From the NCBI GenBank assembly GCA_030066045.1, contig JASJCJ010000053.1, positions 1 through 45,195 on the forward strand: a stretch of 45,195 nucleotides of DNA. The letters are read 5' to 3'. The notes under the pieces were generated by a model that searched no databases, was not told the DNA's origin, and saw only the letters and a list, made by a program, of their open reading frames with translations. Of this stretch, positions 1 to 45,195 are shown in pieces (position 1 is the stretch's first letter; every line of letters starts with the position of its first letter). The DNA is from Calothrix sp. MO_167.B12 (GTDB taxonomy: Bacteria; Cyanobacteriota; Cyanobacteriia; Cyanobacteriales; Nostocaceae). Position numbers and translations under genes: made by a program.

Positions 1-429
1 TAGTCACAAATATTGCACCCCTATTCACAAAAAGGATGGTTACTCGTATGCAGCGTAAACCTTGCCCCTCCTTTCCTCTCGCCGCTAATCGGAGTACCGA
101 TGTAGCGGGAGTCTCCAGGAGGGAAAACAGATGAATTTGCATTTTTCGATATGATTGAACAATGATTCTTCGCGCCTTTGCGTCTACCCTGCACCGAAGC
201 CCTAGCCTGCGGCAAGCCGCTGCGCGTCTACGGGTATCTCCTCCGGAGAGACTGCGTCAACGCCAGTTCCTTTATGCCGGGGAACCCGTCCACCGGACTG
301 GCTCACCGCACTACGTGCGTCTAATGCGCCAACTTAATTCATACATGGATTCAGCCACGTCTGAAAAAACTGCCAAAAACATAACCAATATTGGCACAAT
401 GGATAAGGTGCACACTTGGTATATAAACC
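1..429. other. Gene-free left end with palindromic repeats
   Basis: I see no gene here. Positions 82-109 form a strong hairpin (separate entry), and about 190-330 is GC-rich with short palindromes such as GCGGCAAGCCGC, typical of dispersed cyanobacterial repeats. An open frame through 162-491 exists only because it reads through these palindromes, and it overlaps the start of the next gene. The last 60 bp are AT-rich and presumably carry the promoter of the TPR gene. Confidence 0.6.
82..109. repeat. 28-bp hairpin repeat, copy 1
   Basis: The stem CCGCTAATCGG pairs with CCGATGTAGCGG with one bulged G and an AGTA loop. Flanking bases (CTC, GAG) extend the pairing. The same 28 bp occurs, identical and in the same orientation, at 45069-45096, where it heads a HEARO-like element. 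Here no HEARO-like sequence follows. Confidence 0.8.
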
Positions 430-951
430 GTGAGTTCAGAAAGTTTAGAAATCGCCAAAAACCGCTATCAACAAGGGAAAATTGCTTTTGAGAATGGGCA
501 TTATCGGCAAGCTGTAGAACAATTAGAAAAGGCTGGTGGTTTATTAGCTCCCCATACCAAGCTGGCTGGTGATGTACAAATTTGGTTAGTAACAGCCTAT
601 GATGCCGCAGGACGAAATGAAGATGCGATCGCTTTATGTGAGAAACTGAAAAGACATCCTCATTTTGAAATTAGTAAAGAAGCGAAGCGGGTACATTACA
701 TTCTTACAGCACCAAAGTTAAAACGTCCCCAGGAGTGGATGACAAAAATACCGGATTTTAGCAATATCGCGGATAATAAATCTCAAGCCAGTTTTGCTGT
801 GAGAACTCCTAAATCTGACCAGAAAAAATCTTTACCTCAACGGGAAATAGTAGACCTTAGTCTGGTCAATACCAAGGATAATAGGTTTATTTGGGTAGCT
901 GCGATCGCTATTATTCTCATTTTTGGCAGTTTAGTCTGGTTTAGCTTGTAA
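430..951 (+). CDS. TPR-repeat protein with C-terminal membrane anchor
   Basis: A 173-residue protein with a GTG start. Residues 1-105 are helical and TPR-like (for example the segment around GKIAFENGHYRQAVEQLEKA), which suggests a protein-protein interaction scaffold. A charged linker follows (about 105-147), then one hydrophobic segment (about 149-171) with only a few residues after it, so the TPR part should face the cytoplasm with a C-terminal anchor. No enzymatic motif is visible and the partner is unknown. It lies 111 bp upstream of the STAND/WD40 gene on the same strand, so the two may be co-transcribed, although the gap is filled by heptamer repeats. The start is not certain: GTG at 430 has no strong Shine-Dalgarno, but homology-like sequence begins there. 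Confidence 0.85.
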   Translation: MSSESLEIAKNRYQQGKIAFENGHYRQAVEQLEKAGGLLAPHTKLAGDVQIWLVTAYDAAGRNEDAIALCEKLKRHPHFEISKEAKRVHYILTAPKLKRPQEWMTKIPDFSNIADNKSQASFAVRTPKSDQKKSLPQREIVDLSLVNTKDNRFIWVAAIAIILIFGSLVWFSL

Positions 952-1013
952 ACCCTATACCCATATTCCCATAAATTAACAACTTCCAAACAACAAAATA
1001 TCCATAACCAACC

Positions 1014-1055
1014 ATCAACCGTCAACTGTCAACTGTCAACTGTCAACCGTCAACC
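1014..1055. repeat. Heptamer tandem repeat (GTCAACT) in the leader of the STAND gene
   Basis: Five to six copies of a 7-bp unit (GTCAACT or GTCAACC) end 7 bp before the ATG at 1063. They occupy the place where a ribosome binding site would sit, so the gene has no recognisable Shine-Dalgarno. The same heptamer recurs at 6541-6570 and, reversed, at about 15512-15540. Confidence 0.9.
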
Positions 1056-1062
1056 ACAAAAA

Positions 1063-4000
1063 ATGCCAACGCCAAAGCAAAGACGTAAACGCGGTGTAAT
1101 TCTGACTCAAATAGGGTTAAAAAAGCTGCAACAGGCTAGACATGAAGCAGAAATGTTGGATAATGATGGAGCTAGGTTTACCCTGGAAGAATTAAGCGAT
1201 CGCACTCAGTTAGCACCTTTTACTGTGTCTAAGGTTTTGGCTTGTGAGGATGGGGTTGATAAACAAACCCTGGCATATTTTTTCCGAGCCTTCGGGTTAG
1301 ATTTAACTACTAATGATTATAAAAGACCTGGGAGTGACGAGCAGGAGGAACCAAGGGAGCAAGGAGACAAATTTTTTCCCATCACCCCATCACCCCATCA
1401 CCCCATCACCCCATCACCCCATCACCCCATCACTCCCTCACTCCTTCCCTCCTTCACTCCTTCACTCCTCCCCTCCTCCCCTCATCCCCTCACCGACTGG
1501 GGTGAGGCGGTTGATGTGACAATTTTTTTTGGACGTAGGGAAGAACTTGCAAAGTTAGGGAGTTGGATAGTTGAGGATAATTGTCGAATTGTCACAGTAT
1601 TGGGCATGGGAGGAATTGGCAAAACTTCCCTATCTGTGAAATTAGCACAGCAAATTCAAAATCAGTTTGAGTTTGTAGTTTGGCGCAGTCTCCGCAATAA
1701 CCCCACTCTCACAGAATTACTCACCAATTTGTTATACTTTTTTGCCAATGGTCAACCCCTCAACTTATCTGACAATATAGGGGATAGTATTTCCCAACTT
1801 ATTGCCCATTTGCGATCGCATCGTTGTTTAATCATACTAGATAATGCGGAATCCATTTTAGCTACTGGGGAGCAATCGGGACATTACCAAGCTGGTTACG
1901 AAGATTACGGGCAGTTCTGGCAGCAATTAGGGGAAACTACTCATCAAAGTTCTGTAGTCATAACCAGTCGGGAAAAACCTCCGGAAATTGCAGCTATGGA
2001 GGGCGAAACCTTACCAGTACGCTCATTACAACTATCTGGATTAAATGCGATCGCAGCCTTAGAATTAATTCAAACTAAAAGCTTTGCTAGCAATGATCAT
2101 ACAGCTTGGCAACAGTTAATTCAACACTACGGTGGTAATCCCCTCGCCATCAAAATTGTCACCACAACTATTAAAGAATTGTTTGCTGGGGATATTCAAG
2201 AATTTCTCGCCCAAGGAACTAAAGTATTTGGTAGTATTTACGACTTAATCTCTCAACAATTTCATCGTTTATCTGCCCTAGAAAAAGACCTGATGTATTG
2301 GTTGGCAATTAACCGCGAAGCAATTTCCCTTACCAATTTACGGCATGATTTGGTATTACCCATATTTGCCATGAAACAATTGGAGGCTTTAGACTCCCTG
2401 GTTAGACGTAGTTTAATTGAAAAGCAATCCCTAACCAATTCTCCCATCCAATTCACCCTCCAACCAGTGGTGATGGAATATGTCACCGAGCAATTAATTG
2501 AGGGGGTATGTGAGGAAATAACTAATGGCAAGTTATCAGCTAATTCCATCTTCAACAACTATGCTCTGATGCAAGCAACAGCCAAAGATTACATCAGGGT
2601 TGCCCAAACAAAATTAATTATCCAACCTGTAATTGACCAACTACTGGTAAACTTACGCACCAAACCAGCCATTCAAACCCAATTACAAGAAATTCTATAT
2701 CAACTACAACATCGAAACACTCCTCCTGCCCCAGAACCAGGATATACTGCTGGCAATATTATCAACCTCCTATGCCAACTCAAAACCGACTTCAGGGGTT
2801 ATGATTTCTCCCATTTAACTATTTGGCAAGCATATCTGCAAAATACCCCATTGAGAGAAGTTAACTTTGCCTACGCAGATTTATCCAAATCTGTATTTGC
2901 GAAAACCTTTGCCATTGCCATGTCTGCGGCATTCTCTCCCAATGGTAAAATATTAGTTACGGGTCACTCAGACGGTAAAATTAATACTTGGGATGTTGCC
3001 ACAGGTCAACTGTTAATTAGCCATCAAGAACACCCAACATCTGTGTGGTGTCTTGCTTTTAGCCTCACTGGTAACATCCTTGCTAGTTGCTCCCAAGATG
3101 AAACAATTAAATTATGGGATACAGCTACGGGTCAGTGTCTCAATATTTTACACGGCCACAGAGGTAGCGTTTACTCTTGTGTATTTACCCCTGACGAACA
3201 AAGATTAATTAGTAGTGGTGCAGACTGTACCATTAGAGTTTGGGATTTAAATTTGGGAAAATGTACCCAAATATTCACCGAACATAGTAAGGGAATTTGG
3301 TCTGTAGCTCTGTCTCCCAATTTACCGAATATTCTTGCCAGTGGTAGCGATGACGCAACTATCAGGATATGGGATTTAGCCACTGGTGATTGCCTAGAAA
3401 CATTTTCGCAACATAGTGGATGGGTAAAAGGAGTTACATTCAATTCCGAAGGATTACTAGCAAGTTGTAGTCTCGACGGAACAGTGAGACTGTGGGAGCT
3501 ACAGCAAAGGAAATGTGTAGGTGTATTAGAAAATCAAGGAGGAGGCATATTAGCGATCGCATTTTTACATGATGATAATCTTGCTAGTTGCCATGTTGAT
3601 GGTACTATTAACATCTGGGATATTACCAGTGGCAAATGTATTAAAACATGGCAAGGACATACTAATTCCGTACAAGCGATCGCATCTCATCCCCAAGGAC
3701 ATATACTTGCCAGTAGTAGTGATGATTTTTCAATTAAATTATGGGATGTCCGTAGCAGCGAGTGTATCAGAACCTTAAAAGCACGGTTAAATTGGATTGG
3801 TTCCGTCTCCATCAATAATTCCGGCATTATCGCTAGTGGTAGCGCAGACAAAATAGTCAGACTCTGGAATTTAGATACATCCCATGTCACATCTCTCAGT
3901 GGGCATACTGACTATATATTTGCTGTAGCATTTAGTCCTGATGGTTTGAAATTAGTCAGTGGTAGTGCTGATAAAACCCTTCGTGTTTGGGATGTGAACA

Positions 4001-4770
4001 GTGGTGAATGTATCAAAATTATCCCAGCGCACCAGGGAATGGTAACAGGTTTAGCATTTAGCCCAGATGGTAGCCTATTAGCCAGTAGCAGCTATGACCG
4101 GACTGTGAAATTATGGGATGTAGCAACATATCAACCCATAGCCACCATCCCCGAACACTTTGCCATGTCAGTTGCATTTAGTCCTGATGGTAACAAGCTA
4201 GCTGTGGGCAGTTTTGACGACACCGTGAGAATTTGGGATGTTGCTACCCAGCAATGCCATCTTTCCCTCAAAGGACACAGTATTTTAGCTTGGCGAGTTA
4301 CTTTTAGCCCAGATGGTAATATTTTAGCAACAGGTAGTAGTAGCGATCGCACCATTCGTCTTTGGGATCTGAATAATGGTGAGTGTATGCATATACTCCC
4401 AGCCCATGAAGATTGGATTTTAGGCATTACTTTTAGTCCAGATGGTAGTATCCTTGCCAGTTGTAGCAGCGACGGCACCATTAAACTTTGGGATGTGATG
4501 CAAGGCTGTTGTATTGCAACCTTGGAACAAAATAATACTTGGGTTTTATCCCTCGCCTTTAATAGCCAAGGTAACATCCTAGTCAGTGGTGATGGCAATG
4601 CTGCAATTAAAGTTTGGGATATACAAACCAAAGAATGTATTCAAACTTTAAGAGCAGAGTGGCTTTACGAAAAAATGAATATTTCTGGAGTAACTGGATT
4701 AACAGAGGCTCAAAAATCAACCCTGTTAGCCTTGGGAGCAGATATAGCGCTACGCGCAAGTAATAAGTAA
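1063..4770 (+). CDS. STAND signalling NTPase: HTH - NB-ARC - 14 WD40 repeats
   Basis: A 1235-residue protein. Residues about 20-90 form an HTH-like N-terminal domain ([17 protein letters not shown]). Residues about 100-145 are a low-complexity Pro/His/Ser/Thr linker encoded by an octamer repeat. The NB-ARC NTPase has a P-loop GMGGIGKTS near residue 181, a Walker B (LIILDN) near 257 and a GNPLA motif near 357. A pentapeptide-like patch sits near 580-615, then 14 WD40 repeats fill 620-1205, each ending in a WD dipeptide or a variant of it. STAND proteins are ATP-dependent switches in which the WD40 propellers sense and NTPase-driven oligomerisation signals; many act in stress responses or phage defence. 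What this one senses is unknown. The stop codon lies inside a TAATAAG heptamer array, so the C-terminal SNK is repeat-derived. Confidence 0.95.
1381..1436. repeat. In-gene octamer microsatellite (ATCACCCC)
   Basis: Six perfect copies of ATCACCCC and one variant (ATCACTCC) lie in the linker of the STAND gene, continuing into degenerate CTCACTCC-type units to about 1490. Eight is not a multiple of three, so gain or loss of one unit shifts the frame, while a change of three units stays in frame (eight residues). Confidence 0.95.
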
Positions 4771-4788
4771 TAAGTAATAAGTAATAAG
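4761..4788. repeat. TAATAAG heptamer array over the STAND stop codon
   Basis: Four perfect TAATAAG units. The TAA at 4768-4770 that ends the STAND gene is inside the array. The same heptamer is found at 6124-6149. Confidence 0.9.
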
Positions 4789-4836
4789 TGCGATAAGCCC
4801 GAAGGGCATAGCCGGAGGCATCGCATTTTCTCGTAG

Positions 4837-4863
4837 GTTGGGTGAAACGGAGTGTAACCCAAC
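4837..4863. repeat. Dispersed hairpin (GTTGGGT...ACCCAAC)
   Basis: A 7-bp perfect inverted repeat with a 13-bp loop. It is a common cyanobacterial intergenic hairpin and may also act as a terminator-like structure for the STAND gene. Confidence 0.6.
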
Positions 4864-4967
4864 TAACATAAAAGTTTTAGGCTACATGATCGCATCTGGT
4901 ACTTGTTTCTATTTGCAAAAGCGATCGCTTGTTAATTTATGACTTTTTCACTATACCACTAATAAGA

Positions 4968-5065
4968 TTACAGCAGTTTTCATCTATTTGAACCACATCT
5001 TCATGTAGGGGTTTAGCAGTGCTAAACCCCTACGGTATGGTCTATTTACCTGAAAATCGCTGTAA
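4968..5065 (+). repeat. 98-bp MITE-like palindromic element, copy 1
   Basis: The outer ends (TTACAGCAGTTTTC and GAAAATCGCTGTAA) form imperfect terminal inverted repeats, and the centre is the perfect hairpin AGGGGTTTAGCA/TGCTAAACCCCT. A nearly identical copy lies in inverted orientation at 6029-6126. It is too short to encode a transposase, so it would move in trans if at all. Confidence 0.85.
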
Positions 5066-5072
5066 AGTAAAA

Positions 5073-5203
5073 TATAGCGGTTTTCGGTTGAGTAGAGTAC
5101 AAATTTTACATCACCCTGTCCGACCGATTCCCCTCTCCTTAATAAGGAGAGGAGAAGGGGTGAGGTAAGCGAATATATTGCACCCAAGTGAAAACCGCTA
5201 TAA
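5073..5203. repeat. Second MITE-like palindromic element
   Basis: Ends TATAGCGGTTTTC and GAAAACCGCTATA are 13-bp perfect inverted repeats about 105 bp apart. An internal CTCTCCTTAATAAGGAGAG hairpin lies near 5133-5151. It begins 7 bp after the 98-bp element. Confidence 0.8.
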
Positions 5204-5455
5204 TACACTTGCTATGAGTGCGATCGCTATCGAATTTACGTTAAATTACTTAATTAACAATGATTCAACAAAGATAACAAAAAACCACCGTATTTACACG
5301 GTTTGAATGCCAACTTTGTTTAGTTGAATTAACTTTCTCAAATTAAATAAAACTATTGTTTATAATTAGATTTATGACTATTGTTTTTTGAAACAAATTG
5401 CGATTTTTAGCTAACATTAATTTTTCAAATATATTAAATTTTGAGATATTTCAAT

Positions 5456-5839
5456 ATGAAACACTCACTTATGGTCTTACTGCTTGCAATTGGTACAGTC
5501 AGTATACATAGAAGTGCCCATGCTAACCAGGATAATGTGACTCCTTTCATAGATGAACGCAATTCAGCTAATGTGTTGATAACAGAACCAGTAACCATTA
5601 CAAACCAGTGGAATAATATCCAGACTAATAATATTCAAAAAACGACTAACTCAATTTTGAGTATAAGAGATAGCAAATGCAAACAAATTAACCCCATTGA
5701 ATTAATCGAGAATCCGGCTACATTTTTTAGGGAATGTCCTCAACCGAATCAGCAAAATCTTCCCTACACCCAGCCAGTTGAATATTTAAAAGTTCCTAAG
5801 TTAGATGGGGGTATTAAAGTACCAGTGAGCAACTTTTGA
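5456..5839 (+). CDS. Small secreted protein of unknown function
   Basis: A 127-residue protein. The ATG at 5456 opens a classical signal peptide (MKHS, hydrophobic LMVLLLAIGTVSI, cleavage likely after AHA at about residue 23); a TTG at 5441 would add five residues and is less likely. The mature part is polar and Asn/Gln-rich with two Cys (CKQINPIELIENPATFFREC), so a single disulfide in the periplasm is plausible. I recognise no family. It stands alone, with long AT-rich DNA upstream and a MITE-like element on each side, which makes it look like a unit carried between repeats. Confidence 0.65.
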   Translation: MKHSLMVLLLAIGTVSIHRSAHANQDNVTPFIDERNSANVLITEPVTITNQWNNIQTNNIQKTTNSILSIRDSKCKQINPIELIENPATFFRECPQPNQQNLPYTQPVEYLKVPKLDGGIKVPVSNF

Positions 5840-5962
5840 TATATCAGCTCAATGCATACAGATCCCCGACTTCTGCAAAAAGCGGGGATCTAGACAGGTC
5901 ATATCATGTGCAGGTGAAGACTTATCACGCCCGGGAGCATCCCAATTTTTCAAAAATATTAT

Positions 5963-6018
5963 GTAGTGGGAGCATCTTGCTCCCTGGATATCTGATGCAG
6001 GCAAGACACCCATACTAC
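5963..6018. repeat. Dispersed GTAGTGGGAGC palindrome, copy 1
   Basis: Begins GTAGTGGGAGCATCTTGCTCCC and ends with ACTAC. The same architecture (GTAGTGGGAGCGTCTCGCTCCC to GCCCGCACTAC) is found at 15756-15811. Intergenic, with no coding content. Confidence 0.7.
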
Positions 6019-6028
6019 AATCTTTGAA

Positions 6029-6126
6029 TTACAGCGATTTTCAGGTAAATAGACCACACCGTAGGGGTTTAGCATTGCTAAACCCCTACATGAAGATGTG
6101 GTTCAAATAGATGAAAACTGCTGTAA
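6029..6126 (-). repeat. 98-bp MITE-like palindromic element, copy 2
   Basis: Reverse complement of the element at 4968-5065 with only a few differences (for example CATTG for CACTG in the central hairpin). With copy 1 it brackets the small secreted protein gene as an inverted pair about 960 bp apart. Confidence 0.85.
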
Positions 6127-6149
6127 GTAATAAGTAATAAGTAATAAGT
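6124..6149. repeat. TAATAAG heptamer array
   Basis: Three and a half copies of TAATAAG abut the 98-bp element, as another array does after the STAND gene. Confidence 0.85.
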
Positions 6150-6150
6150 A

Positions 6151-6189
6151 TGTTTTTGTGACCGGGATTCAAACCCCGTCCCAAAAACA
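6151..6189. repeat. Two-part stem-loop resembling a tRNA T-arm
   Basis: Outer stem TGTTTTTG/CAAAAACA encloses a minus-strand GGG-TTTGAAT-CCC hairpin that looks like a T-arm. No D-arm, anticodon arm or separated acceptor stem exists, so this is not a tRNA gene. Function unknown. Confidence 0.5.
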
Positions 6190-6367
6190 TTCTGCCTCAA
6201 AAGACAGGGCACCAGACCCCAATATTTCGGTAAATAATATTTGGGATGCTCCCTCACGCCCTAGTCTCCCACGGAAAAATCCCACAACCAAGGATCTGAA
6301 AATGCTTTGTGACTAACTCCTCAAGGGCGCACGCAATGCGCCCCTACAAACTCCGCACTTCTTAACT

Positions 6368-6740
6368 ATTTTCAAGCTGGTCTGCCATGAACGTTTGTAC
6401 ACAGCCAATCATGAAAATACCTCTTACCTGTTGCCTGTTGCCTGTTGCCTGTTGCCTGTTGCCTATTTTCAAGCTAGTCCCTCACAGGAAAATATCACAA
6501 CCAAGCATGAAAATATCTCGAGTGCGGCTCCCACACCTAAACTGTCAACTGTCAACTGTCAACTGTCAACTAACAACTAACAACTATTTTCAAGCTAGCC
6601 CCTTATGAACGTTTGTACACAACCTGCCCATGAAAATAATCCCTTCACTCTGGGCGGGGAAACCCCGCCCCTACTCCTACTCTACGAGAAGCCATTTCGT
6701 GTCTACACTCCCTCACTCCTTCACTCCCTATTTCAAGCTA
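6368..6740 (+). repeat. Interspersed ~50-bp repeat array, forward
   Basis: Units at 6368-6418, 6465-6514 and 6586-6637 start with ATTTTCAAGCTRG and end with CATGAAAAT. A truncated fourth (from 6730) abuts the nadK stop. Spacers are not unique sequence: one is a TTGCCTG array, one is GTGCGGCTC plus GTCAACT heptamers, and one contains the GGGCGGGGAAACCCCGCCC palindrome. The same units with two of the same spacers recur reversed at 15477-15725. A further degenerate unit may lie near 6270-6320. No cas genes are nearby. Confidence 0.75.
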
Positions 6741-6748
6741 GACGGGAT

Positions 6749-7672
6749 TTAACTACCATTATTGTTACTGCTATAACGCACCCTAGTTCCAGCCCACAAT
6801 AACTTTTCTCGCAGAGTTTGATAGTAGGAGTTGTTTTCCCGTAAGACAATAAACTTAGCTCGACAATCCGCCATTCTAATATCAACTCGATGTCCGGGCC
6901 AGATTGAAGTTGCCAACACCCCATCCATCCACAGCTTAGTACTCAAATCATAATCTCCCAGAGGCCAAATACTTACCACCGCACCAGGAGGTAGGATTAA
7001 AGGACGGCTAGAAAGGCTCATAGGACAAATGGGAGTGATGGTAATGGCTTCCATGCCATCATGCATAATCGGGCCACAAGCAGAAACAGTGTAACCAGTA
7101 GAACCCGTGGGTGTAGAAACAATTAAACCATCCCCCACATACTGATCCACCACTTCACCATCTATTTCCATTTCTAGAATAGAAGTAATCATGCGGTCAG
7201 CGGAAGCTGGTTTGACACACATTTCATTCAAACCCAAATATCGCTCAGTCACTGGCTCCAAATTAGAACCTTGACCCTCAAATACTGCCGCTTGTATCAT
7301 CATTCGTCGCTGGATGGCATAGCGATCCTCAAACAATCGATCCCAAACTTTCTCTGTGTCTTTAAATTCTTCCACAGATTCCGTTAGAAATCCCAAATGA
7401 CCACCTACATTTACTCCCAAAATGGGAACCCCTGCAGGGGCTAAATGCCTAGCACTGGTTAAAACAGTGCCATCACCACCAAGAACCAAAGCCAAGTCAA
7501 TCGGTTGTCCTGCGGAAGCCAAAAATACCGGATAAGGATTATCTTTTGGTCCACTAGGACCCATTAATACTTGGCATTGGCGACTTTCTAATTGTTTGGC
7601 ACACATTTCGGCCCAGCGCTTGCTCTGGGAATCTGTTGCCTTGTAAGCAATAATTACCTGCTTTAGCTCCAC
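6749..7672 (-). CDS. nadK: NAD kinase
   Basis: A 307-residue ATP-NAD kinase that phosphorylates NAD(+) to NADP(+) in the cytoplasm. Diagnostic motifs: GGDGTVL (about residues 65-71) and TPTGSTGY (about 180). I chose the GTG at 7672 because it gives the N-terminus MELKQVIIAYKA and lies 4 bp after the ndhE stop. An upstream ATG at 7756 would run 28 codons into ndhE out of frame and is rejected. It is the last gene of the ndhA-I-G-E run, so NADP supply is probably co-transcribed with the NDH-1 membrane arm. The stop codon directly abuts the repeat array that ends near 6740. Confidence 0.97.
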   Translation of the reverse strand: MELKQVIIAYKATDSQSKRWAEMCAKQLESRQCQVLMGPSGPKDNPYPVFLASAGQPIDLALVLGGDGTVLTSARHLAPAGVPILGVNVGGHLGFLTESVEEFKDTEKVWDRLFEDRYAIQRRMMIQAAVFEGQGSNLEPVTERYLGLNEMCVKPASADRMITSILEMEIDGEVVDQYVGDGLIVSTPTGSTGYTVSACGPIMHDGMEAITITPICPMSLSSRPLILPPGAVVSIWPLGDYDLSTKLWMDGVLATSIWPGHRVDIRMADCRAKFIVLRENNSYYQTLREKLLWAGTRVRYSSNNNGS

Positions 7673-7676
7673 AATA

Positions 7677-7982
7677 TTACCACTTGAGGAGATTGAACTG
7701 CTCCATATCAACGGTATCGCGATTGCGATAAATTGCCAGTATAATCGCCAACCCAACGGCTGCTTCAGCTGCTGCTACGGCGATAACAAACACAGTAAAT
7801 ACCTGACCTTTAATTGCTGTAGGGTCTAGGTAGTTGGAAAATGCCATTAAATTTAAGTTCACAGCATTTAGCAGCAACTCGATAGACATTAACACTCGCA
7901 CTGCGTTGCGGCTGGTAATCAATCCATAGATACCAATACAGAATAAAGCAGCCGCTAATAATAAAAAGTATTCAAGTTGCAT
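7677..7982 (-). CDS. ndhE: NDH-1 subunit NdhE (NuoK-like)
   Basis: A 101-residue, three-helix membrane protein of the thylakoid NAD(P)H:plastoquinone oxidoreductase-like complex. It starts [14 protein letters not shown] and keeps the [12 protein letters not shown] stretch with the membrane glutamate used in the proton path, plus [14 protein letters not shown]. Length is normal for the family. It follows ndhG by 197 bp, longer than the other gaps in the operon, and that gap holds a GCTATAGC-type small palindrome. nadK starts 4 bp after its stop. Confidence 0.97.
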
Positions 7983-8179
7983 AAATTGTTATCTTCCTAG
8001 AAAAATTTTTGGCAGGTTGGTAATTAATAGCAATCAGAACTGATTAACATAACTCAGAATTATTGCTATAGCAGGAGGCAGGAACCAGTCAGAAAACCCT
8101 GGCTGTTACCGTAGTGCTATATTTCCTAGAGTTTATAGTTCATGATTACTATTTACTACTAACCATTTACCATTTACCA

Positions 8180-8785
8180 CTACTCTCCTTCGTTTCCTGC
8201 TGAAACTAAATCCCGGGGACGCTCTGGTAATTGCAAAACGCTGGATGGAGATTCAACAGAGACTTCGGTATCTGGGATATACTCCCGACGAGCGAGAATA
8301 ATTGCCCCCACCATCGCCATTAACAACAAAACAGAAGCTAATTCAAAGGGCAGCAAAAAGTCACTGAAAAAATGCTCGCCAATTAGCATAATAGAATTCT
8401 CTGCGGGGGTAGCAGAAGAATAAGACCAGGGAGTTGCCAGTATCATAATACTTAGCAGAGCAAATAATCCCGCACTCACCAATGCCGTTAAAATTTTGCG
8501 TATCCAAGTTGATGGTAAAGGTTTGAAATCTTGGCGTTTGTTCACCAACATAATGGCAAACAAAATTAGAACATTAATCGCCCCTACATAAATTAATACC
8601 TGAGCCGCTGCCACAAAATCAGCATTCAGCAACAGGTACATTCCTGCCATGCTAATAAATACTCCCCCTAGCAAAAAAGCAGAATAGACGATACTGGAAC
8701 TCAACACTACCCCTAGTGCTGCTCCAATCATCATTACTGCCAAGATGGCAAACGAAACCGACTGTACTCCTTGTGCTAAATCCAC
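8180..8785 (-). CDS. ndhG: NDH-1 subunit NdhG (NuoJ-like)
   Basis: A 201-residue protein with five hydrophobic segments and the NuoJ-type stretch FVAAAQVLIYVGAINVLILF. It is part of the membrane arm of NDH-1, next to NdhE in the complex. The polar C-terminal tail (about 165-201) is typical of cyanobacterial NdhG. It lies between ndhI (75 bp upstream) and ndhE on the same strand, the conserved cyanobacterial order. Confidence 0.97.
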   Translation of the reverse strand: MDLAQGVQSVSFAILAVMMIGAALGVVLSSSIVYSAFLLGGVFISMAGMYLLLNADFVAAAQVLIYVGAINVLILFAIMLVNKRQDFKPLPSTWIRKILTALVSAGLFALLSIMILATPWSYSSATPAENSIMLIGEHFFSDFLLPFELASVLLLMAMVGAIILARREYIPDTEVSVESPSSVLQLPERPRDLVSAGNEGE

Positions 8786-8860
8786 TTTTTTAGTCCTTTG
8801 TCATTTGTCATTTGTCCTTTATTATTTGTGTTTTACCTAATAACCAAGGACTGTTCTCAT

Positions 8861-9442
8861 TTATTTTTCTTGTTCTATGAGGTCTTCTGGACGATTACCT
8901 GCACGGGGAGCATCGGCAGGAACATCATGGGGTTCCATCACACCTGAAGGTAAGTAAGCTAGCTCTCTTAGTGGTGTGACCATAGGATCGTTTGTGACCT
9001 TGTAAGGCAGACGACCAAGGGCTACACTATCATAGTTCAACTCGTGGCGATCGTAAGCTGCTAGCTCGTAATCTTCTGTCATCGATAGACAATTTGTGGG
9101 GCAATATTCCACGCAATTACCGCAGAAAATACAAACTCCAAAGTCAATACTGTAGTGTTTGAGCTTTTTCTTCTTACTAGCTTTGTCAAATTCCCAGTCC
9201 ACTACTGGTAGATTGATGGGACATACGCGAACGCACACTTCACAAGCAATACACTTGTCAAATTCATAGTGAATTCGACCGCGAAATCTTTCGCTAGGAA
9301 TCAGTTTCTCGTAAGGGTACTGGACTGTCACTGGGCGACGCTGCATATGGTCAAAGGTAACAGATAACCCTTGACCGATATAGCGGCCTGCTTGTACCGC
9401 TTCTTTGGCATAATCGCCCACTTGTTTGAGGAATTTTAACAT
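8861..9442 (-). CDS. ndhI: NDH-1 subunit NdhI (two 4Fe-4S ferredoxin-like)
   Basis: A 193-residue peripheral-arm subunit. Two cluster motifs are visible, [12 protein letters not shown] (about residues 64-75) and [12 protein letters not shown] (about 103-114), each binding a 4Fe-4S centre that passes electrons (from ferredoxin in cyanobacteria) towards plastoquinone. Length and N-terminus ([20 protein letters not shown]) match cyanobacterial NdhI. It follows ndhA by 85 bp. Confidence 0.98.
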
Positions 9443-9527
9443 GGTGTCTCTCTCTAATCAATTTTGGAGGTTGGATTGTGGATTTGAGATTTTAGGATTA
9501 ATCTAAAACCTCAAATCTAAAATTCTT

Positions 9528-10646
9528 CTATCCACCAAAGGCGACGGGAAATGCGAGTTTGAGGGCTGCGGTTAACAGTAGATTCACCAAACCCACTGGT
9601 AGTAGAAACTTCCATCCTAAATCTAGCAATTGGTCAATACGGACGCGAGGTACTGTCCAACGCAAGAGGATAGCGATGAAGACGAGGAAATAAGCTTTGA
9701 GTACAGTCATGGTGATGCCTAAAGAAGCTGTCACCACTTGCAATACTGGATTAGTTTCACTGACTCCCAACCAGTCGCCAATGAGATGGACGGGGATGGG
9801 AAAATCCCAACCGCCCAAATATAAAACAGATACCAATAGGGCAGAAAGTACCAGGTTGACGTAGGAACTTAAATAGAATAGGGCAAATTTCATCCCTGAG
9901 TATTCAGTTTGATAACCTGCTACCAATTCTTCTTCTGCTTCTGGTAAGTCAAAAGGTATACGTTCGCATTCCGCCAGGGCTGCGATCCAAAAAATAATAA
10001 ACCCGACTGGTTGTCGCCACACATTCCAACCAAGAATCCCATAACCAGATTGCTGATTAACAATGTCAATGGTGCTAAGACTATTAGACATCATAGCGAT
10101 CGCTAATACCGCCAATGCTAGGGGAATCTCGTAGCTAATTGACTGGGCTGCGGCTCGCAAACCACCCAATAGGGAGTATTTGTTGTTGGAAGCATAGCCA
10201 GACATTAATAACCCAATGGGTTGAATACTAGATAGGGCAATCCACAAAAATACCCCCATCCCCACATTGGTAATTGTTAAATTTTGTCCAAAGGGCACAA
10301 TTAAGTAAGACAGAAACACTGGCAGAACAACCAGTATCGGACCAAGGGTAAATAACCAGGGATCTGATTTTGCCGGTACAATATCTTCCTTGAATACCAG
10401 CTTGATTCCATCGGCGACGGGAGCTAGCAAACCCAAAGGACCAATATATTCAGGACCAATCCGCTGCTGTGCTGCTGCGGAAATTTTCCGTTCTAGCCAA
10501 ACACAGGTTAGTACCCCTACCGTGGCACCAATCACCATCAAAATCATTGGTAGTGGCATCCAGATAGCTTTGGCTATACCATTTGATAGTCCCAAATCCA
10601 TCAAAGATTTAATAAACGTTCCTTGCAGATCAATTCCTGGATTCAT
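9528..10646 (-). CDS. ndhA: NDH-1 subunit NdhA (NuoH-like)
   Basis: A 372-residue membrane subunit that forms the plastoquinone-entry region of NDH-1. Family stretches are present: [21 protein letters not shown] (about 50-70) and [23 protein letters not shown] (about 220-245). It is the first gene of the ndhA-I-G-E-nadK run, so the promoter should lie in the 10647-11040 gap. Confidence 0.98.
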
Positions 10647-10686
10647 GTTTTCCCATTCTTGAAGTCAACAAAAGGCTATAGGTGAA

Positions 10687-10730
10687 GTTAGTTGTTAGTT
10701 GTTAGTTGCTAGTTGCTAGTTGTTAGTTAG
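10687..10730. repeat. Heptamer array (GTTAGTT / GCTAGTT)
   Basis: Six 7-bp units about 40 bp upstream of the ndhA start on its leader side. The same unit recurs at about 15490-15512. Confidence 0.9.
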
Positions 10731-11041
10731 TAATATAGGGCATCAATGCATTGACAGTTGTTCCTAGAGGTAGAGTAGTTGGCAAGATAAAGGTAATTAC
10801 ACATGGTTTATTTCATTGGCGTTGACCAGAAATTGTCCTTTGTTGGTATCTACATCCTTTATCTTAGTTAACTATCTTCTTAGTTAATAAATGTAAACTC
10901 AACCATTAACATCTTCGCCTAAACCAGGCAAAACTTAAGATTTTGTGCAATTCCCATGCCTAGTATATCCTTGGATGGTTTTCACCCCATTCCTTGAATG
11001 AGAATTTCTACTTATGGTCTTAATTAAGATCCCCCAATGAA

Positions 11042-11094
11042 GAGGAGGGAAGGAGGGAAGGAGGGAAGGAGGGAAGGAGGGAAAGAGGGAAAGA
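11042..11094. repeat. Purine octamer array (GAGGGAAG)
   Basis: Six units of the 8-bp sequence GAGGGAAG, the last ones changed to GAGGGAAA. Confidence 0.9.
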
Positions 11095-11163
11095 AAATTG
11101 AGTGGAGTTTTTAGTTTTTCGGTTATTTAATTTATTCTCAAAGCTGTAGACGCTGCGCGTCTA

Positions 11164-11320
11164 CACTCCACCACTCCATCACTCCACCACTCCATCACTC
11201 CACCACTCCATCACTCCACCACTCCATCACTCCATCACTCCATCACTCCACCACTCCATCACTCCCTCACTCCCTCACTCCCTCACTCCCTCACTCCCTC
11301 ACTCCCTCACTCCCTCACTC
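11164..11320. repeat. Octamer array CACTCCAY/CACTCCCT ending on the gltA stop
   Basis: About 19 units of an 8-bp repeat, first alternating CACTCCAC and CACTCCAT, then uniform CACTCCCT. The final C at 11320 is the last base of the gltA stop codon (TAG on the minus strand), so the array begins exactly where coding ends. Confidence 0.95.
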
Positions 11321-12456
11321 TACCTCTTCTCAAGGGGAATATAGGGTTGGTCATGAAGACCTTTGTAAATTTGGGTGGGACGGAAAATCCGGTTTTCTGC
11401 TAGCTGTTCTTTCCAGTGTGCCAGCCAACCCGCGACACGAGCGATCGCAAAAATCGGTGTGAATAAATCTGTAGGAATCCCCAACTTTCTATACACTAAA
11501 CCGGAGTAAAAGTCAACATTAGGATAAACTCCTTTTTGACCTAGTTTTTCTTCAACTACCCGTTCCATTTCCTGGGCAATATCGTAGTACTTATCCTGCC
11601 CAAATTTGGAGAATAGTTTTTCTGCTAGTTCTTGCAGTATTTTGGCTCTTGGATCTTTAACCTTGTAAACTCGATGCCCAAACCCCATAATTTTGGCTTT
11701 CCGTGCCATTAAATCCTCTACGTAGGGGCGGACGTTTTCCACCGAGCCAATTTCTTCGAGCATCCTAATTACTTCTTCGTTGGCTCCACCATGTAATGGT
11801 CCGCCCAAGGTTCCTACCGCACTAGCAACTATGGCATAGGGGTCTGTGAGAGTAGAACCTGTGACCCTAGCACTAAAGGTGGAAGCATTCATCGTATGTT
11901 CGGCATGAAGAATCAAGCAAACATCAAAAATTCTTGCCGCCAACCTGTCTGGCTCTTTCTCAGTGAGCATGTACAAAAAGTTGGCAGCATAATCTAAGTC
12001 ATCACGAGGTTTGACAGGGTCATTCCCTTTCCGCATCAACTGGAAAGCTGCTACCATAGTTGGAATCGTGGCTATGAGTTGTACCACTGCTTTCCGGATG
12101 TAAACGGGGTTACGCAAATCACGCTGGGAATAAAACAAACCTAGAGCGGCTGCTGAAGCTTGTAGAGCATCCATGGGATGACCGCTTTCTGGGAAGCATT
12201 TCATCATGTCCCGGATGCGGTACTTAATCCGTCGGTGATGATAGACTTCATGCTCAAATTTTGCCAATTCCTGCGCTGAAGGCAACTCATCCCAGATTAG
12301 CAGATAAGCCGTTTCCAAAAATGTGCTTTTATCTGCCAATTCCTCAATGCGGATGCCACGATATTCCAATATTCCATTTAGCCCGTCAACATTACTAATC
12401 TTCGATTGGGCGGCAGGAATGCCCTCCAAACCAGGCTTATATTCGCACACCATCAT
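11320..12456 (-). CDS. gltA: Citrate synthase
   Basis: A 378-residue enzyme that condenses acetyl-CoA with oxaloacetate to citrate, the entry to the incomplete or alternative cyanobacterial TCA pathway and to 2-oxoglutarate for nitrogen assimilation. Catalytic-region motifs are present: HAEHTMNAST (about 183-192), GPLHGGANEEV (about 219-229) and GFGHRVYKVKDPRAK (about 258-272). It is the short, bacterial type II-like form. Two adjacent ATG codons (12456 and 12453) could both start it. The stop abuts a long octamer array. It lies upstream of the ndh operon on the same strand, but a 673-bp gap makes co-transcription unlikely. Confidence 0.98.
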   Translation of the reverse strand: MMVCEYKPGLEGIPAAQSKISNVDGLNGILEYRGIRIEELADKSTFLETAYLLIWDELPSAQELAKFEHEVYHHRRIKYRIRDMMKCFPESGHPMDALQASAAALGLFYSQRDLRNPVYIRKAVVQLIATIPTMVAAFQLMRKGNDPVKPRDDLDYAANFLYMLTEKEPDRLAARIFDVCLILHAEHTMNASTFSARVTGSTLTDPYAIVASAVGTLGGPLHGGANEEVIRMLEEIGSVENVRPYVEDLMARKAKIMGFGHRVYKVKDPRAKILQELAEKLFSKFGQDKYYDIAQEMERVVEEKLGQKGVYPNVDFYSGLVYRKLGIPTDLFTPIFAIARVAGWLAHWKEQLAENRIFRPTQIYKGLHDQPYIPLEKR

Positions 12457-12569
12457 GGCAACACCATCTGCTTGTTTTAAGATTTGTTGAGACTTAAATT
12501 ACCAGAAATCATAGCTGCCATAACAGTATCGATTGTTACATCAATTCGTGGAGAATTGTAGAAATACTG

Positions 12570-13064
12570 TTAAAGCAGGTACTTGGGGGGTGTCAACCAA
12601 AACATATGACTGCGACCCAAGGGAGAACCTGTTTCTGGTAGCTTTATTCCGATCGTACCAGCTTTTTTCAGAACCAACCTGTCCCTAGCTTCTCCCCAGA
12701 TGAGAATTTCTGCCCAGTTACTCAAGCATGGCTCGTGTCCCACCAGGGCTATTTGAGCATCTGGAGCATATTTTCTGGGTGCGAACCAATTGTCTAACCA
12801 ACTGGAAATATTGCCATCGGGGGCTAGGTACTTACATTCTTCTATCTGGGGACTCAGTCCGACTGTTTTCAGGATTTCCGCAGTTTGTCGCGCTCTTACC
12901 AATGGACTGGTGGCAATTAGCTCGAATTGTAAACCGAGGTTTAACAATCGCTGGGCAACTTTTTCTGTTTTTTGTCGTCCTGACTTGGTAAGGCTGCGTG
13001 CCCCATCTTCGATTTCGTCTGTTGCTATTTGAGCAATACCATGACGAATTAAGTACAGTTTCAC
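12570..13064 (-). CDS. sixA: Phosphohistidine phosphatase SixA-like
   Basis: A 164-residue histidine phosphatase of the phosphoglycerate-mutase-like superfamily. The RHG motif (LYLIRHGIAQ) opens the protein, and VGHEPCLSNW near residue 125 supplies the second catalytic His. SixA-type enzymes remove phosphate from phosphohistidine in signalling proteins; the substrate here is unknown. I chose the GTG at 13064 because it puts the RHG motif at the usual distance from the N-terminus. An upstream ATG at 13130 would add 22 residues with no family resemblance and cannot be excluded. It stands 39 bp after the DHH phosphoesterase gene on the same strand if the longer start is used. Confidence 0.88.
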   Translation of the reverse strand: MKLYLIRHGIAQIATDEIEDGARSLTKSGRQKTEKVAQRLLNLGLQFELIATSPLVRARQTAEILKTVGLSPQIEECKYLAPDGNISSWLDNWFAPRKYAPDAQIALVGHEPCLSNWAEILIWGEARDRLVLKKAGTIGIKLPETGSPLGRSHMFWLTPPKYLL

Positions 13065-13168
13065 AGTTTTTGCTATCTGAGTGCTAATTCCTGATTCTGA
13101 AGTTTGGAGTTTTGCATGGTAATTAATCACTAATGATTAATTTCTCACCCATAACTCTGTTGGTACGT

Positions 13169-14458
13169 TTAAATCGGGTTGTCTTTGGGATTTACCAATT
13201 TCAGCAGCTTTTGCTTAATCTGAGAATCGAATACTTCCCATTTCATTTTGACATAACTAGAATTCTCATTGCTCCCCGACAGGAAACCCATAGGTATTTC
13301 AAACCCACCTGCGCCGGTACGTCCGCCACCGAAAAAGCGTCCGCTACTATCTTGTCCAAAGGCTTCTTTGATAAATTCATCTGGGTCTAAGGTGAGTTTG
13401 GTGGTTCTCAAAGAGCCAATCACAACTTCTAGTTCATTATCTTCATCATGGACAATACCATAAACCACAGCTGTATGTACATTTTCTTCGGTGACAAGAA
13501 AATCGGCAGCTTGGGGAATTGCATCCCGATCATCATACCGTAAATAGCCTACACCGGCGATGGAGAAGTTGTTTTGGACGATGCGATTTTTGAGCGATCG
13601 CTCAATCACATCCATGACTCGCTTGGAGCGATTTGCTTGGAGAATGGCTTTGAGGATTTGAGCGTCATAAAATCGACTCAGATAAGCCGCGGCCATAAAA
13701 TCGTCTTCTTTGGCTTGCATGAGTCGGTTGGTATCTGAATGCAAGCCATGCATTAATGCTGTAGCACACTTAACGTGCTGGCTAATACTGCTATCTAGGG
13801 GTAGTAACCCTGTTTGTAAATACTGAGTTAGAATGGTGGCTGTGGCTCTGATGGAAGGACGAATATCAACGAATTCGCACTTAAAATCTCCTTGCAAATT
13901 ATGGTGATCTATAACTACTAGCAATGGTATTCCTGCCTGTTCTACCACTGGCATGAGTTGGCTGGTAGTTCCTTGATTATCAATCAGTACAAAGCCTTGA
14001 TAAGATGACAGGTCTTTATTCTTTAATGTTGGTAGAGTCCAGCGTTGAGCGGGTAAATCCGTGAGTCTTACTAAGGCAATATTTTCTTGATGGCTGAGAG
14101 TCCCAGCGTAGATAATGTCACATTTTATATCGTACTGTTGAGCAATTAGCTGATAAGTCCATGCTGAAGACAGAGCATCAGGATCGGGAAAATCTTGCAA
14201 AATGACTAACTGACGACTATGGGAGTAGCTTAATAATAATTCACGTAATTCTTCTGACTTCTGCTGTGCCTGGGAGTTCACCCGCTTAAGGGGCACACTG
14301 CTTTCTGGGACAGTTGATGCAGTATGAGTATTTTGGGTATGTTTAGTTTCAACTGTTGTTTTAGTACCGGATTCTCCCTCTTCTGGGGAAGGGGAGGAAG
14401 TATAGTCTGTTGTCAATGAGATATTCTCACGTTGATTAAGAGAAGGATTTAATTGCAT
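13169..14458 (-). CDS. DHH/DHHA1 phosphoesterase (NrnA/PAP phosphatase-like)
   Basis: A 429-residue protein. Residues 1-65 are polar and low-complexity and probably disordered. The DHH domain follows with FPDPDALSSAW (about residues 93-103), a LIDNQGTT segment (about 158-165) and the signature IDHHN (about 183-187). The C-terminal DHHA1 domain has GSLRTT and GGGRTGAGGFEIP (about 377-389). Such proteins hydrolyse short oligonucleotides or cyclic dinucleotide products with two Mn ions, and some also act on 3'-phosphoadenosine 5'-phosphate. The exact substrate cannot be read here. It may share a transcript with sixA downstream. Confidence 0.92.
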   Translation of the reverse strand: MQLNPSLNQRENISLTTDYTSSPSPEEGESGTKTTVETKHTQNTHTASTVPESSVPLKRVNSQAQQKSEELRELLLSYSHSRQLVILQDFPDPDALSSAWTYQLIAQQYDIKCDIIYAGTLSHQENIALVRLTDLPAQRWTLPTLKNKDLSSYQGFVLIDNQGTTSQLMPVVEQAGIPLLVVIDHHNLQGDFKCEFVDIRPSIRATATILTQYLQTGLLPLDSSISQHVKCATALMHGLHSDTNRLMQAKEDDFMAAAYLSRFYDAQILKAILQANRSKRVMDVIERSLKNRIVQNNFSIAGVGYLRYDDRDAIPQAADFLVTEENVHTAVVYGIVHDEDNELEVVIGSLRTTKLTLDPDEFIKEAFGQDSSGRFFGGGRTGAGGFEIPMGFLSGSNENSSYVKMKWEVFDSQIKQKLLKLVNPKDNPI

Positions 14459-14848
14459 AGGGGCTTTATGATCTAGTGTGAAGCCGTATTTTCTGTTTAA
14501 TTAAGTCAAAAATACAACTAAATCGTGGCCAATTTTGCCACGCACTACGATCTTCGCAAAAATACTTCCATGTGGCATCACGGATAGCCGCATATTTTTA
14601 TTTAAAGTTTTATCGCACTACCCATTTAGAGTACGCACATTCCAGGACTTTCAACTATAAATATTTTTACTGGGGTAAACGAAACGACCTGTTGTCAAAG
14701 CACCTCTCTATCTGGTGAGGTACATAATTGAAGCTGAAATGCTGAGCACTTCTGATTTCTGGTGTACCTCGTTTGAGTAGGAACCCCTATATTTCTATAT
14801 GATTTATTACTTCTTACTTTTTTCGTTTACCCTTTGCGCGATAGAAAG
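14459..14848. other. Intergenic region without a gene
   Basis: 390 bp of AT-rich DNA. The only structure I see is an inverted repeat GAGGTAC (14717-14723) and GTACCTC (14764-14770) about 40 bp apart. It presumably holds the promoter of the DHH gene and the end of the HNH transcript. Confidence 0.5.
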
Positions 14849-15346
14849 CTACATCCCTATGACATATTTCTGCCACTCTTCGTGCAATCCGTTCTTCAGG
14901 TGTTTGCTGACCTCAAAATATAAGCTACTGTAAGGTCGGCGAGGCTGATGATGTAAAGGCATACGAGCCTCTTGGGGAGTGCGACTTCCCTTTTTCACAT
15001 TGCAACGGACACAAGCCGTTACCATGTTATCCCAACTATCGCCTCCACCACGCGATCGCGGTACCACATGGTCTAATGTCAATTCATCCCCCGTGTAACC
15101 GCAATATTGACAAGTGTGACCATCACGGTGCAATATATTTCTTCGTGTCAAAGGAATTTCTTTGTAAGGCACTCGCACATAGTGACGTAACCGGATTACT
15201 GTTGGCAATGGAAAATCTGTGTAAACCATTTTCCCATTGTGCTCGATCCGTTCGGCTTTGCCTTTGATAACTAACACAGTGGCTCTACGCCAGCTAGTAA
15301 TGTTAAGCGGCTCATACGAGGCATTTAAGACTAAAACCTTCCCCAT
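14849..15346 (-). CDS. HNH endonuclease-domain protein
   Basis: A 165-residue protein. The N-terminal 70 residues (KVLVLNASYEPLNITSWRRA) are characteristic of a conserved cyanobacterial/bacterial HNH family. The nuclease core is at about 78-125: CQYCGY, LTLDHVVPRSRGG (first His of HNH), then DNMVTACVRCNVKKG with the Asn and the second CxxC zinc pair. It is a probable metal-dependent DNA endonuclease; role unknown, possibly repair. Isolated gene with its own promoter. The upstream side is the repeat-rich 15.4-15.9 kb gap. Confidence 0.93.
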   Translation of the reverse strand: MGKVLVLNASYEPLNITSWRRATVLVIKGKAERIEHNGKMVYTDFPLPTVIRLRHYVRVPYKEIPLTRRNILHRDGHTCQYCGYTGDELTLDHVVPRSRGGGDSWDNMVTACVRCNVKKGSRTPQEARMPLHHQPRRPYSSLYFEVSKHLKNGLHEEWQKYVIGM

Positions 15347-15476
15347 TGATGAACTCTCAAGGTATTAGTTTTACATATATTAACACAAATATGAGCAGCT
15401 TTGGTTATGAGAATAATTTATACAGAAGAAGATTAGTTATCAGGTAACAGGGATGTGACTGGAATTTTAGAGTTTT

Positions 15477-15725
15477 TTAGCTTGAAAATGGTTGTTAGTT
15501 GTTAGTTGTTAGTTGACAGTTGACAGTTGACAGTTGACAGCTTAGGTGTAGGAGCCGCACTCAAGATATTTTCATGTTTGGTTGTGTACCAAAATTCATG
15601 AGGGGCTAACTTGAAAAGAGGGAATTCGGAGTTCGGAGTTCGGAGTAGGGGCGGGGTTTCCCCGCCCAGAGTGAGGGAATTATTTTTATCCTTGGTTGTG
15701 GGATTTCTCTATGAGGGACTAATGG
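15477..15725 (-). repeat. Interspersed ~50-bp repeat array, reversed copy
   Basis: A full unit lies at 15568-15618 (reverse complement starts CTTTTCAAGTTAGCCCC and ends CATGAAAAT), a further unit at about 15682-15725 and a truncated one at 15477-15490. Between them are the same spacers as in the forward array: GTGCGGCTCC followed by GTCAACT/TAACAACT heptamers, and the GGGCGGGG/CCCCGCCC palindrome. The spacer order is conserved relative to 6465-6637. Confidence 0.75.
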
Positions 15726-15755
15726 TCTGTCCCATAAGTTCTCAAGGGTAAAAAT

Positions 15756-15811
15756 GTAGTGGGAGCGTCTCGCTCCCTGTTTCCACAAAGCGGGCAAGAT
15801 GCCCGCACTAC
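15756..15811. repeat. Dispersed GTAGTGGGAGC palindrome, copy 2
   Basis: Two hairpins (GGGAGCGTCTCGCTCCC and GCGGGCAAGATGCCCGC) inside GTAGT/ACTAC ends. Related to 5963-6018. Confidence 0.75.
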
Positions 15812-16018
15812 AATAAACTATCAAAATTAATGGGACTATACTCTCATCACCTCATCACCTCATCACCTCATCCCGTCAGCAGGTAGGGATAATGCAAATA
15901 ACTGTTGATATTTTGCTACATTTCTTGTCGTCTTCCTGAATCAAGGGTAAACTTCCTGATTAATTCAACAAGGCTTCGATGTAGGAAGTTTCCCATTGGT
16001 GTGAGAGGGATAGATAAA

Positions 16019-17206
16019 ATGTTAAGTCATCAAGAAACTAAAAATTTAGCTGCCCAGAGGCATTATGATACCTATACCTGGTGTTCTCAAAGAGCTTGGA
16101 TTGAAATTGATATTGCAGCTTTATCCCATAATGTTAGGCAGTTACGCCGGTTATTATCGCCTCGTACTCAGTTAATGGCGGTGGTCAAGGCCGATGCTTA
16201 CGGACATGGAGCTATAACAGTTGCTCAGACAGCCTTAGAAGCGGGTGCTAGCTGGTTAGGCGTGGCTACGGTTCCAGAGGGGATTCAACTGCGGGAATCT
16301 GGTATTGATGCTCCGATTTTAATTTTAGGGGCAACTCATACCAAAGAACAAATTCAAGCGATCGCACAGTGGCAACTTCAGCCTACTTTATGTAGTCCCC
16401 AACAGGCTTTGATTTTTTCCACTGCTTTAGAAACCATTAAAAATCCTTCCCCGCTCCCGGTTCACATCAAACTAGATACAGGTATGTCCAGATTGGGAAC
16501 TCATTGGGAACAGGCGGCTGAGTTTGTCCAGTTGGTACAAGGATTACCCCAATTACAAATTGCCAGTATTTTTTCTCACTTAGCTACCGCAGATAGTGAG
16601 GATACAACGGGAATGAAACAACAACAAGCTAGATTTGAGTCAGCGATCGCTCAACTTAAAGTTTTAGGAATCACAGCACCCTGTCTGCATTTAGCTAATT
16701 CGGCAGCTACCATGAGCGATCGCTCTTTACATTACGATATGGTACGGGTGGGTTTAGCTATTTATGGGTTATATCCAGCACCCCATTTACACCATACTGT
16801 CAATCTGCGATCGGTATTACAAGTCAAGGCAAGGGTTACTCAAGTTAAAACAATTACTGCTGGTACTGGGGTAAGCTACGGTCATACATTTGTTGCACCT
16901 AATACCATGCGAATTGCAGTGGTAGGAATTGGTTATGCAGACGGCGTACCTCGCAATCTTTCCAATCAGATTCAGGTGCTAGTTCGCGGTCAAAAGGTGG
17001 CGCAAATTGGCAATATTACTATGGATCAAATGATGTTAGATGTCAGTGATATTCCGGATATTCAAGCCGGAGAAGTAGTAACTTTATTAGGTAAAGAGGG
17101 AGAGTCAGAAATTTCTGCCAATGATTGGGCGGAAAAATTAAATACCATATCCTGGGAAATTCTATCTGGATTTAAGCACCGCTTACCCCGTGTTGCTTTG
17201 ATGTAG
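16019..17206 (+). CDS. alr: Alanine racemase
   Basis: A 395-residue PLP enzyme that interconverts L- and D-alanine for peptidoglycan. The PLP lysine is in AVVKADAYGHG (about residues 53-63), and the second catalytic base is the Tyr of GVSYGHTF (about 288-295). The C-terminal beta domain has GIGYADGVPRNLSN and GNITMDQMMLDV. I chose the ATG at 16019, preceded by GAGAGGGA, because it puts WIEIDIAALSHN at the usual distance from the start. An earlier ATG at 15905 would add 38 non-homologous residues. Confidence 0.97.
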   Translation: MLSHQETKNLAAQRHYDTYTWCSQRAWIEIDIAALSHNVRQLRRLLSPRTQLMAVVKADAYGHGAITVAQTALEAGASWLGVATVPEGIQLRESGIDAPILILGATHTKEQIQAIAQWQLQPTLCSPQQALIFSTALETIKNPSPLPVHIKLDTGMSRLGTHWEQAAEFVQLVQGLPQLQIASIFSHLATADSEDTTGMKQQQARFESAIAQLKVLGITAPCLHLANSAATMSDRSLHYDMVRVGLAIYGLYPAPHLHHTVNLRSVLQVKARVTQVKTITAGTGVSYGHTFVAPNTMRIAVVGIGYADGVPRNLSNQIQVLVRGQKVAQIGNITMDQMMLDVSDIPDIQAGEVVTLLGKEGESEISANDWAEKLNTISWEILSGFKHRLPRVALM

Positions 17207-17252
17207 GAAGTGAGCGATCGCTTATCCACATATCTTGCACCTTCTCAATAAT

Positions 17253-17276
17253 GGTAAGGTGGGCACTGCCCACCCT
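17253..17276. repeat. GGTGGGCACTGCCCACC hairpin
   Basis: A palindrome GGTGGGCA/TGCCCACC just after alr. The same sequence in reverse orientation lies between dndD and dndC at 27566-27592. It could double as a terminator but has no T run. Confidence 0.75.
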
Positions 17277-17329
17277 AGTTCCTTTTTCCCCATATTCAGT
17301 TATTCGGCAAAAAATCCTTCTATTTTGGT

Positions 17330-17358
17330 TTGCCTGCTACAAACTGCTATGCTATAAT
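17330..17358 (+). promoter_or_regulatory. Sigma-70-type promoter of tRNA-Leu
   Basis: -35 TTGCCT (17330-17335), a 17-bp spacer, -10 TATAAT (17353-17358), then 11 bp to the mature tRNA 5' end. Confidence 0.75.
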
Positions 17359-17369
17359 AGTACACTGAC

Positions 17370-17451
17370 GCGGATGTGGCGGAATTGGCAGACGCGCTAG
17401 ATTTAGGTTCTAGTGCCGCAAGGCGTGAAGGTTCAAGTCCTTTCATCCGCA
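17370..17451 (+). tRNA. tRNA-Leu (anticodon UAG)
   Basis: Acceptor GCGGATG pairs with CATCCGC, followed by discriminator A. The D-arm (TGGCGGAATTGGCAGAC) is of the leucine type, the anticodon stem-loop CTAGA-TTTAGGT-TCTAG gives anticodon TAG, a long variable arm (TGCCGCAAGGCGT) marks a class II tRNA, and the T-arm has GGTTCAAGTCC. CCA is not encoded. It decodes CUA/CUN leucine codons. Confidence 0.97.
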
Positions 17452-17576
17452 TTCATAAACAATATCGAGTTATTGACCTCTTCCCCCACTGTACTGTGGA
17501 GGAAGAGGTCATCTGTGCTATACACCACTGGCTAAAACTATTTGGGTTTCTTCTACCCTAGCCTGCATCACTCTGC

Positions 17577-17675
17577 TATAGCACTACGCAATTAGGTTAG
17601 GACATTGTTGAACGCAGCAAACCTATGAGCAGTAAACTTTTGAGTTTTGAGTTTTGACTTGTGCGTAGCACTATA
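17577..17675. repeat. MITE-like element with TATAG...CTACGCA ends
   Basis: TATAGCACTACGCA at the left and TGCGTAGCACTATA at the right are inverted repeats matching at 12 of 14 positions, 99 bp in all, with no coding content. Confidence 0.65.
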
Positions 17676-17862
17676 TGTGTCTATGGGAATGATGCGCGAA
17701 CATAGCACCAGCATCACCGGATTCACTCTCTATATGCTTCGCAAAGGCTTCGCCAAAGGGTCTTACAGTTGCTGTCTGTGCATACACGGCAAGCTCTGCC
17801 GCCAAAAAATGGCATACAATAGCCACAATGTTTGAAGCAACCAATAATATCATTGTCAGAAA

Positions 17863-18227
17863 CCCCACGCCTAAAGGCGGGGGCTTGAAAAAAGCCCTAA
17901 TCTGACCAGACTAAGTTCATTTCGGCAAGCTCAATGCACGCTTAACTGAACTACGTTAGAGGCAAGAGTTCAAGACCTACCAAGGAATGCGTAGCTAGTT
18001 CCTTGCTCTAGAACCGAATAGTTAAACATCTGTACAAGGGTTAAGGAAGTGCTGTTTGGATAGTTACCGACCTCTAACTTTGTCGAAGCTAACTTTACTG
18101 GAGTAGCAAGGCGATTCCCGGTATACAGGGAAATGGATAAGTACTACTCCTCTGCTTATCCATCCCCAAAAGGGGACGGCGATTAAAATCGCCTGCGCCT
18201 TACCCCCATGCCTAAAGGCAGGGGCTT
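17863..18227 (+). ncRNA. HEARO/omega-RNA-like structured element without nuclease ORF
   Basis: A roughly 365-bp non-coding element. It opens with hairpin CCCCACGCC-TAAA-GGCGGGG and closes with the related hairpin CCCCATGCC-TAAA-GGCAGGGG (18204-18224). Between them are many short stems: TTCCCGGTATACAGGGAA (about 18114-18131), ATGGATAAG/CTTATCCAT (18133-18164), TCCCCAAAAGGGGA (about 18163-18176) and GCGATTAAAATCGC (about 18179-18192). After the first hairpin comes GCTTGAAA, AGCCCTAA and CTGACCAGACTAAGT, which recurs at 45069 onward. This size, stem density and IS200/IS605-like end hairpins fit HEARO RNAs, the omega RNAs of IscB/IsrB nucleases, which are common in cyanobacteria and often lack the ORF. 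No iscB or isrB is present within 1 kb. Family assignment is from memory of the architecture, not a covariance-model hit. Confidence 0.65.
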
Positions 18228-18320
18228 CCACGGCGCGAAGGGTTCGGTGAACTGAATGGCACTAAGATAAGCGCAAACTGCTATAATAACTCGTTTCCAG
18301 GCTGAGCCTTGAAACACATA

Positions 18321-18366
18321 TAGGGAGGCTCTGCCTCCCATTAAGTCTGGAGACAGAGCCTCCCTA
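18321..18366. repeat. Double palindrome of the AGGGAGGCTCTG type
   Basis: TAGGGAGGCTCTG at the left and CAGAGCCTCCCTA at the right are perfect 13-bp inverted repeats, with a nested GGGAGGC...GCCTCCC hairpin. A dispersed cyanobacterial repeat. Confidence 0.75.
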
Positions 18367-19331
18367 AAATGCATCTACTTGGTAAAACCTTGTAACTAGG
18401 GATCTAGAAAGCTAGATTTCACAAGCTTTTTACCTTAACTTAGTGCCATTCCATTGTGAACTAATAATTTTTAAATGGGTTTTAATATCGTGTATTGGAC
18501 TCAATCGATAACTGCTATATTTCAAGATGAAATAAGTCATAAAACCTAAATATAATTCTTCACTATTATTGACGACAAGCACACCAATCAAGCTATTTGC
18601 TGTACTTTTTAAGAATCAATACATATATTTATTATCTGCTTCATACACACTTCATATTTTTATTATTTTTAACGAGAAAATATAAAGTCTTTATCAAAAT
18701 AAATGAATAAAAACGATATAAATAAGTATTTAGTTTAAAAAAATGTTATTGTACTTTTGCGGTTTGAATAATAACAATAATAAAGGGGGCTAAATTTTTA
18801 ATCATCCTCTGTATATCGCTCTATGCCACTTTTAGTGTGAAGCTGCATAGAAATAATAATGCTTATTTAGCAAAGCTTTGGCTTCATTAATTATGTAAAG
18901 CTTCATATTAAAACGGTATTAGTTCATTAATAATATTGGATTTTTTCCACTTTAAGACAGCAGTAATGACGTAACTATATTTTACTGTACTGTCAAAATT
19001 TATGTGCAATTTGGACTAGCTAAAAGTGAGATATTTGCTAAGTCTATATTTTTTTGGGTGTATTTTATTTCTGGTAATTTGTAGACAAAAGCTGACTATG
19101 AGCAAGACTTTATAGCTTTAAGAACTGTCATTCGCTATTGCTACAGAGAATCTCAATCTGAACATTTTTTTTCAGGCTTTTTGAACTACAGCGATATTTA
19201 CCAACTTAGAACATAGTGCTTGAATGTTTGCCCATGCTTAAAGCATCGGGTAAGTAATTCCTTTTTGTTTGACAATTTTTAACTGCTCTTAATCTTTATC
19301 CCATCTCATCAAAAGAAGAGTGATAGAACCT
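18367..19331. other. AT-rich gene-free leader of the exoprotein gene
   Basis: About 960 bp of markedly AT-rich DNA with no open frame of note. There are a few short inverted repeats (for example AAAGCTTTGGCTTC and GTAAAGCTTCATA near 18871-18905) but no named regulatory site that I can support. It is long for a promoter region and probably carries the regulation of the large secreted protein downstream. Confidence 0.5.
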
Positions 19332-22300
19332 ATGACAAATAATTACCTTATTGGCGACAACTTTCTTGTAGAGAGTGCTTTACCCATCGAGCAGCACCTC
19401 CTTTCTGTTTTAGAGCAGGCTCTTTTACTGGTACAAGGACAGTTGCGAAGCTTTGCTACCAGTCCAGAGTTCATGGAGAAGATGCAGGTGGCGTTTGACA
19501 GCAGCTTTGATCCGGAAGTTGCCATGAATTTGGCGCAGGCTTGGACTGTAGGGGATTTTAGTGCTACACCAGTGATTCAAGTACTTTCTGCGGAGAATCT
19601 CAATGGTGCCTATGGGGGTTTTTCTGGAACAACCAATCGGATTTATTTATCTGAGGGCTTCCTAAGTGAAAATGCAGAAAATATTGCTGTAGTGGCTGGT
19701 GTTTTGTTGGAGGAAGTTGGACATTTTGTAGATGGTGTGGTGAATGAGGATGATGCACCAGGGGATGAAGGGGGGATTTTCTCGGCGTTGGTTCAGGGTG
19801 AGACGCTGACTGAGGGAGAATTACAGCAATTAAAAGCGGAGAATGATACAGTAACAGTTTCAATTGATGGGCAATCTATCGATATTGAGCAAGCCAGTAC
19901 AACATTTAACTTAAACTTTGATACGAATACGACTGGAAGATCTGATATATTTATCGAGCATCCCTTATTCCCTCTTAGATTTTATACTCCTCAAACTCCT
20001 ATTATTAAAGACCCTGTAGAGTTACAAGTAGAGGGAACTATTAGTTACAGTACACTTTCAAATAATGGAATTCTTCAATCTGGACAAGATGAAATCATCG
20101 GCGATCCAATAGGTCGATTTACTATTAAGGGTGGTATTGCTACATCAATATCATATGACTATAGTGGTGGTCTAGGAGATTTTAGAGAAGAAATTAGAGG
20201 ATATGAAAACTTTACTACGTTGTTTACTGGAGGAATAAAACCAGAATTAGAGTTGCTTGGAAGAAGGACTTTTGACACTGATAATGCCAATGGTGGAGGT
20301 TCACAAACTTTTACCGATAGGTATTTTAATTCCTTTACATTTTACGACCCCATATCAAACGTAGCTAACATCGATAATGTCAAAATCGAAGTAGATTCTG
20401 TTGAAGATATATATCAACAAAGTACCTTAGATGTTTACACTACAGACTTTGGTAAAACAATAGCTGCAACCTTCGAGCCAAAAGGTAGCTTGGGTCCAGT
20501 ACCTCTTCCTGCATTAGCAGAAGCAGCAGGCTACTCTCATTTCAACTGGGTAAATCAGGTTGTTTCTATTCCTACAGATGTAATAAACTTGAGAACAGGT
20601 TTACCTTTTACTCCATTAGCAAGAACAGTTCCTAATTCTAGTATAGGCATACCTTTAAGCGCACCATTTATCGACTCACCCCCTTTGGGTTATTTAAACG
20701 TCAGTGGTGGCATTCAATTTGACACTCTTCCATTCTATTTAGATGTCCCAGGCTTTGGTGGAACAAATTCTAACTATGATGTGAGAAATCATTTTGGAAA
20801 ATATTTATTTTTTAACAGTTTTGCACCCAACTCTTTAAATGCACAATTAAATTTCCAAGATACTCCTCAAATCCCTTTTATCAACACAAGTCAGGCTCCA
20901 AATCCTCAAGTTAATTTTATAACGACTCTTGTTGGTGTCAATGCAGACAATACATGGGAACCTATCCCAGGTTTTGCATTCAGCTGGTCGAGTAATTGGG
21001 ACGGAGGTAGCAATGAAGGAGTAAGTTTTAGTAATTTACCTGATAGCGATCTTGTCTTTGATGGTAATGGAGGAACTACAATTATTGATTCTCAGGTAGA
21101 GTTATCGGAAATACCTCAGACAGTATTAAATCTTTGGGCTAGTAATGGTGCTATTGCTGATAGCCTACCTGGACCAGTCAACTTGCTACCTGAGGCAGGT
21201 AGTGATATCGCTTTCACTCCTTTTGATACCTCAGTGAATGTTGCAGTGCTAAGTAACGATACTGATCCTGAAGATGATCCTCTTAGCATTGAATCTTTTG
21301 ATATGATCTCCACTGAAGGTGGCACGATTAGTCTCGACAATAAAGGTACACCCGATGACTCCACAGATGACGAACTTGTCTATGCTCCACCCACAAATTT
21401 TGCAGGTAATGATAGCTTCACATATGTCATAACCGATGGAGTTAATTTCAGTGCAGCACTTGTTGAGGTAACTGTTCAACCACCTCCAGTCACCTTTGCT
21501 ACCCTATCCACTCCAGCAGGAGATGGTGGTCTTTCTGTCACTGTTGATGCTTTCGGTGCTTTTGGCTCTGCTGCTACTGGAGATGCTTTCTACGATCCTG
21601 TAAGCTCTATCGAACAAGCTGGCACCACTTTTGAATCTGCTGTTGCCATTCGCATTGGCGATACCGGTGAACGTACTTTTCTCTCAGCAGTTGAGATTGG
21701 TGGCTCTGGAAACCTAATTAATCCTGATTTTACCACCACTGACACCACCCTAGCTGAAAGTAGTTTTAGCTTTACCGGACTGGTGTTTGACCTAACCCAG
21801 ACCGTCAGCGACACCTTAATGCAAAATGGTGAGCGGACTGGCAGTTTACTAACTCAGACCTACGTGATTTCTAATCCTGGCGATGATACCATCTCCTTTG
21901 AACTGCTGCGCTATTTAGACGGTGACTTGTTATTCGATGGCAGCCTGACTGATGGTGGTGGGCGATTAGTTAGCGGCAACAAGGAAATCTTGTTTGAAAC
22001 CGATACAGCAGGAGAACCAGATACCTCTACCACCTTTGTGGGTATTACCAGCGAAGGAGGCATTATTGATTTACCTGGTCGATTCGAGCTGGATTCATAT
22101 GATGGTCTTCAGAGTCGCATTATTAGTGGCATCGCTTTGGATGACACCATCACCAATGATGGTCTTGATGCCGATGAATTTGTGGATGCGGGTTCAGGGT
22201 TCGATATCACATTAGCTCTGCGAAATGGCTTTGTGCTCAACCCTGGTGAGTCAACTACCTACACCACCACCACCATTTTTGGCTCTGGGGCACCAGAAGA

Positions 22301-23291
22301 GGTACCGATTGGTAATGAAGTACCTGTAGCAGTAAACGACACTGCCGAAACCAATGAAGACCAACCTCTCACTATACTTGCCACCCAGCTATTGAACAAT
22401 GACAGTGATGTTGATGGCGATGAGTTGACGATTACCGAGGTAAATAATCCCACTAACGGCAGTGTAGAACTGGATACAGATGGCAATGTCTTATTCATCC
22501 CAAATCCCAACTTCAATGGACTAGCCAGCTTTGACTACACCCTTAGCGATGGTACAGATAACGCCACTGCGACTGTTGAAGTTACCGTCAATCCTGTTAA
22601 TGACCTACCAGTAGCCGGAGACGACACTGCCGAAACTAATGAAGACCAACCTCTCACTATACTTGCCACCCAGCTATTGAACAATGACAGTGATGTTGAT
22701 GGCGATGGGTTGACAATTATCGAGGTAAGCAATTCCACTAACGGCACTGTAGAACTAGATACAGACGGCAATGTCTTATTCACCCCAAATCCCAACTTCA
22801 ATGGAATAGCCAGCTTTGACTACACTGTCAGCGATGGCACAGATACCGCCACTGCTACTGTTGAAGTTACCGTCAATCCCAGCAGCGATGTCAACATTGT
22901 TGATGGCACTCCAGGTAGAGATTCCTTATTGGGAACAGATGAAAATGACAGTATTACAGGCTTCCAAGGTGCAGACCAGATTACCACCGCAGGAGGAAAA
23001 GACCAAATCATTTATACCAGTATTGTGGATGCAGGTGACGTAATCACCGACTTTGAACCCCTTAATGATGTCCTCAACCTCACAGGTGTTCTGCAAAGTG
23101 TCGGCTACAACGGTAACAACCCCATTGATGACGGCTATGTCCAACTTGTTGCCTTTGGAACTACAGGAACATTCCTCCAACTAGATGCGGACGGACCTGG
23201 TGGTGCTGCACCTTTCAGACCATATCTAGCTTTACAGGGTGTTTCCGTCACAGAGATTAATAACAACCCCAACAGTTTGATGTTCACTTAG
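19332..23291 (+). CDS. Large RTX-type exoprotein with cadherin-like repeats
   Basis: A 1319-residue protein without a Sec signal peptide. Residues about 12-190 form a conserved cyanobacterial exoprotein module with RIYLSEGFL and LLEEVGHFVDGVV (about 124-136), followed by APGDEGGIFSALVQGE. Residues about 190-610 are a beta-rich region I do not recognise. Cadherin/Ig-like modules follow: one at about 615-705, then two nearly identical tandem modules (about 1000-1090 and 1097-1187, each with EDQPLTILATQLL-N-NDSDVDGD). The C-terminus (about 1190-1319) has RTX-like GTPGRDSLLGTDENDSITG, then DVITDFEPLNDVLNL, the pattern of type I secretion targets. It is a likely calcium-binding cell-surface or released protein, perhaps adhesive or matrix-forming. 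I prefer the ATG at 19332; a GTG at 19320 is possible. I see no HIP1 octamer inside the gene. Confidence 0.9.
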   Translation: MTNNYLIGDNFLVESALPIEQHLLSVLEQALLLVQGQLRSFATSPEFMEKMQVAFDSSFDPEVAMNLAQAWTVGDFSATPVIQVLSAENLNGAYGGFSGTTNRIYLSEGFLSENAENIAVVAGVLLEEVGHFVDGVVNEDDAPGDEGGIFSALVQGETLTEGELQQLKAENDTVTVSIDGQSIDIEQASTTFNLNFDTNTTGRSDIFIEHPLFPLRFYTPQTPIIKDPVELQVEGTISYSTLSNNGILQSGQDEIIGDPIGRFTIKGGIATSISYDYSGGLGDFREEIRGYENFTTLFTGGIKPELELLGRRTFDTDNANGGGSQTFTDRYFNSFTFYDPISNVANIDNVKIEVDSVEDIYQQSTLDVYTTDFGKTIAATFEPKGSLGPVPLPALAEAAGYSHFNWVNQVVSIPTDVINLRTGLPFTPLARTVPNSSIGIPLSAPFIDSPPLGYLNVSGGIQFDTLPFYLDVPGFGGTNSNYDVRNHFGKYLFFNSFAPNSLNAQLNFQDTPQIPFINTSQAPNPQVNFITTLVGVNADNTWEPIPGFAFSWSSNWDGGSNEGVSFSNLPDSDLVFDGNGGTTIIDSQVELSEIPQTVLNLWASNGAIADSLPGPVNLLPEAGSDIAFTPFDTSVNVAVLSNDTDPEDDPLSIESFDMISTEGGTISLDNKGTPDDSTDDELVYAPPTNFAGNDSFTYVITDGVNFSAALVEVTVQPPPVTFATLSTPAGDGGLSVTVDAFGAFGSAATGDAFYDPVSSIEQAGTTFESAVAIRIGDTGERTFLSAVEIGGSGNLINPDFTTTDTTLAESSFSFTGLVFDLTQTVSDTLMQNGERTGSLLTQTYVISNPGDDTISFELLRYLDGDLLFDGSLTDGGGRLVSGNKEILFETDTAGEPDTSTTFVGITSEGGIIDLPGRFELDSYDGLQSRIISGIALDDTITNDGLDADEFVDAGSGFDITLALRNGFVLNPGESTTYTTTTIFGSGAPEEVPIGNEVPVAVNDTAETNEDQPLTILATQLLNNDSDVDGDELTITEVNNPTNGSVELDTDGNVLFIPNPNFNGLASFDYTLSDGTDNATATVEVTVNPVNDLPVAGDDTAETNEDQPLTILATQLLNNDSDVDGDGLTIIEVSNSTNGTVELDTDGNVLFTPNPNFNGIASFDYTVSDGTDTATATVEVTVNPSSDVNIVDGTPGRDSLLGTDENDSITGFQGADQITTAGGKDQIIYTSIVDAGDVITDFEPLNDVLNLTGVLQSVGYNGNNPIDDGYVQLVAFGTTGTFLQLDADGPGGAAPFRPYLALQGVSVTEINNNPNSLMFT

Positions 23292-23897
23292 ATAGAACAT
23301 CTTTCTCACACAAAAGTGATGCTCTACAGGAGCCGCCTTAAGGCGATCGCAAATTGTATCTACTCAACCCTAACCTTGCGATCGCTCACTTTCAAATCTA
23401 TCTGAAGATGGAAAATTCAAATAAATTTTTCATGATGTTTAGATGAAAATTGTAGAAAACACTATCTTTCTCCAACAAAAAAGAGACATAATGATACCAG
23501 TACATATACTATCAATTTATCAAATTCAATGGTCTTTACAAAGATTTAGATAGTAGTAATTGATACTGTTAAAAACATTTATTCATCGTTTTTTTCTCAA
23601 TCTAAGTTGTTCCGTATCTAAACTATATAACCTAAACGTTTCTAACTCTTCTGATATCTGACTTTTCACGGGATGTGGAAAAGGCGATTTTAACGTTTTC
23701 CCAAGCCCTGATTTTTTCGTTTGCTATTGTCATTAGCTTTAAGTTATTGATAATAAACCTGTGGAAAAAGTAACGTATTTTCGTTGGTTCAGGACTTACC
23801 GTGAAAAGTCAGTTCTGATATGGGCATCCTGCCTGTCTAAAGTATCTAATTTAGGTGCATTTTCGCTGACACATTTCATTACTGAGGAAAACACAAT
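23292..23897. other. Intergenic region with a MITE-like element
   Basis: No gene. HIP1 octamers occur at about 23343 and 23379, and the element at 23651-23821 is described separately. The last 75 bp lead into the PEP-CTERM gene. Confidence 0.6.
23651..23821. repeat. 171-bp MITE-like element with TGACTTTTCACGG ends
   Basis: TGACTTTTCACGG (23659-23671) is matched by its exact reverse complement at 23799-23811, with CTGATATC and GTTCTGATAT flanks. The motif AGGACTTACCG beside the right end recurs inside the 3' end of the following PEP-CTERM gene (about 24469-24479). Confidence 0.7.
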
Positions 23898-24512
23898 ATG
23901 TATACCTGGCAAAAGTTTGCTGTTACTGCTGCTAGCTTAGCCCTCACCTTCAGTGTTGTTGATTTACGCCCTGCTGAAGCTGTTAATTTTAACTTTAGCG
24001 GCGAGATTGACTCTGGTGCTTTATCTGGGGAAAAATTTCAAGGTTCTTTTAGCTATGAAGAATCATTAGTAACTGGAACTGGTAATTTTTTCTTTCAAGA
24101 ATACATCCCAGTTTCTAACCTTCAATTTGATTTTCTGGGCGAGACTTTTACTGAAGCCGATGATATCTATGGTGGACCAGAGGTTGCCTTTGTTGCCAAT
24201 AACCTTATGGGATTAAGCTATAACATTAATAATGCTACTGCTGGCACTATTCAATTTAATTTTTCCTTTGTTCCTGGCTTTACTGATATTTCCCAATCAT
24301 ATTTTACCTATGCATCTACTAATGCAACTGGTGGGACTGGTTCAGTGACGTTTACAAAACAAGTGAATGGCACGCCTGTACCTGAACCCTTCACTATTTT
24401 GGGAACGGCTGTGGTGCTAGGATTTGGTGTTTTGTTGCAAAAGGAAGCTGGAAAAAAAGTAAAAAATCTAGGACTTACCGCTACGGTTCAGTCAAAAGTT
24501 GACTGCGTATAG
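23898..24512 (+). CDS. PEP-CTERM sorted secreted protein
   Basis: A 204-residue protein. The signal peptide is residues 1 to about 28 (WQKFAVTAASLALTFSVVDLRPAEA). A beta-rich core follows. The sorting signal is VPEPFTILGTAVVLGFGVLL (about 160-179) followed by the basic QKEAGKK. PEP-CTERM proteins are processed by exosortase and released or anchored outside the inner membrane; many take part in the extracellular matrix. The protein does not end after the basic cluster as usual but runs on for about 17 residues (VKNLGLTATVQSKVDCV), whose DNA contains the repeat motif AGGACTTACCG also seen just upstream. The tail may therefore be acquired repeat sequence. It follows the large exoprotein on the same strand. 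Confidence 0.88.
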   Translation: MYTWQKFAVTAASLALTFSVVDLRPAEAVNFNFSGEIDSGALSGEKFQGSFSYEESLVTGTGNFFFQEYIPVSNLQFDFLGETFTEADDIYGGPEVAFVANNLMGLSYNINNATAGTIQFNFSFVPGFTDISQSYFTYASTNATGGTGSVTFTKQVNGTPVPEPFTILGTAVVLGFGVLLQKEAGKKVKNLGLTATVQSKVDCV

Positions 24513-24748
24513 ATTTTAGAGTCCCGCAATCTCCTAACCTCAATGGGTATTATTATACCTGCATTTTTCACCAACTCTGCGATCACCAATCTTGAAACCC
24601 TTGCACAGCGTAAGTTTCGGGTATTTTTAATTTGTGATAATTTTGACAAAGTGCGAAATGCATAAACTTAGGTTTTATAAGACTTTGAGAGATGTGGTGA
24701 GAAATCCGGGATAAATGCATGACTTTTTTCTTTCTTCCCCAGAGCTAA

Positions 24749-25462
24749 TCAGGTATTGGGAGTATTTGACAATTTTTCCACAAAATTTTGATGTTTTTCT
24801 GTGGCTAATCCCTGTTGTAATACGGCTAATACCTGAGCTAAATTTCCTGTTAATAACGCCTGTTTATCTAACCACAAACCGGGGAAAATTTCGCTACTAA
24901 TTATCCCTTTATCATTGGCAATTAGCTGAATATATTTGCCTTCCACCAGACGAAACCAATCTAATTGTTGGTCATAAACCCGCCAGACTAAGTACTCTTG
25001 TACTTGATTGCGACGATAAACCTTCTTTTTATCATGTACATCGATAGAGGCGGTACTAGCAGCAATTTCTGCAATCAATTCCGGCGCACCTTCTACATAG
25101 CCATCTTCATTAATGGTTGATTGTCCTCCCGTTTCTATTCTCAGCAGGGCATCGGGTTGAGGTTCGTTATCTGCATCGAGGCGCACTGTACAATTATCCC
25201 CTAATTCAATTCCAGGGGTAGCTGACCAATAAGCTCCCAACCAAGTGATAATACGAGCATGGGGATTGCCGTGTTGTCTAATTCTCAGGGGGGATGCCAT
25301 GTAAACAATACCTTCGATTAATTCCGCTTTTTTGAGATGAGGCATGGCACCATAGCGATGTTCAAACTCAGCAAGAGTCAGTCTATCGCCATTTTCCAGA
25401 GGGGGAATTATTGGTTGGGATGCTAAATTACCGACATCTTGAGCATACACACTAGTAGTCAT
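24749..25462 (-). CDS. Uma2-family (PD-(D/E)XK-like) endonuclease
   Basis: A 237-residue protein of the Uma2/DUF820 family that is greatly expanded in cyanobacteria. Visible family features: LTLAEFEHRYG (about 29-39), KKAELIEGIVYMASP (about 44-58), QPDALLRIE (about 98-106) and the catalytic-core-like PELIAEIAASTASID-DKKKVYRRNQVQEYLVWR (about 127-162). It is assumed to be a nuclease but its biology is poorly known. It lies 80 bp downstream of dndD on the same strand, so it may be the last cistron of the dnd transcript. I do not know of an established functional link. Confidence 0.9.
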   Translation of the reverse strand: MTTSVYAQDVGNLASQPIIPPLENGDRLTLAEFEHRYGAMPHLKKAELIEGIVYMASPLRIRQHGNPHARIITWLGAYWSATPGIELGDNCTVRLDADNEPQPDALLRIETGGQSTINEDGYVEGAPELIAEIAASTASIDVHDKKKVYRRNQVQEYLVWRVYDQQLDWFRLVEGKYIQLIANDKGIISSEIFPGLWLDKQALLTGNLAQVLAVLQQGLATEKHQNFVEKLSNTPNT

Positions 25463-25542
25463 GGCGAGAATATTCCCATCAGCCGTAAGCTATAAAAATT
25501 TTAGCATCAGTACAATTGTACTACAATAATTTTTGTTGCCAA

Positions 25543-27543
25543 TTACCAAAAGTAGCCCGGTTTGATGGTAGTTTGCCGGGTAGAAGAGTCATATTTGAGG
25601 ATATACTCGCGAGCGATCGCTTCATTTTTTCTCAGACTCTGGACTTCTTTTTTACCAATTTCGGTATCAGTAGAGAGGAGAATTACCTGGTGGCTAGCTG
25701 AGGGAAAGTAACGCTCTACTAGGTTATTGCGGTGGGATGAATCCAGTCTACCCAGGGGGGTATCAATGGCGACTGGTAGATTGTGTCCAGAGATTCTGGC
25801 TAGTCCCCATAAAAAGGCGATGGCGAGTAGTTGTTTTTCCCCTGCGGATAGGCGATGTTTGGGGACTTGTTTCCCTTGTAAGTCGTAGAGGGAAAGGCTA
25901 AAGGTGTGGGTATCAATGGCGATGCGATGAACTAAATCAGATTTGTGGAGGAGATAGCGGAAACACTCGGTGACTTCTATTTCTAGTTTATTGAGTTTGC
26001 GTAGGGTTAATTTTTCCCGGAAAATCTTCAGGGTTTGTTGGACTCTGGCTGCTGATGTAATGATATGTTGTTTATCTTTACGTTTAATATTTTCTGTTGT
26101 GTAGGTTTGTAAATCTTTTTTAATTTGTTTGATTTCTATTTCTAATTCATTACAGCGACGTTGAGCTATTTCGATTTCTGTTTTGATTTTTATAACTTTA
26201 TCCTGTGCATTTTTGAGAGTGTCAGCAAGTTTTTGGTAGTCTTCCGGTGATGCTGCTGTTTGTAATTGCCTTTCTAAGGCTTCAATTTCTGTTTCTTTAT
26301 TTACGAGGATTTTTATTTGTTGTTTGGCAACATTTTTAGAGTTTTGTAAATAGTAGAGCAGATTACCTAATTGAGTTAATGTATCAGCATCGGCTAATAA
26401 CCAAGATGCTTCAGGCTGGAGAAAATTGGCACGTAATGTTTCTTCATCTTGTTCGAGAAATTGTTTGATTTTATCTTGCTGTTCTGCAACAAATCCTGCT
26501 TCAGCAATCCACTTAAGTAACCGTTTATCTCTCTCAAGTAAAATGTCTCTGGCTACTTGCGCTTGTTGGACACGGAATTCTTTTTCAGCTTGGGTTTGCC
26601 CTTGGGTAAGTAAGTTTTCAATTAAAGATAAAGGTAAGACATTCGCTGCTAAGTCACACATTCCTTGACGTGCTTGTTCTACCTCATCTATTTTCTGCTT
26701 TTTTTGATTTTCTAACTGTTTATATTCGGAAGCAATTTTACCACCTTCAGATGCAAATTTTTCTAGAGCTTCTTTCTGTTCCTCTTCTGCTGCATATAAT
26801 TCTTGTTGCAGATTTTCTATGATATTTTTATGAGTTTCGTATTCTGCTTGTTTACCTTGCAATTGTTTTTCTATTGCTTCTAGATTAGCTAAATCTTGAT
26901 TATCAGCTAATTCCTTGCGCTTACGGTTAGCTAAAATATCAATATCGACAGCTAAACGTTCTGCTAATTCCAAACCTAAAAGGGAGCGAATTGCTTCAAA
27001 AACCACTGCTGGTGGTGTTTCTTGTTCTGCAAGTTCTTTTACCTGCTCGCCATCAAATAGAAATAAATTAGAAATACCTAAGGGTAAAAGATTTTCAATA
27101 TAATCATCCCAGGTATTTACTAACTCTTCCCTTAACCAATCGTCATTTTTCCCAGTAGTTAATTCTAAAATTCCTAAATGATCTTTCCCATCTTGAGGAT
27201 TTTTATCCCAAGTACGTACTATGCGGTATTTGATTGGTTGATCGTTTTCTATATGTTCAAATAATAATTCAATTCGGGTTTTATCAACTGGGTTGGCGTT
27301 ATTATTAACGCATTGGGTAAGAAAATCACTATAACTTAAATTGCCACGAGTAGAACAATCAGCACGATGTCCATAAAGTGCCAAACGAATTGCATCCATT
27401 AAAGTGGTTTTTCCTCCACCATTCATTCCTCCAAGAAGAATAATCGGGTGAGAGTTTTCCGAGTCCATGTTGGTGTCGAGGTTAATTATTTGTTTCCCAG
27501 AATAGGGTCCAAAGTTTTGCAGGACAAGTTCAATAAATTTCAT
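25543..27543 (-). CDS. dndD: DNA phosphorothioation ATPase DndD
   Basis: A 666-residue SMC/RecF-like ATPase. The N-terminal half-site has the Walker A GGMNGGGKTT (residues 38-47). Residues about 190-530 are a long coiled coil with many Lys, Glu and Gln. The C-terminal half-site carries the ABC signature LSAGEKQ (about 566) and Walker B VAIDTPLGRLD (about 590), then a LLSTDTEIG D/H-loop region. DndD supplies ATPase and DNA-handling activity for sulfur incorporation into the DNA backbone. It follows dndC by 97 bp on the same strand. The expected next gene, dndE, is absent; an 80-bp gap leads to uma2. Confidence 0.95.
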   Translation of the reverse strand: MKFIELVLQNFGPYSGKQIINLDTNMDSENSHPIILLGGMNGGGKTTLMDAIRLALYGHRADCSTRGNLSYSDFLTQCVNNNANPVDKTRIELLFEHIENDQPIKYRIVRTWDKNPQDGKDHLGILELTTGKNDDWLREELVNTWDDYIENLLPLGISNLFLFDGEQVKELAEQETPPAVVFEAIRSLLGLELAERLAVDIDILANRKRKELADNQDLANLEAIEKQLQGKQAEYETHKNIIENLQQELYAAEEEQKEALEKFASEGGKIASEYKQLENQKKQKIDEVEQARQGMCDLAANVLPLSLIENLLTQGQTQAEKEFRVQQAQVARDILLERDKRLLKWIAEAGFVAEQQDKIKQFLEQDEETLRANFLQPEASWLLADADTLTQLGNLLYYLQNSKNVAKQQIKILVNKETEIEALERQLQTAASPEDYQKLADTLKNAQDKVIKIKTEIEIAQRRCNELEIEIKQIKKDLQTYTTENIKRKDKQHIITSAARVQQTLKIFREKLTLRKLNKLEIEVTECFRYLLHKSDLVHRIAIDTHTFSLSLYDLQGKQVPKHRLSAGEKQLLAIAFLWGLARISGHNLPVAIDTPLGRLDSSHRNNLVERYFPSASHQVILLSTDTEIGKKEVQSLRKNEAIAREYILKYDSSTRQTTIKPGYFW

Positions 27544-27565
27544 GTTTAAATAATATTATTAATTC

Positions 27566-27592
27566 GTAGGGTGGGCAGTGCCCACCTTACCC
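27566..27592. repeat. GGTGGGCAGTGCCCACC hairpin between dndC and dndD
   Basis: Reverse-orientation copy of the hairpin after alr (17253-17276). It sits in the dndC-dndD gap where it could modulate the ratio of the two proteins by transcript processing. Confidence 0.75.
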
Positions 27593-27640
27593 TTTATTCT
27601 GATGTGTCATTGCGACTAAGGTTCTCCAGATAGACGAGGT

Positions 27641-29320
27641 TTAATTTTTCTGTTTAAATTTCATATTTGCCCAATTCTTTGGTTGAGTAGTAGATTCAGT
27701 GGGGGATTCTGTTGCAGATGTATCAGCTAGATTATCTGCTTGTTCCACAGATTTGTCATCTGTTATATCTACATCACCCAATGTGAGTTGCTTGACTTTA
27801 GCAATATCTCCTTTATCTACTGCTTCTTTTAAATCCCGTTTCAGGTAAGCATTTTTAATGGCATCTTCTTGGGAGTGAGAACTAGTTTTAAAACATTGTT
27901 CTAATGCTTCATAAATTCCTACCCGTCGTGACATTTTGCGAAATTGACGCTCGGTATCTAGGAGCTTTGCCATCAATTCTAAATGCATGGCATCATCCTC
28001 ACAAATTTCTTCTAAAACACTCCATTCGTCACTACCTAAAAGACTATTCCCAGCACCGGGACGGGGGTCTATAAATTTTTCACCAGTCACTTCTTTATAT
28101 ATACGAGGTAAACTATCATCAAATTCGTTTTTTGCTTCCAGCCAAATACGACGAATCTCGCTCAATTCCTCCGTTGTAATTAAGGTAATATCGCGCATAT
28201 TTTCTGGTGCCGTATGCCGGATTTGTGTCTGCGCTGCTAATACCCTTGTCAGCCAATGTTCCCGCCAATATTTAGTATAGGGTCCAGGAATTGGTTCAAC
28301 AGATATTTCACCATCCTTATTACGTTCAAATAGTTGAACATTACCCCAAATACGCCTAAAATCTCTTTTGTCTCTGTCATCTTTGACATCTAGGTCATTG
28401 CGAATATCTAACAGAGGTTGCATCCATTCTTTCTCTTCATCATTCTGAATCATTGCCTCCATTGATCTATCTTTATTTACCATTGTGCAAACCCAACACC
28501 CAAAACGAGAATCGCCACAACTGGGAGTAGTGGTATCAATTACCAGGGGACATTCATTATCAGCAGTTGCACCCCGATATAAATTGAACAGTTCTTTATT
28601 ACTTCCTCCCCAAGGGTTGTCACATTGGTTAAGAAAAATCCAAACATCATTGTTACTCCAATCTTCTATGGGAGTATAAATCAAAGAATTAGGTAAATTA
28701 GCATTGGGACTGAGATGTTCCCGCAATCTACCCACTTGATGTTTTTTCATTGTCGCGGCTCGTTTTGAACTTTCTGCCTTACGAGTGCCCAAAATCACAA
28801 TGGTTTCACCGTTAGCGCGAACCATCTCACGAATGAATTGGTTGGCTGGAGTAATCTTCAAACGTTGGGTACACCAACGAAACTGATGACGAGGCGCAGG
28901 ATAACCTTTGCCGATGAGATTTACCCAGAATGTATCCTGCACTACTGGCTGTAATAAATGCGGCTCTATTGGCAACTCTTCTTTTTTTGCCGCTAATTTG
29001 AGATTTTGTAAAGATTTACGAACCCAAGCGGAAACAACGGGATTTTCTACTAATGTATCTGTGGTGATGACGTGTATGGTTTTAGTGCGTTTTTCTTTTG
29101 GTAGTGCTGCGATCGCATTCCATACCAGTTGTAATACGGTGCTAGAATCCTTACCCCAAGAAACTCCTATAATCCAAGGGATTTCATCATGACAGTATAA
29201 CTCTTGTATTTTTGTGGTAATTGCTTGGATATCTTCTACTAAATCCTCTACGGTTCTTTGTAGTGGTATCTTTTGCTGGTTTCCCTGAGCTTTATTTAGT
29301 GGGGTTTTGGTTGTGGTCAT
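27641..29320 (-). CDS. dndC: DNA phosphorothioation sulfurtransferase DndC
   Basis: A 559-residue PAPS-reductase-like protein. The ATP PP-loop reads SWGKDSS (residues 54-60; SGGKDSS is commoner). Conserved Cys near 270-283 (CGDSRFGCWVC) should hold a 4Fe-4S cluster. GTRKAESSKRA and RHQFRWCTQRLK are also family-typical. DndC activates the DNA phosphate with ATP so that sulfur from DndA/IscS can replace the non-bridging oxygen. The last 70 residues are low-complexity. It diverges from dndB across a 522-bp gap and is followed by dndD. Confidence 0.96.
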   Translation of the reverse strand: MTTTKTPLNKAQGNQQKIPLQRTVEDLVEDIQAITTKIQELYCHDEIPWIIGVSWGKDSSTVLQLVWNAIAALPKEKRTKTIHVITTDTLVENPVVSAWVRKSLQNLKLAAKKEELPIEPHLLQPVVQDTFWVNLIGKGYPAPRHQFRWCTQRLKITPANQFIREMVRANGETIVILGTRKAESSKRAATMKKHQVGRLREHLSPNANLPNSLIYTPIEDWSNNDVWIFLNQCDNPWGGSNKELFNLYRGATADNECPLVIDTTTPSCGDSRFGCWVCTMVNKDRSMEAMIQNDEEKEWMQPLLDIRNDLDVKDDRDKRDFRRIWGNVQLFERNKDGEISVEPIPGPYTKYWREHWLTRVLAAQTQIRHTAPENMRDITLITTEELSEIRRIWLEAKNEFDDSLPRIYKEVTGEKFIDPRPGAGNSLLGSDEWSVLEEICEDDAMHLELMAKLLDTERQFRKMSRRVGIYEALEQCFKTSSHSQEDAIKNAYLKRDLKEAVDKGDIAKVKQLTLGDVDITDDKSVEQADNLADTSATESPTESTTQPKNWANMKFKQKN

Positions 29321-29842
29321 TTATCTGTATGTTTTCTAAACAGCACCCTTTGGCTTGTTGACCCTCCACCTTGGATACATATCAGGGTAGAAAAGTTGAA
29401 ATTTGAGAGAAATACAAGGGCAAATCTAGTATTACATAAAAATGCACGGATAATGGTTTTTAAAAACTTAATATACCAATATATAATGTTGTATACATTT
29501 ATATTATGCTGATATTGTAATCAAAAATAGAGTGGATACAAGCCCTCCGCAATTGCTTTAAGCGGGGAAACCCCTTGGGTTATCTCCTGCAAAGAGGCTA
29601 CGCCAACGCAGTTGTTCATAGGGAAAACCCCAAGACTACACTGTCTCACCGCCAATGCACTGCTCTGTTGGATTCATTCGTGGAGAGTCATGACTCGCGC
29701 TACCCAGAGCGACTTCCGTCGTCGCAGGGTCGCTCGTCAAAATTGTTTTCTGAGTTTCAATCCCCTCAATTGATCGATGGGGCAATAACTCTAAATTCTT
29801 CATTCTAAATTCTAAATTCCCCTTGACCTTTTCAGAATAAAA
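29321..29842. other. Divergent dndC/dndB regulatory region
   Basis: Near dndC it is AT-rich with a palindrome-like core around 29475-29510 (ATATAATGTTGTATACATTTATATTAT is split by a few mismatches), a plausible operator for a DndB-type repressor. The half nearer dndB (29540-29760) is made of dispersed palindromes (AAGCGGGGAAACCCC, GAGCGACTTCCGTCGTCGCAGGGTCGCTC in parts) with an open frame at 29575-29808 that I regard as non-coding. Confidence 0.5.
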
Positions 29843-31441
29843 ATGAGCGATACTTTACCCGACCCCATAACTGAGATTGCCCTTCAAAATACCGAGCCAG
29901 AAAATCGGGATAAAAAGTTACTTACTCTGTTGCTAAATCAATATCTTGGTAAAAACGAACAGATTTTGGTGCAGAAAACAGAGATGGGTAATAACCATGC
30001 TTATGTGGGTTCTGTTACTTTAGAATGGTTTGCAGAACGGGTAAATTTTGCATCTGCTTTACCTCTGTTGCATCGTAAGTATAATCCCAAAACTGATAAT
30101 ATTGAAATTGATGCTGATAGTATTGATGAAATTAAACAACGTCCCCTAGATTGGTCACGTCAAGCAGCATTGGTACAGTATTTAGCGGTGCGGGAAAATC
30201 ATAAATTTCCCCCGGTGTTGGTGGTTATTAATCAACCTTGGGTAGATAATCTTCAAGCTCAGGAATGGGATAAAAAGGGACAAGGGAAAAAATCTGCTGC
30301 GGAATTTACCCCTGTGGATGAAGATGGTAAATTTGGTCTGCTGAATATTGCGGAGAAAGATGTAACTATTTATGCATTAGATGGTCAACATCGATTGATG
30401 GGGGTAAAGGGTCTAATGGAGTTATTACAAACTGGCAGTCTCCAACGCTACAGGAAAGATAAATCACCCTATGGAAGTTTTCTAAGTATTGATGATTTAG
30501 TTGAGCAGTATCGGGTATCTCCTGCTTATTTACAAAGCTTACCCAAGGAAAAAATTGGCATTGAGTTTATTTCAGCAGTTGCAGTGGGAGAAACTAGGGA
30601 GCAAGCAAGGCGGCGGGTAAGATCGATTTTTGTCCATGTTAACCTTATGGCTGCTCCCCTGAGTAAAGGACAGTTGGCACAGTTAAATGAGGATGATGGC
30701 TTTTCAATTGTGGCGAGGAAGATTGCTGTTACTCACCCCCTTTTAGAAGAACAAAAAGATAGAAATCCTCGTGTTAATTGGAATAGTGCAACGGTGGCAA
30801 CAAAGTCAACTGTTTTAACGACTTTGCAAGCTTTAAAAGAAATGTCTGAGCGATATTTAGGATATAAATATCCCCACTGGAAACCCTGGGATAAAGGTTT
30901 AATTCCTATGCGTCCAGAGGATGAAGAATTAGAGGAGGGTATCCAGGAATTTCATAATTTATTCGATTATTTATCAGCTTTACCTAGTTATAAATTGCTG
31001 GAATATGAGGAAACACCACAATTAAGAAAATTTAATTTTGAAAAGGATGGAGGTGAAGGTAATATGTTATTCCGTCCTGTTGGTCAAGTTGCTTTAGTTC
31101 AAGCTTTGGGAATCTCTATTTTCAAGAAAAGTTTATCACTCAAGGAAATATTTAAGAAGCTGAATAAGTTTGATAGACAAGGTGGTTTTAGTGGGATGGA
31201 GTATCCCCAATCTCTTTGGTATGGGGTTTTATATGACCCTAATAAGAAGCGGATACAGGTGGCTGGGAAAGATTTGGCTGTGAGGTTGTTGATTTATATT
31301 TTGGGTGGAATGGAAGATTCCATAGACCGCGCAGAATTGCGTACACATTTAGCAAAAGCCAGAACTATGGAAAATCAAACAATGGGGTTTGATGGTAATT
31401 TTGTTGAATCCAAAGAAGTAGGGCTTCCAGCAAGGTTATGA
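29843..31441 (+). CDS. dndB: DNA phosphorothioation regulator DndB
   Basis: A 532-residue DGQHR-domain protein: TIYALDGQHRLMGVKG (about residues 173-188) is the family signature, followed by FISAVAVGETREQARRRVRSIFVHVN (split here by HbrB-like polar residues) around 243-268. In other bacteria DndB-type proteins repress dnd transcription and modulate modification frequency. It is divergent from dndC-dndD, consistent with control of the shared intergenic region. The ATG at 29843 is preceded by AGAATAAAA, a weak binding site. Full length, with no sign of damage. Confidence 0.94.
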   Translation: MSDTLPDPITEIALQNTEPENRDKKLLTLLLNQYLGKNEQILVQKTEMGNNHAYVGSVTLEWFAERVNFASALPLLHRKYNPKTDNIEIDADSIDEIKQRPLDWSRQAALVQYLAVRENHKFPPVLVVINQPWVDNLQAQEWDKKGQGKKSAAEFTPVDEDGKFGLLNIAEKDVTIYALDGQHRLMGVKGLMELLQTGSLQRYRKDKSPYGSFLSIDDLVEQYRVSPAYLQSLPKEKIGIEFISAVAVGETREQARRRVRSIFVHVNLMAAPLSKGQLAQLNEDDGFSIVARKIAVTHPLLEEQKDRNPRVNWNSATVATKSTVLTTLQALKEMSERYLGYKYPHWKPWDKGLIPMRPEDEELEEGIQEFHNLFDYLSALPSYKLLEYEETPQLRKFNFEKDGGEGNMLFRPVGQVALVQALGISIFKKSLSLKEIFKKLNKFDRQGGFSGMEYPQSLWYGVLYDPNKKRIQVAGKDLAVRLLIYILGGMEDSIDRAELRTHLAKARTMENQTMGFDGNFVESKEVGLPARL

Positions 31442-31503
31442 AGAAATAGGAATCCGGTTTGAATGTGGAATTGACACTCCCAGCTCTGAAGAGACTGGGA
31501 TTC

Positions 31504-32685
31504 TCAGTTCGTCGTCGCAACTTGCTCAACCAGGCTTGCGCCAAGAAGAGTAGAGGTCGCAACTCCCTGAGCGTTACTTTGGGGCTGCCCGCCCCTAGCT
31601 CTTTCAAGAATGTTGATTGCTGCATTAACATCTCGTTGAAGAACACATCCACAACTACAACGATGTATACGGTCTTTTAGCTCTTTTTTGACCTTGACAC
31701 CGCAATTACTACAAAGCTGCGAAGTGTTGTGGGGTTTTACAGCAATCGCTTGACGGTTATGTTTGTCTGCAAAATATTCTAACCACTGTCTAAACTGGCT
31801 CCATGCTACATCATTGATGGATTTAGCAAAACTGTGATTTTTTACCATGTTCTTGACTTTTAAGTCTTCATAGGCGACTAAGTCGTTAGACTGTACAAGC
31901 GTGAGTGCCTCTGTCTTGACAAACTCGTTACGCTGCCTACTTACTCTTAAATGTTTTCGAGCATATACTTTGCGGGATTTACGCCGTCTTAGGGAACCTT
32001 TTTTGTGCTTGTAAATTCTGCGCTGAACGCGCTTAATATCGATTTCAGCTTTTCTCAAAAACCTAGGATTATCTACATGATTACCGTTACTATCTGAATA
32101 GAAATACTCTAGTCCAACATCTAGACCGACTTGATTTCCTGTAGGTTCTAATAGCTTTGAATTGTCAAAATCAACGGAGAATTGACAATAAAAACCATCA
32201 GCGCGACGGACTATACGAACTCTTTTAATTGATTTGATTGGGAATGTGTGAATATCCCATTTACCAAGCAATTTAAGTTCACCAATTCCTTTTTTATCAG
32301 TAAAAGTAATGCGCTTTCTGGTAGGGTGCAATTTCCAACCTGAAGTTTTATATTCTACAGAACGGTTATCATGTTGAAATCTTGGGAATCCTTTCTTACC
32401 AGGTTTCTTAAATTTGCAATTATCAAAAAATCTTTGAATTGCAATCCATGCTCTTTCGGCTGAAGCTTGTACAGCCATGCTATTTAGCTGTTTTACAAAA
32501 TTAAATTCGTTGCGTAGTTCTGTTGAATATTTATTCAAAGCAAACCTGTTAATCTTGTCTTCTTTGGATGCATCCATCCAATAACGCAAGCATTTATTAC
32601 GAATGAATTGAGTTGTACGTATAGCTTCCTCAATAGCTTGACACTTTATTTTATTAGCTTTGATTTTGTACTCCAGAACTAGCAA
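31504..32685 (-). CDS. tnpB: TnpB RNA-guided endonuclease (IS1341-type)
   Basis: A 393-residue protein. RuvC residues are all present: GLDVG (about 183-187, Asp), VAYEDLK (about 271-277, Glu) and LQRDVNAAINIL (about 347-358, Asp). The zinc ribbon is CSNCG and CSCGC (about 323-343). Residues 1-150 are the usual helical/WED part (TTQFIRNKCLRYWMDA). I chose the TTG at 32685 because a perfect AAGGAGGT sits 8 bp upstream and the N-terminus LVLEYKIKA fits the family; a longer frame to 32733 is rejected. TnpB cuts DNA complementary to a guide RNA made from the element's right end, which here overlaps the 3' end of this gene. It appears intact. Confidence 0.95.
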   Translation of the reverse strand: MLVLEYKIKANKIKCQAIEEAIRTTQFIRNKCLRYWMDASKEDKINRFALNKYSTELRNEFNFVKQLNSMAVQASAERAWIAIQRFFDNCKFKKPGKKGFPRFQHDNRSVEYKTSGWKLHPTRKRITFTDKKGIGELKLLGKWDIHTFPIKSIKRVRIVRRADGFYCQFSVDFDNSKLLEPTGNQVGLDVGLEYFYSDSNGNHVDNPRFLRKAEIDIKRVQRRIYKHKKGSLRRRKSRKVYARKHLRVSRQRNEFVKTEALTLVQSNDLVAYEDLKVKNMVKNHSFAKSINDVAWSQFRQWLEYFADKHNRQAIAVKPHNTSQLCSNCGVKVKKELKDRIHRCSCGCVLQRDVNAAINILERARGGQPQSNAQGVATSTLLGASLVEQVATTN

Positions 32686-32693
32686 CTGGCAGC

Positions 32694-32701
32694 ACCTCCT
32701 T
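32694..32701 (-). promoter_or_regulatory. Shine-Dalgarno that fixes the tnpB start
   Basis: AAGGAGGT on the minus strand, 8 bp before the TTG at 32685. It is one of the few strong ribosome binding sites in the window. Confidence 0.85.
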
Positions 32702-32759
32702 AGTTTCTTTACTTGTCCTATATATGATAACATAAACGTAGTGACAATATCAGTACAAA

Positions 32760-32897
32760 ATGAAAAAGAAAAAATTAGAGGTTCGATTAAGTGAACGAAG
32801 AATGCATAAACTGCGGCTATATGCAGTATCAGTAGACAAGACTATGACTGCTGTTATTGAAGACTTTATAGATTCTTTACCAAAACAAGGTGACTAA
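32760..32897 (+). CDS. Small ribbon-helix-helix protein, divergent from tnpB
   Basis: A 45-residue ORF. KKLEVRLSERRMHKLRLYAV forms a beta strand plus first helix and KTMTAVIEDFIDSL a second helix, the CopG/Arc ribbon-helix-helix pattern, so it is a likely dimeric DNA-binding repressor. It starts 75 bp from the tnpB start on the opposite strand, so it could control the shared promoter region. Immediately after its TAA the same frame runs into a TnpB C-terminal stub, which suggests it may instead belong to a second, decayed element. There is no strong ribosome binding site. Confidence 0.7.
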   Translation: MKKKKLEVRLSERRMHKLRLYAVSVDKTMTAVIEDFIDSLPKQGD

Positions 32898-33113
32898 AGT
32901 CACTCGCGTCGCTTATATCCCAGGTCTAAAGACACGCTTGTTTTACGCTTACCGTCTGTTTCTTATAAAAAATTCCAATGTCCCAGTTGTGGTTACACAG
33001 CTCATAGAGATTGGAATGGTGCTCGAAACATTATGATTCGAGCTTTGTCGGCAACAACCATCGATATTAAAAATGAAATTCCTCAAAGTTGCGTCGGATT
33101 AGGTACATCCCCA
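32898..33113 (+). pseudogene. TnpB C-terminal zinc-ribbon remnant
   Basis: In the frame that follows the small RHH gene the translation reads SKDTLVLRLPSVSYKKFQCP, then SCGYTAHRDWNGARNIMIRA, the second half of a TnpB zinc ribbon and the following RDxNGARNI helix with the third RuvC Asp. It lacks everything upstream and has no start. It differs from the intact TnpB next to it, so it comes from another family member. Its frame stays open to 33113 and overlaps the hisI 3' end by about 30 bp, though recognisable TnpB sequence stops near 33055. Confidence 0.8.
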
Positions 33114-33568
33114 TAGACAACTTGCGGATCGAAGGTTTTCTCTGCCTCCGTAAACTTCAAGCTTATCCCTTCGGGAGCAGAAACTGCATTTTTTCCCACA
33201 GGAATACTACGATAAAAGCAAGAACGATAACCGACATGACAACTTGCACCCGAGCCCGCAACCTCAACCCGCATCCACACACAATCTTGGTCATCATCAA
33301 TCAATAATTGTCGGACTTTTTGTACCAGTCCGCTTGTAGCACCTTTATGCCATAATTGCTGACGACTGCGACTATAATAATGGGCTTCCCCTGTTTCAAT
33401 GGTTTTGACTAAAGCTTCCTCATTCATGTAAGCGTGCATTAGCACCTCACCAGTATTAACATCGGTTGTCACCACGGGAATCAACCCGTTACCATCAAAT
33501 TTAGGAGCAAGCTGGAAACCTTCTTCCACCTGTTCTACAGAGATGCGGGGACTAAATAGTTGATTCAT
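33083..33568 (-). CDS. hisI: Stand-alone phosphoribosyl-AMP cyclohydrolase, Cys-deficient paralogue
   Basis: A 161-residue HisI without the HisE domain that most cyanobacterial HisIE proteins carry. Family stretches: [12 protein letters not shown] (about 42-53), [18 protein letters not shown] (63-80) and [13 protein letters not shown] (108-120). The reaction opens the adenine ring of PR-AMP in histidine synthesis, normally with one zinc bound by three Cys. Two ligands remain (C110, C117), but the DCDxD segment reads DDDQD (91-95), so the first Cys is Asp (a Cys follows at 96). A palindromic Fur/Zur-type site lies 34 bp upstream. Both facts suggest a zinc-sparing paralogue induced by zinc shortage. 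Whether another hisIE exists cannot be seen here. Confidence 0.93.
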
Positions 33569-33601
33569 AACCAGAAGTGTTAATTTTGATATAATTGGGC
33601 A

Positions 33602-33616
33602 TGATAATCATTATTA
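33602..33616. promoter_or_regulatory. Fur/Zur-type operator 1 (hisI)
   Basis: TGATAATCATTATTA, a 7-1-7 inverted repeat with one mismatch from the cyanobacterial Zur pattern TGATAATnATTATCA, 34 bp upstream of the hisI start. Confidence 0.75.
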
Positions 33617-33756
33617 TTCAAAATTAGTCTAAATATTATATCTACTCCAATCGAATTTATCGGTAAAAATTCTGTAGAACCTTTACTGCTAGCATTAAAA
33701 TTAGCAATACTCCAGGGAGTCGTTTCGCTCCGGGCGCTCCGCGCCCGCCGTCGGCA

Positions 33757-33868
33757 CCCGCAATGATTTTCGTTCTCTGTCTTCCATCTGGCACGACCAG
33801 AAGCAGCAAGCTCGACAACATTATCTTTGGGAATATAGCGATCACTGCCATAAAAATTTCCCCTTGAT
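33757..33868 (-). pseudogene. DDE transposase C-terminal remnant
   Basis: One minus-strand frame reads GNFYGSDRYIPKDNVVELAA then SGRARWKTENENH, which resembles the C-terminal catalytic-Glu helix (RARWKxENE) of IS4-like transposases. There is no start, and stops occur within 30 residues upstream. It is a short relic; the family call is tentative. Confidence 0.45.
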
Positions 33869-34012
33869 TATAAATCATCCCGCAATGATGCAACGCCCAA
33901 ATGATAGTTTTACCAAATGGTAGTGATATGGTTGATGTCATTACTGGCGAACCCGGACTCAAACATGATATAACCTTCGGATCGGGAATATTGAGACACA
34001 TTTGACCCTCAA

Positions 34013-34131
34013 CAAAAATTTAAGGGAGATTTAGCTTATCAAGGAGAAGATTTAATCGACACTCCAATTAAAAAACCCAAAAAAAGAATTAACAATTGAA
34101 CCAAAAGAAGAAAATAGAGAATTTTCATCAT
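34013..34131 (+). pseudogene. IS5-like transposase fragment, frameshifted
   Basis: Reads QKFKGDLAYQGEDLIDTPIK then KPKK, and continues after a shift in an A-run as KELTIEPKEENREFSS, the typical region before the catalytic Glu of IS5-group DDE transposases (GDKAYxG...TPxKKPK...KEEN). Neither end is complete. It lies on the plus strand, opposite to the relic at 33757. Confidence 0.55.
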
Positions 34132-34240
34132 TGACTAGCACAAAAATCATCCTTGCATTACCACGATTTAAACTAGTCACAGTAAAGCTTTTATCTTTTT
34201 TGGAGATGTCTAATATACAGGCTACTTTTGTTAGAGATGT

Positions 34241-34438
34241 CTACTGCTTTTTACATCGCAAGCACTTACTCGCGACTCCATTACATTTGTTTCCATATTT
34301 AGGACATCCGGTAGCATAAGTCTCCCGTTGTGATATCTCTTGACAGTATTGACAAATGAAGTTGTAAACCCTGGTATGGATAATTCGGTCATGTGCTTTG
34401 ACATTATATTCCCGGACATGAATTTTTTTGCTTGGCAT
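34241..34438 (-). CDS. 65-residue Cys-rich putative zinc-binding protein
   Basis: It starts [18 protein letters not shown] and carries six Cys in two clusters: ICQYCQE, then CPKYGNKC and CLRCKK at the C-terminus, with several His. This spacing suggests one or two structural or storage zinc sites. It is not a canonical SmtA metallothionein. The operator-like palindrome at 34467-34481 lies about 30 bp upstream, so expression is probably metal-responsive. A longer frame to 34486 would include the operator and is rejected. I do not recognise the family; zinc-finger-type regulator, zinc store or ribosome-associated protein are all possible. Confidence 0.65.
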
Positions 34439-34466
34439 AGTTTTAATAAAAATGGTAAGTGGACAA

Positions 34467-34481
34467 TGATAATGATAATCA
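34467..34481. promoter_or_regulatory. Fur/Zur-type operator 2 (Cys-rich gene)
   Basis: TGATAATGATAATCA, an imperfect 7-1-7 palindrome positioned just upstream of the 65-residue gene on the minus strand. Confidence 0.65.
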
Positions 34482-34575
34482 CTCAAGGTTTGACAAACAT
34501 CAAAGTAAAAAAAATAGGGATAAAATTTCTATGGTTATTACCTTATAAACTAAAATTGTCGAGTAAAATTAATAA

Positions 34576-34595
34576 GATAATGATAATCATTATTA
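34576..34595. promoter_or_regulatory. Fur/Zur-type operator 3
   Basis: GATAATGATAATCATTATTA. This matches the classical E. coli Fur box GATAATGATAATCATTATC at 18 of 19 positions and also contains the cyanobacterial Zur-like TGATAATCATTATTA. It lies about 220 bp upstream of the GlcG/HbpS-like gene. Confidence 0.75.
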
Positions 34596-34815
34596 TATGT
34601 CTTGGGGTGCAGCCCAGGGTAAACGCAAGAAAATTTAGATGTTATGTCAGCTAGAATGTAAGAAAATCTAAGCTTTTAGAACTTTAAGCACTCAATACCA
34701 TCGAAAGTTAATTAAATATGCATTTTTCAAACGTCTCAGTGTCGAAATTGACAATCTTTCCAAAGAGATGATACTCAGGTAAGGTAACACAAATCTATTA
34801 CAAGGAGCAGGAAGT

Positions 34816-35211
34816 ATGGTGACACTAAACGACGCGCGTCGGGTGATTGCGGCAGCGGAGAAAAAGGCGGAGGAGATTGGTCAGCCTATGAATATCGCGG
34901 TTGCTGATAGCGGAGGCAACTTGGTTGCACATGTGAGGATGGATGAAGCTTGGATTGGCAGCATTGATATTTCTATTAAGAAGGCATACACATCACGTGC
35001 TTTCGACATAGCTACTCTGAACCTTGCCGAACATAGCCAATCAGGGGGCCAGTTCTTCGGGATACATGCGTCAAACGATGGGCGTGTAATGATCTTTGCC
35101 GGAGGGATACCTTTGAAGCGAGATGGTAAGGTTGTTGGGGCAATCGGTGTCAGCGGTGGGTCAGGAGAGCAAGACCATGCAGTGGCAGAAGCCGGGGCTG
35201 CGGCGTTCTAA
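34816..35211 (+). CDS. GlcG/HbpS-family (DUF336) protein
   Basis: A 131-residue protein. It has the family pattern MNIAVADSGGNLVAHVRMD (about 25-43), then SIKKAYTSRAF (about 55-65) and GGIPLKRDGKVVGAIGVSGG (about 96-115), ending in AEAGAAAF. Members bind haem, iron or cobalamin-like ligands or accompany dioxygenase and glycolate genes; some are secreted sensors, but no signal peptide is present here. A good ribosome binding site (AAGGAG) lies 10 bp before the ATG. It sits inside the Fur/Zur-marked cluster, so a role in metal or haem handling is an inference from context. Confidence 0.88.
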   Translation: MVTLNDARRVIAAAEKKAEEIGQPMNIAVADSGGNLVAHVRMDEAWIGSIDISIKKAYTSRAFDIATLNLAEHSQSGGQFFGIHASNDGRVMIFAGGIPLKRDGKVVGAIGVSGGSGEQDHAVAEAGAAAF

Positions 35212-35308
35212 CTGCTGCGATGCGCTGTCTAAGGGGTCAAATGACCATCCGTACAGAAAACCCCGTCAAACACCACCTTCTCTGTGCACAGGTATTTATG
35301 AACTAGTA

Positions 35309-35341
35309 GAATCTCCCGCGTAGAACGCGGGAGAGTGTCAA
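35309..35341 (+). repeat. Solitary IS1341-type right end
   Basis: Hairpin TCTCCCGCG-TAGAA-CGCGGGAGA (35312-35334) followed by GTGTCAA. The same layout ends the tnpB element at 31472-31501. No tnpB precedes it; the upstream neighbour is the GlcG-like gene. Confidence 0.7.
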
Positions 35342-35394
35342 TTACAACATTACCCCCAACTGAAAATTGCTATGGTTGCAAGTTATCCTGTGCT

Positions 35395-37044
35395 TCAAGT
35401 TGCCCAGATCAAATAACCGCCCCAAGCCAGAATGAAGGTAAACATGATCGCCGCGATCGCTTGTCTTAGCATCAATCTCAAAGCAAATTTGGGTGATTGC
35501 TCACGAGCGATTGTCAGTGCTGTCACCAGACAGGGTAACAGTACCCCGGCTAGATAAACGCCTGTAAGGATTTGCACAGGGGACAACAGGCTGACCGTAT
35601 TGGGTTCAGCAAATAGCAGTAGCCCGTCTTTGCGAACTGATGCCAGAATCACAGGTAATGCTGCTTCCGGTGGCAGCCGAAACAAACCCATTGTTGGATC
35701 GATCAACCGACTCAAACCATTCAAAACACCCAACCAATCCAGGACAGAGGCAATCAACGCGATCGCCAAAAAGATGGGAATAGCATTGGTGAAGAACTGG
35801 TTGAGGGTTCCCTTTGTTCCGCGCCAAATGGCTGACCATCGAGGAACTTCCAGGAAAGTGCGATGCTCAATCATCAGTCGGTTTTGGGGAGAACGAGCCG
35901 ACTTGGGTGAAATTAAGCGAGTGTAAATCAACGTTGTAATCGTCAGGTAGACTAGGTAAGGAATCACCAGGTAGGGCAAGTTTGCCGCACTGAACACTCC
36001 CAGTGTGGCACCAAACTGGTAAGAACAGGCCGAACCAAAGGCGATCGCTGAAGTACAGGTTTTGCGAGAACAACTGGAGCAGGCACGGGTGCTGATCACG
36101 GCTGGCACATTACAACCAAACCCCATAATAACGCGCACCAAATTTCGTCCCGATAAGCCGAAGGGACGTAACAACGGATGCAAAGCAATGGTAATTCGTT
36201 CGACTAAACCACTGGCTTTGTAAGTACCCAGAAATAGAGCATAAAGAATGACCGTTGGCACTGCCCAGACAAACAGCAACGGTCCCATTGTTACCAAGCC
36301 ATAGGGTCCAATCAAAATTTCCTTGGGCAGAGATGGTAAGCCAGAAAAGGCTTCTACAGTTGGGCTGACCAATCCCTGTATGAGTGGATCAACAATCCCT
36401 GCAAACGTATTGGCAAACCAGACAGCAAGGACGGCGGGTATCAGCAGCAGAATGATCGCCAACAGCCAACCCAAACGAGGATGCTCCAGCAGGGTTGGAT
36501 GTGGTTCAATCCGCCATCCCAAGGTCATCGGTTGCAGTTGAGTAGAAAATGCAGTGGGCTGCTCAATCGCAGTTTTAATTTCCTGGCGTTGCATTGCGGT
36601 CAAGTTTCGAGCATCAACGGTCATCAACGGGAGATTGGCTGTCTGTTGCCAGCGGCGAATAACCTGCTGGGTAGACTCACATGGCAACACTTTATCCCAA
36701 AATGTCATGACCACAATACCCTGTTTGCCGTCCACCAGGGGCAGTAAATCCGCCAGATCCTCATCAGCATGGGTTGCTTTCACCACCAACAAGATCCTGT
36801 CACCCTTCTGTAATTGTTCTAATGCGGATCGAGTGGTTGTCGTATCAGAACGATACAAAATCCCGGGTGTATCGATAAACATCATACCGTCTCCCATGTA
36901 GCGCTCACAGGTAATTGTAGAGCCACGAAAATTGCTGCTGTAGGGCGTGCGATGGGTCAGAGAGGCAATCAATTGAGATTTGCCGGTATTCTCTTTCCCA
37001 ATAACAACAATTGTGCGTTGAGTAGAGGCAGTGGGGTGAGACAT
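35395..37044 (-). CDS. FeoB-like GTPase/metal permease
   Basis: A 549-residue protein. The N-terminal G domain has G1 GKENTGKS (residues 16-23) and G3 DTPG (58-61). The G4 position reads TFWDK (114-118) instead of NKxD, so nucleotide specificity may differ. From about residue 200 come about eight to ten membrane segments with two Gate/nucleoside-recognition halves; the FeoB signature GFGCNVPAV is at about 306-314. Right after it lies an unusual Cys cluster (ACSSCSRKTC...SAC, about 318-337). No FeoA-like gene accompanies it. I start at the ATG at 37044, 19 bp after the upstream flavoprotein stop; ATGs inside the upstream gene (37080, 37173) are rejected. It imports a divalent metal in all likelihood. 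The operator upstream and gene neighbours favour zinc, the family favours iron. Confidence 0.88.
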   Translation of the reverse strand: MSHPTASTQRTIVVIGKENTGKSQLIASLTHRTPYSSNFRGSTITCERYMGDGMMFIDTPGILYRSDTTTTRSALEQLQKGDRILLVVKATHADEDLADLLPLVDGKQGIVVMTFWDKVLPCESTQQVIRRWQQTANLPLMTVDARNLTAMQRQEIKTAIEQPTAFSTQLQPMTLGWRIEPHPTLLEHPRLGWLLAIILLLIPAVLAVWFANTFAGIVDPLIQGLVSPTVEAFSGLPSLPKEILIGPYGLVTMGPLLFVWAVPTVILYALFLGTYKASGLVERITIALHPLLRPFGLSGRNLVRVIMGFGCNVPAVISTRACSSCSRKTCTSAIAFGSACSYQFGATLGVFSAANLPYLVIPYLVYLTITTLIYTRLISPKSARSPQNRLMIEHRTFLEVPRWSAIWRGTKGTLNQFFTNAIPIFLAIALIASVLDWLGVLNGLSRLIDPTMGLFRLPPEAALPVILASVRKDGLLLFAEPNTVSLLSPVQILTGVYLAGVLLPCLVTALTIAREQSPKFALRLMLRQAIAAIMFTFILAWGGYLIWAT

Positions 37045-37063
37045 GGGGGAATAAAGAGTGAGT

Positions 37064-38191
37064 TTAGCAGACACAGTCATTGTCGCAGCAGGAGAGATCC
37101 TCAAGAAACATCCCTGACTGTCGGTAAAACTCAAGAGGTGTGGGATCGATGCCAAGGCGTTGGGCGATCGCATTTGCAACAACAGCAAAACGCTGGCGAA
37201 ACTTGTAGATAAAGCAGAAGATGAGGTTACTGTGCCGTACAGAAGGCCCAACTACAAATAATCCGGGGGTGATGGTAGATTCGTCCTCTTCAGTTAATCC
37301 AGCATAGCCTTCAGACCAGTTAAACAAATGGGCAATTTGTTTCAAACTGCCCTCAAATCCCGTACAGAGAATGGGTTGGGTAGGTGACACCCACTTGTTA
37401 TATTCGCTATAAATGGCATAGCCACCAGGAACGGCTTTCACTTCTTCGACCGCGACATCGTCAATCAAATCTAGCCGCCCAGTAGAGTAACAAAACTCGG
37501 CTCGCTCAAGGGTATAGGGAGATAAGGAAATACTGGGATCAGTATCGGGGTTTGCCCAAATGCCAGTGCGATCTAAAACTTTGACTCGTTTGTTTAATGC
37601 AACTAAATTGTACGCAGCATCCATGCCACTTTCATAGCCACCGATGATCGTAAATTCGTCCCCTGACAAATGAGTCCAAGATTGAACCTGAGAATTATGT
37701 AAACATAAATCTGCACCAGGAAAAGGAGTTAAGTTGGGATATTGAAATTCCCCAGCAGCCCAAATCAGAAATTGGGTTTTGAGAATGCCATCAGGGACAT
37801 GAACCAGGAATCCTTTGCACTGTGGTAAAGGTTCAATATGAAGAACTTCAACGCCTGTATAAACCAGGAGCCCAAAGAAATCTGCAACCTTCTCTAAATA
37901 CTGAGCATATTGCTTGCCCGTCAGATGTTCTCGTCGAAAGGCAATGGCAGGAGAAGTTTTGGGGGCGATCGCGTTCAAATCAAGATTTCCAAAGCCATGA
38001 CTGGGAAAAGATGGAGTAATGAAATGCATCTCCTGGGGCCACCGCCGAAAGGACTCACCAATTTGATGCCGCTCCAGGATGGCGAAGTCATCTAATCCCA
38101 GATCTGTCAGGACAGCACCAATGCCAATCCCTGCTGCACCTGCACCCACAACAAGGACATTAAACTCTTCCAGCTTTTCCATGAGGCTCAA
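37064..38191 (-). CDS. FAD/NAD(P)-dependent oxidoreductase with Cys-rich tail
   Basis: A 375-residue YpdA/flavin-monooxygenase-like flavoprotein. The FAD Rossmann motif VVGAGAAGIGIG is at about residues 14-25, and a second dinucleotide fold IIGGYESGMDAAY is at about 182-194. FVVGPSVRHSNLIFCFIYKFRQRFA (in two parts, about 312-336) resembles the C-terminal FAD contact. The protein ends in SCCDNDCVC, four Cys in the last eight residues, a likely metal-binding or thiol-transfer tail. It is first in a two-gene run with the FeoB-like permease (19 bp apart) under the near-perfect operator at 38212-38226, so it may reduce or release metal for that permease. The start could also be the ATG at 38182. 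Confidence 0.88.
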   Translation of the reverse strand: MSLMEKLEEFNVLVVGAGAAGIGIGAVLTDLGLDDFAILERHQIGESFRRWPQEMHFITPSFPSHGFGNLDLNAIAPKTSPAIAFRREHLTGKQYAQYLEKVADFFGLLVYTGVEVLHIEPLPQCKGFLVHVPDGILKTQFLIWAAGEFQYPNLTPFPGADLCLHNSQVQSWTHLSGDEFTIIGGYESGMDAAYNLVALNKRVKVLDRTGIWANPDTDPSISLSPYTLERAEFCYSTGRLDLIDDVAVEEVKAVPGGYAIYSEYNKWVSPTQPILCTGFEGSLKQIAHLFNWSEGYAGLTEEDESTITPGLFVVGPSVRHSNLIFCFIYKFRQRFAVVANAIAQRLGIDPTPLEFYRQSGMFLEDLSCCDNDCVC

Positions 38192-38211
38192 AGACAGTTA
38201 AACAGTTAAAA

Positions 38212-38226
38212 TGATAATTGTTATCA
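38212..38226. promoter_or_regulatory. Fur/Zur-type operator 4 (flavoprotein-FeoB-like operon)
   Basis: TGATAATTGTTATCA, a palindrome whose symmetry extends to AAAATGATAA/TTATCATTTT. It is the best of the four sites and lies 20 bp upstream of the flavoprotein start. Confidence 0.8.
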
Positions 38227-38504
38227 TTTTACCGGAATCGTTAGTATATTGAAGCCCTGCAATTTATATATTTACCGATCTGGTTAAGGTGTCATTGAAA
38301 GGAATGCTTCATTGGTAATACGCTTTGAAGTGCGAAATGTGGGTTGATGATTGAAGTTGGTTGAGTCGAGATCAAAAAATTAGTGCTAACTCGAAAAATT
38401 CAGAAATTGGGTTTGGAAATCGTCTTAAGAGTGTAAGGAGAGAGGATCGAAATTAACATTTTGTCCAAACTCCAATCAGAAGGACAAAACCAATCTCATT
38501 TTTT
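38227..38504. other. Intergenic region before the sigma gene
   Basis: 280 bp with no gene seen and no obvious repeats. It separates the metal cluster from the ECF sigma module and presumably holds both promoters. Confidence 0.5.
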
Positions 38505-39584
38505 ATGAGCTCCAGCACTGCAAATACCAGACGAAACTTAATAGATAATGCTGCAACAGAGAACGATCGCTCCCATCTAATCTCTCAGTTTTGGCCGCAA
38601 TGGCAAGAAAGTCGAGACCAGCTTTATCGCTGCTGTCTCAATATGATGAATTTTAACCGAATGGATGCGGAGGATGCTCTGAGTCAGGCAATGGTAAAAG
38701 CTTGGGAAAAGGTGCAAAAGTTCGGGGAAAAAATTACTAATTTAAAGGCTTGGTTGTATCAGGTAACTCGTAATTTTTGCATCGATCTTATCCGCAAACG
38801 TTCTTGTGGTGCTGTGGGTGTTGAAAGTATTGAATGGGTGGGAAATACTGAGAAAGTTATTACTACAGGAACAGTTGAATGTCCAGAGTCTGTTCTGGAG
38901 AGAGAGGAGAGGTCCGAACGGATACGAGGGGCGATCGCTGAGTTACCGGAAAAGTGCCGAGAGACGTTTATTTTGCATTTTTATCGGGAGCTTGACCATA
39001 AAGAAATTGCTGGACAGCAGGGGATATCTTATGATAATGTCTGCAAGCGGATATCTTTGGCACGGAAACAGCTTAAACAGAAGTTGAGCAGCTATTTTCG
39101 AGGAACTGATGGGGAAGTCAGGGAAACAAGGGAGATTAAGAAAGAAGGGGAAAAACCTGAGTTTGTGGAGGGTTATGTTGAAGTAACGGAACTCGCGGAC
39201 CAGACTATTGAGGAAACAGTGACGGTATCGCCAGAAGAGTGTTTTGAGGAAGTAAAGGCAGAAATACCTGAATTTGTAGATAGTTCTATAGAGCCAAGAG
39301 AACTTGTGAGCCAGACTATTACTAAAGTTGTCGAAGGCAGTCGGGAGTTTTTGAGATATGACTACCTCTGGCGATCGCCTTTGATGTCCCCTAGGAAAAT
39401 ATTTAGGCTGCCTGTTTTATTGTTGAGTTGGATGCAGGATAATACTACATCTGGGTTCATAACTCCTTTTATTGAAAACTTGAAATTATCCTCTAGTGCC
39501 CATTGCTCATCAAAGTATATTGGGCGAATTTGGGATCGAACATTGGCGGATACGGGAGGGGTGATCGCTATTTTTTTTGAGTAA
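38505..39584 (+). CDS. ECF-type sigma-70 factor with atypical C-terminal extension
   Basis: A 359-residue protein. Sigma region 2 is at about 25-100 (MDAEDALSQAMVKAWEKVQ then LKAWLYQVTRNFCIDLIRKR) and region 4 at about 143-205 (LPEKCRETFILHFYRELDHK then GISYDNVCKRISLARKQLKQKL). The last 150 residues are acidic and then divergent, unlike the usual tail, and may be regulatory or scrambled. Such sigma factors direct RNA polymerase to specific promoters; in cyanobacteria this group often overlaps a downstream partner gene. Here the stop (GAGTAA) lies in the 27-bp junction repeat, and the start of that presumed partner (TTGAGTAAAAATTCAG) is still readable but soon broken. A close copy of the region-4 part lies at 40550. 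Confidence 0.85.
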   Translation: MSSSTANTRRNLIDNAATENDRSHLISQFWPQWQESRDQLYRCCLNMMNFNRMDAEDALSQAMVKAWEKVQKFGEKITNLKAWLYQVTRNFCIDLIRKRSCGAVGVESIEWVGNTEKVITTGTVECPESVLEREERSERIRGAIAELPEKCRETFILHFYRELDHKEIAGQQGISYDNVCKRISLARKQLKQKLSSYFRGTDGEVRETREIKKEGEKPEFVEGYVEVTELADQTIEETVTVSPEECFEEVKAEIPEFVDSSIEPRELVSQTITKVVEGSREFLRYDYLWRSPLMSPRKIFRLPVLLLSWMQDNTTSGFITPFIENLKLSSSAHCSSKYIGRIWDRTLADTGGVIAIFFE

Positions 39585-39597
39585 AAATTCAGAAACT
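39571..39597 (+). repeat. 27-bp junction repeat, copy 1
   Basis: Eight T then GAGTAAAAATTCAGAAACT, identical to 41364-41390. Similarity continues weakly for about 15 bp (both have AATCGTC). It contains the sigma stop and the likely TTG start of a former overlapping gene. Confidence 0.9.
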
Positions 39598-39649
39598 AGT
39601 GACCAAAATCGTCATTAAGATGTACAAACAAGTAATAAAGGATAATCCT

Positions 39650-40027
39650 ATGAGTGAAATGATTGGTAATGTTGCAAAACATTCAGGAAAGGGAGCGCAA
39701 TTTTGGGCTTATGTATCACCACAAAATGATACAGAAAATGTGGTTACTAAATGGACAGTAAAGATTGAAGCAACAGATAATAATTGGGCAGGTATTATCA
39801 CATCTGACAATCCTAAGCAAATACTACAAACACCCAATTTATCAGGAATATTTAAAGTCACAGTAACAGCTTCAGGAGTTAAATTTTCTGAAAAAAATCT
39901 CAGCCCAACTTCCGATAGCAAACCCGACATTGGTTGTAACTCCAACTGTGCTGCTATGGTAGGTATTGTGGCGACAGCAGATGGAACTGATGCCAATTAT
40001 TGGACAGTATGGGACGCTCTTTGTTAA
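39650..40027 (+). CDS. Unknown 125-residue protein (cargo 1)
   Basis: I start at the ATG at 39650 with AAAGGA 7 bp upstream. The sequence (SGKGAQFWAYVSPQND, then WTVKIEATDNNWAGIITSDN and GIFKVTVTASGVKF) alternates polar and hydrophobic residues like a small beta sandwich. The last third has three Cys (CNSNC and the final residue) and GIVATADGTDANYWTVWDALC in two parts. There is no signal peptide or membrane segment. I recognise no family. It follows the sigma gene by 65 bp and is separated from it by the 27-bp junction. Confidence 0.6.
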   Translation: MSEMIGNVAKHSGKGAQFWAYVSPQNDTENVVTKWTVKIEATDNNWAGIITSDNPKQILQTPNLSGIFKVTVTASGVKFSEKNLSPTSDSKPDIGCNSNCAAMVGIVATADGTDANYWTVWDALC

Positions 40028-40252
40028 TTCAGAATCACAACGTCTCGCCAACTCCACAACTTTTAACAACACATCCACAGCAAGAGGTGAAGTATCAACG
40101 GCAGCTAACAAAACAATAGGACGAGTGATCGCTACTTTTGTCGGCTCGACTTCTCCTTTTTGTAAGAGTTTCGGTGCAAAAGTAGGTATTGCCCAAGCTC
40201 CCAAGGGTGCTGTGACTAGGATGGATAGGGTAGCGATCGCCCTTTTTCTCAA
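40013..40252 (-). pseudogene. Relic of a cation:proton antiporter C-terminus with Usp-like segment
   Basis: Minus-strand reading KRAIATLSILVTAPLGAWAI then FAPKLL resembles the last helix of Na+/H+ antiporters. It is followed in frame by RPIVLLAAVDTSPLAVDVLL and KVVELARRCDSEL, like the first strand and helix of a universal-stress domain. It overlaps the 3' end of the 125-residue gene by a few codons, has no upstream antiporter sequence and no proper end. I read it as an orphan fragment. Confidence 0.5.
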
Positions 40253-40525
40253 AAGCGATCGACCAAAATTGGGACATTTCTCTAGAGCAAATAACCGTTA
40301 GAAAAGAGATTTGTGAGTGATGGCAACTTGCATTTTTTCCAGTAACTCCGAAAGAGGAAGTGCCCCAAATCCCCAGCATGGCACGTATAGCCAAGGGCAT
40401 TCAAGAAAGGCATCATGATGATCATTACCTTCAATTGTTGTCTTCAGGTTGCGTCAGGTTAAGCCAGTGGTGGTATAGGTTTCGGGGTGCTTGTCACCCC
40501 GTGAGAATTTCTTCAGCAGTATCAA

Positions 40526-41104
40526 ATGCTACTCACACGCCGAGACTTGACAGGAACGGTTGAATGTCCAGAGTCGGTTCTGGAGAGAGAGGAGAGGTCG
40601 GATATGATACGAGAGGCGATTGCTAAGTTGCCGGAAAAGTGTCGAGAGACGTTTATTTTGCATTTTAATCAGGAGCTTTCCCATAAAGAAATTGCCGAAC
40701 AGCAAGGGATATCTTATGACAATGTCTGCAAGCGGATATCTTTGGCACGGAAATGGCTTAAACAGAAGTTGAGTCCCTATTTTCGAGAGTCGGAGTCGGA
40801 AGTAGGGGCAAAAGGCTGTTCGTCCCTACAGATGTCAGGGTCGAGTCAGTCTCCTACCCCAGAAGAAAATGGGGAACAGCAGCAGCAGATAAGGTCGCAA
40901 GATGATAAGAATGTATTAGAGACGGAGACTGTATCGGTTGAAAGTGAGATAGCAAAAGTTCAACCATTTCCTAATAATAATGCTATATATAGTTGCCATT
41001 CCATTACTCCATCAGGCAATCGCCAATTTATCGCTGGGAATTCGTGGATAATTTATAAGTTAGTCTATACACTCCGTATTTTCCCTGGCTTCGACACGGG
41101 ATAA
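40526..41104 (+). pseudogene. Truncated second copy of the ECF sigma factor (region 4 only)
   Basis: From 40550 to about 40783 the DNA closely matches 38873-39105 of the intact gene (TGTVECPESVLEREERS, then LPEKCRETFILHF and GISYDNVCKRISLARK). Everything upstream (sigma region 2) is missing and replaced by unrelated sequence, so it cannot be a working sigma factor. The frame continues to 41104 with a different, Gln/Glu-rich tail. It could survive as a region-4-only protein but is more simply a broken duplicate. Confidence 0.8.
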
Positions 41105-41150
41105 AATTTGGTGGTGCTAAAGTGGAAAAGAAACAATTGCATACTGTGTC

Positions 41151-41243
41151 ATATCAAATCCAGTTAAATAACCTCACAATCAATGGCTTAAAACCCTGAT
41201 TATGAGGTTATTAGAACTATGTGCAATTAGGCGGATTTGATAT
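41151..41243. repeat. 93-bp MITE-like element with ATATCAAATCC ends
   Basis: ATATCAAATCC at 41151 and GGATTTGATAT at 41233 are perfect 11-bp inverted repeats. Inside is a second perfect pair, ATAACCTCA (41168) and TGAGGTTAT (41203). Non-coding. Confidence 0.85.
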
Positions 41244-41363
41244 TAGTTCCATGTCACAAGTAAAGCTCGAAGTGTCCATTATGCAATTTTCAACGCCTCG
41301 TCAAGAATGGTATAACCACTCACTAGAGGCAGAATCATATGCCTTTAATGCGAATGTGGTTCG

Positions 41364-41390
41364 TTTTTTTTGAGTAAAAATTCAGAAACT
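41364..41390 (+). repeat. 27-bp junction repeat, copy 2
   Basis: Identical to 39571-39597. Downstream the frame TTG-AGT-AAA reads MSKNSETDNWNRLLGNQKSQ, probably the N-terminus of the former partner gene, which here runs in frame into cargo 2. Confidence 0.9.
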
Positions 41391-41480
41391 GATAACTGGA
41401 ATCGTCTTTTAGGAAACCAGAAATCACAGTTTCTGGTAGACCTTAATGTTAAATGGCTACCCATAGACAAAGGAGTCAAT

Positions 41481-42314
41481 ATGGCCACATCAAGATTCTT
41501 CAAACTCTCAGGAATGATCCATCCAGATGACCTATTGCATCAGGTGGAAATTCACGATGATGAGTCAAACGCACCAAACGAGCACCTCATTGCTCCAAAA
41601 ATGGTGGAAGTAACCATGCATGAGTCAGGTAAGACTTACAAAATCCCTCAGTACAGCGATACAGTTCGTGGTGGAAAAGCAGTCTGCTACAACCCTGCTG
41701 GAGATTGCGATGGCAACTTCATGTCCTATAAGTTTCAACCCAATAACAACTGCTATGCCTACGGCACTAACATTACAACCAACAGTTTTGCACAACCAGG
41801 TCGGAAGAGTGGCTATCTACTGACACCAAAAGATACCAAGACCTTTGAAAAATTCGGCGAGGCAGTTCGCTCCTATGCAGAGAAGGATGGGCTCATCTAT
41901 GTAGGAACCACAAAGGATGAACTCCTACAGTACAAATCCGATAATTTCAAGAGCGGCTTGGAAGGTCACTTCACCGCGTTACTGATTTCTCCCAGTTCGG
42001 AAATTCCGGGTGTCGAAGATAGTGATTGGTCAGGTGATTACCATTGGGTTCGGTGCGATAACTCATCTGAGGGCTGTGACTCATGGTCGCAGAAAGATGG
42101 AGGCGATCAGGTAACAAACTTTGACTTTGCTGGTAATCTCATCACCGACCCTGCGACTGCTAACTGGACGGTTAATCAAGGGCCACCACTCATAATCAAG
42201 AAGGATAAAGATGGTAAGGAACGTATCGCTAGCTCAAAAGGACCTGAGTTTATAGTTGAGTATAGATTCTACTGCTACATGTTTGTTCCGGACAAGGGGG
42301 TTGACATTATCTAA
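41481..42314 (+). CDS. Putative cysteine peptidase/amidase-like protein (cargo 2)
   Basis: A 277-residue protein. I start at the ATG at 41481 because AAAGGAG lies 7 bp upstream; the frame extends to a TTG at 41370 through the junction repeat. The core reads NNNCYAYGTNITTNSFAQPG (Cys91 a candidate nucleophile), GHFTALLIS (His163), then GDYHWVRCD (His188), WSQKDGGDQVTNFDFAGNLI (Asn213) and TDP. I recall this NNCYxY...FAQPGR...YHWxR...W(S)xKxG...TNxD...G layout from uncharacterised bacterial proteins suspected to be papain- or NlpC-like cysteine hydrolases. The activity is inferred, not shown. There is no signal peptide. I see no HIP1 octamer in the gene or its surroundings. Confidence 0.65.
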   Translation: MATSRFFKLSGMIHPDDLLHQVEIHDDESNAPNEHLIAPKMVEVTMHESGKTYKIPQYSDTVRGGKAVCYNPAGDCDGNFMSYKFQPNNNCYAYGTNITTNSFAQPGRKSGYLLTPKDTKTFEKFGEAVRSYAEKDGLIYVGTTKDELLQYKSDNFKSGLEGHFTALLISPSSEIPGVEDSDWSGDYHWVRCDNSSEGCDSWSQKDGGDQVTNFDFAGNLITDPATANWTVNQGPPLIIKKDKDGKERIASSKGPEFIVEYRFYCYMFVPDKGVDII

Positions 42315-42663
42315 GTATCCCCAATAAAGACAGCGAGCTCATCAGGGGGTGACAAAAGAGCTAGAGAAGTTACTGTATAAGGCTCATAGCCCTCTGGCTT
42401 GACTGATTAAATGGGATCGTTATTGAGAATAAAACTGATGAGTTCTTACCTTCAAAAAACCATTATCTTCGTATATTCAGGGTTTATGTGGGTAGAACAG
42501 CTTAATAACTTGATGGTTGATTTTCAATAAGCACCATCTTTGGGGAAATTGTTTTGAGGGGTATATCACCTGAAATCCTTTACCTATATTGCTTTCAACA
42601 AGCTTGTCGCTCCCTGAACCAATTGGCACTATCACATTCATTTTAGTAATGAAGCTCTGATTC
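42315..42663. other. Intergenic region without a gene
   Basis: 350 bp between cargo 2 and the asparaginase-lectin gene. I see no conserved frame, repeat or clear promoter. A minus-strand open frame (42477-42869) mostly lies antisense to the next gene and is not supported. Confidence 0.5.
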
Positions 42664-44292
42664 ATGAATATCTTAAAGGTTTGCGTTATCAATACTGGTG
42701 GAACAATTAGTTGTACGGGAAATCCATTGGTTCCCATGTCAGCCCAGAACTTTGCGACTGCCTGCAAACGTCTCCTCAATCCCATCCTCAAGCAGCAATT
42801 CCCAAATGTTGAAGTGACATACTCCACCGAACTGAAGTTTGACTCGCCAACGGGAACACTAGACAGCACTAATTTGCAGCCAAGTGATTGGTGTTTAATA
42901 GCAGAGGAAATATTGAAGCATTATGAGAGCTACAATGCTTGGGTTGTCTTACATGGAACGGATACGATGGCCTATACTGCATCAACCCTACCATTTTTGT
43001 TGTCTGACGTTTCTAAGAAGGGTTACATAACTATCGCCCTCGACAAATCGGTGATCCTCACGGGTTCGCAGGTGCCAATGTTCTCCGGCAATCCGAAGAC
43101 TCCAGAAGAGTTGACGCTTAGATACAATACAGATGCCTACCAAAATGTTTGTGGTGCAATTGCAGCTGCTATAAGTGGTATTCCAGAGGTTTGTCTCTAT
43201 TTTGATGGCGACCTTTATCGTGGCAACCGCAGTGTGAAGAGTAATACAAACGAGTTTAAAGCTTTTTCCTCTCCTAACTACCCAGCCTTAGGAAAATGTG
43301 GCATTGATTTTAGAGTGTATCCCGACCGAATCCTCACGACGCCATACGTAAGCCAGACGACCCTCAGTGATAAGTCAAGCTGTGCCTCCGTGCTGAGAAA
43401 AGTTGGAGAGATCAAGAAAAATGTTAATGATCTTCCAGTATTACAACTCAATGCTTTTCCAACATGGTACAAGACGGCAAAAGGAAACGACTCTTCTTCG
43501 GCATTGATGGCCTCCTTGATTCAGGAGTGGTTTAAGGACTCACCCACACCCAGATTTATCAGAGGGCTCATCCTTGAGTCCTATGGTGAAGGTAACTTTC
43601 CTTCTGGCGCTTCCAACAATCCCAAGGATGGTGCAGTATATCAAGCCCTAGCCGAAGCAAAGGAAAAGCAAGTGATCATAGTAGACTGTACGCAAGTCCT
43701 GCAAGGCGTTGTTAACGACAGTGCTTATGGCTCCGGCACCTGGCTTCCTGAGGTGGGTGCGTTGAATCCTCAGGATATGACCCCGATAACAGCATTAGCG
43801 AAACTGACTATCCTGTCTTCGAGAGCCGCAATCGATGGATGGTATTATGAGGATCTGACCCGAGTATTCCAACTGAACCTATTGGGAGAAATGCTTAGCA
43901 CAAGCCGGCTGGAGTGCCGCACCAACTCTACATTACTTCCAGGACAGAAGATTAAAGCATTGGACGGCAGCGCATATCTGGAGAACGACCCACAAATGGG
44001 TCCAGTGCTAAAAGGCAGTGATGCCGTAATCCTTTGGAGTCCGTATGTAGCCGGTGATCTGCCAGCGAACTTCGCGTCAGAGATGCCAGGACACCTAGTG
44101 TTACAATACAACGGTACCCTGGTCTATTATGGGCGAACCGGTACGCTGTTGTGGCAGTTAAAAACGCCGAATCAGCCTGAGGGAACCTCAATGCTAGTTC
44201 TGGAGGGCTCGTTAAGCGACAAGAACATAAAGTTAAGCATTACAAACTACCGGAGGCAGGAGATAGTCAACACTATCTTCTACCAAGGGTGA
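42664..44292 (+). CDS. L-asparaginase fused to a bulb-lectin-like domain
   Basis: A 542-residue protein. The asparaginase part (1 to about 410) has the nucleophile motif INTGGTISCTG (9-19), the second active-site motif HGTDTMAYTAS (about 97-107), VILTGSQVPMF (about 130-140), and C-domain features GLILESYGEGNFPSG and IIVDCTQVLQGVV. The order and spacing indicate a complete enzyme that deamidates Asn (or Gln) to Asp and ammonia. The last 130 residues (LLPGQKIKALDGSAYL, GHLVLQYNGTLVYYGRTG then TLLWQLKT) look like a B_lectin/mannose-binding domain (QxDGNLVxY pattern with substitutions). I do not know this fusion from characterised enzymes. There is no signal peptide and only a weak ribosome binding site. 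Confidence 0.82.
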   Translation: MNILKVCVINTGGTISCTGNPLVPMSAQNFATACKRLLNPILKQQFPNVEVTYSTELKFDSPTGTLDSTNLQPSDWCLIAEEILKHYESYNAWVVLHGTDTMAYTASTLPFLLSDVSKKGYITIALDKSVILTGSQVPMFSGNPKTPEELTLRYNTDAYQNVCGAIAAAISGIPEVCLYFDGDLYRGNRSVKSNTNEFKAFSSPNYPALGKCGIDFRVYPDRILTTPYVSQTTLSDKSSCASVLRKVGEIKKNVNDLPVLQLNAFPTWYKTAKGNDSSSALMASLIQEWFKDSPTPRFIRGLILESYGEGNFPSGASNNPKDGAVYQALAEAKEKQVIIVDCTQVLQGVVNDSAYGSGTWLPEVGALNPQDMTPITALAKLTILSSRAAIDGWYYEDLTRVFQLNLLGEMLSTSRLECRTNSTLLPGQKIKALDGSAYLENDPQMGPVLKGSDAVILWSPYVAGDLPANFASEMPGHLVLQYNGTLVYYGRTGTLLWQLKTPNQPEGTSMLVLEGSLSDKNIKLSITNYRRQEIVNTIFYQG

Positions 44293-44577
44293 TATCCCGC
44301 CTGAGCAACCATGTCGGCGCGGTTCTATGGGAAGGAAAGCAAGGTATGTCAGTACACCGATCCGTTTCACCGGGCGGGCGCGCGACATCAATGGTTTTGG
44401 AGCCGTCCCGCTATAATCGGTCGAAGTATGTGGGCGAAAGTCAGAAACTCTCAATTTGGTTGGGTGGAGTCAAGGAAGGGCTGAAGTTAAAGCCCTAGGA
44501 GCATGAAGGCAAGCAGGTGACTCCAACTGTCAAAGCAAATGAGCGAGTCAAAGCCCGCAGGTCGATAATCCCACCTT
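44293..44577. other. Non-coding, relatively GC-rich segment
   Basis: About 285 bp after the asparaginase gene. It has short stems (for example AGGGCTGAAGTTAAAGCCCT, 44475-44494) and could be part of a structured RNA or intron relic, but I cannot assign it. Confidence 0.4.
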
Positions 44578-44940
44578 TCACCCATCGACACCAGCGTTGA
44601 AAATATGCCTCAATCTAGGCTGCACCTGGTCGCACGAACCTATATTAACGCCAACTCCTGGCTGGAATTCATCCCAGGTCTTATTTACTTGCTCGTAGCA
44701 TTGAGGTGGTGTAATGGGTAGGTTTTTCAAATAAAAGAACATCGCTTGATCGAAAGACTCCAGCAACAATACAACCTCTGTTGTTGGATCATAATTATCC
44801 ACAACTTCCAAGATGTGACCAATCATAAAGTGATGGGGCAAAATTGCAAGCTCAGGAGCCGCTAACCAGGTATTCAGGAACGGCGCAAGGCGAGAACGTC
44901 CGACAAAATGGGTTTTGAATGATTCTCCGCCAATCCCCAC
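44578..44940 (-). CDS. Hypothetical 120-residue protein, doubtful
   Basis: GTG start, no clear ribosome binding site. The composition looks protein-like (HHFMIGHILEVVDNYDPTTE then VVLLLESFDQAMFFYLKNLP) with conserved-looking Trp, Cys and Pro residues, so it may be a real gene or the tail of a longer broken one. No family recognised. It converges on the asparaginase-lectin gene. Confidence 0.35.
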   Translation of the reverse strand: MGIGGESFKTHFVGRSRLAPFLNTWLAAPELAILPHHFMIGHILEVVDNYDPTTEVVLLLESFDQAMFFYLKNLPITPPQCYEQVNKTWDEFQPGVGVNIGSCDQVQPRLRHIFNAGVDG

Positions 44941-45068
44941 TGTTGGAGAATTTGTGCTACTTTAACATAAATATAGCCCAGTAGATTATCTCAACAGTCG
45001 GGTTGACGATCGAGAAGCTCAACCCAGGTTTTGGACACTCAGCAATTCTTGTAGAAGTCAACAACCCA
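44941..45068. other. Short gap before the right-edge element
   Basis: No gene. If the element at 45069 is an IscB/IsrB omega RNA, the last 20 or so bases here would act as its guide segment. Confidence 0.4.
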
Positions 45069-45195
45069 CCGCTAATCGGAGTACCGATGTAGCGGGGGCT
45101 TGAAATACAGCCCTAGTTGACCAGTCTAAGTACTTTGCGTACTACGTTTCTTTGGTCACGACACCTACGAGTGCGAAGCTAGCTTGTAGCTCTGT
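45069..45195 (+). ncRNA. 5' part of a second HEARO/omega-RNA-like element, cut by the window
   Basis: It starts with the 28-bp hairpin also seen at 82-109, then GGCTTGAAATACAGCCCTAG and TTGACCAGTCTAAGTACTTT, which align with GGCTTGAAAAAAGCCCTAAT and CTGACCAGACTAAGTTCATT at 17880-17920. Later ACGACACCTACGAGTGCGAA and GCTAGCTTG match AAGACCTACCAAGGAATGCG and TAGCTAGTTCCTTG. It is therefore the same RNA family as 17863-18227 with a different terminal hairpin, and continues past the edge, where a nuclease gene could follow. Confidence 0.6.

Follow-up and report, generated by a model that had tools for sequence, protein, structure and literature searches.

In the cyanobacterium Calothrix sp. MO_167.B12, a stretch of 45,195 nucleotides (the window) contains, within 4.6 kb, a group of metal-linked genes that are preceded by palindromes, which raises the question of which metal controls them and of what the last two genes, encoding a FeoB-like GTPase-permease (FeoBL) and a flavoprotein (FlavoP), do together. 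An earlier note had proposed a single, coordinated metal-starvation response under Fur/Zur-type operators. Judged from sequence, this proposal appears well supported, and the choice between Fur and Zur seems to fall on Zur because of the form of the boxes, their conservation, the use of a second type of Zur box in gammaproteobacteria and the zinc-related genes in the neighbourhood. The locus is thus probably a Zur-controlled zinc-starvation island, the last two genes of which would encode an uncharacterised FeoB-type zinc importer and its redox partner.

Genes and palindromes of the island

The gene set given in the earlier note, namely a hisI paralogue, a gene for a 65-residue Cys-rich protein, a GlcG/HbpS-like gene and the flavoprotein and permease genes, is borne out by open reading frames and by the Pfam families PRA-CH, HbpS-like, Pyr_redox_3 and FeoB_N with Gate (in two stretches); no Pfam cut-off is reached by the 65-aa protein. 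The transposase relics that were thought to lie between the genes could not be recovered: a full-length tnpB ORF and a short relic are both located outside the gene set, and no intergenic relic was found between positions 31000 and 41000 using transposase pieces from the window and from loci L084 and L113 as queries. The suggestion that the island was assembled or is mobile is partly supported, by its patchy distribution, its plasmid-borne relatives and the nearby tnpB, but not by relics between the genes.

Features of the island and its flank (positions in the window)
Feature	Position	Strand	Evidence
tnpB ORF, full-length, IS605-type	31504-32733		Pfam scan
Short tnpB-like relic adjoining the island	32979..33056	+	52% over 29 residues
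hisI2, phosphoribosyl-AMP cyclohydrolase paralogue, 161 aa	33083..33568	-	PF01502 5.6e-31, alignment to PDB 1zps
Predicted Zur-type operator of hisI2, TGATAATCATTATTA	33602..33616	.	motif scan
65-aa Cys-rich protein with a conserved CxxC...CxxC paralogue of ~80 aa	34241..34438	-	ORF and comparison
Predicted Zur-type operator of the 65-aa gene	34467..34481	.	motif scan; box conserved in L111, L113
Two overlapping 15-mers with exact Zur core AATGATAATCATT at 34579-34591	34575..34595	.	motif scan
GlcG/HbpS-like protein, 131 aa	34816..35211	+	PF03928 2e-44
FeoBL, FeoB-like GTPase-permease, 549 aa from the ATG used	35395..37044	-	PF02421, PF07670 above cut-off
FlavoP, flavoprotein, 375 aa, C-terminal CCDNDCVC tail	37064..38191	-	PF13738 2e-92; PDB 3d1c
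Predicted Zur-type operator before FlavoP and FeoBL, TGATAATTGTTATCA	38212..38226	.	motif scan; position kept in relatives

All four palindromes that had been pointed out are present 5' of island genes, and each of them differs from the 15-mer TGATAATNATTATCA at one position. The sites at 33602, 34467 and 38212 are located 34 bp, 29 bp and 21 bp 5' of the starts used here for hisI2, the 65-aa ORF and the FlavoP ORF, respectively, and the site at 34581-34595, which shares bases with a second copy (two mismatches) at 34575, ends approximately 220 bp 5' of the HbpS-like gene. The core at this last site is an exact match to AATGATNATCATT, the consensus of the cyanobacterial Zur core according to excerpts of PMC9337993. 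The site at 38212, however, does not fit the 13-mer core, which counts against a Zur reading. Allowing up to three mismatches, the 15-mer occurs 13 times in the window (4.46 expected), a number reached in 0 of 100 shuffles.

Across the 7.66 Mb genome, the 15-mer is found with one mismatch at 19 places, four of which fall within the island, and exactly at none. When up to two mismatches are allowed, the genome-wide scan proposed in the earlier note shows no excess of the 15-mer (160 places versus 190 for a reversed control), nor is there one for the 13-mer at up to one mismatch (57 versus 95). Since genome-wide enrichment is missing, the motif by itself is weak proof, and the genome-wide counts were set aside as evidence. 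The exact 13-mer occurs at five places, four of them outside the window: the first has its start 118 bp upstream of a metH-type ORF, another falls within an ORF (contig C29) and two are found beside ORFs without an evident zinc role. A zinc cluster elsewhere in the genome (contig C281) comprises genes for ZnuA, an ABC-3 permease and a ThrRS-type protein, cobW genes and a second hisI; the boxes of the genome's znu cluster (locus L082) have two to three mismatches, which again counts against the Zur reading. The genome encodes three Fur-family proteins, two of which possess two CxxC pairs, and the gene at C244:2543-2878 may be zur.

HisI2 reads DDDQDC where DCDxDx is usual. Its D92 aligns with C86 of PDB 1zps, which we take to be a zinc ligand, while the cysteines C110 and C117 (C102 and C109 in 1zps) and the Asp residues aligned with D85, D87 and D89 of 1zps are retained. 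The search for a second hisIE gene, likewise proposed earlier, revealed two further hisI genes, giving three in all. Among 15 genomes, 13 have two hisI genes, one of them of the DDD type in each case, and the two genomes with a single hisI gene have the DCD type. In further cyanobacteria, for instance in L067, L069, L084 and L111, hisI2 is likewise preceded by a box. The changed cysteine strengthens the idea that HisI2 may be a zinc-sparing paralogue, and the protein offers a clean test of whether a zinc enzyme of the histidine pathway can drop a zinc-ligand cysteine. A similar role, absent from the earlier note, might be assigned to the 65-aa protein: its paralogue, from which it differs in its cysteines, is encoded by a gene that the family conserves, and a one-mismatch box is found at the same place before its gene in L111 and L113. 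The HbpS-like gene is the weakest member and only loosely tied to the island; an 86% identical copy is located about 6 kb from the FeoBL-FlavoP pair on an Acaryochloris plasmid.

The FeoBL-FlavoP pair and its surroundings

The G domain and the Gate domain of FeoBL are recognised by PF02421 (34.3 bits, cut-off 27) and PF07670 (49.8 bits, cut-off 29.6); however, the score of 111.8 against the FeoB equivalog TIGR00437 is below the cut-off of 315.65. The Pfam scan detected no FeoB_C domain in FeoBL and no FeoB_C match anywhere in its own genome. In a phylogenetic tree, 23 FeoBL rows formed one clade with 100/100 support, apart from six FeoB-type rows, although long branches meet there according to a warning of the tool; nine shorter relatives (L051-L059), which do not have the motif used for choosing rows, were left out. 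An ordinary FeoB is ruled out by the TIGR00437 score, the domains and the tree. A FeoB_C protein is additionally encoded in 12 of 20 other FeoBL genomes tested, which were chosen from 80 loci, and in none of the remaining eight, so that FeoBL is no simple stand-in for FeoB.

FeoBL and FlavoP form a conserved unit: of 75 loci that offer room for both, 70 keep their genes together, 53 of them within 400 bp, whereas no FlavoP gene is found near FeoBL in the other five. The pair occurs in bacteria of several phyla, among them the culturable cyanobacterium Leptolyngbya sp. PCC 7375, and in haloarchaea; a close FeoBL copy is absent from 12 of 12 other listed genomes of the same family. Relatives of each protein turn up in 519 plasmid records of Klebsiella and Escherichia, and in the records listed they are named 'nucleoside recognition domain-containing protein', 'ferrous iron transporter B' or 'NAD(P)/FAD-dependent oxidoreductase', among others. 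Despite such names, the pair is located within islands of zinc-starvation genes, both in several phyla and in haloarchaea. In the literature searched, as far as accessible, no earlier report of the pair was found.

The neighbouring genes point to zinc. COG0523 GTPases are encoded in 44 of 80 loci compared to 1 of 20 control stretches, which were taken from cyanobacterial genomes only; ABC-3 permeases do not clearly differ (9 of 80 loci versus 1 of 20 controls). On a Pantoea soli plasmid, genes for dihydroorotase, thrS, carbonate dehydratase, folE2, dksA, a COG0523 gene, a Fur-family gene and cysS precede the pair, and FlavoP and FeoBL are followed by 6-carboxytetrahydropterin synthase and zigA. 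On Klebsiella plasmids, the pair is likewise located among classic zinc-starvation genes, and in Haloferax gibbonsii, the order is COG0523 gene, FlavoP, S14 paralogue, FeoBL, hisI and metal ABC genes. S14 is expected to carry CxxC pairs; the Haloferax paralogue has CRMT and CRQS at these positions.

Among 33 distinct cyanobacterial FlavoP upstream regions (deduplicated, the window included), the Zur core is present exactly in 21 and with at most one mismatch in 28; one of the others has a two-mismatch copy and four have no box. In the controls, the box was found in 0 of 263 ORFs and 9 of 6600 shuffles. With duplicate loci included, the numbers are 30 of 43 and 38 of 43, respectively, and a variant with starts extended to the upstream start codon (21 of 30) was dropped because the box then lies inside the ORF in several loci. 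The proteobacterial Zur box, GAAATGTTATA-N-TATAACATTTC according to excerpts of PMC4219657, is unlike the cyanobacterial one. Its central 15-mer is found with two mismatches at around -30 in 5 of 5 Pseudoalteromonas upstream regions, and a copy lies directly 5' of FlavoP in Pantoea (one mismatch) and in Klebsiella (two mismatches). No cyanobacterial box was detected upstream of non-cyanobacterial FlavoP genes, and neither a proteobacterial box nor a convincing inverted repeat was detected upstream of FlavoP in the planctomycete, chloroflexus, verrucomicrobial, SAR324 and Dadabacteria loci.

A proposed zinc importer and its alternatives

In the mechanism we propose, zinc-loaded Zur would sit on the palindromes and block transcription when zinc is ample, and would leave them as zinc falls, thereby switching on the island genes. 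FeoBL would act as an inner-membrane importer of the FeoB type, whose GTPase domain gates the membrane part with the Gate domains; the additional cysteines next to its gate motif could adapt it to Zn(II). FlavoP, which is of the NAD(P)H/FAD type and ends in a CCxxxCxC tail, could accept the zinc at the inner face of the membrane and pass it onward or, alternatively, maintain thiols in the reduced state, both in FeoBL and in chaperones like COG0523/ZigA. Proteins with zinc sites would be replaced by HisI2 and the 65-residue protein as zinc-sparing substitutes. Bacterial zinc importers known so far are ABC transporters, ZIP proteins and a few other types. It is tempting to speculate, with somewhat more doubt than confidence, that FeoBL and FlavoP represent a new class, in which a FeoB-type, GTP-gated Zn(II) permease delivers zinc to the cysteine tail of a flavoprotein for redox release, and which has spread horizontally through bacteria and haloarchaea, including pLVPK-type plasmids of Klebsiella, and belongs to the core of the zinc-starvation response. 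If so, zinc import would gain a further mechanism, one that is GTP-gated and involves a redox partner.

Other roles have to be weighed against zinc import. The pair could import a substitute metal (Fe2+, Mn2+ or Co2+) for zinc-sparing enzymes under zinc-starvation control, in which case the flavoprotein would serve as a reductase for ferric iron or a chelate. FeoB proper is an Fe2+ carrier, the G domain and gate motif of which are shared by FeoBL; HisI2 has lost one Cys and kept the three aligned Asp residues, and a FeoB_C protein is missing in the Calothrix genome and eight others. We nevertheless consider this reading unlikely, given that most of the 20 genomes do have a FeoB_C protein and that the extra cysteines set FeoBL apart from FeoB and would suit a thiophilic ion. 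A role in zinc efflux, storage or trafficking is quite improbable: CzcO flavoproteins are named for their link to the zinc exporter CzcD, and FlavoP has a cysteine-rich tail; however, genes under a Zur-type repressor are switched on at low zinc, as expected for uptake or sparing, and the pair is located together with folE2, dksA, thrS and zigA. Very improbable, finally, is iron control of the island by Fur with the pair as an ordinary ferrous-iron system. The palindrome does resemble the classic Fur box and the permease is FeoB-like, but gammaproteobacterial relatives have the Zur form of the box, which differs from TGATAATNATTATCA, the neighbours are zinc-response genes, and FeoBL combines the missing FeoB_C domain with a score far from the FeoB cut-off.

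Comparison with known systems

The zinc-import reading places the island next to known Zur regulons, which hold paralogues of HisI, PyrC, ThrRS, CysRS, QueD and DksA as well as FolE2 and COG0523 proteins (Haas et al. 2009, PMC2770081, excerpts). In these excerpts, HisI paralogues are said to keep the zinc residues, in contrast to HisI2 with its changed Cys, and a Zur-regulated cluster is marked on the Klebsiella plasmid pLVPK; the main text makes no mention of 'FeoB'. The Zur regulons of Anabaena and Synechococcus 7002 (excerpts of PMC6103462 and PMC4628125) resemble the island in regulator, znuABC, COG0523 and the logic of paralogues; the word 'FeoB' is absent from both texts, and hisI2 appears once in PMC6103462, for Pseudomonas protegens.

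FlavoP matches PDB 3d1c, a Staphylococcus aureus flavoprotein titled putative monooxygenase, over its full length including the CC...CxC tail (TM-score 0.88/0.92); the next fold matches are Bdr structures (YpdA/Bdr bacillithiol disulfide reductases). No established function was found for 3d1c; unlike 3d1c, FlavoP has FeoBL as its neighbour behind a Zur box. FeoBL, in turn, is like FeoB in its N-terminal G domain, its Gate domains and the GFGCNVPA motif, and unlike it in having TRxCSxCxR and FGxACSYQ where FeoB has TRTLEN.RDR and PFMSC.AR, in its separate clade, its length of 549 aa without FeoB_C, its Zur-type boxes and its flavoprotein partner.

Zur-type boxes in and around the island

The island lies on contig C289 of a genome of 7.66 Mb in 321 contigs, which its nearest relatives show to be cyanobacterial, and the end of the flavoprotein gene (FlavoP) is separated by 19 bp from the ATG used here as start of the FeoB-like GTPase-permease (FeoBL). 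The four TGATAATNATTATCA-type palindromes claimed by an earlier note are all present; in a genome-wide scan, 4 of 19 one-mismatch places fall within this 4.6 kb, but looser matches were no commoner than in the reversed control, so that the case for the boxes rests on conservation.

Coordinates of the features in the window and in loci compared with it
Feature	Position	Strand
Phosphorothioation-type genes, adjoining the island	25546-31438	
Island genes, in the order of the next five genes	33083-38191	
hisI2		-
Palindrome before hisI2	33602	
65-residue Cys-rich ORF		-
Palindrome before the 65-residue ORF	34467	
Palindrome towards the HbpS-like gene	34575-34595	
Exact AATGATNATCATT core	34579	
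HbpS-like gene		+
FeoBL (549 aa)	35395-37044	-
FlavoP (375 aa)	37064-38191	-
Palindrome before FlavoP/FeoBL	38212	
ECF-type sigma-factor gene	38505-39584	
Region-4-only ORF	40526-41101	
Exact Zur core on contig C144	L021:1501-1513	
Hexapeptide protein gene, cyanobacterial locus	L106:16756-17688	
S14 paralogue, haloarchaeal locus	L144:9754-9936	

The adjoining genes of the DNA phosphorothioation-type set encode DndB (PF14072) and proteins with PAPS_reduct and AAA_23/SMC_N domains, which we take to be DndC-like and DndD-like, respectively. On the other side, the region-4-only ORF repeats part of the sigma-factor sequence (ECPESVLEREERS...), as if it were a partial duplication of that gene.

The consensus core of cyanobacterial Zur boxes is reported as AATGATNATCATT (PMC9337993). 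When each distinct sequence was entered once, the exact core was found upstream of FlavoP in 21 of 33 cyanobacterial sequences (window counted in), a further seven match one or the other box form with no more than a single mismatch, L084 is the sole case with a two-mismatch box, and the box is absent from L085, L118, L150 and L152. None of 263 control ORFs from 20 stretches of the relatives' genomes and 9 of 6600 shuffled upstreams had a box. Close relatives keep the equivalent of the site before FlavoP (38212) in position while its sequence drifts: Calothrix rhizosoleniae has TGATAATAATTATCA, Calothrix MO_192.B10 TGAGAATAATTATCA and Mastigocoleus MO_188.B34 TGAGAACAATTATCA. The exact core on contig C144 of this genome starts 118 bp 5' of a metH-type gene, and metH-type genes are also found near FeoBL in four cyanobacterial loci.

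In proteobacteria, the Zur box is described as GAAATGTTATA-N-TATAACATTTC (PMC4219657). Among the relatives compared (the best 80 of 131 confirmed in a scan of named genomes), all five Pseudoalteromonas loci carry its central 15-mer with two mismatches at about -30 from FlavoP, four of these upstreams being closely similar and thus not independent; P. aurantia has an additional exact copy at -179. In the shuffle control, the final 60 bases held a copy at three mismatches or fewer in 79 of 5000 sequences. Just 5' of FlavoP, Pantoea carries TGTTATGTTATAACA (one mismatch to the box) and Klebsiella TGTTATGTTATAACG (two mismatches). Thus, two different types of Zur box precede one gene pair.

Distribution and neighbours of the pair

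A class-wide search at E 1e-10 revealed FeoBL matches in 41 of 242 genomes, 17 of which (this one counted) have a match of at least 70% identity, the remainder being distant FeoB-type proteins; no close copy was found in the 12 other same-family genomes listed. Five of the 80 loci were excluded because they offer less than 1.3 kb of room. In 70 of the remaining 75, FeoBL is preceded by FlavoP in the same orientation at a distance of up to 5 kb, and in 53 at a distance of up to 400 bp; none was found near FeoBL in L110, L111, where FeoBL itself is cut short, L119, L129 and L138. The pair is borne by cyanobacteria, haloarchaea, planctomycetes, chloroflexi, verrucomicrobia, Pseudoalteromonas, SAR324 and Dadabacteria, many of them metagenome bins.

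COG0523 GTPases, assigned via a representative carrying PF02492 and PF07683, are found near FeoBL in 44 of the 80 loci and in 1 of 20 control stretches, a small and exclusively cyanobacterial control. On a Pantoea soli plasmid, the pair is surrounded by genes for dihydroorotase, ThrS, carbonate dehydratase, FolE2, DksA, a COG0523 protein, a Fur-family protein, CysS, 6-carboxytetrahydropterin synthase and ZigA, and a Klebsiella stretch with the pair holds carbonate dehydratase, folE2, dksA, COG0523, zigA and two Fur-family genes. By tblastn, FeoBL matched 547 plasmid records (518 at no less than 80% coverage) and FlavoP 538, in both cases with 499 from Klebsiella and 20 from Escherichia. A Zur-regulated cluster is marked on plasmid pLVPK in PMC2770081, the main text of which does not contain the term 'FeoB'.

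A Haloferax gibbonsii plasmid has the order COG0523 gene, FlavoP, short S14 paralogue, FeoBL, hypothetical gene and hisI, flanked by ABC-transporter genes upstream and by metal ABC genes on the downstream side. Nine of the 80 loci, all nine of them haloarchaeal, hold a relative of the S14 paralogue, which in six lies between FlavoP and FeoBL. Zinc-binding S14 has CxxC pairs at places where eight of the nine carry CRxT and CRQS and L136 carries CSDT and SRQS, the pairs thus being broken.

On the Acaryochloris marina plasmid pREC2 (L233), four Fur-type regulator genes (three carry a Fur-family annotation and one was recognised by a FUR match) lie in about 7.4 kb around the pair, together with zigA; one directly follows FeoBL and is itself preceded by an exact Zur core. 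L106 and 10 other cyanobacterial loci encode a hexapeptide protein in zinc clusters, often just 3' of hisI2; a single RuBisCO_small-like domain is also present in the one that was scanned, which resembles a short CcmM and is possibly a zinc-linked carboxysome-type paralogue.

HisI2 and the small island proteins

The island hisI gene had been taken for a paralogue, and the genome indeed holds three hisI copies: a 282-aa frame with the motif DCDSD, a copy with DCDAD on contig C281 beside cobW, ThrRS-type, ZnuA and ABC-3 genes, and HisI2 with DDDQDC. Compared with PDB 1zps, HisI2 retains D85, D87, D89, C102 and C109, C86 is replaced by Asp and a new Cys lies four residues on. The 28 PRA-CH matches in 15 genomes comprise 13 of the DDD type, 14 of the DCD type and one with neither pattern, and every DDD-type genome possesses a second copy. 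HisI2 differs in type from the HisI paralogues studied in PMC2770081, since these are reported to retain their zinc residues.

A gene of about 80 aa, to which the 65-residue protein is related, was matched in 12 of 13 same-family genomes (this one included) and 14 of 242 in the class. Among 11 relatives read, 9 carry VCxxC...YCxxC; L187 differs and L194 gave no reliable reading. The second copy of this genome has VCKQC...YCEKC and no box at up to two mismatches in the 4 kb scanned, and among the copies compared only the two island copies (L111, L113) are preceded by a box. The island protein has ICQYC...YGNKC plus extra cysteines, and in the Mastigocoleus testarum copy Ser replaces the last Cys. 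It looks like a zinc-sparing paralogue, though with six cysteines it may still bind metal. HbpS-like genes accompany the pair in Calothrix MO_192.B10 (99%) and Mastigocoleus MO_188.B34 (98% over a 55-residue stretch); a further copy, 86% identical, is located some 6 kb from the pair on the Acaryochloris marina plasmid, where no box lies near the gene; the tie to zinc is one of association only.

Proposed function and comparison with FeoB

The regulation and zinc context of the island are well supported. Most likely, zinc-loaded Zur would repress the island genes and zinc starvation would lead to their expression, whereupon FeoBL would take in zinc with its GTPase domain in use, FlavoP would serve FeoBL, and HisI2 and the 65-residue protein would spare zinc. 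Zinc import by FeoBL is our best guess and somewhat probable; the main rival is that FeoBL imports a substitute metal.

The match between FlavoP and the S. aureus flavoprotein 3d1c spans the whole protein and takes in the tail, and the FlavoP model (pLDDT 87.6) superimposes on 3d1c with TM scores of 0.88/0.92, followed by the bacillithiol disulfide reductases YpdA/Bdr. An alignment of 42 relatives shows no variation at C369, C373 and C375, and residues 370-375 were modelled with a pLDDT under 50, which would fit a mobile tail. FlavoP may hand over metal or reduce thiols.

In FeoBL, C311, C322, C340 and C505 are invariant among 53 aligned relatives, C325 is conserved in at least 90% and C330 is not general. 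Its model (mean pLDDT 83.4) resembles FeoB G domains, among them 8vwn, and shows a weak structural match to the nucleoside transporter 3tij. The FeoB_N and Gate domains score above cut-off; however, FeoBL stays far below the FeoB equivalog score and lacks FeoB_C, a domain with no match anywhere in this genome and present in 12 of 20 other FeoBL genomes tested. FeoBL proteins form a clade separate from six FeoB-type proteins, in a tree that carries a long-branch warning, and in the gate-motif region FeoB-type proteins read, for instance, ...PFMSCGARLPVY, whereas FeoBL reads ...FGSACSYQ.
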